Origin: Alistipes sp.
Lineage (GTDB): Bacteria > Bacteroidota > Bacteroidia > Bacteroidales > Rikenellaceae
Direction: 5' to 3'
Assembly (NCBI GenBank): GCA_017646785.1
Contig: JAGCLX010000015.1
Coordinates: 1 to 40,947 of the forward strand
DNA length: 40,947 nt
A model generated the notes under the pieces. It was given only the letters and a program-made list of their open reading frames with translations, had not been told where the DNA came from and searched no databases. A program made the position numbers and the translations under genes. Below, one piece after another: positions 1-40,947 of this stretch (the first letter of the stretch is position 1; each line of letters begins with the position of its first letter).

Positions 1-83
1 CCCTCCCAAGTGTCCCTCGAATTGGGAGTATAGTACTGGGCAAAGGCAAGTGCTTGATATACAGAGTGGGGAGCAGATGGACA

Positions 84-102
84 GACTCTCGTTTTCCGCT
101 CA
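84..102 (+). repeat. Partial tRNA-Gly 3' end, copy 1 (possible att remnant)
   Basis: Bases 87-102 read TCTCGTTTTCCGCTCA and are identical to bases 253-268. In the second copy this sequence forms the end of a T-arm and acceptor strand that fits a tRNA-Gly 3' end. Here the upstream bases do not form a T-loop (there is no TTCGA), so this is only a short fragment. A terminator hairpin follows directly. Duplicated tRNA 3' ends are the usual footprint of tyrosine-recombinase integration; that reading is inference, since no integrase lies in the window. Confidence 0.5.
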
Positions 103-110
103 GAATGAGA

Positions 111-135
111 AAGACAGCTTCAGGCTGTCTTTTTT
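111..135 (+). terminator. Rho-independent terminator after tRNA-like fragment 1
   Basis: The stem AAGACAGC (111-118) pairs with GCTGTCTT (124-131) across a 5-base loop, followed by a T-run to 135. It lies directly downstream of the first tRNA-like 3' fragment. Confidence 0.75.
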
Positions 136-238
136 CATTTTGTACTCGCGCAAACTATGACTCGCCCGCAGCGACCCCACTCACCCCTTCCAGGGGTTGG
201 GGGTGTAAATATAAGTTCGCGATAAATCGCTCGCGCGC

Positions 239-268
239 AGCGCGAGTTCGAGTCTCGTTTTCCGCTCA
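239..268 (+). repeat. Partial tRNA-Gly 3' end, copy 2 (T-arm plus acceptor strand)
   Basis: The T-stem GCGAG (242-246), T-loop TTCGAGT (247-253) and T-stem CTCGT (254-258) are followed by an acceptor 3' strand TTTCCGC (259-265), discriminator T and CA. Acceptor TTTCCGC would pair with a 5' GCGGAAA, as expected of a bacterial tRNA-Gly. No such 5' half, D-arm or anticodon arm is found upstream, so the gene is a 3' fragment. A GC-rich hairpin-like stretch (tcgcgcgcagcgcga) replaces the anticodon side. The 16 bases 253-268 repeat 87-102 exactly. Confidence 0.6.
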
Positions 269-273
269 AAATC

Positions 274-303
274 AAGTCTCAGAAAACTCTGAGACTTTTT
301 TGT
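274..303 (+). terminator. Rho-independent terminator after tRNA-like fragment 2
   Basis: AAGTCTCAG (274-282) pairs with CTGAGACTT (289-297) over a 6-base loop, followed by a T-run. Its sequence is unrelated to the terminator at 111-135, so similarity between the two tRNA-like copies stops right after the shared CTCA. Confidence 0.75.
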
Positions 304-398
304 TTTTATGCCAAATCGGTGCCCCTACATATGTGGTAAAATTTTGACCGATAAGCCTGATAAGCAAGGTTGTGTGCTGCAGGATATGATCCGGTAGA

Positions 399-429
399 TT
401 TGTAATGTTGCGAATAATTACTAACTTTA
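399..429 (+). promoter_or_regulatory. Candidate promoter for the GNAT-like gene
   Basis: TTTG (399-402), a 19-base spacer and TAACTTTA (422-429) resemble the Bacteroidetes -33/-7 pattern TTTG-N19-20-TAnnTTTG with one mismatch in the -7 element. This would give a leader of about 90 bases. Confidence 0.4.
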
Positions 430-525
430 CATCATAAATGTTGAAACTACTAACCCAAATTTAAGCAGTTTGAGGTGCAAATATATTGTGCCGCTGCATT
501 GTAATGAAGAGAATAAAATAACCTT

Positions 526-1674
526 ATGCCCACTACTAACCCTAGCGATATTGTTATTCGAGAAGTAACAACAAGAGGTGACCTTAATAGGTTTGTACAG
601 TTCGGAATAGACCTTTACAAGGGTAATCCATACTACTGTCCGCCTATATTCTTTGATGAGGTTAACACCTTCAACCCTAAGAGTAATCCCGCACTCGAAG
701 TTTGTGACTATGTAGTATATATGGCCTACAAGGAGAATAAAATTGTTGGTCGCATCGTAGGAATTGTCAACCATCGAGCCAACGAAGCGTGGGGTGTTAA
801 GAAGTGCCGTTTCGGTTGGTTTGATTTTATTGATGACTATGATGTCTTCAAAGCGCTGTTGGACGCTGTTGCCGAGTGGGGCAGGAGTAAGGGTATGCTC
901 TGTTTGAATGGCCCTGTAGGTTTTACCGATTTCGACCATCAGGGATTGCTGTTAGAGGGCTTCGACTACAATGCTCCTATGGCGAGTCTTTATACCCATC
1001 CCTATTATGTGGGTCATTACGAGCGATATGGTTTGCGCAAGGAGGCCGATTGGATTGAGTATCAAATTACGCCACCAGCAGAGGCTCCTGAGAGAATGAA
1101 GCGTGTAGTGCAGCTTGTTAAGGATAGATGTGGCTTGCGCGTTGTGAAGGTTAAAAATTCCAGGGAGCTGAGAAAGAGGTATGGCTACACTTATTTCGAT
1201 GTCTTGGATGCGGCGTATCAGAAGCTGTATAACTACCAGCCGATGACGTCACGACAGAAGCAGTACTACTGTAAGATGTATTTCCCAATTCTTAACTTTG
1301 ACTTTGTTACGATGGTAGCTAACGAGCAAGATGAGATTGTGGCAGTGGGATTGGGTATGCCATCGCTTTCGGAGGCGTTACGCAAGTGTGGTGGTCGTCT
1401 GTTCCCATTTGGGTGGTATCATCTGATCAAGGCATTGAAGGCTAAGAAGATGACTGACTTTGATTTGCTGTTGATAGCAGTGCGCCCCGACTATCAAGAC
1501 AAGGGAGTTACGGCAATAATTTTCGATGAGATGACTCCGCATTTTACGAAGTATGGTATTCAACGAGTTGAGACGACGGCTATTCTTGAAAACAACCATA
1601 AGAGCCTTGCCAATTTCGCGGACTTCGACCATATCCAACATAAGCGCCGCAGAGCCTTCATTAAGGAATTGTAG
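526..1674 (+). CDS. GNAT-superfamily-like acyltransferase, function unknown
   Basis: This is a soluble 382-residue protein without a signal peptide or membrane segment. The C-terminal third resembles a GNAT N-acetyltransferase core: a hydrophobic strand followed by RPDYQDKGVTA at about residues 319-329, in the position of the acetyl-CoA-binding loop, then a helix and a strand ending in a typical late-GNAT segment (TTAILENNHKSLANF). The N-terminal half (IVIREV..., AYKENKIVGRIVGIVN at about 65-80) looks like a second, degenerate acyltransferase fold, as in larger two-domain GNATs. Such ~380-residue proteins are common in Bacteroidetes, but I know of no assigned substrate. It is monocistronic: the next gene is convergent and a terminator follows at 1758. 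The fold call is moderate; no specific reaction is claimed. Confidence 0.75.
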   Translation: MPTTNPSDIVIREVTTRGDLNRFVQFGIDLYKGNPYYCPPIFFDEVNTFNPKSNPALEVCDYVVYMAYKENKIVGRIVGIVNHRANEAWGVKKCRFGWFDFIDDYDVFKALLDAVAEWGRSKGMLCLNGPVGFTDFDHQGLLLEGFDYNAPMASLYTHPYYVGHYERYGLRKEADWIEYQITPPAEAPERMKRVVQLVKDRCGLRVVKVKNSRELRKRYGYTYFDVLDAAYQKLYNYQPMTSRQKQYYCKMYFPILNFDFVTMVANEQDEIVAVGLGMPSLSEALRKCGGRLFPFGWYHLIKALKAKKMTDFDLLLIAVRPDYQDKGVTAIIFDEMTPHFTKYGIQRVETTAILENNHKSLANFADFDHIQHKRRRAFIKEL

Positions 1675-1757
1675 TGGTGTTAATGCTTGGTTAATGAGAG
1701 TGTTACAGCGGTGTGATCCTATGACAACATCTTTGTTGTGCGCTCTCTAAAATAGTA

Positions 1758-1793
1758 AGGATGGCTAAATTGCTTTTAGCCATCCTCTTTTTA
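1758..1793 (+). terminator. Rho-independent terminator between convergent genes
   Basis: AGGATGGCTAAA (1758-1769) pairs with TTTAGCCATCCT (1775-1786) in a perfect 12-bp stem, followed by a T-run on the plus strand. The minus strand has a poorer T-run, so it serves the upstream plus-strand gene best but may also stop proC transcripts. Confidence 0.8.
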
Positions 1794-1826
1794 TATTGGT
1801 TAAATTATTGCAAGACTCTTCGCGGG

Positions 1827-2624
1827 TTACCTCTTTGTCGATGCGCGAAGACCCTCGATGACGCTGTGGGTGAAGCCTGCGGCTTCCATGGCATTTAGTC
1901 CTTTGATGGTTAAGCCTCCAGGTGTTGTTACGCGGTCTATCTCTGCTTCGGGGTGGGCATCGCTCGCTGCAAGCACATCCACCGCACCACGGAGCGTCTG
2001 CATAACGATATGCTTGGCATCGTTGGCGCGTATGCCGAGCTCTACGCCACCCTCCATTGCTGCGCGAATGTAACGCATGGCGTATGCTATTCCGCACGAA
2101 GCGAGTGATGTTGCGGCAGGCATAGCGCTCTCATCTATGAGCATTGCTTCGCCCAGCTCGTTGAATATGTCAAGAAGTAGTGCATCCCTCTCGGCTGTTG
2201 AGCGTGCCGAAGATATAAAGGTCATGCTACTCATGGTTGCTATGGCGGTGTTGGGTATTATGATATATGTTGCGGGTAGCAAGCTGTCGCCCTTGTCGAG
2301 CCACTCTGAGAGCTGGGCAATGCCCAGTCCACCAACCATAGAGGCTACAGCCTGGCGCGAGTAGTTGAGGTGTGGCTTTAGTTCCTCGAGCACCTCTACG
2401 ACCTTCCAGGGCTTAACGGCGAGTATGACCATGTCGGCTGCGGCAGCTGCGGTGCAGTTGTTGGTGGTCGTGTTTATCTCGGGGAACTCAGCCTTGAGTG
2501 CCTCGAGCTTTGGTGTTGAGGGGTTTGATACGTAGATGTCCGATGTTGGGATGAGCGTACCCTTAGCCAATCCGCGTGCTACAGCACCTCCCATATTGCC
2601 TGCTCCGATTATAGCTACCTTCAT
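1827..2624 (-). CDS. proC: Pyrroline-5-carboxylate reductase
   Basis: The protein catalyses the last step of proline biosynthesis, NAD(P)H-dependent reduction of 1-pyrroline-5-carboxylate to L-proline, in the cytoplasm. The N-terminus is a Rossmann dinucleotide site with GAGNMG at residues 7-12. A conserved VKPW follows the second strand, and the C-terminal all-helical dimer domain carries the family signature (RVTTPGGLTIKGL near residues 231-243). The length of 265 residues is normal for ProC. It is a single-gene unit facing away from the pseudouridine synthase gene, with a TATCTTTG -7 element 36 bases upstream of its start. Confidence 0.95.
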   Translation of the reverse strand: MKVAIIGAGNMGGAVARGLAKGTLIPTSDIYVSNPSTPKLEALKAEFPEINTTTNNCTAAAAADMVILAVKPWKVVEVLEELKPHLNYSRQAVASMVGGLGIAQLSEWLDKGDSLLPATYIIIPNTAIATMSSMTFISSARSTAERDALLLDIFNELGEAMLIDESAMPAATSLASCGIAYAMRYIRAAMEGGVELGIRANDAKHIVMQTLRGAVDVLAASDAHPEAEIDRVTTPGGLTIKGLNAMEAAGFTHSVIEGLRASTKR

Positions 2625-2659
2625 ATACTTCGTGTTTTACATTTTTGCTAAACTCTCCA

Positions 2660-2667
2660 CAAAGATA
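2660..2667 (-). promoter_or_regulatory. -7 element of the proC promoter
   Basis: On the minus strand this reads TATCTTTG, a full match to the Bacteroidetes -7 consensus TAnnTTTG. No TTTG lies at the usual ~20-base distance upstream. It sits back-to-back with the plus-strand element at 2708. Confidence 0.5.
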
Positions 2668-2707
2668 ATATGTTTTAGTCAAATGAGTGTCATATCAAGA
2701 AATTCAT

Positions 2708-2715
2708 TAACTTTG
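2708..2715 (+). promoter_or_regulatory. -7 element for the pseudouridine synthase gene
   Basis: TAACTTTG matches TAnnTTTG exactly. Transcription would begin near 2722, only about 12 bases before the ATG at 2734, so the mRNA leader would be very short. No clear -33 TTTG is present. Confidence 0.5.
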
Positions 2716-2733
2716 CATTAAATAAGCCTTGCT

Positions 2734-4326
2734 ATGCTACACCATTTTTCCACCGATATCAGGGATGTGGAGCTACCCACGCTCTTCACCTACCCATTCC
2801 ACTACACGCCGCATCCGCTATGTAGGCTTGCGGCGGCGGAGGTGCAGCGATATATTGCCCAGCGTACCGAGTGGCATGATGAGTTGGAGGGGGGTAAGAT
2901 GTTCGGCGTGTTGGTTGTCGAGGCTGATGGTGAAATAGGCTTTTTAGCAGCCTTCTCGGGCAACTTGGCGGGACGTAACGACCACGACTATTTTGTCCCT
3001 GCGGTCTATGATATGATGCATCCCGATGATGTTTTTAAGAGGGGCGAGAGGGATATTTCGGATATAAACCACAGAATTCAAAGCTTGGAGCGTTCAGAAG
3101 AGTATCTGGCTGCTAAGCATGACTTTGAGCAGGCTGCGAGCGAGAGTGAGGCTATGCTCAAGGCTATTAAGTTACGACTTGCTGAGGGTAAGGCTCTGCG
3201 CAATAGACAGCGTGCCGAGGGAGTGTGTGATGAGGTGGCGTTGGTGCTTGCCTCGCAGCGCGAGAATGCTGAGGCTCAGAGAGAAAAGCGCGTGGCAAAG
3301 GAGAGGGTAGCGCATGCTACGGAGCATTTAGCAGTGCTACAAACAGAGATAGATAGGCTTAAGCATGAACGCCATGAGCGCTCAGTGGAGTTGCAAATGT
3401 GGCTATTTAGTCAGTTTAGGATGCTTAATGCTGTGGGTGAGGTGCGCGACCTCTGTGATCTATTCGCCCCCACGGCGCAGAAGATACCGCCAGCCGGGGC
3501 GGGTGAGTGTGCTGCTCCCAAGTTGTTGCAGTATGCCTATAAGCACGGGATGCGTCCTGTCGCCATGGCGGAGTTCTGGTGGGGAGAGTCACCCAAGGGC
3601 GAGGTACGCAAGCATGGATGCTATTACCCGGCGTGCAATGGTAAGTGTAAGCCCATATTGGAGCATATGTTGATAGGTCTTGATGTGGAGCCTAATCCGC
3701 TTATGGCCATCGTGCCTGCCGAGCCAAGGGTGTTGATGGAGGATGATGACGTGGTGGTCATCGATAAGCCTTGTGGCATGCTCTCGGTGAGGGGTAAGTC
3801 GGGTGTACGCTCGGCTGAGGAGTGGGCCCAGGAGCGATATCCCGAGGCTATGATTGTGCATCGCCTCGACCAGTCTACATCGGGCATACTTGTTATTGCG
3901 AAGCATAAGCGTGCGCATGAGGCTCTGCAGAAGCAATTTGCAACGTGCACTGTAAGAAAGAGTTATGCCGCTATTGTTGAGGGCGTTGTGCCGCGCCAGA
4001 GTGGTGAGATACGCCTGCCGCTGAAGCTCGACTATGAGAATAGACCTCGCCAGATGGTCGCTGCAGATGGTCGCCCAGCACACACACTTTTCGAGGTCGA
4101 GGGCTACGCAGATGGTCGCACACGCATGCGCTTCTATCCCATTACCGGTCGTACGCATCAGCTGCGTGTTCACTCGGCGCATGTCGATGGTCTTAACGCG
4201 CCTATTGTTGGCGATGATATATATGGCACTGGAGCTGAGCGCCTAATGCTTCATGCCGAGAGCATAGAGTTTAAGCATCCAACCACTGGCGAGGTGGTCG
4301 CACTTACGAGCCCCTCGGAGTTTTAG
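2734..4326 (+). CDS. RluA-family RNA pseudouridine synthase with N-terminal extension
   Basis: The enzyme is expected to isomerise uridine to pseudouridine in rRNA or tRNA. The catalytic domain is the C-terminal part: VHRLDQSTSGILVIAK contains the catalytic Asp379, and a later GRTHQLRVH motif is typical of RluA enzymes. The N-terminal ~330 residues are additional. They include a highly charged, probably coiled-coil helix (about residues 105-230) and a conserved block with HGCYYPACNGKC, giving His294, Cys296, Cys301 and Cys305 as a possible metal site. From memory, this long architecture also occurs in other bacteria, including Vibrio-type Rlu proteins, so it is not a local fusion. The exact target base cannot be assigned. 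The leader appears to be only about 12 bases. Confidence 0.9.
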   Translation: MLHHFSTDIRDVELPTLFTYPFHYTPHPLCRLAAAEVQRYIAQRTEWHDELEGGKMFGVLVVEADGEIGFLAAFSGNLAGRNDHDYFVPAVYDMMHPDDVFKRGERDISDINHRIQSLERSEEYLAAKHDFEQAASESEAMLKAIKLRLAEGKALRNRQRAEGVCDEVALVLASQRENAEAQREKRVAKERVAHATEHLAVLQTEIDRLKHERHERSVELQMWLFSQFRMLNAVGEVRDLCDLFAPTAQKIPPAGAGECAAPKLLQYAYKHGMRPVAMAEFWWGESPKGEVRKHGCYYPACNGKCKPILEHMLIGLDVEPNPLMAIVPAEPRVLMEDDDVVVIDKPCGMLSVRGKSGVRSAEEWAQERYPEAMIVHRLDQSTSGILVIAKHKRAHEALQKQFATCTVRKSYAAIVEGVVPRQSGEIRLPLKLDYENRPRQMVAADGRPAHTLFEVEGYADGRTRMRFYPITGRTHQLRVHSAHVDGLNAPIVGDDIYGTGAERLMLHAESIEFKHPTTGEVVALTSPSEF

Positions 4327-4433
4327 GCGTAGTATATCCCAATTTTACATAGAGATTGAGTGTTTGGCCGTGGCGGAAATGCTATGGCAGGGGTTTGTGT
4401 TATACCTGGTGTAGATAGTTTATGTCTAAATAG

Positions 4434-4464
4434 TTGCTTTTTAAATAAATTATATTTAATTTTG
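4434..4464 (+). promoter_or_regulatory. Promoter for the fimbrillin-like lipoprotein pair
   Basis: TTG at 4434-4436 is separated by 20 bases from TAATTTTG (4457-4464), which matches TAnnTTTG. Transcription would start near 4471, leaving a leader of about 35 bases before the ATG at 4506. Confidence 0.5.
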
Positions 4465-4505
4465 TAGACACACTTTGAATTACTAACTCAACAAAAGATA
4501 AAAGC

Positions 4506-7235
4506 ATGAAACGTTTTTTATCATTCCTATTAGTTGCTGTAGCATTTACAGCATGTGTACAGAGTGGTTTGGATGAAATCACGGCTACACAGCAGGCTCC
4601 CTCGGCGGAGACTCTCTATGTTGGTTTCGAGGGTGACGACACCCGCATCCAGCTCAACGAGGCTGGTAAGACTACTTGGACCAAGGGCGACCTTGTTTCG
4701 GTGTTCTACCGCTCGTATGACAACTTGAAGTATCAATTTGATGGCGAGACAGGTGACCGTAACGGTACGATATCTTGCATCGAGGGTAGCGCCGGTGCTC
4801 CAATTATGGAGAACATCATTACGGTCTATCCTTACAACTCTGCCTATCAGATAAACACTGCTGAGGAGAGTGTCTATGCTAAAATCCCCAATACGCAGTA
4901 CTATAGCGACGGTAGCTACGACCCCAATAGTAACATTATGGTGGCATGTAGCGCCGATAATAATTTCTACTTGCGTAACGTGAGTGGCTGGCTCAAGCTG
5001 TCGTTGACAGGTGATGGCGAGGTGTTGAACTATGTCACAGTGCGAGGCAATGGTGGCGAGCAGCTTGCTGGTAGCGTGATTGTCGATGCGGCTACTGCTG
5101 AGGTGACACTTGCACGCGAGGAGGACGAAAGTGAGGATGATTTTGAGGTTGGTGGCTCTATTGGCGATTACAAGCAGGGTGTCACCTTGAGATTTGACGA
5201 GAAGGTTGAGCTCTCTTCTTCGGCTATAGATTTGTATATTGCTGTTGTGCCCCAGACGTTTGCTGAGGGTATTACCGTTGATATCTATTGTGTTGGCTAT
5301 GACAAGATGAGCGTGAGCACCACCAGCGTGGTTGACATCGAGCGTAACCACATCGTACCCATGCGTAAGGTTAAGTTCGAGGGTGAGGAGATTGCAGATA
5401 ATGTTGTTTTGTACACAGCGACATCTAAACTCACTAAACATTGGTTGGCGTATCCAGAGGCTGTTGTGGAGCATACCTACGATGAGGTTACTGGTGTTGG
5501 TAGAATAACTTTTGTCGAGGGTGTAACTCCGTTTGATTATGACGGTTTTAACTACGCAACAGAGCTCACATCAGTAACACTGCCAAATAGCGTTACCTAC
5601 GTCCAATCTTATGCATTTACTGGCTGTACTAACTTGGCTCAATTTAGTGGTAAGTTTGCATCTGAGGATGGTAGGTCATTGGTTGTAGATGGTAGCATTG
5701 TAGCCTTTGCTCCTGCGGGACTCACGAAGTATGATATTCCTGAGTATGTAACCTCGATTGGCGATGAGGTATTCGTCAATTGCCAAAATTTGGAAGAGGT
5801 TACCATTCCTGCCGGTGTTGAGTGGATTGGAGCATATGCTTTTGTGGGCTGTGAGAGCCTACGCTCTGTCTATTGTAAGCCAATAACGCCTCCTGCAATC
5901 TCAGGTTACGCCTTTACTATAAACGATGGGTTCAGAATATATGTGCCAGTAGAGAGCACTGATGCTTATTTGCAGGCTTGGTCGCAGTATGATACTTTCC
6001 TCTGTGGCTACAACTTCGAGACTGGAGAGGTTGTAGGCTTGGCTACCCCATGGGTTTATATTGGTATGGGTACCTATCGCGATGACTTCTTGTCACCTTT
6101 GTATGGTGGTACTTCAGGTATTGAGATTGAGGTTGAGGTATTGCAGCATGAAACAGAGCTCAATCGTTACAGAATTAAGAATCCTTTCTCTGTGGAGAAC
6201 GTTGAATATATCCTCGGTGGTAGACCTGTAGATATGATTTTCACTGGAGGTAGTTACATTGAGTTTGTTGTTGAGGGCAGTGAGGTTTACATCCCTTCAA
6301 GCCCATGTGGCTTCAAGCTTGATGTAGGTACAGGTGACGGTCCATTGGATTTTTACCTTGCTTCAGTATATGCTGATGAGACAACTCCTATTTACGGTGA
6401 GTTCTCTGAGGGTGTATTCTGGTTCACACAGCCACAGTCTATTATGTGGCACATTCCTGATGGCCGTGGCAACTACGCTAACCAGGCAGGTCTCTTTGCT
6501 GTGGCGCTCCCAGGCTACGAGATTAAGGACTACACTATGAGTGCAACCTACATCGGTGAGGTTGAAGCGGATGGACAATGCTGTGCTGGTATTGAATTCA
6601 CTGTAAGCCCTGATATTGATTCATTTAAGCTTGCGGTTCTTCCTGGCAATATTACAGAGTTTGCTGATGTCGCCGAGGCTATCGTTGCAGGTAGCACAGA
6701 GTTCGATATTTATGACGCAGATGCTTCACCCACCTCTTCACAGCTCTCTTGGGCGTTTTATTTGTCTGAGGCGGGTGTCTACACTGTGGTTGCCGTTCCT
6801 TATGATGATGGCAAGGCTAAGGTTGGGTATGCCATCGCTCACTCCTTCTACTTCGCTGCTGGAGAAGAGGATGTACCCGAGATAGATGTTACTGTTATGG
6901 TGGACTCGGTTGTTAATATCACTGGGAATGAGTCTTATGAGGAAAATTACCCATCAAATCAGTACTTTGCAGTTTATATTCAGGCCAATGCAGATGAGGT
7001 GAGATCTCTAAAGATCTATATGGATTATCTTGATAATAATGTAAATTCGGGATATCCTGATGAATATTTCGTCGAAAATTATGGTTCCGATGAGACAGAT
7101 ATGCTGCATAATAATGGCTACTTTCTCGGGGCTTATGATACAAATCCAGGAGCTGCAATTGTAGTGTTGGTAGGTGTTGAGACCATCTATGGTAAGACGC
7201 AGTACTACCGTGCTGAGTACACATTGCCTTATTAA
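4506..7235 (+). CDS. Lipoprotein: fimbrillin-like module plus BspA-type leucine-rich repeats
   Basis: This is a 909-residue predicted outer-membrane or surface lipoprotein with lipobox FTAC (Cys17). Residues 30-290 form an Mfa/fimbrillin-like beta domain: DDTRI at 45-49, TWTKGD, a VYPYN segment, then WLKLSLTG and a closing VPQTF...RNHIVPM block. About residues 335-500 are BspA-like (LRR_5) repeats, recognisable from LTSVTLPNSVTYVQSYAFTG and LEEVTIPAGVEWIGAYAFVG. The C-terminal ~400 residues look like several beta-sandwich domains with YRIKNPF and VYTVVAVPYDDG motifs seen in other Bacteroidetes surface lipoproteins. The next gene starts 54 bases later, shares the N-terminal module, and no terminator intervenes, so the two are probably cotranscribed. 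BspA repeats commonly mediate adhesion; a binding role here is inferred. Confidence 0.85.
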   Translation: MKRFLSFLLVAVAFTACVQSGLDEITATQQAPSAETLYVGFEGDDTRIQLNEAGKTTWTKGDLVSVFYRSYDNLKYQFDGETGDRNGTISCIEGSAGAPIMENIITVYPYNSAYQINTAEESVYAKIPNTQYYSDGSYDPNSNIMVACSADNNFYLRNVSGWLKLSLTGDGEVLNYVTVRGNGGEQLAGSVIVDAATAEVTLAREEDESEDDFEVGGSIGDYKQGVTLRFDEKVELSSSAIDLYIAVVPQTFAEGITVDIYCVGYDKMSVSTTSVVDIERNHIVPMRKVKFEGEEIADNVVLYTATSKLTKHWLAYPEAVVEHTYDEVTGVGRITFVEGVTPFDYDGFNYATELTSVTLPNSVTYVQSYAFTGCTNLAQFSGKFASEDGRSLVVDGSIVAFAPAGLTKYDIPEYVTSIGDEVFVNCQNLEEVTIPAGVEWIGAYAFVGCESLRSVYCKPITPPAISGYAFTINDGFRIYVPVESTDAYLQAWSQYDTFLCGYNFETGEVVGLATPWVYIGMGTYRDDFLSPLYGGTSGIEIEVEVLQHETELNRYRIKNPFSVENVEYILGGRPVDMIFTGGSYIEFVVEGSEVYIPSSPCGFKLDVGTGDGPLDFYLASVYADETTPIYGEFSEGVFWFTQPQSIMWHIPDGRGNYANQAGLFAVALPGYEIKDYTMSATYIGEVEADGQCCAGIEFTVSPDIDSFKLAVLPGNITEFADVAEAIVAGSTEFDIYDADASPTSSQLSWAFYLSEAGVYTVVAVPYDDGKAKVGYAIAHSFYFAAGEEDVPEIDVTVMVDSVVNITGNESYEENYPSNQYFAVYIQANADEVRSLKIYMDYLDNNVNSGYPDEYFVENYGSDETDMLHNNGYFLGAYDTNPGAAIVVLVGVETIYGKTQYYRAEYTLPY

Positions 7236-7289
7236 TCGCTGAATAGAGTGTCGATTACATAATATAACACACATATAATATTGTAAACT

Positions 7290-9698
7290 ATGAAAAGATA
7301 TATATTACTCATATTGGCAGCTGTGGCAGTTACAGCGTGTGTCGAGAGTAACATCAACGAATTGCAGGCCAACCGTGGTAATGGCAAGGCTGTAGAGACC
7401 ATAACCGTGGGATTTGAGAATGACGAAACACGTATCGCTGTATACTCGGGTAAGACCTGCTGGCAGGGCGGTGACATTACCACTGTGTTCCCACGCACAG
7501 CGGATAACCAGATGTGGAAATTCATGGGCGAGTTTGGTGATAGAACTGGTAATTTGCAGTACTATTCGGGAGAGACTGGCCCACAGGTGATGGATAACAT
7601 CGTTGTGGTATATCCCTATAATAATTTGACAACACTTGACGTAGAAAAGCAAACCGTACAAACTCTTTTCTATAACGATACCAGTAACGTTGAAGATGCT
7701 TTTAGTGGTTGCTTCATGGTGGCAAGTGGCGATGATGACAACTTTACGCTCAAGAATGTAACCGGCTGGCTTAAGTTCTCGCTAACGGGTGATGGTCAGC
7801 GCCTCAGCCACGTCATTCTTCGTGGTAATAATGGCGAGCAGATTGCTGGTAACATCGAGATTGATGTTAATAGCGCCGAGGCATGGTTCGTAGAGGGCGA
7901 GATGAGCCCATACGAAGAGTATGGTGACGGTGCATACACCGGCTATGGTTACTATAGTGATACCACTGTTAGCGACCGTGTTGCAACACTCTCTTCAACC
8001 CCCATCGAGGTGCACTTCTCGCTTATCCCCCAGACATTCACAAAGGGTATAACCATTGAGGTATATTGCGAGGGATATGAGCCATTTGTTGTCAGCACCT
8101 CGGATGCTGTGACAATTAAGCGTAACCACATTCAGCCTATGGACGCAGTTGAGTTTGATGCCCCTGTAGGTGAGGAGCAGCTACTCGTTCTGCTTAATGC
8201 GATGAAGCACTCATTGTTACAATCGTCTGCAAATGGTTATGAGCATACCGACTTCGGATACCATGCTATTGGCGTTTACAACGACCATGCGTGCAAGCTT
8301 ATTGCTTGTAATGGTTGGATGTTTGGTTACCCAGATACATATAATCGCTTCCAATCTGCTTCGTATGGAAGGGGTTATGGCCCAGATGCTGGATTGGCAG
8401 CGCAAGTATGGCAGTTGTACTACAGAGCGATAAATAAGTGCAACTTTATTATCGGCTTGGCTGCAGACAATGAGTCTTTAGCAGTATTGCGTGGCCTTGC
8501 AAAGAGCTATCGCGCTATGCTATATCTCGACCTCGCTCGCATGTATGAGTGTCTGCCAGCTAATACCGATAACAGCCCCGACTATGAGAGTGGACAGATG
8601 GCTGTGGCAGGACTTACCGTGCCTATCGTGGATGAGAATACAACAGAAGAGCAGGCGATGAACAACCCACGTGCTACTCGTGAGGAGATGTTTAAGTTCA
8701 TCTTTGAGGATTTGGCTGACGCCGAGAGCTCTTTGGCTGCATATGCGCCTACAGCAGGTGAGTTGTCATTGCCCGTCGTTTACGGCCTTTACGCTCGTGC
8801 ATACCACTGGTTGGGTGGCTTCGAGGATGGCTTGAATGGTGAGCTTCCTGAGGGCGATGTAGCTTACACTTTGGCTGCTGAGTATGCTCGCAAGGCTATC
8901 AACTCATTCGGCGGATCTGTAATGTATGAGTATGAGTGGACCGACCCATACGTCGGCTTCACCACCATGGCATCATCTTGGATGTGGGGCTTGATTCAGA
9001 CAAATGAAACAATGATCAACAACCTCTTCCAGTTCACAGCGCACATGTCGCCTGAGGCAGCTTATGGTTATGGCCCATTTGTAATGCCCGGTGTTGCATC
9101 TGCTACATACGAGCGCCTCGCGGATACCGACTTCCGTAAGAAGGTTATCAAGGGCCCCGAGACCTCTTACGAGGAGTTCGCGCCATACACAACAATTGAT
9201 GAGTCCGAGTTTTATTATAACTTTGAATCCTTTGTAAACTTCAAGTTCCGTCCTGCGAATGGAGAGCGTAATGATTATGCGTTAGCATGTGCTGTTACAC
9301 TTCCTTTGATGCGTTGCGAGGAGATGTACTTCATAGAGATGGAGGCTATAGCTCACGCGCAGGGTGAGGCCGCAGCTAAGGCGAAACTCGAGGAGTTCAT
9401 GGCTTACCGCGACGCCAACTACGTATGTCCCGAAACAGACATCGTCGAGGAGATTATCTTCCAGAAGGGCGTTGAGTTCTGGGGTGAGGGTATATTGATG
9501 TACGATATGAAGCGCCTCGATATGGGTGTAGACTCAGCATACTCGAGCTACAACTACTACGAATATGCGCGTTTCTGCACTGAGGGACGACTCCCATGGT
9601 GGACATATTGCATCCCCATAAGTGCAATGAACACCAATATGGCTCTTATAAACAACCCCGATCCTTCACAAAGCTTGAACCCAATCATGAACGAATAA
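7290..9698 (+). CDS. Chimeric lipoprotein: fimbrillin-like module fused to a SusD-like domain
   Basis: This is an 802-residue lipoprotein with lipobox VTAC (Cys17). Residues 30-290 are a paralogue of the N-terminal module of the preceding gene, with DETRI at 46-50, CWQGGD, VYPYNN, GWLKFSLTG and RNHIQPM in the same order and spacing. From about residue 293 to the end it reads as RagB/SusD: AAQVWQLYYRAINKCNFII, LRGLAKSYRAMLYLDLARMY, a PRATREEMFKFIFEDLADAE helix, and the C-terminal EEIIFQKGVEFWGEGI block followed by DMKRLDMG. SusD proteins normally start directly with their helical core after the lipid Cys and pair with a SusC transporter. Neither holds here: the core is displaced by a fimbrillin module and no SusC is adjacent. 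A surface glycan- or ligand-binding role is inferred from the SusD part. Confidence 0.85.
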   Translation: MKRYILLILAAVAVTACVESNINELQANRGNGKAVETITVGFENDETRIAVYSGKTCWQGGDITTVFPRTADNQMWKFMGEFGDRTGNLQYYSGETGPQVMDNIVVVYPYNNLTTLDVEKQTVQTLFYNDTSNVEDAFSGCFMVASGDDDNFTLKNVTGWLKFSLTGDGQRLSHVILRGNNGEQIAGNIEIDVNSAEAWFVEGEMSPYEEYGDGAYTGYGYYSDTTVSDRVATLSSTPIEVHFSLIPQTFTKGITIEVYCEGYEPFVVSTSDAVTIKRNHIQPMDAVEFDAPVGEEQLLVLLNAMKHSLLQSSANGYEHTDFGYHAIGVYNDHACKLIACNGWMFGYPDTYNRFQSASYGRGYGPDAGLAAQVWQLYYRAINKCNFIIGLAADNESLAVLRGLAKSYRAMLYLDLARMYECLPANTDNSPDYESGQMAVAGLTVPIVDENTTEEQAMNNPRATREEMFKFIFEDLADAESSLAAYAPTAGELSLPVVYGLYARAYHWLGGFEDGLNGELPEGDVAYTLAAEYARKAINSFGGSVMYEYEWTDPYVGFTTMASSWMWGLIQTNETMINNLFQFTAHMSPEAAYGYGPFVMPGVASATYERLADTDFRKKVIKGPETSYEEFAPYTTIDESEFYYNFESFVNFKFRPANGERNDYALACAVTLPLMRCEEMYFIEMEAIAHAQGEAAAKAKLEEFMAYRDANYVCPETDIVEEIIFQKGVEFWGEGILMYDMKRLDMGVDSAYSSYNYYEYARFCTEGRLPWWTYCIPISAMNTNMALINNPDPSQSLNPIMNE

Positions 9699-9717
9699 GT
9701 TATCATAGCTTAAAAAG

Positions 9718-9746
9718 CAAAGCAGAGGTCACCCCTCTGCTTTTTT
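9718..9746 (+). terminator. Rho-independent terminator after the SusD-like gene
   Basis: AAGCAGAGG (9720-9728) pairs with CCTCTGCTT (9734-9742) over a 5-base loop, followed by T-rich sequence to 9746. Confidence 0.85.
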
Positions 9747-9769
9747 GCAACACCCATATTATATATAGT

Positions 9770-10846
9770 ATGACACACGATAGACTTATGACGATAGCCT
9801 CGCAGTTTGAGATCGAGGGCGAGATTGTATCCATAGAGATGCTTGGAAAGGGCTTTATAAACGACACCTTCGTGGTGAAAACTGCAGGTTCAGCGCCAGA
9901 CTACATACTGCAGCGTAAGAATCACCGGGTGTTCCCCGATGTCCCAGGCATGATGGCAAACATAAAGGCTGTGACCGAGCATATCAAGTCGAAGGTGGCA
10001 GATCCGATGCGAGAGACACTCACGGTAGTGCCAGCAAAGGATGGACGACTATATGTTCAGGATGGCGAGAACTACTGGGCGGTGTGTCTATATATCCCCA
10101 ATGCGGTGACATACGAGCGTGCCGACTCGCCCGAGTTGGCATATCAGGGCGGTGTGGGCATAGGGCGCTTTCAGGCGTTGCTCGCCGACTTCAAGCAGCC
10201 ACTAAACGAGACCATAAAGGGCTTTCACAATATACGCTGGCGCTTCCAGCAGTGGGATGCTACGCTCGCTGCCGATCCCGTGGGTCGCGTGAGTGAGGTC
10301 GCAGAGGAGATAGGCTGGGTGGAGAAGCGCAGAGAGGAGATGCTCGCGTTCTGGTCGAAGGTAGAGTCGGGGGAGATACCCACGCGCGTAACCCACAACG
10401 ACACCAAGATAAGTAATATCCTCTTCGATGGGGCTACGGGCGGCGTGTTGTGCGCTATAGACCTCGACACGGTGATGAGCTCCACATCGCTTAATGACTT
10501 TGGTGACGCCATTCGCTCATACACAAACACGGGTGCGGAGGATGATAGGTGCTTAGATAGGGTAGGCATGGACATAGAGATGTTTCGCGCCTATGCCGAG
10601 GGTTATCTCTCGGAGCAGCGCGCCACGATGACCGAGAGCGAGAAGGAGTGGCTGGCATTCTCGGTACGATATATAACCTTTGAGCAGGTGTTGCGCTTCC
10701 TGATGGACTATATAGATGGTGATAGGTATTACAAGACGTCGTATGCAGAGCATAACCTCGTGCGTACGCGTGCGCAGTATAGGCTGTTGCAGAGCATGGA
10801 GCAGCAGTATGATGAGATGTGTGCCATTGTAAAGAGCTTTGTGTAA
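9770..10846 (+). CDS. APH-fold phosphotransferase, similar to N-acetylhexosamine 1-kinases
   Basis: This 358-residue cytoplasmic kinase has the aminoglycoside/choline-kinase fold. A glycine loop (LGKGFINDTFVVK) lies near the N-terminus. The Brenner motif THNDTKISN gives catalytic Asp211 with Asn216, and IDLDT (Asp231, Asp233) supplies the metal-binding acid. The layout and sequence feel resemble NahK-type N-acetylhexosamine 1-kinases, which phosphorylate GlcNAc/GalNAc at C1, but the substrate is not provable from sequence and an antibiotic-resistance role is unlikely. I chose ATG 9770 because the longer frame from 9596 overlaps both the end of the SusD-like gene and its terminator. Placement beside surface-binding lipoproteins could reflect use of host amino sugars; this is inference. 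Confidence 0.85.
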   Translation: MTHDRLMTIASQFEIEGEIVSIEMLGKGFINDTFVVKTAGSAPDYILQRKNHRVFPDVPGMMANIKAVTEHIKSKVADPMRETLTVVPAKDGRLYVQDGENYWAVCLYIPNAVTYERADSPELAYQGGVGIGRFQALLADFKQPLNETIKGFHNIRWRFQQWDATLAADPVGRVSEVAEEIGWVEKRREEMLAFWSKVESGEIPTRVTHNDTKISNILFDGATGGVLCAIDLDTVMSSTSLNDFGDAIRSYTNTGAEDDRCLDRVGMDIEMFRAYAEGYLSEQRATMTESEKEWLAFSVRYITFEQVLRFLMDYIDGDRYYKTSYAEHNLVRTRAQYRLLQSMEQQYDEMCAIVKSFV

Positions 10847-10884
10847 GCGTGTGATTGTGTAAGTCGCGTGCTTAATAAAATGTA

Positions 10885-10923
10885 GCGGGAGACCGTCCTT
10901 TTGGTGGGATGGTCTCCCGTTTT
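10885..10923 (+). terminator. Strong Rho-independent terminator after the kinase gene
   Basis: CGGGAGACC (10886-10894) pairs with GGTCTCCCG (10911-10919), and the stem is extended by GTCC/GGAT. A short T-run follows. Confidence 0.85.
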
Positions 10924-11743
10924 GTTGTAAATGACGGTATGTGTGACATATAGCGACTATGTTGTCCATGTCGGAGAGGGTGTGCTGTGTAGGCAATATT
11001 TATATGTGAAAGTAGAGCTTGTGGGGCTTGTTCGATTCGATTAGCCATTGTCCCCATCGTGTAAAACGCAGGGTTCAAAAGTTCAATTAAAGACAATATG
11101 CTTCAATAAAACCGCAATGTTTTATTTGTGGTTATATCTTCATTAATGGGCTTTTCTTGTGCTGATACCCTTTTTGCAGTTTTCGATTTGTTTGTAAAAA
11201 AAGGTCGTATAAAGGTAAATTGGCGCTTTGGTCTAAAAAATATTACTTTTTTCTCTTTTTATTTGTGATAAGGAAAAAAGAACAAATTAGATAGGAAATA
11301 AATGTTTTAGACTATTTCCTTAATGTGATATCGAAAATAGAGCCTTGTGGGTGCATACTGGGGCATTATTACTTATATATAGGCAATTTTATTCAATAAA
11401 CCCGAAAAATCATATTTAAGGATAAATTAATAATGTCGTAGTTTTTTAAGTGGTCAAAAGGTAAATATGGAGAAAAAGTTAAAAAGGTAATATATTTAAA
11501 AAATAAACACATTATCACAAACTTACATTTTGTTGTTGTATATATGATTTTTTTAGTTTATGTTTGCATTCGGAAAAGAATAGAAAACTCATACTTAACG
11601 CTAAAAAACATTACTTAAGGCAAGATAAAAAATTTAACACTGATTAAAAAAGTTAAAGCTAACAAACAAAACTATAAAACTACGGTTGACCAATCCTCGG
11701 ATTGTGAAGCCAACTAAAACAGACTTAAATAAATTAAAATAAC
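10924..11743. other. AT-rich intergenic region upstream of the fimbrial operon
   Basis: These 820 bases have no credible gene and become strongly AT-rich from about 11100. A -7-like TATGTTTG is present at 11559-11566. A small hairpin (CAATC 11691-11695 / GATTG 11700-11704) sits about 40 bases before the first ATG. I saw no obvious pair of inverted repeats that would mark an invertible promoter, though I cannot exclude short ones. The size fits a regulated surface-structure operon with multiple control sites. Confidence 0.5.
11535..11566 (+). promoter_or_regulatory. Candidate promoter of the fimbrial operon
   Basis: GTTG (11535-11538), a 20-base spacer and TATGTTTG (11559-11566) fit the Bacteroidetes promoter pattern, with one mismatch in the -33 element. 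The transcript would carry a leader of about 170 bases before the DUF3575 gene, long enough for post-transcriptional control. Confidence 0.45.
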
Positions 11744-12334
11744 ATGGCTATGAAACTTAAAATCTTCATCCCTCTGCTCCTTGGCATGCTACTGAGCTTC
11801 AACAGCGCCAAGGCACAGGATGTCGCCATCAAGACAAACCTCCTCTACGATGCTACGGCAACTGTAAACCTCGGTGTGGAGGTGGGGCTTGCTCCAAAGT
11901 GGACTCTCGACATCTCTGGTAATCTCAATGCCTGGAACATAGACGAGGATACAAAATGGCGTCATTGGCTTGCTCAGCCCGAGGCGCGTTACTGGTTCTG
12001 CGACCGCTTCTCTCGCCACTTTATCGGCTTCCACGCTTTGGGTGGTCAGTATAACTTCGGCGGCATAGAGAACAACGTTCGCTTTCTTGGCTCGGACTTC
12101 AGCAAGCTTACCGATAACCGCTATCAGGGTTGGACTGTAGGTGCTGGTGTGGCATACGGCTACGCCTTCATCCTGGGTAAGCACTGGAACTTGGAGCTTG
12201 AGCTAGGCGTTGGTTATGCCTACTTGGACTACGACATCTTCAGCTGTTCGGGCTGTGGTCGTAACATCGGCTCGGGCAACCACCACTACTTCGGCCCTAC
12301 AAAGGCGGCTATTAACTTAGTTTATCTATTTTAA
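11744..12334 (+). CDS. DUF3575-family outer-membrane protein of fimbrial loci
   Basis: This 196-residue secreted protein has a signal peptide ending AKA-Q (cleavage after about residue 24). The mature part alternates short beta strands rich in aromatic residues (IKTNLLYDA, EARYWFCDRF, YQGWTVGAGVAYGYAF, NLELELGVGYAYLDYD) and ends in a terminal Phe, as outer-membrane beta-barrels do. The IKTNLLYDATATVNLGVE opening is typical of DUF3575, a family that accompanies DUF3868 and fimbrillin genes in Bacteroides and relatives. It is the first gene of the operon and its stop lies 3 bases before the next start. A role in fimbria assembly or anchoring is inferred from context; no biochemical function is known to me. 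Confidence 0.85.
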   Translation: MAMKLKIFIPLLLGMLLSFNSAKAQDVAIKTNLLYDATATVNLGVEVGLAPKWTLDISGNLNAWNIDEDTKWRHWLAQPEARYWFCDRFSRHFIGFHALGGQYNFGGIENNVRFLGSDFSKLTDNRYQGWTVGAGVAYGYAFILGKHWNLELELGVGYAYLDYDIFSCSGCGRNIGSGNHHYFGPTKAAINLVYLF

Positions 12335-12337
12335 GAA

Positions 12338-13783
12338 ATGACTACTACGATGAGAAGATTTATAATAATGATGACCGCCGTGCTTGCCGGTGTTGGTGTT
12401 GCCAATGCCCAGACATTGAACGGCGTGAACGTAGAGAGCTACACCATGGAGCGCGCTGGCAATTTCGTGGTTGTAGATATGGATATAGACATCAGCCAGC
12501 TTGATGTTAAAGGCAGCGAGGCTGTGGTGCTCACACCCCACATCGTGCGCGACACGTTGTCGGTGGCACTTAAGTCAGTAGGTGTATATGGCCGCAACAG
12601 AGATTTCTATTATCAGCGTAATGAGAGCTTGTCGCCCACGGCGGATAGCGACCTTGAGTACCGCAATAGCAAGGCCCCCGATATGGTTACATATCACGCG
12701 GTAGTCCCCTTTGAGGAGTGGATGGATGGCTGTCAGTTGGTGTTTGAGCGTACGGATTGCGGTTGCAACAACTCTACGCTTGCTAAGGAGGGTAGTGTAC
12801 TTGTGGATCGCTTCCCATTGGAGCCATACAAGCCCATGTTGCTATACATCCAGCCACAGGTGGAGCGCGTAAAGACTCGCGAGCTTAGTGGTACAGCATT
12901 TATCGACTTCCCAGTTAGCAAGATGGATATTCAGCCCTCATATCGCAATAACGAGGCTGAGATTGCTAAAATTACAAACTCAATAGATGTCGTAAAGTCT
13001 GACGATGATGCTACGATTACATCTATCACCATCAAGGGATATGCATCGCCCGAGAGCTCGTATGCAAATAATACGCGCTTGGCAGAGGGTCGTACAGCGT
13101 CACTTAAGGGTTATATCGAGTCGCTCTACAACTTCGACAGCGACCTTATCACTACGGCATACGAGCCTGAGGACTGGGCTGGTTTAGAGCGATATGTTGA
13201 GGCGTCGAGCCTTAAGAATCGTGACAACATTCTCGCCATAATTCGCTCGGAGAGTGACCCCGACAATAAGGAGTGGGTGCTCAAGAGCAGCTACCCTGAG
13301 GAGTATGCCTACCTCTTGGCAAACTGCTATCCTGCGCTCCGCCACTCGGACTACACAATCCAGTATACTCTTCGCCACTATAGCGACCCCGTGGAGATTG
13401 AACGCATCATGAATACAGAGCCTCAGAAGCTCTCGTTGGATGAGTTCTACATCCTCGCACAGACCTATGAGTCGGGTAGTGTAGAGCTTGATGAGTTGTG
13501 GGAGGTGGCTGTGAGAATGTACCCCAACGACGAGATTGCAAACTTCAACGCTGCAAACTCGGCAATGGATAAGGGTGACTTCGAGCGTGCAAAGCGCTAC
13601 TTGGATAAGGCCGGTGACCGCCCCGAGGTGTACTACTCACTTGGTTGCATAGAGATACTCAAGGAGCAGTATGAGGCGTCGCTCGACTACCTATACAAGG
13701 CTCGTGCGGCAGGTGTTGAGGAGGCTGCTCCAGTAATCGAGGCTGCGGAGAGCCACTGGACAGTTAAGCGTAACAAAAAGTAA
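12338..13783 (+). CDS. DUF3868 protein with OmpA-like and TPR-like regions
   Basis: This 481-residue exported protein has a signal peptide ending ANA-Q near residue 24. The N-terminal ~190 residues match the DUF3868 type of beta domain seen in fimbrial operons. Next comes an OmpA-like peptidoglycan-binding segment (TITSITIKGYASPESSYANNTRLAEGRTASL, described here by its ends; about residues 228-258). The C-terminal part is helical with TPR-like turns (ANFNAANSAMDKGDFERAKR, VYYSLGCIEILKEQYEASL). This suggests a periplasmic or outer-membrane assembly factor tethered to the cell wall. The start could also be the internal Met at residue 5; both give a good signal peptide. It is translationally close-coupled to the DUF3575 gene. 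Confidence 0.85.
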   Translation: MTTTMRRFIIMMTAVLAGVGVANAQTLNGVNVESYTMERAGNFVVVDMDIDISQLDVKGSEAVVLTPHIVRDTLSVALKSVGVYGRNRDFYYQRNESLSPTADSDLEYRNSKAPDMVTYHAVVPFEEWMDGCQLVFERTDCGCNNSTLAKEGSVLVDRFPLEPYKPMLLYIQPQVERVKTRELSGTAFIDFPVSKMDIQPSYRNNEAEIAKITNSIDVVKSDDDATITSITIKGYASPESSYANNTRLAEGRTASLKGYIESLYNFDSDLITTAYEPEDWAGLERYVEASSLKNRDNILAIIRSESDPDNKEWVLKSSYPEEYAYLLANCYPALRHSDYTIQYTLRHYSDPVEIERIMNTEPQKLSLDEFYILAQTYESGSVELDELWEVAVRMYPNDEIANFNAANSAMDKGDFERAKRYLDKAGDRPEVYYSLGCIEILKEQYEASLDYLYKARAAGVEEAAPVIEAAESHWTVKRNKK

Positions 13784-13831
13784 TGAAGAATAATACAACA
13801 AATAAAATTAATAATCTAAAAACTTAAAACT

Positions 13832-15352
13832 ATGAAAATGAAGTATTTCTTTATGGCGGTTGCAGCTCTTGCTGCGGTGGCTTGTTCGGAGAATGAGGAG
13901 GGCTCGCAGAGTAATCCACAGGCAGGTATGAGCGCGGATAAGGGTTATATCGCACTTAACCTCAAGTCGTCAGACGACGTTACACGTGCTGAGGATGGCA
14001 AATACGAGGATGGTACTGCGGATGAGCAGGCTGTAACATCGGCAACATTCTACTTCTTTGATGCTGCGGGCAACGCCTTCAACATCAACGCTAATGGCAA
14101 CTACTACTATATGTCGGTTGCTGACAATGGTGGCACTTCATCACCCAATATCGAGTCTATGACAGATCCCGTGTTGGTGGTTGAGAAGTATAAGGGTCAG
14201 TTCCCCGCAAAGGTTGTCGCTGTGGTTAACTACCAGGGTACATCAAGCCTCTCGCTCAACGACCTTAAGAACAACCTTAAGACCGCGGGCCACACTGATG
14301 GTAAGAACTTCATCATGTCAAACTCTGTATACGCAAGCGCAGCAGGCTTGGAGATTGACGCTACAGAGCTTAGCATCGACAACTTCCAGACAAGCGCAGC
14401 GGATGCTCTTGATAACCCCGTTACAATCTATGTTGAGCGCGTGAATGCTAAGTTGAATGTTACGGCTGGTAATCAGGCTTTCGATACAGGCGTTAAGGTT
14501 GGTGACTCAGCGGTATACGCAAAGGTTTACGGTTGGACAATCATCGGCAACAAGACAGAGTCTTATTTCATCAAGAGCATCGACCCCGCATGGAGCAGCT
14601 CAGAGTTGGGCTTTGTGTGGAATGACTCGGAGTTCTTCCGCTCATACTGGGCATCAAAGTGCGTAGCTGATACCGAGGATGGCAAGTTCTCTTACAACGA
14701 CCTCACAAACAACGACGCTACCGTGGTATATCTCGGCGAGCAGGTTGGTACACGTGCAACATACGTTGTGGCGGCACAGTTGCAGGATGTAGATGGTAAG
14801 GCTATCGAGATTGCTCAGTGGTATGGCACTAACTACGTTGGCGAGCAGGCGCTCTTGACAGCAGTAGCACCTACGCTTAAGAACAAGCTCATGCACTTTG
14901 ACGGTGTGGATACCTACACATCTATCGACGACACACAGCTCAAGTGCGTAGCAGGTGTGTCGGGAGCTGAGAGCTACGAGGTGGTGTTCCAGCTTGCTGA
15001 TGGCGCAGAGACAACTAATTGGTTCTCATTCGACGGCTCTACATATACCGCAGTTGATGCAAACTACGTATTGGCAGCTGTTGAGCCAGCGAAGGTTTGG
15101 AAGAGCGGTATGGCATACTACTATGCAGATGTTAAGCACCTGGGTTCTGAGGGCTCTGTTGGTGAGTATGGCGTTATCCGTAACCACAGCTACAAGGTTG
15201 CTATCAACGGTGTTAAGGGTTGGGGTACTCCAGTATACGACCCAGCTGTAGAGGTCGTTCCCGTTAAGCCCACCGATAAGGAGACCTACATCTCGGCTGA
15301 GATTAATGTCCTCTCATGGCGTGTTGTATCTCGCGAGGTGACGCTTGAGTAA
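13832..15352 (+). CDS. Major fimbrial subunit, Mfa1/FimA-type fimbrillin
   Basis: This is the 506-residue precursor of a type V pilus shaft subunit. It has a lipoprotein signal with lipobox AVAC (Cys18) and an Arg-Ala processing candidate, DVTRAED, at Arg52. The C-terminal domain is of the Fimbrillin_C/Mfa1 kind: YYYADVKHLG, GVIRNHSYKVAINGVKGWGT, then a final strand INVLSWRVVSREVTLE. In Porphyromonas gingivalis such precursors are exported as lipoproteins, cleaved after an N-terminal Arg by gingipains, and polymerised by donor-strand exchange; applying that here is inference. It is followed 20 bases later by a strong terminator, which would make this the most abundant subunit of the operon. 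Confidence 0.92.
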   Translation: MKMKYFFMAVAALAAVACSENEEGSQSNPQAGMSADKGYIALNLKSSDDVTRAEDGKYEDGTADEQAVTSATFYFFDAAGNAFNINANGNYYYMSVADNGGTSSPNIESMTDPVLVVEKYKGQFPAKVVAVVNYQGTSSLSLNDLKNNLKTAGHTDGKNFIMSNSVYASAAGLEIDATELSIDNFQTSAADALDNPVTIYVERVNAKLNVTAGNQAFDTGVKVGDSAVYAKVYGWTIIGNKTESYFIKSIDPAWSSSELGFVWNDSEFFRSYWASKCVADTEDGKFSYNDLTNNDATVVYLGEQVGTRATYVVAAQLQDVDGKAIEIAQWYGTNYVGEQALLTAVAPTLKNKLMHFDGVDTYTSIDDTQLKCVAGVSGAESYEVVFQLADGAETTNWFSFDGSTYTAVDANYVLAAVEPAKVWKSGMAYYYADVKHLGSEGSVGEYGVIRNHSYKVAINGVKGWGTPVYDPAVEVVPVKPTDKETYISAEINVLSWRVVSREVTLE

Positions 15353-15372
15353 ATTCTATAGATAACTATTTC

Positions 15373-15411
15373 GGAGTCCGCTTGGCGGATGAGTTGAGCG
15401 GACTCCTTTTT
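15373..15411 (+). terminator. Internal terminator after the major fimbrillin gene
   Basis: GGAGTCCGCT (15373-15382) pairs with AGCGGACTCC (15397-15406) in a perfect 10-bp stem, followed by a T-run. It lies inside the fimbrial gene series, and so should reduce expression of the anchor and tip genes relative to the shaft subunit. Confidence 0.85.
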
Positions 15412-15619
15412 AATAAAAGAGAGTGTATAACGATTAGAGGCTTCTGCGAAGCGCACTATGATATCGGTGCAAAGAGAGATATCGCCACGAAGAGCCCAGC
15501 GCAAAGAGATGGCTTTTCAACCGGAAAACGACAATAATAGCCTCGTATATAGAGGATTAGATATATGGGCCAAGGCCCGATGGATGAGAAAATAAGTAAA
15601 ACGTAAAAAGTATAAAACA
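15412..15619 (+). promoter_or_regulatory. Hairpin-rich spacer between fimbrillin and anchor genes
   Basis: The 208-base spacer contains hairpins GCTTC/GAAGC (15440-15452), CCTC/GAGG (15541-15555) and GGGCC/GGCCC (15567-15578), just before the anchor gene. I did not find a convincing TAnnTTTG promoter. It could be a leader or processing region for the downstream subunits. Confidence 0.4.
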
Positions 15620-16651
15620 ATGAAGACCCAAGCTAAATTTGGTAAGTGGGGATTGATGCTGGCCACTTTGTTCTTTGCACTATCGACCAGCTCGTGCATG
15701 GAAGGTTTCATCTATGAGGGTGAAGGCGACTGCGATACATACTACAACATTAAGTTTAAGTATGACTACAACATGAAGTTCGCTGATGCCTTTGCCAGCG
15801 AGGTGAACTCCGTGTCACTCTTCGTATTTGATGTCAGCGACACCCTTGTTGAGAGTATTACGGTGAATGATACAGAGCAGTTGCACGCGGCAGACTTCTA
15901 CATCCCCTTAAAGCTTGAGAGTGGTAAGTATGAGCTTGTTGCGTGGGCGGGACTCATGAACGAGGAGTCTTTCGACCTCTTGGCTAATATCGAGAAGGGT
16001 AAGACAAAGCGCGAGGAGTTGCAGGTGGCGCTTAAGTGCACCAACGACAATCGCGTAACGGCAGACTTGCAACCACTATATCATGGCGCTATGACCCTCG
16101 ACTACACGTCTGAACCTGGCACCTACACCGAGACAATGTCGTTGGTAAAGGATACCAACGTGGTGCGCATCCTCTTGCAGCAGATGTCTGACGGCATGGT
16201 TGCCGACAAGTTCAGATATGAGATCACGGCAGACAACGGCCTCCTCGACTGGAACAACGATGTTATCGCGAATGGCACACTCACATACGAGCCTTGGAGT
16301 GTAACTACAGGATCGGCAGATGTAGCCCCCGACTATGGCACCAGCAGCACACGCGCAGACCAGGTGTCGGTAGCTGTTGCAGAGTTCACAATCAACCGCA
16401 TGATTGATGGTGAGAGCCCCATTCTCACTGTGTACAACATCGAGGAGTCGAAGCCCGTATTCTCAATCCCCGTAGCGGAGTATGCGCTCTTGGTTAAGGG
16501 TTACTACAACCGCGACATGTCGAACCAGGAGTACCTCGACCGTCAGGATGAGTACAACATGACATTCTTCCTTGATGAGGATGGTAGCTGGCTCTCTGCA
16601 TCAATTATTGTTAACTCGTGGAGAGTGGTTCTAAATAACGATATTCTCTAA
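15620..16651 (+). CDS. FimB/Mfa2-family fimbrial anchor subunit
   Basis: This 343-residue lipoprotein has lipobox STSSC (Cys26). The start of the mature region (YYNIKFKYDYNMKFADAFASEVN) and the SLFVFD strand are the hallmarks of FimB/Mfa2 proteins, which in P. gingivalis stay lipid-anchored in the outer membrane and terminate fimbria growth. Unlike the neighbouring subunits, it has no Thr-Arg-Ala processing motif near residue 50, which fits a retained anchor. The last strand (IIVNSWRVVLNNDIL) resembles the C-terminal strand of the major fimbrillin. It is followed 22 bases later by the next subunit gene. Confidence 0.9.
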   Translation: MKTQAKFGKWGLMLATLFFALSTSSCMEGFIYEGEGDCDTYYNIKFKYDYNMKFADAFASEVNSVSLFVFDVSDTLVESITVNDTEQLHAADFYIPLKLESGKYELVAWAGLMNEESFDLLANIEKGKTKREELQVALKCTNDNRVTADLQPLYHGAMTLDYTSEPGTYTETMSLVKDTNVVRILLQQMSDGMVADKFRYEITADNGLLDWNNDVIANGTLTYEPWSVTTGSADVAPDYGTSSTRADQVSVAVAEFTINRMIDGESPILTVYNIEESKPVFSIPVAEYALLVKGYYNRDMSNQEYLDRQDEYNMTFFLDEDGSWLSASIIVNSWRVVLNNDIL

Positions 16652-16673
16652 TTACCCAACACAAAGTAGAGCT

Positions 16674-18269
16674 ATGAGAGAGAGCATTAAACATATGATG
16701 ATCGCTATGGCGGGACTCGTGTTGGTGGCATGTAACTCTATCTACGAGTTTGGCGATTGCCCCTCGTTTGATGAGCCACACAGCGTGAGTTTCGTCCTCG
16801 CGATTGACCCTCCGGGTACTACGCGTGCCGCATGGGGGGATAGTGAGCCCAGTGATGAGATAGGAACAGGCTTCGAGAATAGAATACTTCCCGAGAGTTT
16901 GCGTGTAGAGATATATACGGCCGATAATAGCTATGTAGGTGAGGTGGAGGAGTTGGTATATTGGCCCATCTCCGAGGATGGCAACCGCTATCAGTTCCAG
17001 GGTAAGGTCCCCGTTGCGCTGTTGGATAGCGCTGCGAGCCTCCCCGTAGGCACTACGCCAAACTACAAATTCATGGTTTTCGCGAACTGCGACAGGGGCG
17101 ATAACGCCTCAATAACCTACGAGTTTGACGACCTCGACTTTACATCGGGTGCTATACCCATGTGGGGCGTTAAGCAGGCGGATATCACCAACTTGCTCAA
17201 CGACCGTGTGCAGCAGCTCGGTACAATATCGTTATTGCGCGCGGTGGCTAAGGTGGAGATTATCGTTGATGAGGCGCTTTCGGGTTGTACAATCAACGAG
17301 GCCTCGATCAACTACCACAACCGTCAGGGCTACGTGCTTCCAACGGGTTGGGATACAGCCGTGAGTACCACATCTCTTGACCGTGATGGTGTGTTCCGTG
17401 GCTACCGCTCAATTCACACGTTGCCACATTCGTTTGTTGAGGTAGAGGCGGGACGTAAGTTCGTCTTCTATCTTCCTGAGTACGACAACACCCTTTTTGC
17501 AGATTATGAGGCTAAGGTGTCGGTTAATGTGAACTACAACGCTACGCAGCTCAACTTCCCCGATGCACTGCAGTTCAAGAACTATGAGAACGGCAAGCCC
17601 ATGGGAGAGGCGGCAAACATCGTGCGTAACACCATCTACCGCTTCCGCATCACGCAGATTAACTCTGGAGGTTTGGTGCTTAACTATGAGGTGGCAGACT
17701 GGGAGCGTAGCGATAACTGGGAGTGGGTGCAGCACTTCGACTATCCCAACTACCACAACCCCGTGCTTCCCGATACGGCAACACGCGATGGCGACTCGTC
17801 TAACGACGTATACCCCGCGCAGCCCGAGATGTACTACACAGCGCCCAACGAGCGTGGTGCAATCGTGACCGAGGAGGGTGCCTTCTCATGCTGGTTCCAG
17901 ATGGTGAACCCCATTGGTCAGACATGGCTGCCAACGTTGCGCACAGCCTCTGATCGTTGCGACATCCGCGTGTATAAGGAGTTGGACTCTATGGTCAAGG
18001 AGTTGGTATACACAACTGAGAGCAGCGTTACAGATGCCTCGCTTAAGGATGGCTCTAAGTTGGTGGCATACGGCGGCTGGTACAACATCAAGGTGATACC
18101 TACCGACCCAGCCTACACTGGCGTGGCGCGCTTCGGTATTACTTACACACAGGACTGGATGGGTGCCGGTGCTCGTTATCTGCTTATCAACGGAGAGGTA
18201 GATCACATCATCTGGCCTAATAGCGGCTCAGAGCCACGAATTATCGACATCCAGCAGGTTTCTAATTAA
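16674..18269 (+). CDS. Fimbrial accessory (minor) subunit, Mfa/FimC-D-like
   Basis: This 531-residue lipoprotein precursor has lipobox LVAC (Cys20) and an Arg-Ala site, GTTRAAW, at Arg51. The first half has the paired beta-sandwich look of fimbrillins, with AVAKVEIIVD and NYHNRQGYVLP blocks. The core ends with NIVRNTIYRFRITQI and LNYEVADWE, the end-of-domain strand of minor fimbrial subunits. About 140 extra residues follow, Cys/Tyr/Trp-containing beta material that may be a distal functional domain. Position directly after the anchor gene matches accessory subunits in known mfa/fim operons. The individual role (adaptor versus tip) cannot be read from sequence. Confidence 0.8.
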   Translation: MRESIKHMMIAMAGLVLVACNSIYEFGDCPSFDEPHSVSFVLAIDPPGTTRAAWGDSEPSDEIGTGFENRILPESLRVEIYTADNSYVGEVEELVYWPISEDGNRYQFQGKVPVALLDSAASLPVGTTPNYKFMVFANCDRGDNASITYEFDDLDFTSGAIPMWGVKQADITNLLNDRVQQLGTISLLRAVAKVEIIVDEALSGCTINEASINYHNRQGYVLPTGWDTAVSTTSLDRDGVFRGYRSIHTLPHSFVEVEAGRKFVFYLPEYDNTLFADYEAKVSVNVNYNATQLNFPDALQFKNYENGKPMGEAANIVRNTIYRFRITQINSGGLVLNYEVADWERSDNWEWVQHFDYPNYHNPVLPDTATRDGDSSNDVYPAQPEMYYTAPNERGAIVTEEGAFSCWFQMVNPIGQTWLPTLRTASDRCDIRVYKELDSMVKELVYTTESSVTDASLKDGSKLVAYGGWYNIKVIPTDPAYTGVARFGITYTQDWMGAGARYLLINGEVDHIIWPNSGSEPRIIDIQQVSN

Positions 18270-18287
18270 TAATATAGTCAACGAACT

Positions 18288-20570
18288 ATGAAACGATATA
18301 TGAAATACGCAATGGCAATTTTGCTCGCCTCGTTTGCTGTGGCTTGCCACACCGACATTGATGAGGGCTTTTCGAGCAATGCTAAGCAGCGCGCCATTGT
18401 GCTAAATGTAACGGGCGGAGAGCTTGGTGTTGATACCCGCGCCGAGGATATGGCAGATGTGGCCTACGAGAGCGCTATCTCACACCTCGATATCATGATA
18501 TTCAACGATGCGGCAGATGATGCAGATAAGAGCCTATTCTATTATGAGCGTGCTACTACAGCTTCGTCAAGCGGTCAGGTACGCCTCGGTGTCGACATCG
18601 ACGACATCGTTGTGGGTGCTCAGTACTGGGTATATGTTGTAGCTAACAGCACACACGCCTCTTCTGTATACGCTAACATTGGCAATGTGGAGTCACTCTT
18701 TGACCTTACGGAGGAGTGCCACAATGTGCACCTCACAGCCACAGGTCTTCAAAATACCAACACCCACTTCTTGATGGATGGCGTAGGCTATATGGGTGGT
18801 GCCGAGCCAACTGTGGCTGGCGCTGTAACTATTGCCGAGCAGGAGATTGCCGATGTGGTTGAGCTTAGCGTTAAGCTACGCCGTGCTGCTGCAAAGGTGG
18901 TTGTTAAGCTCATAGCTTCGGAGAATATGGAGTTCTCGAACGAGATTACAGGCTCTACCCCAGGCTACTACGTGCGCAACACCCCCTATGAGACCCGTGT
19001 GATGAACGATGGCGTTGTGCGCCAGAGCCAGAAGCTTGAGACTACACATGAGTCTATCAGTGACTACTATAAGTGGGTACGTAATAGCGAGGGTGATATC
19101 ACTGCGGTGGAGATTACGCTCTATGTGTTGAGCCATACATGGCAGACCAATGACAGCTTTAGCAACGCCACAAACTTGCTTGTCGATGTGCCAGCATACT
19201 ACAGCACCGAGGTGGATGGCGTGACAACAAAGGTCGCTCACCCAAACAACTACTACCAGGTGCCCATGAGCCGCGACTTTACGTTTGAGCGCAACCACTA
19301 CTACGAGGTTACTGCAAACGTTAATGCGCCAGGTGCGGAGGACTTCTCTGAGCCCGTTGTAATCGACGAGCTTAAGTATAGCGTTCGCCCATGGACCGAG
19401 CGCTCGATTAATGTGGGTGGCGAGAATGGCCCCGAGTACCTCAAGGTAAACCTCGACGAGCTTAAGATGTACAATACCGATGTAGACTCTTCATCGTTGC
19501 TATTCTCCTCGTCGTCACCCGTAACCATCGAGGTTGTGGACAGCTACTACATCGACAAGTTCGGCATCAAGCAGGATATAAGCGCAGCGCCCTACAACAT
19601 CTACGGCACAACCGAGGATGACTCTATCGCAGGTAGTATCACAGTGCATAGCGACAACCCAACAAACAACACCGTGCGTTACTTCACCCTCATCATCACA
19701 AACGAGACGGGACAGCAGGAGCGAGTGGTTGTGGAGCAGTACCCCTTGGTGTATGTAGTCAATATCCTTGGCCACTACTCATATCGCGATGACTTTAAGT
19801 CGGGTAACAACGCCCCCACAACCATCTACAATCAGGGTTCGGCATACTCGAGCATATCACTTGGCAGCTGGAACAATACCACCAAGCGCTGGTCGTATAA
19901 CTATAGTGCCAACTCGTCGGGTTTCTGGCGCTCGAAGGTTGTTGTGGAGACCTATCCTGAGGACCATAGAACGGCATCATATCGCGGTCGCTCGGATGTC
20001 GATTACTACTACTATGGTAGCTCGTTTGGTAGCTCAAAGGTGGAGTACAGAACAAGCAATGCGGAGGATCCCAGCAACGCACGTATGTACCATGTGCGCA
20101 TCACGGCGACATCGGGTGAGTATAACCTCGGCGTGCCTCGCCTAACAACAAGCGACAATGTAGACTTCGCATATACCGACCCTGGTCAGGACAACGCAAG
20201 CCTCGTATCGCCATCGTTTATGATTGCATCGCGCCTCGGCTTCGTGAACTCGGGAGGCCTCTCATCGGCAGATGACCAGGAGATGCGACAGTCGGTATCG
20301 CGTGACCACTGCGCCTACTACGTCGAGGTTGCCGACAACGGCACGGTATACGACGATTGGCGCTTGCCCACAGCCTCGGAGTTGCGCATCATCATGGAGT
20401 TGCAGGGTACCTCGTCACAGAGTGCCGACGCCATCGACTATCTGCTCAACGCCGACTACTACTACTCGGCTTCGGGACCTGTGTTCAATCCAAAGAACGA
20501 TGGTAATGTGTCGGAGAACAGAGCCGATGACGACTCGTGGGCTATACGTTGCATCCGCGACGCATATTAA
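18288..20570 (+). CDS. Fimbrial tip/accessory subunit with lectin-like C-terminal domain
   Basis: This 760-residue lipoprotein precursor has lipobox AVAC (Cys20) and VDTRAED with Arg51. Residues ~30-370 are fimbrillin-like (LRRAAAKVVVKLIAS; FERNHYYEVTANV as the closing strand; SVRPWTERSI). A middle part contains Ser-rich beta repeats and a strand ending RVVVEQYP. The last ~90 residues (YYVEVADNG, YDDWRLPTASELRIIMELQ, ending WAIRCIRDAY) match the DUF1566/FISUMP type of C-type-lectin-like fold, which often sits at the end of Bacteroidetes surface proteins. This makes it a good adhesin candidate. It lies 18 bases downstream of the previous subunit and 38 bases upstream of the next. Confidence 0.8.
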   Translation: MKRYMKYAMAILLASFAVACHTDIDEGFSSNAKQRAIVLNVTGGELGVDTRAEDMADVAYESAISHLDIMIFNDAADDADKSLFYYERATTASSSGQVRLGVDIDDIVVGAQYWVYVVANSTHASSVYANIGNVESLFDLTEECHNVHLTATGLQNTNTHFLMDGVGYMGGAEPTVAGAVTIAEQEIADVVELSVKLRRAAAKVVVKLIASENMEFSNEITGSTPGYYVRNTPYETRVMNDGVVRQSQKLETTHESISDYYKWVRNSEGDITAVEITLYVLSHTWQTNDSFSNATNLLVDVPAYYSTEVDGVTTKVAHPNNYYQVPMSRDFTFERNHYYEVTANVNAPGAEDFSEPVVIDELKYSVRPWTERSINVGGENGPEYLKVNLDELKMYNTDVDSSSLLFSSSSPVTIEVVDSYYIDKFGIKQDISAAPYNIYGTTEDDSIAGSITVHSDNPTNNTVRYFTLIITNETGQQERVVVEQYPLVYVVNILGHYSYRDDFKSGNNAPTTIYNQGSAYSSISLGSWNNTTKRWSYNYSANSSGFWRSKVVVETYPEDHRTASYRGRSDVDYYYYGSSFGSSKVEYRTSNAEDPSNARMYHVRITATSGEYNLGVPRLTTSDNVDFAYTDPGQDNASLVSPSFMIASRLGFVNSGGLSSADDQEMRQSVSRDHCAYYVEVADNGTVYDDWRLPTASELRIIMELQGTSSQSADAIDYLLNADYYYSASGPVFNPKNDGNVSENRADDDSWAIRCIRDAY

Positions 20571-20608
20571 TAGATAGAGAGATTTTTGACTGATAACGTT
20601 ACAACAAT

Positions 20609-23600
20609 ATGACTAAGAGATTTTCACATATAGTGGCCGCCATTGTCGCAACTTTTGGCGTTGCATGCCAAGCGGATATAGATGTTGCGCCTCCAGTTGT
20701 AGACAATGCTCCCGAGGGCTGGACAACGGTGGAGTTTACGGCTAACACCCCTTTGATGACAGAGGTGACGGTGCGTGGTGTAGACCCCGATGGTATCGAC
20801 GTGCAGAGCCTTATGCTCTTCTGCTTCAATGACTACGGCCTATACATCGCTCATGTCGATGCGGAGCTCAACGCCGCAATTGAGACCCCATCACTCTCGG
20901 GTACATACAAGGCGACAATTCCTGAGGATACGCGCATCATCCACTTCGTGGGCAACCAGAATAGCAACCTCTTCGAGTCGGAGATGTTTGTAAACCGCAC
21001 CGAGGATGAGATTCAGGATGATATGGTTGGCGCATCGGGAATGATTATCTATTGGAGCCGTTTTGTCTTCAGCAACGATGGCGGCTTCCAGCAGCAGCTC
21101 GCCAATGCCAATAATGGTGAGGGCATCAAGCTTATTCGCAACCAGGCGAAGATATCTATCGACAATCCCACGGGAAATGGATTTATTGACGTAACTGGCT
21201 GGGTAGCAACAAATGTGCATGCCTATGGTACAACGGCGCCCTACCATCCCGAGAAGCGCTTCCCAACGGATGGAACAGCCTTTGAGTGGCCTGGCGATGA
21301 CTTTGTGACCCTCCCTGGCAATCGAGCGAAGCTCTCGGATATCACCGATGTTACGTCAAAGCCCGAGGAGTATGTTTTCGAGCATGAGAATGGTTTTTAC
21401 GACCCCGTAAGCATCATTATCAAGGGCCGCCCTGCAGGTGGCAGCGAGGAGTTGTACTATCGCGTGATGATTATTGATGAGGATGGCGAGCAGCTGATGA
21501 TTCGCCGTAATCACCACTACAAACTCAACATTACGGGTAAGCTAACATACGGCTCTAAGACCTTTGATGAGGCGCTTAGTGCACCTGCAACGAACAACAT
21601 CTGGGTTGCTGTCGACGATTGGGTGACAGAGGTTTCGTACGATGGTATCACTCTTGCCGTAGATCAGACAAGCGTGGTGCTTGGTGAGGATAAGGCGGGC
21701 TCGCTACTCGAGCTTGGTTATTCAATAACTTCAACAGCTTCGACACTCACAGCAGAGGATATGGCCGAGGTGACATGGATGGATGGTAACACTGTGGCTG
21801 CGCACAACTTCAACCACAGCTTCGTCCCCAATGGCAGTACTGGCGAGGGTAAAATAACCATTCAGCTACTTGAGATGGGTGATAGCCCCATGTTGGAGGG
21901 TACGCTTGTGGTGAAGAAGGGTCGCTTGCAGCGCACCATTCGTGTTGTGCTCATCAAGACGCAGTCGTTCACGCCTGTGTGGGCAGCGACGCAGATATAT
22001 GGTGGTGAGATTGGTGAGCTTGCGACATTCAAGTTTACCATCCCCGAGGACTTCCCATTCTTCCCATTCAATGTATATGTGTCGGTTAACAGCCTTGATG
22101 TCCGCACGGAGACCACAGGTCGTGTGCTCCCCGTGGTGCGTAAGGGTGATGATGGCTGGTATGGAGTGGATAATGACCTCGGATATAAGTATGTATACAC
22201 TGTTACCGAGCCAGGCGTGCAGCGCCTATACTTCCACAGCATCCTTGCACATGAGCAGGGTGGTAAGGACTACATCACGCTTGAGGCTGAGTACTTCAAC
22301 ACCGTGAAGAAGGAGTTTCAGTATGCAGAGCATCAGAATGTTATTAGCGTTGCCGACCTAAGCACATATCGCGTGTCGGGCATTGAGGATGAGCCTATCT
22401 ACTACCGCCTTGTGCCTCGCAAGATAAATGCCCCTGTGCGCTTTGATGTCTTGCTTCAGGATACCGCTACTGGTGCTGCAAGAAATGCAGGAGAGAATGA
22501 TGAGTTCTTTATCTACAGCCGCACTCTCGACTCGCTCTACAACCAGGCAGATCGCGACATGTTTGGCTTGCCAGATAATTGGAACTGGGATTGCCGCTTT
22601 TATACGGTTGATGACGCCTACTGGCAGCAGAGTACCAATGGCCGTATGCTTATGTTCAAGCCCGTGGATATAGATAAGACGGGTGAGGATAAGGGTAAGT
22701 ACTCTATCTATCTCAAGACCAACACATCGCGTAGCGACGATATGGTGCGTATCGCCTCTAACCAGTCGGAGAGCTACTCTGCAATTCCTGGTATGAGTAA
22801 TGTCAACTATGCGGGTAACACCTACCGCTCGTTCATCTTCGAGTTGTCGACCTACAACCCATTCCGCTTTGCGGCGCAGATAGCTATAAACGGTGGTGCG
22901 CCCGTGGGTACTTGGAACACGGCTGCTGATAAGCTCGGTGAGGCTGACCCTGTTGATAATCTTGTGTGGACATACAACCCCAACCAGAAGGTAGACATCA
23001 GCTTTGACATAACCAGCTTTGAGGGTAGCGATGGCCGCTCGGCAGATCCCTTCGGCACAGCCTTCGAGGTATACATCGACGCCCCCATGCTCAAAATTGA
23101 TGAGAGCCGCCTTACGCCCGTTATGGCAGATAAGCTGAAGCCTCATCCAACAATCCCTGGTCGCTTTGTCTACACCGTAGACGCCTCACGCGAGGTGGAG
23201 CGCATGAGTGGCAATGGTGGCTCTGTGATGATTGTAGACCCCTCTGCAGCATCGCAAGAGGGTGAGCGTAAGACACTTCCGTTTGTCACTAACGGCATTA
23301 CCACAATGGGTGATATTGTGATTAGCTCACAGCGCGAGGTGTGCGAGTTCTTTGAGAAGCGCTTTAAGGTTACCAACAGCCTTATCGAGGGTAGTATTAA
23401 GTATGAGGATGGTGCGGCTCAGCATGATATTGCGCACGGTGAGTTCGTGAGCTTCGCAGTTGAGCGTACAGGTGTGCGTATCGGCTCGATGAACATCACA
23501 GCTGATGGCCGTTTCACTCTCAACCTGCGCTCGGAGTACTCCTTCACATGGGAGGATGACGCAGTGCACCTCGCCTATATCCGCAATGGCAAGGTCTACG

Positions 23601-23677
23601 AGGCAACATTCAACAGCCTTAAGGCTCTATACGATAGCGTGGTAACGCGCGGTGAAACAATCATACTAAGAGAGTAA
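20609..23677 (+). CDS. Very large fimbrial tip-type protein, ligand unknown
   Basis: This 1022-residue lipoprotein precursor has lipobox GVAC (Cys20) and an Arg at residue 56 (EVTVRGVD) where the other subunits have their processing site. Residues ~35-340 are fimbrillin-like, including LIRNQAKISIDN and a RRNHHYKLNITGKLTYG closing strand followed by VAVDDWVTEV. The following ~680 residues are beta-rich, with no recognised catalytic or metal motif, and end in strands resembling carbohydrate-binding sandwiches (GSMNITADGRFTLNLRSE). It is the last gene of the operon, before a terminator. It is more than twice the size of the shaft subunit, as tip adhesins such as Mfa5 are. No von Willebrand MIDAS motif was seen. 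Confidence 0.8.
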   Translation: MTKRFSHIVAAIVATFGVACQADIDVAPPVVDNAPEGWTTVEFTANTPLMTEVTVRGVDPDGIDVQSLMLFCFNDYGLYIAHVDAELNAAIETPSLSGTYKATIPEDTRIIHFVGNQNSNLFESEMFVNRTEDEIQDDMVGASGMIIYWSRFVFSNDGGFQQQLANANNGEGIKLIRNQAKISIDNPTGNGFIDVTGWVATNVHAYGTTAPYHPEKRFPTDGTAFEWPGDDFVTLPGNRAKLSDITDVTSKPEEYVFEHENGFYDPVSIIIKGRPAGGSEELYYRVMIIDEDGEQLMIRRNHHYKLNITGKLTYGSKTFDEALSAPATNNIWVAVDDWVTEVSYDGITLAVDQTSVVLGEDKAGSLLELGYSITSTASTLTAEDMAEVTWMDGNTVAAHNFNHSFVPNGSTGEGKITIQLLEMGDSPMLEGTLVVKKGRLQRTIRVVLIKTQSFTPVWAATQIYGGEIGELATFKFTIPEDFPFFPFNVYVSVNSLDVRTETTGRVLPVVRKGDDGWYGVDNDLGYKYVYTVTEPGVQRLYFHSILAHEQGGKDYITLEAEYFNTVKKEFQYAEHQNVISVADLSTYRVSGIEDEPIYYRLVPRKINAPVRFDVLLQDTATGAARNAGENDEFFIYSRTLDSLYNQADRDMFGLPDNWNWDCRFYTVDDAYWQQSTNGRMLMFKPVDIDKTGEDKGKYSIYLKTNTSRSDDMVRIASNQSESYSAIPGMSNVNYAGNTYRSFIFELSTYNPFRFAAQIAINGGAPVGTWNTAADKLGEADPVDNLVWTYNPNQKVDISFDITSFEGSDGRSADPFGTAFEVYIDAPMLKIDESRLTPVMADKLKPHPTIPGRFVYTVDASREVERMSGNGGSVMIVDPSAASQEGERKTLPFVTNGITTMGDIVISSQREVCEFFEKRFKVTNSLIEGSIKYEDGAAQHDIAHGEFVSFAVERTGVRIGSMNITADGRFTLNLRSEYSFTWEDDAVHLAYIRNGKVYEATFNSLKALYDSVVTRGETIILRE

Positions 23678-23705
23678 ATGATTTATAAGGCGTTGACCAA
23701 TAAAT

Positions 23706-23740
23706 AACCCCCAGCTTAAAAAAGTTGGGGGTTGTTTATT
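23706..23740 (+). terminator. Terminator at the end of the fimbrial operon
   Basis: AACCCCCA (23706-23713) pairs with TGGGGGTT (23726-23733), with additional pairing in the A-rich loop, followed by a T-containing tail. It lies between convergent genes and may stop transcription from both sides. Confidence 0.8.
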
Positions 23741-23757
23741 ATAGGGTTGATGGCGTG

Positions 23758-24582
23758 CTACGAGATTGAGAAGTCGCGTAGTGCATCGTTGAGCGAGGTC
23801 TTCTTGTCGGTAGACTCCTTGCGACGGCCGATAATCAGTGCACACTGCACTCCATACTCTCCTGCTGGGAACTTCTTGGTATAGGTGCCCGATACCACAA
23901 CCGAGCGTGGGGGAACATAACCCTTATACTCTACAGGCTCTTCGCCAGTTACGTCAATGATGTGAGTTGAACCTGTGATAACCGTGTTTGAGCCAAGCAC
24001 AGCCTCGCGACAGATGTGTGCGCCCTCCACGACAATAGAGCGTGAGCCGATGAAGCAGTTATCCTCGATAATTACGGGTGCTGCCTGCACGGGCTCCAAT
24101 ACGCCTCCGATACCTACACCACCGCTGAGGTGTACATTCTTGCCAATCTGAGCACATGAACCAACGGTAGCCCATGTGTCAACCATGGTACCGCTGTCGA
24201 CATAGGCACCGATGTTAACATACGAGGGCATGAGGATGGCTCCTGGGGCGATATATGCGCCATAGCGCGCTATAGCATGGGGTACAACGCGCACGCCAAG
24301 CTCCTCGTAGCCGCGCTTAAGTTCCATCTTATCGTAAAACTCCAACTCACCGGCATTCATGGTGCGCATAGTCTGAATGGGAAAGTACATGATGATAGCC
24401 TTCTTCACCCACTCGTTTACCTGCCACTTGCTATTTTCTAAGTCAATGGGCTCGGCACAGCGTATCTTGCCCTTGTCCACAGCCTCGACAACGCGTCGTA
24501 TAGCTTCGCGTGTAGCCTCCTCGGCCAACAACTCGCGACGCTCCCACGCCTGCTCTATAATCAATTTTTCATTTTCGAACAT
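23758..24582 (-). CDS. dapD: 2,3,4,5-tetrahydropyridine-2,6-dicarboxylate N-succinyltransferase
   Basis: The enzyme transfers succinyl from succinyl-CoA to tetrahydrodipicolinate in the succinylase branch of diaminopimelate/lysine biosynthesis. The 274-residue length is normal. The N-terminal helical region is followed by a left-handed beta-helix of hexapeptide repeats: YVNIGAYVDSGTMVDTWATV, GSCAQIGKNVHLSGGVGIGG and PVIIEDNCFIGSRSIVVEGA. The DapD-type VLEP and the late GSTHIIDVTG insert are present. It is the third gene of a minus-strand series, 23 bases after the helical hypothetical protein; the linkage to a purine permease has no obvious pathway meaning. Confidence 0.95.
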   Translation of the reverse strand: MFENEKLIIEQAWERRELLAEEATREAIRRVVEAVDKGKIRCAEPIDLENSKWQVNEWVKKAIIMYFPIQTMRTMNAGELEFYDKMELKRGYEELGVRVVPHAIARYGAYIAPGAILMPSYVNIGAYVDSGTMVDTWATVGSCAQIGKNVHLSGGVGIGGVLEPVQAAPVIIEDNCFIGSRSIVVEGAHICREAVLGSNTVITGSTHIIDVTGEEPVEYKGYVPPRSVVVSGTYTKKFPAGEYGVQCALIIGRRKESTDKKTSLNDALRDFSIS

Positions 24583-24605
24583 ACCGAATCTATATTGTGT
24601 TAATG

Positions 24606-25289
24606 TTATCTGTTTAGTGCCTCAATAAACTCGGGGAACTCTGCCCAAAGTGGCTCGGTCATAAGCCACCACTCTCGTGCCTCGGCACGCTGTGAGGGTC
24701 GCTCCGACGATATATCCTTGCGGAAAGCATCGTCATCGGGGTGCTCCGTAGCGGTTAATTCTGCATAGAAGGCCTGGTGGCGTGACTTAAGAAGCGAAGC
24801 CAGTTGGTTATCTATTCTCTTGTTGCGCATGTATGATGCCCATAGGCGTGCAACAACCGCTTCGGCAGACTTCTCCGTGAGGTCTATCTCGATATCCTCG
24901 TATGCTTCCCACTCCTCCATGGCGATGTAGCATAGGGCGAGTAGGTTGATGCCCTCAAGGTGGTCTTCGGGGTCGCAGTCGAGGAGCATCTCCAACTGTG
25001 CCATCGCCATTTCGAGGTCGCCAATGCGGAAGTGGTCCATCGCTGAGCCGTGAAGTATTAGTATCGCGGCGCGACTATTGGCATGCTCCCAACGCAGCGG
25101 CATAGCTTCATCCTCGGGAAGAGCCTCTGCCAGCAGCTGAAATGCCTGGTAACGAGCTTCGCATGCCTCGGCGTAGCTGCCATTAGCAATTAGAGCATCG
25201 ATACTCTCTTTATGCTTAATGAAGTTGTAGTTGCCAATACCTTCGAGTTCAAAAGTCTGGTCGGGAGTGGGGGTAAATACTGGTTTCAT
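24606..25289 (-). CDS. Helical, TPR-like cytosolic protein of unknown function
   Basis: This 227-residue acidic protein has no signal peptide or membrane segment. The sequence is almost entirely helical, with TPR/HEAT-like pairs (ANGSYAEACEARYQAFQLLA, IGDLEMAMAQLEMLLDCDPE, LEGINLLALCYIAMEEWEAY), so it is probably a protein-protein interaction scaffold. It carries no catalytic motif that I recognise. It lies between the permease gene (31-base gap) and dapD (23-base gap), all on the same strand, which suggests cotranscription. Confidence 0.7.
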   Translation of the reverse strand: MKPVFTPTPDQTFELEGIGNYNFIKHKESIDALIANGSYAEACEARYQAFQLLAEALPEDEAMPLRWEHANSRAAILILHGSAMDHFRIGDLEMAMAQLEMLLDCDPEDHLEGINLLALCYIAMEEWEAYEDIEIDLTEKSAEAVVARLWASYMRNKRIDNQLASLLKSRHQAFYAELTATEHPDDDAFRKDISSERPSQRAEAREWWLMTEPLWAEFPEFIEALNR

Positions 25290-25320
25290 TATTTGCCTCT
25301 TTTCTATTAACCCATGAGTT

Positions 25321-26739
25321 TTACTCTGCTACCTCGATATATTCAATCAGTGAGTTATCCTCGGTAGCTACTGCGGTTGACTCGTCCACCTGCTCGGAGA
25401 TAGTGCCGCAAGTGTCGTTGCTGTTATCTTCGAGCTTAGGGGTGTCAACAACGATGAATATATATTTCAAAATAAAGAGCGCTGCGAGTATATACATTGT
25501 GATCGATATCTTCTTAAACTTGCCACAGCACATGTTGAGCAATACGTAGCAAATCATGCCCAAGAGTATACCATCAGAGATGGAGTATGACAACGGCATA
25601 AGGATGATGCAGATAAACGCAGGGATAGACTCCGTGTAGTCACTGAAGTCGATATTGCGGATGGGCTCGAGCATTAACAGACCAACGATAACCAGCACGG
25701 GGGCTGTTGCCGCTGCGGGGATAGAGAGAAATAGGGGCGAGAAGAATAGCGCCACGTTGAAGCAGCAGCCCACTACAAATGCAGTAAGGCCTGTGCGGCC
25801 ACCCTGTGCTACGCCCGAAGCACTCTCAACGTATGTCGTAGTGGTTGATGTGCCGAGAACAGCACCAACAGTAGTTGCAATAGCATCTGCCATAAATGCC
25901 TGATTAAGACGTTCGATGCGACCCTCCTTATTAACCAATCCTGCGCGCTGACATACCGCAATAAGTGTACCTACGGTGTCGAACATGTCGATGAAGAGGA
26001 AGGTGAATACCACCACAACCATGTCGAGTGTAAAGATATTATCCCACTGGAACTTACAGAAGATAGGCTCGATAGATGATGGTGTTGAGGTAACACCCTG
26101 AAACTCTGTGATGCCCATGGGAATACCGATAATCATGGTTATAAGCACGCCAAAGAGCATTGCTCCATGCACCTTCTTAATGTATAGGAAGCCTGTAATA
26201 AGCAATCCAATAATGCCGAGCAGTGCGGGGCCACCTGTTACATCGCCAAGTGTTACAAGCGTAGCGTCATTATTTGCTATGATGCCTGCCGACTGCAAAC
26301 CGATAAAGGCGATGAATAGGCCGATGCCAGCACCTATGGCATAGCGCAGGTTTGTGGGTATGCAGTTTACTATAGCTTCTCGTATGTTGGTGATGGTCAT
26401 CAAGATAAATAGAACACCCTCGAGGAATACTGCTGTGAGGGCAAACGACCAGTCGTATCCCATGCCAAGACACACGGTGTAGACAAAGAAGGCGTTAAGA
26501 CCCATGCCAGGGGCAAGACCAAATGGTAGCTTACCATAAAATGCCATTGCAAAGCAGCCGATAATAGCAGCAAGGGCTGTTGAGGTAAACACGGCACCTT
26601 CGGGCATGTCCAAGTCCTTGAAAAGACTGGGGTTGACTGCGAGAATGTATGACATGGTCAGGAAGATAGTGATGCCTGCCATGATTTCTGTTCGAATGCT
26701 ATGACGGTTAGAGTCAAAGCCGAAAAGTCTTTTCAACAT
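25321..26739 (-). CDS. NCS2-family purine (adenine/guanine/hypoxanthine) permease
   Basis: This 472-residue inner-membrane proton-coupled nucleobase transporter has about 12-14 hydrophobic segments. The AzgA/PbuG-type signatures are present: LPFGLAPGMGLNAFFVYTV near residues 70-90 and GTSTTTTYVESASGVAQGGR followed by TGLTAFV near 300-325. A ~45-residue acidic C-terminal tail follows the last membrane segment. I chose the ATG at 26739 because MLKRLFGFDSNRHSIRTEI is the normal NCS2 N-terminus; the longer frame to 26781 would run through the promoter -7 element. Members of this subfamily take up adenine, guanine or hypoxanthine; the exact base is not assigned. Confidence 0.92.
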   Translation of the reverse strand: MLKRLFGFDSNRHSIRTEIMAGITIFLTMSYILAVNPSLFKDLDMPEGAVFTSTALAAIIGCFAMAFYGKLPFGLAPGMGLNAFFVYTVCLGMGYDWSFALTAVFLEGVLFILMTITNIREAIVNCIPTNLRYAIGAGIGLFIAFIGLQSAGIIANNDATLVTLGDVTGGPALLGIIGLLITGFLYIKKVHGAMLFGVLITMIIGIPMGITEFQGVTSTPSSIEPIFCKFQWDNIFTLDMVVVVFTFLFIDMFDTVGTLIAVCQRAGLVNKEGRIERLNQAFMADAIATTVGAVLGTSTTTTYVESASGVAQGGRTGLTAFVVGCCFNVALFFSPLFLSIPAAATAPVLVIVGLLMLEPIRNIDFSDYTESIPAFICIILMPLSYSISDGILLGMICYVLLNMCCGKFKKISITMYILAALFILKYIFIVVDTPKLEDNSNDTCGTISEQVDESTAVATEDNSLIEYIEVAE

Positions 26740-26778
26740 AGTATGCTTTATAGTTTGGGTTATAATCGTTTGATGGCT

Positions 26779-26809
26779 CAAAGGTAGTAATTATTTGTGA
26801 TATACACAA
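26779..26809 (-). promoter_or_regulatory. Promoter of the permease-dapD unit
   Basis: On the minus strand, TTG (26809-26807), a 20-base spacer and TACCTTTG (26786-26779) fit the Bacteroidetes pattern. This leaves a leader of about 33 bases before the ATG at 26739, and supports that start over the one at 26781. Confidence 0.55.
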
Positions 26810-26812
26810 TAT

Positions 26813-26849
26813 GCAAATAAATAGGGGATACCCGTCGAAGGATATCCCC
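26813..26849 (-). terminator. Terminator downstream of the cytochrome c peroxidase gene
   Basis: On the minus strand GGGGATATCC (26849-26840) pairs with GGGTATCCCC (26833-26824) over the loop TTCGAC, followed by TATTTATTTG. It separates the peroxidase gene from the permease promoter. Confidence 0.75.
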
Positions 26850-26873
26850 AAACATCAATGAGTTCTCTTTAGA

Positions 26874-28307
26874 TTACTCGTGGTCGTGGTCATGATCATC
26901 GTCATGCGTTACGATTACACCATACTCATTGGGATTGGTGAGCAACGCTCCGTTGTACTCGCCTGTGAGGCTACGCAAGAAGGCAACAATATTCTCGGTC
27001 TCAGTCTCCCCAATCTCAATATCGCACTGATACAATGCCATGTCGCGCACAGCCTCGTCCATTGTCAAGCGTGTGCCATCGTGGTAGTAGGGCCATGTAA
27101 GTTCGATATTGCGCAAGCCAGGCACCTTGAAGCGATGGCGATCGCGCTCCTCATTAGTCTGCTTGAAGCGGCCGTTGTCCTCCTCAGTGAGCTCCATGTC
27201 GCGAGCCTCGAAGTAGTGGCGACGAAGACCCATAAGCTCGTATGACTGACCTCCAAGGTTAGGACCTACGTGGCAGGTCGCGCAGTTGTACTCCTTGAAG
27301 AGCTCATAGCCATTAATTTCTTGAGCTGTGAGTGCGCTGTCGTCACCACGCAACCACTTGTCGAAACGAGAGTTAGGTGTTGTGAGTGTGCGCTCGAATT
27401 CCTCGATAGCATTGGTGATGGATGCCTCGGTGATACCCTCAGGATAGAGCTTTGCAAACTGCTTAACGTAGTTGTCGTCAGCCGAAAGTTTTGCGATAAT
27501 CTCATCAAACGACGTAGATGCCATCTCCACGGGGTTGAGTGGAGGTCCTGCAGCCTGCTGCGCAAGAGTCTTAGCGCGACCATCCCAGAACTGCACAAAA
27601 TTGTAGACCGCGTTATATACTGTGGGGGCGTTGACACCTCCCAGGCGATCCTCCACGCCATGTGAATACTGGTGGTTATCCACACCGCCAGTGTCAAGAC
27701 CGTGGCATGATGCACACGATACGGTATTATCTACCGAAAGACGAGTGTCGTGGTAGAGTGCAAAGCCAAGCAGAGCCTTCTCTTGGTTGATGTCCGTAGC
27801 GGGTACTATAGGACGTACTGGCTCACCAGCATGCTTACCCTCAAGGCCATCGGCGTAGTATGCTGTGCGGTATGCTGCAGCCCAGTCGGTGATGATGTCG
27901 CTCTTGGCATCTGTCATCTGGCTGCCCCAGTGCATGAGGTAGTACTTCGCCTCAGGCATGCGCTTATCCTGCGCAACCTTCTCAACCTTGGCAACATCCA
28001 CGGGGCTGGGTGTCTCGCCGCTCTTAAGCGCCTCCATGAGAGGTGTGATGTCGAAGGCGCGGTAGCCCTCCTTTACATCCTCCTTAACCATCTTACCAGC
28101 AACGGGCATGTCGGCATAGAATGGGAGCTCGGGGTTGGCGCTGTGGCAACTGATGCAACCACCCTTCTCCAAAATCTCTGCAACGCGCACCTCGGGAGCA
28201 AGATCTGCCGCAGGTGGGCGGATAGATACTCTATAGACAACGAATAACACCACGACAAGGGCGAGTGTTGCTATGAGAAATAGCTGTTTTTTCTTTAAGT
28301 TTTTCAT
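26874..28307 (-). CDS. Tri-heme cytochrome c peroxidase, membrane-anchored (YhjA-like)
   Basis: This 477-residue protein reduces hydrogen peroxide to water with electrons from the respiratory chain. A single N-terminal membrane anchor (residues 9-26) precedes three heme c sites: CISCH (51-55), CASCH (198-202) and CATCH (342-346). The latter two form the classical di-heme peroxidase core (DTRLSVDNTVSCASCHGL; NAPTVYNAVYN; RFKVPGLRNIELTWPYYHDG). The extra N-terminal heme domain corresponds to the tri-heme quinol peroxidases typified by E. coli YhjA. The C-terminus is a His/Asp-rich tail, HDDDHDHDHE (468-477), that may bind metal. The last gene of its unit, it follows its own apparent heme-attachment machinery and faces the periplasm. 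Confidence 0.93.
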   Translation of the reverse strand: MKNLKKKQLFLIATLALVVVLFVVYRVSIRPPAADLAPEVRVAEILEKGGCISCHSANPELPFYADMPVAGKMVKEDVKEGYRAFDITPLMEALKSGETPSPVDVAKVEKVAQDKRMPEAKYYLMHWGSQMTDAKSDIITDWAAAYRTAYYADGLEGKHAGEPVRPIVPATDINQEKALLGFALYHDTRLSVDNTVSCASCHGLDTGGVDNHQYSHGVEDRLGGVNAPTVYNAVYNFVQFWDGRAKTLAQQAAGPPLNPVEMASTSFDEIIAKLSADDNYVKQFAKLYPEGITEASITNAIEEFERTLTTPNSRFDKWLRGDDSALTAQEINGYELFKEYNCATCHVGPNLGGQSYELMGLRRHYFEARDMELTEEDNGRFKQTNEERDRHRFKVPGLRNIELTWPYYHDGTRLTMDEAVRDMALYQCDIEIGETETENIVAFLRSLTGEYNGALLTNPNEYGVIVTHDDDHDHDHE

Positions 28308-28347
28308 AGGATTATTTGTTTGGTTGTATTGTGAATCAGGATGTTAG

Positions 28348-29145
28348 CTATTGGTTATAAGTGTGTACGCTGTCGGCTGCTGTGGGTAGATAGTTGACAC
28401 CCCACCAGCACATCTGCAATGCAAGGAATGCCACGATAATGATTGCGTAGTATATGCGTTTCTGTCGCACACTACTATATGTCGAAGGGCGCAGTGCAAG
28501 GTGTATAGCAACGAGGTATAGGCCCCACGTTACAGCTGCCCACGCCTCCTTAGCATCCCAACTCCAGTATGCTCCCCATGCATCCTTTGCCCATATTGCA
28601 CCTGTAAACATGCCTATTGTGACAAAGGCCGTTCCTCCATATATCAGTCGTTCTATTGCCTCGTCGAACTTATCGCTCTTTGTTGCGAGGGCGCCTATAG
28701 CAAGGAGTGTGGCACAACCTAAGAGGGCGTATGAGAACATATATACAGACACGTGAGGCACAAACCATACGCTTTGAAGTGCTGGCATAAGGGTCTGGTC
28801 GTGAATCTCTGGTTTTAGGATATTGATGACCATAAATACCGTAGCCAGAAGTGTTGAGAAGGAGAGTATCCACCTAAACTGCCAGCGTGCATAGGTGAAT
28901 AGTCCTGCCATTAGCAAGAAGAGAGAGTACCAAAGACGTGTTTCTCCCATGGTGCGTAGCGGTGGGCGCTCGAGAGTTATCCACAGTGCAATGATAAAGG
29001 CGAGGAGTAGGGCTATAGCTGTTGTGCTGCATGCAATGGCGAGGGTGCTGCACTCGCGCCTTATGGCGGCAAACACAGCAGAGGTGAGGGCAATGATAAA
29101 TACCACCACCGCTACCCAAGGGAATATGTTCCAACCTAACTCCAT
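28348..29145 (-). CDS. CcsA/ResC-type cytochrome c maturation protein
   Basis: This 265-residue polytopic inner-membrane protein belongs to System II cytochrome c biogenesis, which presents heme to CxxCH apocytochromes. The tryptophan-rich heme-handling motif WGAYWSWDAKE is at residues 190-200, with flanking conserved histidines His131 (VPHVSVYMFSY) and His215. About eight hydrophobic segments are visible. Its ATG lies one base after the stop of the ResB-like gene, implying translational coupling, and the peroxidase gene follows 40 bases later. Confidence 0.9.
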   Translation of the reverse strand: MELGWNIFPWVAVVVFIIALTSAVFAAIRRECSTLAIACSTTAIALLLAFIIALWITLERPPLRTMGETRLWYSLFLLMAGLFTYARWQFRWILSFSTLLATVFMVINILKPEIHDQTLMPALQSVWFVPHVSVYMFSYALLGCATLLAIGALATKSDKFDEAIERLIYGGTAFVTIGMFTGAIWAKDAWGAYWSWDAKEAWAAVTWGLYLVAIHLALRPSTYSSVRQKRIYYAIIIVAFLALQMCWWGVNYLPTAADSVHTYNQ

Positions 29146-29146
29146 A

Positions 29147-29992
29147 CTACTTTTTATCTATGTTTGCCTGGTGGCGAGGACCACGAATAAAGAGCATAAC
29201 GGCGCCAGAGAGCAGCATCACTATGCCGGCGAGCGACACCCACTGCCATGGCTCACGCACTATCTCCACTATGCAGTATGAGGCCTTGGCGTCAACGCTT
29301 ACAAGGTATATCTTCTCACTCAGGGTCCTATTATAGGGGTGATTGACCTTGATGGTTGCCTCTTTGTTATCGATCTCGATTGTTGCATCGAAATATGTTG
29401 GCATGCCGCTCTCGTTGTACTCGGCATTGAGCCCGCGTAGTGTTATCGCGTGGTTGAGTTTTGTGGCGGTACCATTGATGTGGTATGCTATCTCGGTAGG
29501 TCTTTCATCAGTTAATATGGCGCGTAGCTGTGTGCGATCAGGAGCGCCCCAGAAGCCTGCACCGAGAGTAAGGATAAGTCCGAGGTGCAGAAGTGTGAAG
29601 CGCCAACGTATACCCTGGGGTGTTCGCAATCCACGCAATGTGATAAACAGGAGATGGGTAAGAGTAAATAGCATGCCTGTGACTATGAGCCATGATGTGC
29701 TGTTAGGCTCGCGCTGTAGTCCAAGATATATGCCCGTAGCCACCATAACAGCCAGTGAGAGCCATGTGGCGCGTATCGACAACATCGATTCTACCCAAGC
29801 TATGTTGCTCCGATTGCGGTACAAGTAGACTACGACAAATAGCCATAGCGCAACAATAATAACATTTAATGGAAAGGTGAAGATGTCGACTGGGAAATCG
29901 CCCATCGTTAGCTGTAATATCGTGGCAATCACCACTATTATGGCGATTAAAGCACACTCATAAACAGCTATTTTATTAATAAAACACCTCAT
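29147..29992 (-). CDS. ResB-like cytochrome c biogenesis protein (short form)
   Basis: This 281-residue membrane protein is the partner of the downstream CcsA in System II heme attachment. Four hydrophobic segments come first (residues ~12-30, 40-58, 74-92, 101-117), then another at ~130-150, a periplasmic beta-rich domain (about 155-245; HAITLRGLNAEYNESGMPTYFDA is the recognisable ResB-like stretch) and a final membrane helix (~250-270). Canonical ResB is longer, so this is the compact Bacteroidetes version. As the first gene of the resB-ccsA-peroxidase unit, it has a TACCTTTG -7 element 20 bases upstream. Confidence 0.8.
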   Translation of the reverse strand: MRCFINKIAVYECALIAIIVVIATILQLTMGDFPVDIFTFPLNVIIVALWLFVVVYLYRNRSNIAWVESMLSIRATWLSLAVMVATGIYLGLQREPNSTSWLIVTGMLFTLTHLLFITLRGLRTPQGIRWRFTLLHLGLILTLGAGFWGAPDRTQLRAILTDERPTEIAYHINGTATKLNHAITLRGLNAEYNESGMPTYFDATIEIDNKEATIKVNHPYNRTLSEKIYLVSVDAKASYCIVEIVREPWQWVSLAGIVMLLSGAVMLFIRGPRHQANIDKK

Positions 29993-30011
29993 CTCTTTTA
30001 AATCTGTGCCT

Positions 30012-30019
30012 CAAAGGTA
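30012..30019 (-). promoter_or_regulatory. -7 element of the cytochrome c unit
   Basis: On the minus strand this reads TACCTTTG, matching TAnnTTTG and identical to the element before the permease gene. No TTTG is found at the -33 position. The leader would be under 20 bases. Confidence 0.45.
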
Positions 30020-30123
30020 AGAATTTATTTTTTAATTAAGCTCCATTTTGTATAAAAAAATCATAAATATAACGAAATCATATTGTCTTAAATTTTGTAG
30101 TTAATGACCAAAATAGTGGTCGA

Positions 30124-30155
30124 TTTGGATATAATCTGATTTTTTCTTACTTTTG
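30124..30155 (+). promoter_or_regulatory. Promoter of the glycosyltransferase gene
   Basis: TTTG (30124-30127), a 20-base spacer and TACTTTTG (30148-30155) fully match the Bacteroidetes consensus. Transcription would start near 30162, about 14 bases before the ATG at 30176. Confidence 0.7.
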
Positions 30156-30175
30156 CGCGTTAAGTATTAGAGTGT

Positions 30176-31102
30176 ATGAGTAGGCCACTTGTCAGTATAA
30201 TCATCCCTGTCTACAACGCTGAGAACTATTTATCTCGATGCGTTGATAGCGTACTGGGACAAACGTTTGGTGACTTTGAGTTGTTGCTGATCAACGACGG
30301 TAGTTGTGATAGTAGCCTCTCGGTTTGCCAGAGATATGCTGCTCAGGATTGTCGCGTGAGGGTGTTGGATAAACCAAATGGAGGTGTTAGCTCGGCTCGT
30401 AATATGGGCATTGAATGTGCGGTTGCCGACTGGATAATGTTTGTTGACGCGGACGATTGGGTCGAGTCAAACATGTTGGAGCTTGCAACTCCCTATATTG
30501 AAGAGTGTGATATAGTGCGTTTGGCATGGGTGGCACATAAGCGTGAAGGGGTGGTTAATAAGCGAGTGCTGGATGCGACCACACCACAGCAGTTAATCAA
30601 ACACCTTATCCGCCGCAGGACAAAGCTTGCAATATGGGGTACGCTGATTCGCAAGGAGCTATTTATGCTTCACGATATTCGATTTGATACGACCTATAAC
30701 TATGCGGAGGACTGGCTTGCGCTGCTGCGTATTGCTTGTCACTGCAAGAGTGTAAAGACACTCCCCGAGGCCTATGTGTACCACTATGACATGACCAACA
30801 TGTCGAGCTGCATTAACAATATGACGATAGATAAGATGGCGTGCAACGTACGTCTATGTCACGACATCAAGGCCGACTTAGATGGTCGTTTCTCGGGTGA
30901 TTTGCGAGATACACGTCTTGAGTTGTATCGTTTGTTGGTGGAGTCATACGGCGTTGAGGCTACGTGTGAATACATATCGTCGATACGCGAGCGGGTGGAC
31001 CTCTTTACGTTGTGGGAGATAGTGGTGGCGAACTTCGGCTTGAGAAAGAAACGTCAGCTAATAAGGTTATGGCGTTACGCAATAAAACACGGACTTATGT
31101 AA
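30176..31102 (+). CDS. Family 2 glycosyltransferase
   Basis: This 308-residue cytoplasmic or membrane-associated GT-A enzyme transfers a sugar from a nucleotide donor, probably for a surface polysaccharide. The N-terminus VSIIIPVYNAENYLSRCVDS is the GT2 hallmark. FVDADDW (89-95) carries the DxD metal/nucleotide site (Asp91, Asp93), and YAEDW near residue 182 supplies the usual ED motif for the catalytic base. There is no membrane segment. Only 38 bases separate it from the TonB-dependent receptor gene and no terminator lies between, so read-through is possible although the functions look unrelated. Confidence 0.92.
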   Translation: MSRPLVSIIIPVYNAENYLSRCVDSVLGQTFGDFELLLINDGSCDSSLSVCQRYAAQDCRVRVLDKPNGGVSSARNMGIECAVADWIMFVDADDWVESNMLELATPYIEECDIVRLAWVAHKREGVVNKRVLDATTPQQLIKHLIRRRTKLAIWGTLIRKELFMLHDIRFDTTYNYAEDWLALLRIACHCKSVKTLPEAYVYHYDMTNMSSCINNMTIDKMACNVRLCHDIKADLDGRFSGDLRDTRLELYRLLVESYGVEATCEYISSIRERVDLFTLWEIVVANFGLRKKRQLIRLWRYAIKHGLM

Positions 31103-31140
31103 ACTATTATAATTCAATTTACTTAAACTAAAAAATGCTT

Positions 31141-33837
31141 ATGAAGAGACTTTTACTTTTGATGCTTGGTCTGAGTGTGGGCTTTATCGCTTCGGCTCAG
31201 ATTATCGTCACAGGTATGGTTGTTGACGAAAACGACCAGCCTCTTATCGGTGCTACAGTTGTAGTTCCCGAGACAACTCAGGGCACATCTACCGATGCTG
31301 GTGGTAACTTCCAGCTTCAGGTGCGCGGTGCCGATGCTATTCAGATTAGCTATCTTAACTACAAGACTCAGCTAATCGCTTTGGACTCTAAGCTTCCCAA
31401 GCAGAACCTTGGCACCATCAAGATGGAGGCTGAGGCTATCGCTATGGAGGATGTGGTGATTACACAGTCTGTGGCTGTGCAGCGCCGTACCCCCGTTGCT
31501 GTATCTACTGTTTCGGCTGGCGAGATCGAGTTCAAGCTTGGTGGTCAGGAGTTCCCTGAGATTTTGAAGTCAACCCCTGGTGTCTATGTCACTAAGGATG
31601 GTGGTGGTTATGGCGACTCTAAGATCAACATGCGTGGTTTTAAGTCGGCTAACATCGCTGTTATGATTAACGGTGTGCCCGTTAACGACATGGAGTGGGG
31701 TGGACTTTACTGGTCAAACTGGGCAGGTCTTTCTGATGTTACTCGCTCTATGCAGACACAGCGCGGTATGGGTGCATCGAAGATCTCATCACCTTCAGTT
31801 GGTGGTACCATCAACATCGTGACTAACACTATCGATGCAAAGCGCGGTGGTAGCGTGTCATACGGTGTTGGTAACGACGGCGCTAACAACATGTCTGTAA
31901 GCCTTTCAACTGGTCTTATGGATAATGGTTGGGCTGCCAGCCTCTTGTTGGCAAAGCGTTGGGGTGACGGTTACATCCAGGGTACTGGTTACGAGGCCTA
32001 CAACTGGTTTGTAAACGTGTCTAAGCGTATCAACTCTAATCATCAGATTTCGTTGACTGCATTTGGCGCTCCACAGAAGCACAACCAGCGTAAGCCTCTC
32101 TATGCAGGTCTTTCGATTGAGGAGTGGGACAAGGTTGCTAAGTGGACAGGCGAGAAGGATAAGTATCGCTACAACGCTGTATATGGTTTCGACAACAACG
32201 GCAAGGAGCGTTCGTCGATGACTAACGAGTATCACAAGCCACAGATCTCGTTGAACCACCAGTGGCAGATCGACCGTAAATCGTCGCTTTCTACAGCTCT
32301 CTACATGTCTATCGGTCGTGGCTCAGGCTACTCTGGTCAGGGTCGTACCTCTGCAGACCGCGCAATGTGGAATGGCTCATCTAACGGTCAGTTGCTCTAC
32401 AACTTCCGTAAGTCCGATGGTACCTTCGACTATGGCGCAATTCAGGATATGAACGCTGCGAGCCTTGATGGTTCAAGAATGGTTATGTCTAAGTCGGTGA
32501 ATAATCACATGTGGTATGGTTTGCTCTCTACATATACCAATGAGTTGCTCCCCGGTTTGGAGCTCTCAGCAGGTGTCGACGTGCGCTACTATGTTGGTAA
32601 GCACACCAACGAGATTATCGACCTCTACGACGGTGCATACTTCATCGACGATGGTGATCGTAAGAATGTGAAGGTAGAGAATAACGCCGCTGCAGCAGAT
32701 CCTAACTGGAAGTATGAGAAGCTCTCTGTAGGTGATATCGTATATCGTGACTACGATGGTCACGTACACCAGGAGGGTGTGTTTGCTCAGTTGGAGTACT
32801 CACGCAACAAGCTTAGCGCTTTTGTTTCAGGTTCGGTATCTAACACAGGCTACTGGCGTGTTGACCGCTTCTACTACGACGAGGCACACCAGCGCTCTGA
32901 GACTATTAACTTCACAGGCTTCACAGCTAAGGCGGGTGTTAACTACAACGTGACTAAGGCTTCAAACCTCTTCCTTAACATTGGTTATATCTCACGTGCT
33001 CCATTCTTCTCTGGTGGTGCATTCTTGCAGTCTACAACCAGCCACATGACTAACCCCGACGCTGTGAACGAGAAGGTATTTTCTGTTGAGGGTGGCTACG
33101 GTTTGCGCACAGAGCAGTTTGCCCTTAACTTGAACGCTTACTACACATTGTGGATGGATAAGTCAGACGTTCGTTCTAAGCTCATGTCTAATGGTGACTA
33201 CGCTCGTGTGAACCTTACAGGTATCGACGCTCGCCACGCAGGTGTTGAGCTCGACCTCCGTTACAAGCCCGCACGTTGGGTAAACCTCACAGGTATGCTC
33301 TCATGGGGTGACTGGGTATGGGCAAGCAACGCTCGTGGTTACTACTACGACTCTCAGGGTCAGCCTATGACAGCTAAGATGGACGGTACTGTAGCTTCAG
33401 GCATCATGGCTGAGGACCACGCATGGATTGAGCTTGAGCAGAAGGGTGTTCACGTAGCAGGCTCTGCACAGACTACAGCTGCTGTGGGCGCAGACTTCTT
33501 CCCTCTCAAGGGTGTACGCGTAAGCGCTAACTTCAACCTCTATGCTAACAACTATGCAGACTTCTACCTCGGCTCTACAGCTGTTGCAAACACAACAACT
33601 ACAGTTAACGATCCTTGGAAGATCCCTGTAGGTCACCAGCTCGACCTCTCTGCAAGCTACTCATTCAAGATGGGTAAGGTTAACGCTACCATCTATGGTA
33701 ACGTAAACAACCTCTACGACTACAACTATGTTATGGATGCACAGTGTGCAACCGATGCTAAGGGCTGGCAGGACTGCTACGCCGTGATGTACTCATTCGG
33801 CCGCACATACACTGTTCGTCTTAAGGTTAACTTCTAA
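31141..33837 (+). CDS. TonB-dependent outer-membrane receptor
   Basis: This 898-residue receptor/transporter has a signal peptide ending ASA-Q. A carboxypeptidase-regulatory-like domain follows (about residues 23-95; VTGMVVDENDQPLIGATVVV), then the plug (EFPEILKSTPGVYVTKDGGG, INMRGFKSANIAVMINGVPV, GGTINIVT) and a beta-barrel ending VRLKVNF with terminal Phe. It lacks the size and motifs of SusC, and the downstream gene is not SusD. The start could be the ATG at 31135 or at 31141; the latter gives the cleaner signal peptide. It is followed 14 bases later by a lipoprotein gene that probably encodes its surface partner. The substrate is unknown. Confidence 0.93.
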   Translation: MKRLLLLMLGLSVGFIASAQIIVTGMVVDENDQPLIGATVVVPETTQGTSTDAGGNFQLQVRGADAIQISYLNYKTQLIALDSKLPKQNLGTIKMEAEAIAMEDVVITQSVAVQRRTPVAVSTVSAGEIEFKLGGQEFPEILKSTPGVYVTKDGGGYGDSKINMRGFKSANIAVMINGVPVNDMEWGGLYWSNWAGLSDVTRSMQTQRGMGASKISSPSVGGTINIVTNTIDAKRGGSVSYGVGNDGANNMSVSLSTGLMDNGWAASLLLAKRWGDGYIQGTGYEAYNWFVNVSKRINSNHQISLTAFGAPQKHNQRKPLYAGLSIEEWDKVAKWTGEKDKYRYNAVYGFDNNGKERSSMTNEYHKPQISLNHQWQIDRKSSLSTALYMSIGRGSGYSGQGRTSADRAMWNGSSNGQLLYNFRKSDGTFDYGAIQDMNAASLDGSRMVMSKSVNNHMWYGLLSTYTNELLPGLELSAGVDVRYYVGKHTNEIIDLYDGAYFIDDGDRKNVKVENNAAAADPNWKYEKLSVGDIVYRDYDGHVHQEGVFAQLEYSRNKLSAFVSGSVSNTGYWRVDRFYYDEAHQRSETINFTGFTAKAGVNYNVTKASNLFLNIGYISRAPFFSGGAFLQSTTSHMTNPDAVNEKVFSVEGGYGLRTEQFALNLNAYYTLWMDKSDVRSKLMSNGDYARVNLTGIDARHAGVELDLRYKPARWVNLTGMLSWGDWVWASNARGYYYDSQGQPMTAKMDGTVASGIMAEDHAWIELEQKGVHVAGSAQTTAAVGADFFPLKGVRVSANFNLYANNYADFYLGSTAVANTTTTVNDPWKIPVGHQLDLSASYSFKMGKVNATIYGNVNNLYDYNYVMDAQCATDAKGWQDCYAVMYSFGRTYTVRLKVNF

Positions 33838-33851
33838 AAGCTGCAACTACT

Positions 33852-35906
33852 ATGAATAAGAATATTTTTAGCAAGATTGCTTTGATGGCAGGTGTGGCTC
33901 TTATGGGCATTAGCTGCCAGACTGACTATTTTAACGAGAACTATCTCCCTGGCTATGAGGCTGAGGGTGATATTACTAACACTCCAAGTATGGAGTTCAC
34001 TCTTACTGCCGATGATTATGCTGCTATTGCTAAGAATAGCGAAAATAAGGCTATCGCAGAGGAGGCTGGCGAGGCTGCTGTTGAGGCACTTTCGGCTATC
34101 AGCAAGAACAAGTACTTCGCATCGCAGGATGAGGCTGCTACATACATTCCCGCATGGCTAGCAGCAACATATCCTACTTACGACAACGGCTCAATGGCGT
34201 TAATCACCTACACCATGGCTCTCGACATCCCCGCTGATGTTGCTAACATGAAGGCGGCAGCGGAGTACACACTCACAGAGGAGAATTACATGGCTATTTG
34301 GGGGTCTGAGGAGGACTACGCTACAGCTGTTACTCCTAAGACTGTGAACAAAATCAAGAACGTTCTCCCCGTTGCTGATGATGCACGTGAGGGTGACTAT
34401 GTGGTTGTAACTTACAACTACTCAGCTGAGGAGCCTGCAGCTGAGGAGCCTGAGACTCCCGACCAGCCCGAGGCACCTGCCTACACTTCAGTGCTTGGCA
34501 CAGCTGCTTTGAATGAGGTTGTTGAGGTTAAGGGTTATATCTCTGCTGTGTCAACACAGGGTCCTATCCTCACTGATAGCACTGGCTCGGTATTGCTCTA
34601 CAAGACAATCGGTTATGAGATTGGAGATGAGGTTACTGTGACTGGTACAATCTCAGCACACAACAAGGGCTTCCAGATTGGTACTAACGGCCTTACTATC
34701 GAGAAGACTGGCACTACAACAGTTACCTATCCTGAGCCTATGAACATCACTGGTGTTGTTGCTGATGAGTTGCTCAAAACACGCGTGAACGACGAGTACG
34801 CATACTATGCTAAGATGACTGGTACTGTGGCTATTGACAAATACTATAACTTTATCCTTGCCGATGCAACGACAGCTCAGGGTAGCATCTATGGTGCTTC
34901 TGACGAGCTTAAGGCGCAGCTTAGCGATGGTATGGAGTACACAATCTACGGCTACTTTACATCGCTCTCTGGTGGCAAGTATATCAATATGATTGTTACC
35001 TCTGTTGAGCCTGCGGCGAGCGCAAAGGCCCTTGCTCTTACCGTTAAGAGCGAGAAGCGCTACGCTTACTTCAAGTACAACGGCACTGGATACGAGGCTG
35101 CTGACATCCTTACTGTGCAGCCCGCAGACTACCGCAACATGGGTCAGAGCTACGACAACTTCACTAACCCTGCTCAGGATAGCTACTTGCCCGCATTCCT
35201 CGGCGAGACATATCCCTATGCACAGGTTGATGATAAGGTCTACGTTGGCTATATTTGTCGTGCTAACTCGGTGAATAGCTGGACTGTAGACGAGTACGTA
35301 TTCAAGGGTGAGTGGGTTAAGACCATCTACTTCGGCGAGAAGCAGGATCAGTTCCGCAAGGCTGAGGGCGTATGGAATGTAGACCGTACTCTCGAGCTCG
35401 ACTACACAAACACCTCAAGCGCTGACACCAAGGCGTTCTACCAGTACTGCGTAAACTGGGTATACGACTTCAAGGATGTGCCTATGGGTGCTCCCGAGCG
35501 TGACAACGCTGGCGATATCCTCTCTACAGATATCGTTACTATCGACGGTGCGAAGCCCGCAGGTAACTACTGGGTTTCTAACTATGGTAACAATGAGTTC
35601 TACACAGGTTCTTCAGCATACTATGGCAACGTAGACTGGCGTCCATCAGCTGTTAAGTCAGGCTTCGCTGCTGCCGGCATGGGCGACCTCTCCGACGACG
35701 AGATCCTTGCAAAGCTCAAGGAGAACACCGCAGAGGTGTATGCTGCTGTCCTTGGTTATATGTATCCTGAGATGACATCTGACGAGTATAAGAAGGTGGT
35801 CATCAAGGTTTACTGCTACGGTCCGAACAAGAACTACTCATTCACATTTGCTGTTGCAGATAAGGGTGTGTTTGAGTATGTTGCAGACTCGCTTACAGAG
35901 TTGTAA
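33852..35906 (+). CDS. Surface lipoprotein with central OB-fold-like domain, likely receptor partner
   Basis: This 684-residue lipoprotein has lipobox GISC (Cys22). The N-terminal module (FTLTADDYAAIAKNS ... YIPAWLAATYPTYDNGSMAL, to about residue 125) is followed by a Glu/Pro-rich linker near 195-212. Next is an OB-fold-like domain (EVVEVKGYISAVSTQGPILT ... EIGDEVTVTGTIS), of a kind common in Bacteroidetes lipoproteins. The region after ~395 begins with a second copy of the N-terminal module (LTVQPADYRNMGQSYD ... YLPAFLGETYPYAQVDDKVY). It is cotranscribed with the TonB receptor (14-base gap) and closed by a strong terminator. By analogy with SusC/SusD it may capture ligand for the receptor; this is inference. 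Confidence 0.8.
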   Translation: MNKNIFSKIALMAGVALMGISCQTDYFNENYLPGYEAEGDITNTPSMEFTLTADDYAAIAKNSENKAIAEEAGEAAVEALSAISKNKYFASQDEAATYIPAWLAATYPTYDNGSMALITYTMALDIPADVANMKAAAEYTLTEENYMAIWGSEEDYATAVTPKTVNKIKNVLPVADDAREGDYVVVTYNYSAEEPAAEEPETPDQPEAPAYTSVLGTAALNEVVEVKGYISAVSTQGPILTDSTGSVLLYKTIGYEIGDEVTVTGTISAHNKGFQIGTNGLTIEKTGTTTVTYPEPMNITGVVADELLKTRVNDEYAYYAKMTGTVAIDKYYNFILADATTAQGSIYGASDELKAQLSDGMEYTIYGYFTSLSGGKYINMIVTSVEPAASAKALALTVKSEKRYAYFKYNGTGYEAADILTVQPADYRNMGQSYDNFTNPAQDSYLPAFLGETYPYAQVDDKVYVGYICRANSVNSWTVDEYVFKGEWVKTIYFGEKQDQFRKAEGVWNVDRTLELDYTNTSSADTKAFYQYCVNWVYDFKDVPMGAPERDNAGDILSTDIVTIDGAKPAGNYWVSNYGNNEFYTGSSAYYGNVDWRPSAVKSGFAAAGMGDLSDDEILAKLKENTAEVYAAVLGYMYPEMTSDEYKKVVIKVYCYGPNKNYSFTFAVADKGVFEYVADSLTEL

Positions 35907-35945
35907 TTTCCTGCAATAGGAGGTCGTTTGTGGCCTCCGACCATT

Positions 35946-35992
35946 GCCCCGAATGGGATGTATGTCAAAGTACAACCCGTTCGGGGCTTTTT
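35946..35992 (+). terminator. Strong terminator after the receptor-lipoprotein pair
   Basis: GCCCCGAATGGG (35946-35957) pairs with CCCGTTCGGGGC (35976-35987) in a 12-bp stem containing one G-T pair, followed by a T-run. Confidence 0.9.
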
Positions 35993-36302
35993 GTGTTGCG
36001 ACCGCATCTAACACCATCCACCCAACTGCTCTGCAATACTCAAAGTTTAAAACTCTATGTTAGACATATTGTCGTTTTTTATCCCGTTCATCGGCTATTT
36101 AGGTCGCTTCACCGTTTTTCTTTGAAAAATGTGCGGTTGTTTGCTGAAAAATCACTATCTTGCGCACAAATAAAATAGATAACAGTATCTCGGTGGCTAC
36201 CATAATGGTGTGGAAATTGATGTAAGATGTTGGGTATGAATATGATAGCTGCGGAGATTTCAGGATAGGAATAATATTAACTTAAAACTTCATTATTGAA
36301 CT
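35993..36302. other. Intergenic region before the thioredoxin gene
   Basis: There is no credible gene in these 310 bases. A weak -7-like TATCTTGC lies at 36156-36163, without a well-spaced -33 element; the real promoter of the downstream four-gene series should lie here. Confidence 0.4.
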
Positions 36303-36785
36303 ATGAAAAAGCTATTGTTTTTGATGCTCGCCGTAATGGTTGGTGTAGGTGCTTCGGCGCAGACTTTGCCCGACGTGAAGATTGAGAACCAGGAGGGTAA
36401 GGTGATTTCAACAAAGTCACTCGCTGATGGTACTCCTATGATCATCTCATTCTGGTCTACTACATGTAAGCCATGTATTATGGAGCTTAACGCTATCAAC
36501 GACAACCTCTACGACTGGTTGGAGGAGGTAGACATGAAGGTTGTTGCAATCTCTGTTGACGACGCTCGTACCGTTAGCCGTGCACGTGCTATGACTCAGG
36601 GTCAGGGTTGGGACGACTATGTATGTCTCTACGACAAGAACCAGGACTTCAAGCGCGCTATGAACGTGAGCCTCACTCCCCACACCTTCATCGTTGATGG
36701 TAAGGGTAACATCGTCTACTCTCACTCTGGCTACACTCCAGGTAGCGAGCAGGAGTTGTTCGAGAAGATTAAGGCTTTGAAATAA
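36303..36785 (+). CDS. Exported TlpA-like thioredoxin
   Basis: This 160-residue periplasmic thiol-disulfide protein has a signal peptide ending ASA-Q (about residue 20). The thioredoxin active site is WSTTCKPCIMEL with Cys55 and Cys58, and the cis-Pro loop is SLTPHTFIVDGKGNIVY. The TlpA/AhpC-type insertion (VVAISVDDARTVSRARAM) is present. Likely roles are reduction of exported cysteines or cytochrome c maturation. Its place before a beta-barrel and two CxxC Omp28 lipoproteins points to redox partners encoded together. No membrane anchor is seen, so it is soluble. Confidence 0.92.
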   Translation: MKKLLFLMLAVMVGVGASAQTLPDVKIENQEGKVISTKSLADGTPMIISFWSTTCKPCIMELNAINDNLYDWLEEVDMKVVAISVDDARTVSRARAMTQGQGWDDYVCLYDKNQDFKRAMNVSLTPHTFIVDGKGNIVYSHSGYTPGSEQELFEKIKALK

Positions 36786-36804
36786 TAACGCATAACTAAC
36801 TTTG
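36776..36804 (+). promoter_or_regulatory. Possible internal promoter before the beta-barrel gene
   Basis: TTTG (36776-36779), a 17-base spacer (shorter than usual) and TAACTTTG (36797-36804, full consensus) are followed by a small hairpin GGGAGC/GCTCCC near 36809-36834. The downstream genes may be transcribed independently of the thioredoxin gene. Confidence 0.4.
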
Positions 36805-36861
36805 GGAGAGGGAGCTACGTAACTGTGGCTCCCCTTATGCCCGAAAAATAGACTATAAAAG

Positions 36862-38589
36862 ATGAAGAAATTTCTACTTTTGCTTGGCGTGGCTGTAGCC
36901 ACTGTTTTTGCTGTAGAGGAGGCCTCTGCACAGATTAAGGCTGGCGAGGGTCAGGTATCTATCGCTTTGGAGAGCAACAACACCTACTACACTCCCGACA
37001 AGAAGCTCGAGGATATCGGTCTTGTTGTGCCCGACCAGCGTACACGCGGTAACTTCGGCTCTAACGACTACCTCAAGGTTGACTACAACCTCGGTCGTTT
37101 CTCTGCTGGTGTGCAGGTAGATGGCTACCTCCCATCGCTCTATGGCTACGACTTCTACGACTACTCACAGCGCGACACTAAGCTCAATATGTTCCTCACA
37201 AAGTATGTTCAGTGGGAGGATCAGAACTGGGGCGTTCGCTTGGGTGATATCTATGACCAGTTTGGTAACGGCCTTATCTTCCGTGCTTACGAGGATCGTG
37301 CTTTGGCATTCAACAACTCGTTGGCTGGTGGTCGTGCATACTACAACTTCAACAACATGGTAAACGTGAAGGTTGTGGCAGGTATGCCTCGCCTCTACGA
37401 TATGCGTTCGAAGACTGCTGTTTGGGGTGGTGATGTTTCACTCTCGCTCTCAGAGATGATTGGTTGGTACGACGGTGTTGTTGCTATCGAGGGTAGCTAC
37501 GTAGGTCGTCACCAGAAGGATGCAGCTATCAACTTCCCTGTTGAGGGCATTACTAAGGGTGTCGCTTGCGATGTTCTTAACATGGCTTCAGGTCGTATTA
37601 ACTTCGAGTATGCTGGTGTTTCACTCCGTGGTGAGTATGCAGCTAAGCTCAATGAGGATATCTTCAACCCTATGCTTGATGCAGCTAAGGGTAATGTTAT
37701 CACCCTCGACCTCGGCTATAGCTACAAGCGCTTCTCTGCATCGGCTTCATTCCGCCGCCAGGAGAACATGACAACATTCATTGAGTTCCGGCCTATGGGT
37801 ATCGGTGGTGGTAACACAATGACTTACCTCCCCTTGCTCACTCGTCAGCACACATACTCACTCGCAAACCTCAACCCCTACCGTGGCTCAAGCGTACACA
37901 CTGGTGGTGAGGTAGGTGGTCAGCTCGACTTGTACTACTCGTTGCGTAATCCCAAGGCGCGCGGTAAGTACTGGAACTTCCACGTTAACTTCTCTATGTT
38001 TAACACCTTGGATCACTTCAACAAGATGATGAACACAGATATGGAGGGTCGTAACGTATGGGTAGACTTCAACTTCGATGTTGAGCGTCAGTGGAACAAG
38101 CAGCTCAAGACTACGTTCCTCTACTCATTCCAGCGCTGGGACGAGGAGATCAACCACTACGACGCTGCACACTCTCACTACTGCCGTTCGCACATCTTCG
38201 TGGGTGATGTAACCTACAAGATCAACAAGAAGCACTCTATGCGCTTCGAGCTTCAGTATCTCTCATCTGAGGACTACGAGGGTGACTGGGTAGCAGCTAC
38301 CGTAGAGTACAACCTCGCACCTAAGTTTAGCTTCTACGTGAGCGATATGTGGAACTGCGAGAAGATGCAGGATGGCGCTTATGGCAACTACTACGTAAAC
38401 TACGAAACATTTGAGCAAGACTACGAGCTTTTGCACTACTACCAGGTGGGTGCAAGCTTCACACACAACAGCTTCCGTGCACAGCTTTCGTATGGTCGTA
38501 ACCGTGCGGGCTTCGTATGCTCGGGTGGTGTATGCCGCTTCCAGCCCGCTTACACTGGTGTGAACCTCTCAATGACACTTTCATTCTAA
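36862..38589 (+). CDS. DUF6029-like outer-membrane beta-barrel protein
   Basis: This 575-residue protein has a signal peptide ending ASA-Q (about residue 24). The mature sequence is a run of amphipathic aromatic strands (VSIALESNNTYYT, DYLKVDYNLGRFSAGVQVDG, GVRLGDIYDQFGNGLIFRAY) ending NLSMTLSF with terminal Phe, typical of an outer-membrane barrel without a TonB plug. The order resembles proteins annotated as DUF6029 in Bacteroidetes; that family label is from memory and is less certain than the barrel call. It is followed 17 bases later by the first Omp28-type gene, so it may form a surface complex with those lipoproteins. The transported substrate, if any, is unknown. Confidence 0.8.
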   Translation: MKKFLLLLGVAVATVFAVEEASAQIKAGEGQVSIALESNNTYYTPDKKLEDIGLVVPDQRTRGNFGSNDYLKVDYNLGRFSAGVQVDGYLPSLYGYDFYDYSQRDTKLNMFLTKYVQWEDQNWGVRLGDIYDQFGNGLIFRAYEDRALAFNNSLAGGRAYYNFNNMVNVKVVAGMPRLYDMRSKTAVWGGDVSLSLSEMIGWYDGVVAIEGSYVGRHQKDAAINFPVEGITKGVACDVLNMASGRINFEYAGVSLRGEYAAKLNEDIFNPMLDAAKGNVITLDLGYSYKRFSASASFRRQENMTTFIEFRPMGIGGGNTMTYLPLLTRQHTYSLANLNPYRGSSVHTGGEVGGQLDLYYSLRNPKARGKYWNFHVNFSMFNTLDHFNKMMNTDMEGRNVWVDFNFDVERQWNKQLKTTFLYSFQRWDEEINHYDAAHSHYCRSHIFVGDVTYKINKKHSMRFELQYLSSEDYEGDWVAATVEYNLAPKFSFYVSDMWNCEKMQDGAYGNYYVNYETFEQDYELLHYYQVGASFTHNSFRAQLSYGRNRAGFVCSGGVCRFQPAYTGVNLSMTLSF

Positions 38590-38605
38590 ACGGACAAATA
38601 CAATT

Positions 38606-39691
38606 ATGAAACTTACTAAGTTTATCGCTCTGATTGCTGCCGTAGCTACATTCGCTGTAGGTTGTGAGCAGGAGCCTGTGGGCGATGGTGGAAATACCTC
38701 GGGTGGTGCTGTGCTTGCAGCAAACAATGCATCGGTAGAGGTTAATACCCCCATTACGTTCACAGTTACAGCAACCGACGGCACTGATATCACAGCTCAG
38801 TCAACAATTTTCGATAAGACTCACGACTTCGTGGAGGTCCCTAACCCATTCACTCCCACTGTGGATGGTAACTATGAGTTCTATGCAGTATCGGGCAGCA
38901 TCATCACTGATGCTATCACCGTATCTGTAGTCCCCACCATCCCCGCAATTCCCGAGGATGGCGACAAGGCGAATACCTCGTTCAACCACCGCATCTTGTT
39001 GGTTGACCACACAGGTACTGGCTGTAGCTACTGCCCTCAGATGATGAAGGCGTTGAAGAGCGTGTCGGAGACTGGTGACTACCACTCTAAGTACTACGAG
39101 GCTATGGCACACACTTATGGCGCAGGTGACCCCGCATCGTCATCGGCTGCTTACTCTGTGTCTGGCTACTACCGTGTGAACAGCTATCCTACGTTGACCT
39201 ACAACTTCCAGCATAGCACAACATCAAGTTATAACGATGCGCACATCAAGCAGCAGATTGACGCTCTTTGGAAGGCTAATGGCGCAGATGCAGGTATCGC
39301 TGCGGCTGCAAGCCTTGCTTCAAGCTCGGTTGTTGTAAACATCGAGGTTAAGGCGGCGGTGGCTAATGACTATCGCGTTGTAGCGTGGTTGTTGGAGGAT
39401 GGCATCGAGGCTAAGCAGACAAACGCTACTGAGGATTGGATGAATGTACATGACAACGCTATTCGTCAGGCATCGACTACAGAGCCTATCACGGGTCACG
39501 ACCTTGGTACTATCGCTGCTGGTGCAACTGCAGATACAGCGTTGACACTCGAGATCTCAACAGATAAGTGGGTGCGCGACAACCTCAAGGTGCTTATCAT
39601 CGTAAGTGCAAAGGGTGCTGATGGTAAGTTTGAGGTGGCTAACGTGGCTATGTGCCCCGCAAATGGAAGCGTTGAGTACGACTACAAATAG
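38606..39691 (+). CDS. Omp28-related outer-membrane lipoprotein, copy 1
   Basis: This 361-residue lipoprotein has lipobox AVGC (Cys20). An N-terminal Ig-like domain (about 30-110; ASVEVNTPITFTVTATDGTD) is followed by the Omp28 thioredoxin-fold domain opening RILLVDHTGTGCSYCPQMMK, with a CSYC motif at Cys140/Cys143. The family is named after P. gingivalis Omp28, a surface protein. A CxxC motif in a thioredoxin-like fold suggests redox activity, though family members are also described as adhesins. The tail is a beta sandwich (about 245-360). The next gene is a full-length paralogue 47 bases downstream. Confidence 0.9.
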   Translation: MKLTKFIALIAAVATFAVGCEQEPVGDGGNTSGGAVLAANNASVEVNTPITFTVTATDGTDITAQSTIFDKTHDFVEVPNPFTPTVDGNYEFYAVSGSIITDAITVSVVPTIPAIPEDGDKANTSFNHRILLVDHTGTGCSYCPQMMKALKSVSETGDYHSKYYEAMAHTYGAGDPASSSAAYSVSGYYRVNSYPTLTYNFQHSTTSSYNDAHIKQQIDALWKANGADAGIAAAASLASSSVVVNIEVKAAVANDYRVVAWLLEDGIEAKQTNATEDWMNVHDNAIRQASTTEPITGHDLGTIAAGATADTALTLEISTDKWVRDNLKVLIIVSAKGADGKFEVANVAMCPANGSVEYDYK

Positions 39692-39738
39692 AGATTAATA
39701 GATAATTTATAGTTAAACTAATTAAAACCTTTAAAAAC

Positions 39739-40854
39739 ATGAAACTTACAAAATTCTTTGCATTTGCACTTGCTGCACTTGCATTCGTTGGTTGCGAGGG
39801 CATTAGTGGCGACTCAGATGTCGTAACATCTGGCGCTATCACACTTAAGGCAGACAAGACTGCTGTTGCTCTTGGCGAGACTGTTACATTCACTGTAGAG
39901 CAGAAGAGCGAGGATGGTACTACACACGATGTTACATCTAAGGCTACTATCTATGACAAGGATTTGAACGAGGTAGCAAGCAAAACTTTCACTGCTGAGC
40001 AGTCTGGTAGCTACTCATTCTTTGCAACTCTTGGCGCTGAGAACTCTAACTATGTTAACGTTACTGTAATGGCATCTTTGCCTGAGGTTCCCGCTGATCC
40101 TCAGCCCGAGAACTATACATTTAACTACCGCGCTTTGGTTATCGACCAGACAGGTGTTAACTGTGGTTACTGCCCTAACGCAACTGATGTACTCCGTTCA
40201 TTGGAGAGCTCAGAGTGGCACAAGCACTACAACGAGGTAACTTGCCATGCTGGTGGTTACGCTTCTGGCGATCCCGGTAACTCAGCTGCTGCTAACGCTC
40301 TTAACTCATACCAGAGCAGCATGATCACTGGTTATCCTTGCATCTTGGTTAACTTCTGGGGCAAGCCTACAAGCTACGCTTATGACTATGTTAAGAACAA
40401 GCTCCAGGAGTATGTTAACGTAAATGGTGGTAAGGTAGGCGCTGGTATCTCAATGGCTGTTACTGGTGACTCTTCAACTGTATACTGCGCTGCTCAGGTT
40501 AAGTCTGGCGTAGCTAAGGAGTACAAGGTTACTGCTTGGTTGCTCGAGAGCGGTATCTACAGCCCCAACCAGGCTGGTGCTACTAAGGAATACCACAAGA
40601 TCTACAACAACGCACTTCGTAACATGTCTCACGAGTACTCTAAGACAAACGTTCAGGGTGACTCATACACATTCGAGGCTAACCAGGTTATGGACCTCGC
40701 ATTTGAGCTTCCTATCGTTTCTACAAAGTGGAACGTAGAGAACATGTCAGTTATTGTAATCGTATCTGCTAAGGACGCTAACGGCCGTTGGGAGGTTGCT
40801 AACTCTGCAGTATGTAAGATCAACGAGACTAAGGAGTTTGAGTACGCTGCGTAA
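39739..40854 (+). CDS. Omp28-related outer-membrane lipoprotein, copy 2
   Basis: This 371-residue lipoprotein has lipobox FVGC (Cys19) and the same architecture as the preceding gene: Ig-like domain, then YRALVIDQTGVNCGYCPNAT with CGYC at Cys142/Cys145, then a C-terminal beta domain ending with VIVIVSAKDANGRWEVANSA. The last block is nearly the same in copy 1 (LIIVSAKGADGKFEVANVA). It uses a narrow codon set (GCT, GTT, AAC, GGT), more biased than genes at the left of the window, which suggests high expression. A terminator-like hairpin follows. Confidence 0.9.
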   Translation: MKLTKFFAFALAALAFVGCEGISGDSDVVTSGAITLKADKTAVALGETVTFTVEQKSEDGTTHDVTSKATIYDKDLNEVASKTFTAEQSGSYSFFATLGAENSNYVNVTVMASLPEVPADPQPENYTFNYRALVIDQTGVNCGYCPNATDVLRSLESSEWHKHYNEVTCHAGGYASGDPGNSAAANALNSYQSSMITGYPCILVNFWGKPTSYAYDYVKNKLQEYVNVNGGKVGAGISMAVTGDSSTVYCAAQVKSGVAKEYKVTAWLLESGIYSPNQAGATKEYHKIYNNALRNMSHEYSKTNVQGDSYTFEANQVMDLAFELPIVSTKWNVENMSVIVIVSAKDANGRWEVANSAVCKINETKEFEYAA

Positions 40855-40874
40855 TCACGACTCTTTCCTAATGA

Positions 40875-40912
40875 ATCCCCCCGTCCCTCGCACGGGATTG
40901 GGGTATTTTGTG
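40875..40912 (+). terminator. Terminator-like hairpin after the Omp28 pair
   Basis: The stem pairs CCCC with GGGG and TCCC with GGGA around an internal loop (40877-40903), followed by TATTTTG. It is imperfect but well placed just past the last stop codon. Confidence 0.6.
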
Positions 40913-40947
40913 TGAGATTTGGTGGTTGTGACGCTCGGTTGGCGGGC

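Follow-up and report, generated by a model that had tools for sequence, protein, structure and literature searches.

The window analysed here, a 40,947-nucleotide stretch of an Alistipes sp. contig, encodes two adjacent surface lipoproteins that probably form a transporter-free pair derived from a SusC-SusD-'SusE-position' locus, serving capture or attachment and not acting as the lid of a channel (Table 1). SusD is usually regarded as part of SusC, and a search of titles and abstract starts, with most subscription papers outside it, returned no report of a SusC-free or N-terminally fused SusD. Both the architecture of the fused SusD and its repeated origin are well supported.

Table 1 Features of the pair in the window
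Feature	Position	Strand	E value
Partner lipoprotein, 909 aa: same N-module (1-296), BspA-type LRR_5 (~330-504), C-terminal SusE/SGBP-position domain	4506..7235	+	
Partner residues 505-909, 50% identical to residues 137-544 of L005:10821-13106	6018..7235	+	2e-130
Fusion lipoprotein, 802 aa: signal peptide, lipobox (Cys17), fimbrillin-fold N-module, SusD domain	7290..9698	+	
Fimbrillin-fold N-module, residues ~19-290; 41% identity to the upstream neighbour's module	7344..8159	+	
SusD domain, residues 300-802; at most 62% identity to ordinary SusDs; without the canonical lipid-anchor/hinge stretch	8187..9698	+	

Architecture of the fused SusD and its partner

The initial annotation had placed a SusD domain behind a fimbrillin-like domain in a single gene, and both halves proved genuine. 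The SusD half has the SusD/RagB fold, is complete to its C-terminal end and has a family match, with SusD-like_3 scoring above its Pfam cut-off and SusD_RagB below its own. The N-terminal module (N-module) had been expected to match PF13149, but no Pfam family matched it at E values up to 10; the fimbrillin fold was found by comparison of its predicted structure, which resembles the Bacteroides fimbrial or cell adhesion proteins 3t2l, 3ufi and 3sy6 and shows more remote similarity to FimA and Mfa proteins. This structure is a model of the module alone, used because a full-length model, built on a mixed alignment, rendered the N-module poorly. Foldseek matches were given a second look, and absence from either list was not used.

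The join between the two halves is also real. Among the 120 matches listed of 2,386 proteins, six (P0001-P0006, 98 to 43% identical) have the same domain order, and the remaining 114 are SusDs of 505-561 amino acids that have no module and are 56-62% identical over the SusD half. P0003 ends early, at 666 amino acids. P0002 appears mosaic: its N-module and first SusD part are nearly identical to the window, and from about residue 543 it is nearer one of six canonical SusDs than the window in five of six segments, which may reflect gene conversion or a chimeric contig. A plasmid search returned six records, all of which match SusD in part and over less than 80% of the query, and the viral contigs searched contained no confirmed relative.

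The gene that ends 54 bp upstream of the fusion gene, unnoticed in the initial annotation, carries the same module and a SusE-position domain, and the unit is thus a pair. The C-terminal part of this partner is homologous to the gene directly downstream of SusD (the SusE/SGBP position) in a canonical SusCD locus, L005, and is 26.6-47.7% identical to the gene at the same position in 18 further loci that contain this gene complete or almost complete; several loci are cut inside that gene and give short matches only. The L005 gene itself has no Pfam match and no PDB sequence match. Beyond the SusD fusions, none of the 117 N-module proteins fetched (of 379 found) matches the SusE-position domain at 1e-4. 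The partner's combination of domains suggests that both surface lipoproteins of the parent locus were remounted and SusC omitted.

In its layout, the fusion protein is like the SusE/F-type SGBPs with DUF1735 or BACON spacers treated in PMC11216935: a surface lipoprotein with an N-terminal beta-sandwich spacer and then a binding domain. BACON itself serves as the spacer in two of the fused SusDs described below (genomes G010 and G131). The fusion protein differs from those SGBPs in carrying a SusD domain and in having no transporter gene at its locus. It also shares its N-module with the BspA-type LRR_5 lipoproteins of Alistipes genomes, of which the tandem neighbour is one, but has SusD where they have the LRR region.

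A query with the module alone found 379 proteins. Of the 120 matches listed, 108 have LRR_5 after the module; the others are SusD fusions (P0001-P0003), one protein with Cthe_2159 and proteins with none of these. A single Alistipes genome, G003, contains the module 21 times (fragments included). The module is therefore a common N-terminus of surface proteins and not a pilus part as such, and the 'pilin-like stalk' of the initial annotation does not stand as a pilus-specific element.

FimA/Mfa-type fimbrillins polymerise by donor-strand exchange; unlike them, the fusion protein has no Pfam fimbrillin match, and its chain continues past the module into SusD. An Mfa-type fimbrial operon lies downstream (11744-23677, + strand) and encodes DUF3575 and DUF3868 proteins, an Mfa1-family shaft, an Mfa2 anchor, a tip-like protein, a FimD tip adhesin and a 1,022-aa protein without a family. 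The fold of the N-module, together with the start of this operon only about 2 kb away, could be taken to mean that the fusion protein is a tip or accessory adhesin that joins the pilus through its module. We consider this quite improbable, as the operon has a tip adhesin of its own, it is separated from the fusion gene by an APH-family gene and some 900 bp in which no gene is convincing, and LRR_5 is what most often follows the module. In addition, none of the seven fimbrial proteins of the window matches the stretches around the other four fused loci at 1e-5, and in G008 and G100, the nearest relatives by flanking genes, a single gene separates APH from DapD and a fimbrial operon is absent from that interval.

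SusC and the lid hinge at canonical and fused loci

SusD acts as a lid in the pedal-bin model (PMC7618045), and PMC11817032 gives C20 of RagB and the 17 amino acids after it as the anchor and hinge of the lid. Canonical SusDs have a short conserved stretch after the lipidated cysteine that leads straight into the core, which the fusion protein of the window does not have. A motif for this stretch, composed after viewing the canonical sequences, is present in 53 of 60 intact canonical rows versus 0 of 11 fused ones. Aligned with the canonical SusD of the same genome, the BACON form of G131 can be matched from within helix 1, and about 27 residues after the cysteine are gone. Judged from these alignments, the stretch replaced in the fused SusDs is the lipid-anchor/hinge segment. 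Compared with the SusD/RagB lids of SusCD and RagAB transporters, the fusion protein has the same fold, but its anchor and hinge are replaced by a module of about 270 amino acids, and it stands in a window without SusC, whereas the ordinary SusDs related to it, where read with their flanks, are paired with one.

The absence of SusC reported in the initial annotation was borne out. None was found in the window at 1e-10, and the fusion gene has no adjacent SusC/RagA gene. A TonB-dependent receptor of 900 amino acids lies 21.4 kb off and is not a SusC (90.5 of 368.25 bits for TIGR04056); with the 684-aa protein that follows it, which has no family match, it occupies 31135-35906 (+ strand). Nor is there a cognate SusC at the matching site in G008 and G100, where ProC (94% identity) and the APH-family gene (83-84%) are immediate neighbours.

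A genome scan gave 20 loci, from Alistipes sp. or Rikenellaceae bacterium and all from metagenome-assembled genomes (MAGs). When 180 genomes from the genus to which G007 belongs were searched, 60 of them yielded 66 places at E values up to 1e-90. The flanks of all 66 places were searched with the SusC of locus L014, itself a TIGR04056 match of 770.8 bits. SusC lay directly upstream at 61 of 61 canonical places versus none of five fused loci (the window, G007:C75, G016:C31, G010:C26 and G131:C61), a contrast that holds within readable flanks and represents few independent events, three by tree. The 66th place, G100:C59, is truncated at the end of its contig and does not enter the count; G100:C61, which encodes a SusC and then the first 204 amino acids of a SusD, is probably its other part.

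Among the fused loci outside the window, G007:C75 (835 aa) and G016:C31 (823 aa) encode a SusD with the N-module, and G010:C26 (633 aa) and G131:C61 (649 aa) a SusD with BACON. The stretches read contained no SusC, with about 11.8, 16, 16 and 9 kb readable on the SusC side of G007:C75, G016:C31, G010:C26 and G131:C61, respectively. The database fusions P0001-P0006 and P0239-P0246 are sequences without flanks. SusCs above the family cut-off number four in G007, four in G016, five in G010 and three in G131, and each adjoins a SusD, so that no vacant SusC is visible in these four drafts; three are MAGs and G131 is a fragmented assembly, and partial SusCs below the cut-off are possible in all of them. 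Separately, G007:C2 encodes an unpaired SusD of another subfamily (L098:4708-6438, - strand), with no SusC in the 13 kb read and with a long N/D/P-rich linker after the lipidated cysteine that is neither N-module nor BACON. Loss of SusC is thus not tied to these two modules alone.

If the fused SusDs no longer closed a channel, a clear loss of SusC-facing conservation would be expected, but a comparison of conserved sites over the whole core of fused and canonical rows revealed none. The SusD core of the window keeps 59 of the 60 sites that are at least 97% conserved in canonical SusDs. At that level, a conserved site is broken in a mean of 2.3% of the 10 fused rows versus 1.4% of the 60 canonical rows; the corresponding values are 5.2 versus 4.0% at the 90% level and 7.6 versus 7.7% at the 80% level. 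The excess at the strict levels comes from one of the three fused clades described below, clade 2, which alone changes several of them (R417, G499, G522 and M674); at W770, both clade 2 and clade 3 differ. The retention fits a binding fold that has been kept, without clearly indicating release of the SusC face.

Near-complete retention of these sites also makes it possible that the fused SusD is an alternative lid, pairing in trans with a SusC encoded elsewhere and using its long N-module as a flexible tether. The similar rates of site loss in fused and canonical rows would suit such a lid, as would P0002, which is nearer canonical SusDs from about residue 543 and could therefore reflect exchange with a transport-linked SusD. 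We nevertheless think a trans-acting lid unlikely: the anchor/hinge motif is missing from all 11 fused proteins, every above-cut-off SusC in the four genomes already adjoins a SusD, and the SusE-type protein was remounted as well (in the window and G131), which a swapped lid would not need. With SusC absent from the fused loci and matching sites and each above-cut-off SusC already paired, a free binding protein, as the initial annotation proposed, is the better reading, and we favour SusC independence to a moderate degree; binding itself is presumed, and the 59 retained sites fit either a free protein or a lid.

Repeated origins of fused SusDs

Fused SusDs, headed by the fimbrillin-fold module or by BACON, fall into three separate clades in SusD-core trees of both 72 and 80 rows (79 distinct). 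On the 80-row tree the canonical/fused label changes three times, all forced by starred branches, although by the tree tool's own caveat three changes may be one gain and two losses. We infer that the canonical SusD is the ancestral state, since SusDs are as a rule paired and hinge-bearing. Clade 1 comprises the window and P0001-P0006. Clade 2 comprises G007 (identical to P0238), G016, G010 and P0239-P0246; its N-module forms branch first and its BACON forms are nested, and the start of the module is missing from P0240. Clade 3 consists of G131, which groups as sister to its own genome's canonical SusD.

The fusions of G007, G016 and G010 share their genomic location, next to a TrkA-like gene and another that starts MMPVKK, and at this site (L033, L080 and L081) three different N-termini precede the same SusD clade in three genomes. 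The start of the G016 fused gene (signal peptide and linker) is 67% identical over 63 amino acids to that of the BACON-LRR gene lying ahead of the fusion in G007, a trace expected of exchange between tandem lipoprotein genes. In a tree of N-modules, the window clade lies beside the module of its neighbour (99/93), a placement that we did not take as proof of the module donor, the program having warned of long branches meeting and of unsettled bootstrap values.

Between the fused genes of G016 and G007, dN/dS is 0.33 overall, 0.19 in the N-module and 0.39 in the SusD half, versus 0.14 between the canonical SusDs of the two genomes. To judge from this one fused pair, the fused genes are under constraint, though less than canonical SusDs. 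That weaker constraint on the SusD half, the mosaic appearance of P0002 and an in-frame stop in the second gene of the G131 pair are what one might see after a chance gene fusion without selected function or in an assembly chimera. The overall dN/dS, the absence of internal stops from the four genomic fused SusD genes and the recovery of 19 distinct fused sequences from several sources across the three clades make such an accident very improbable.

The pair also recurs outside the window: as in the window, the unit in G131 combines a SusD with a SusE-position protein and has no SusC. The G131 pair consists of the BACON-SusD gene and, after it, a BACON gene that is 62% identical over 664 amino acids to the gene after SusD in its own genome; the two BACON N-termini are 51% identical to each other. 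This second gene (L034:11084-13483, + strand) is interrupted in its BACON part by a single in-frame stop, which may mark a pseudogene or an assembly error. G007 is perhaps a further, weaker case: its candidate partner is separated from the BACON-LRR gene by about 7 kb, has a sub-threshold BACON match (14.5 of 25 bits) and is 50% identical to its canonical counterpart over 154-167 amino acids only. No SusE-type partner was found in the approximately 20 and 19 kb read in G016 and G010.

More broadly, we hold it to be an evenly balanced proposition that the surface half of a SusC-D-E import locus has been turned into a separate adhesion or capture system at least three times in Alistipes lineages. 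SusD (three times) and the SusE-type lipoprotein (in the window, G131 and perhaps G007) would have been duplicated, the anchor and SusD hinge swapped for a fimbrillin-fold or BACON stalk, and the channel discarded.

Proposed function and genomic setting

In the window, the pair would descend from both surface lipoproteins of a SusC-SusD-'SusE-position' locus, the native N-terminus of each having been exchanged for the fimbrillin-fold module that heads BspA-type LRR lipoproteins. In SusD, the part lost would be the lipid anchor and hinge, and SusC would not have been carried along. A lipidated cysteine would anchor both proteins in the outer membrane, with the SusD and SusE-type domains held off its surface. 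The pair's ligands would be of the same class as those of the parent locus, and SusC-independent surface capture or adhesion, in place of a lid function at a TonB-dependent channel, is its most likely role. A protein or peptide ligand is likely because the parent locus encodes S8 and C10 peptidases: L005 has two S8 subtilases and a C10 peptidase after the lipoproteins, and S8 and C10 peptidases also occur in L014 and L002. If this proposal is true, channel- and hinge-free SusDs that evolved repeatedly, with a SusE-position partner in two lineages, are natural separation-of-function variants, which would allow SusD binding alone and an adhesin role of SusD-family proteins to be tested. Counts of SusD genes can also overcount uptake loci.

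In the window, the gap between ProC and APH that is empty in G008 and G100 is filled by a pseudouridine synthase gene and the pair (flanking genes are named by their Pfam matches). The pseudouridine synthase and APH genes lie on different contigs in G008, G100 and G124, making it likely that the block was inserted between ProC and APH. The listed start of the APH-family reading frame (9596-10846, + strand) overlaps the end of the fusion gene; a start at ATG 9770, where the matches of relatives begin, is more likely. Farther downstream, the window encodes two tandem Omp28-family proteins (38606-40854, + strand).
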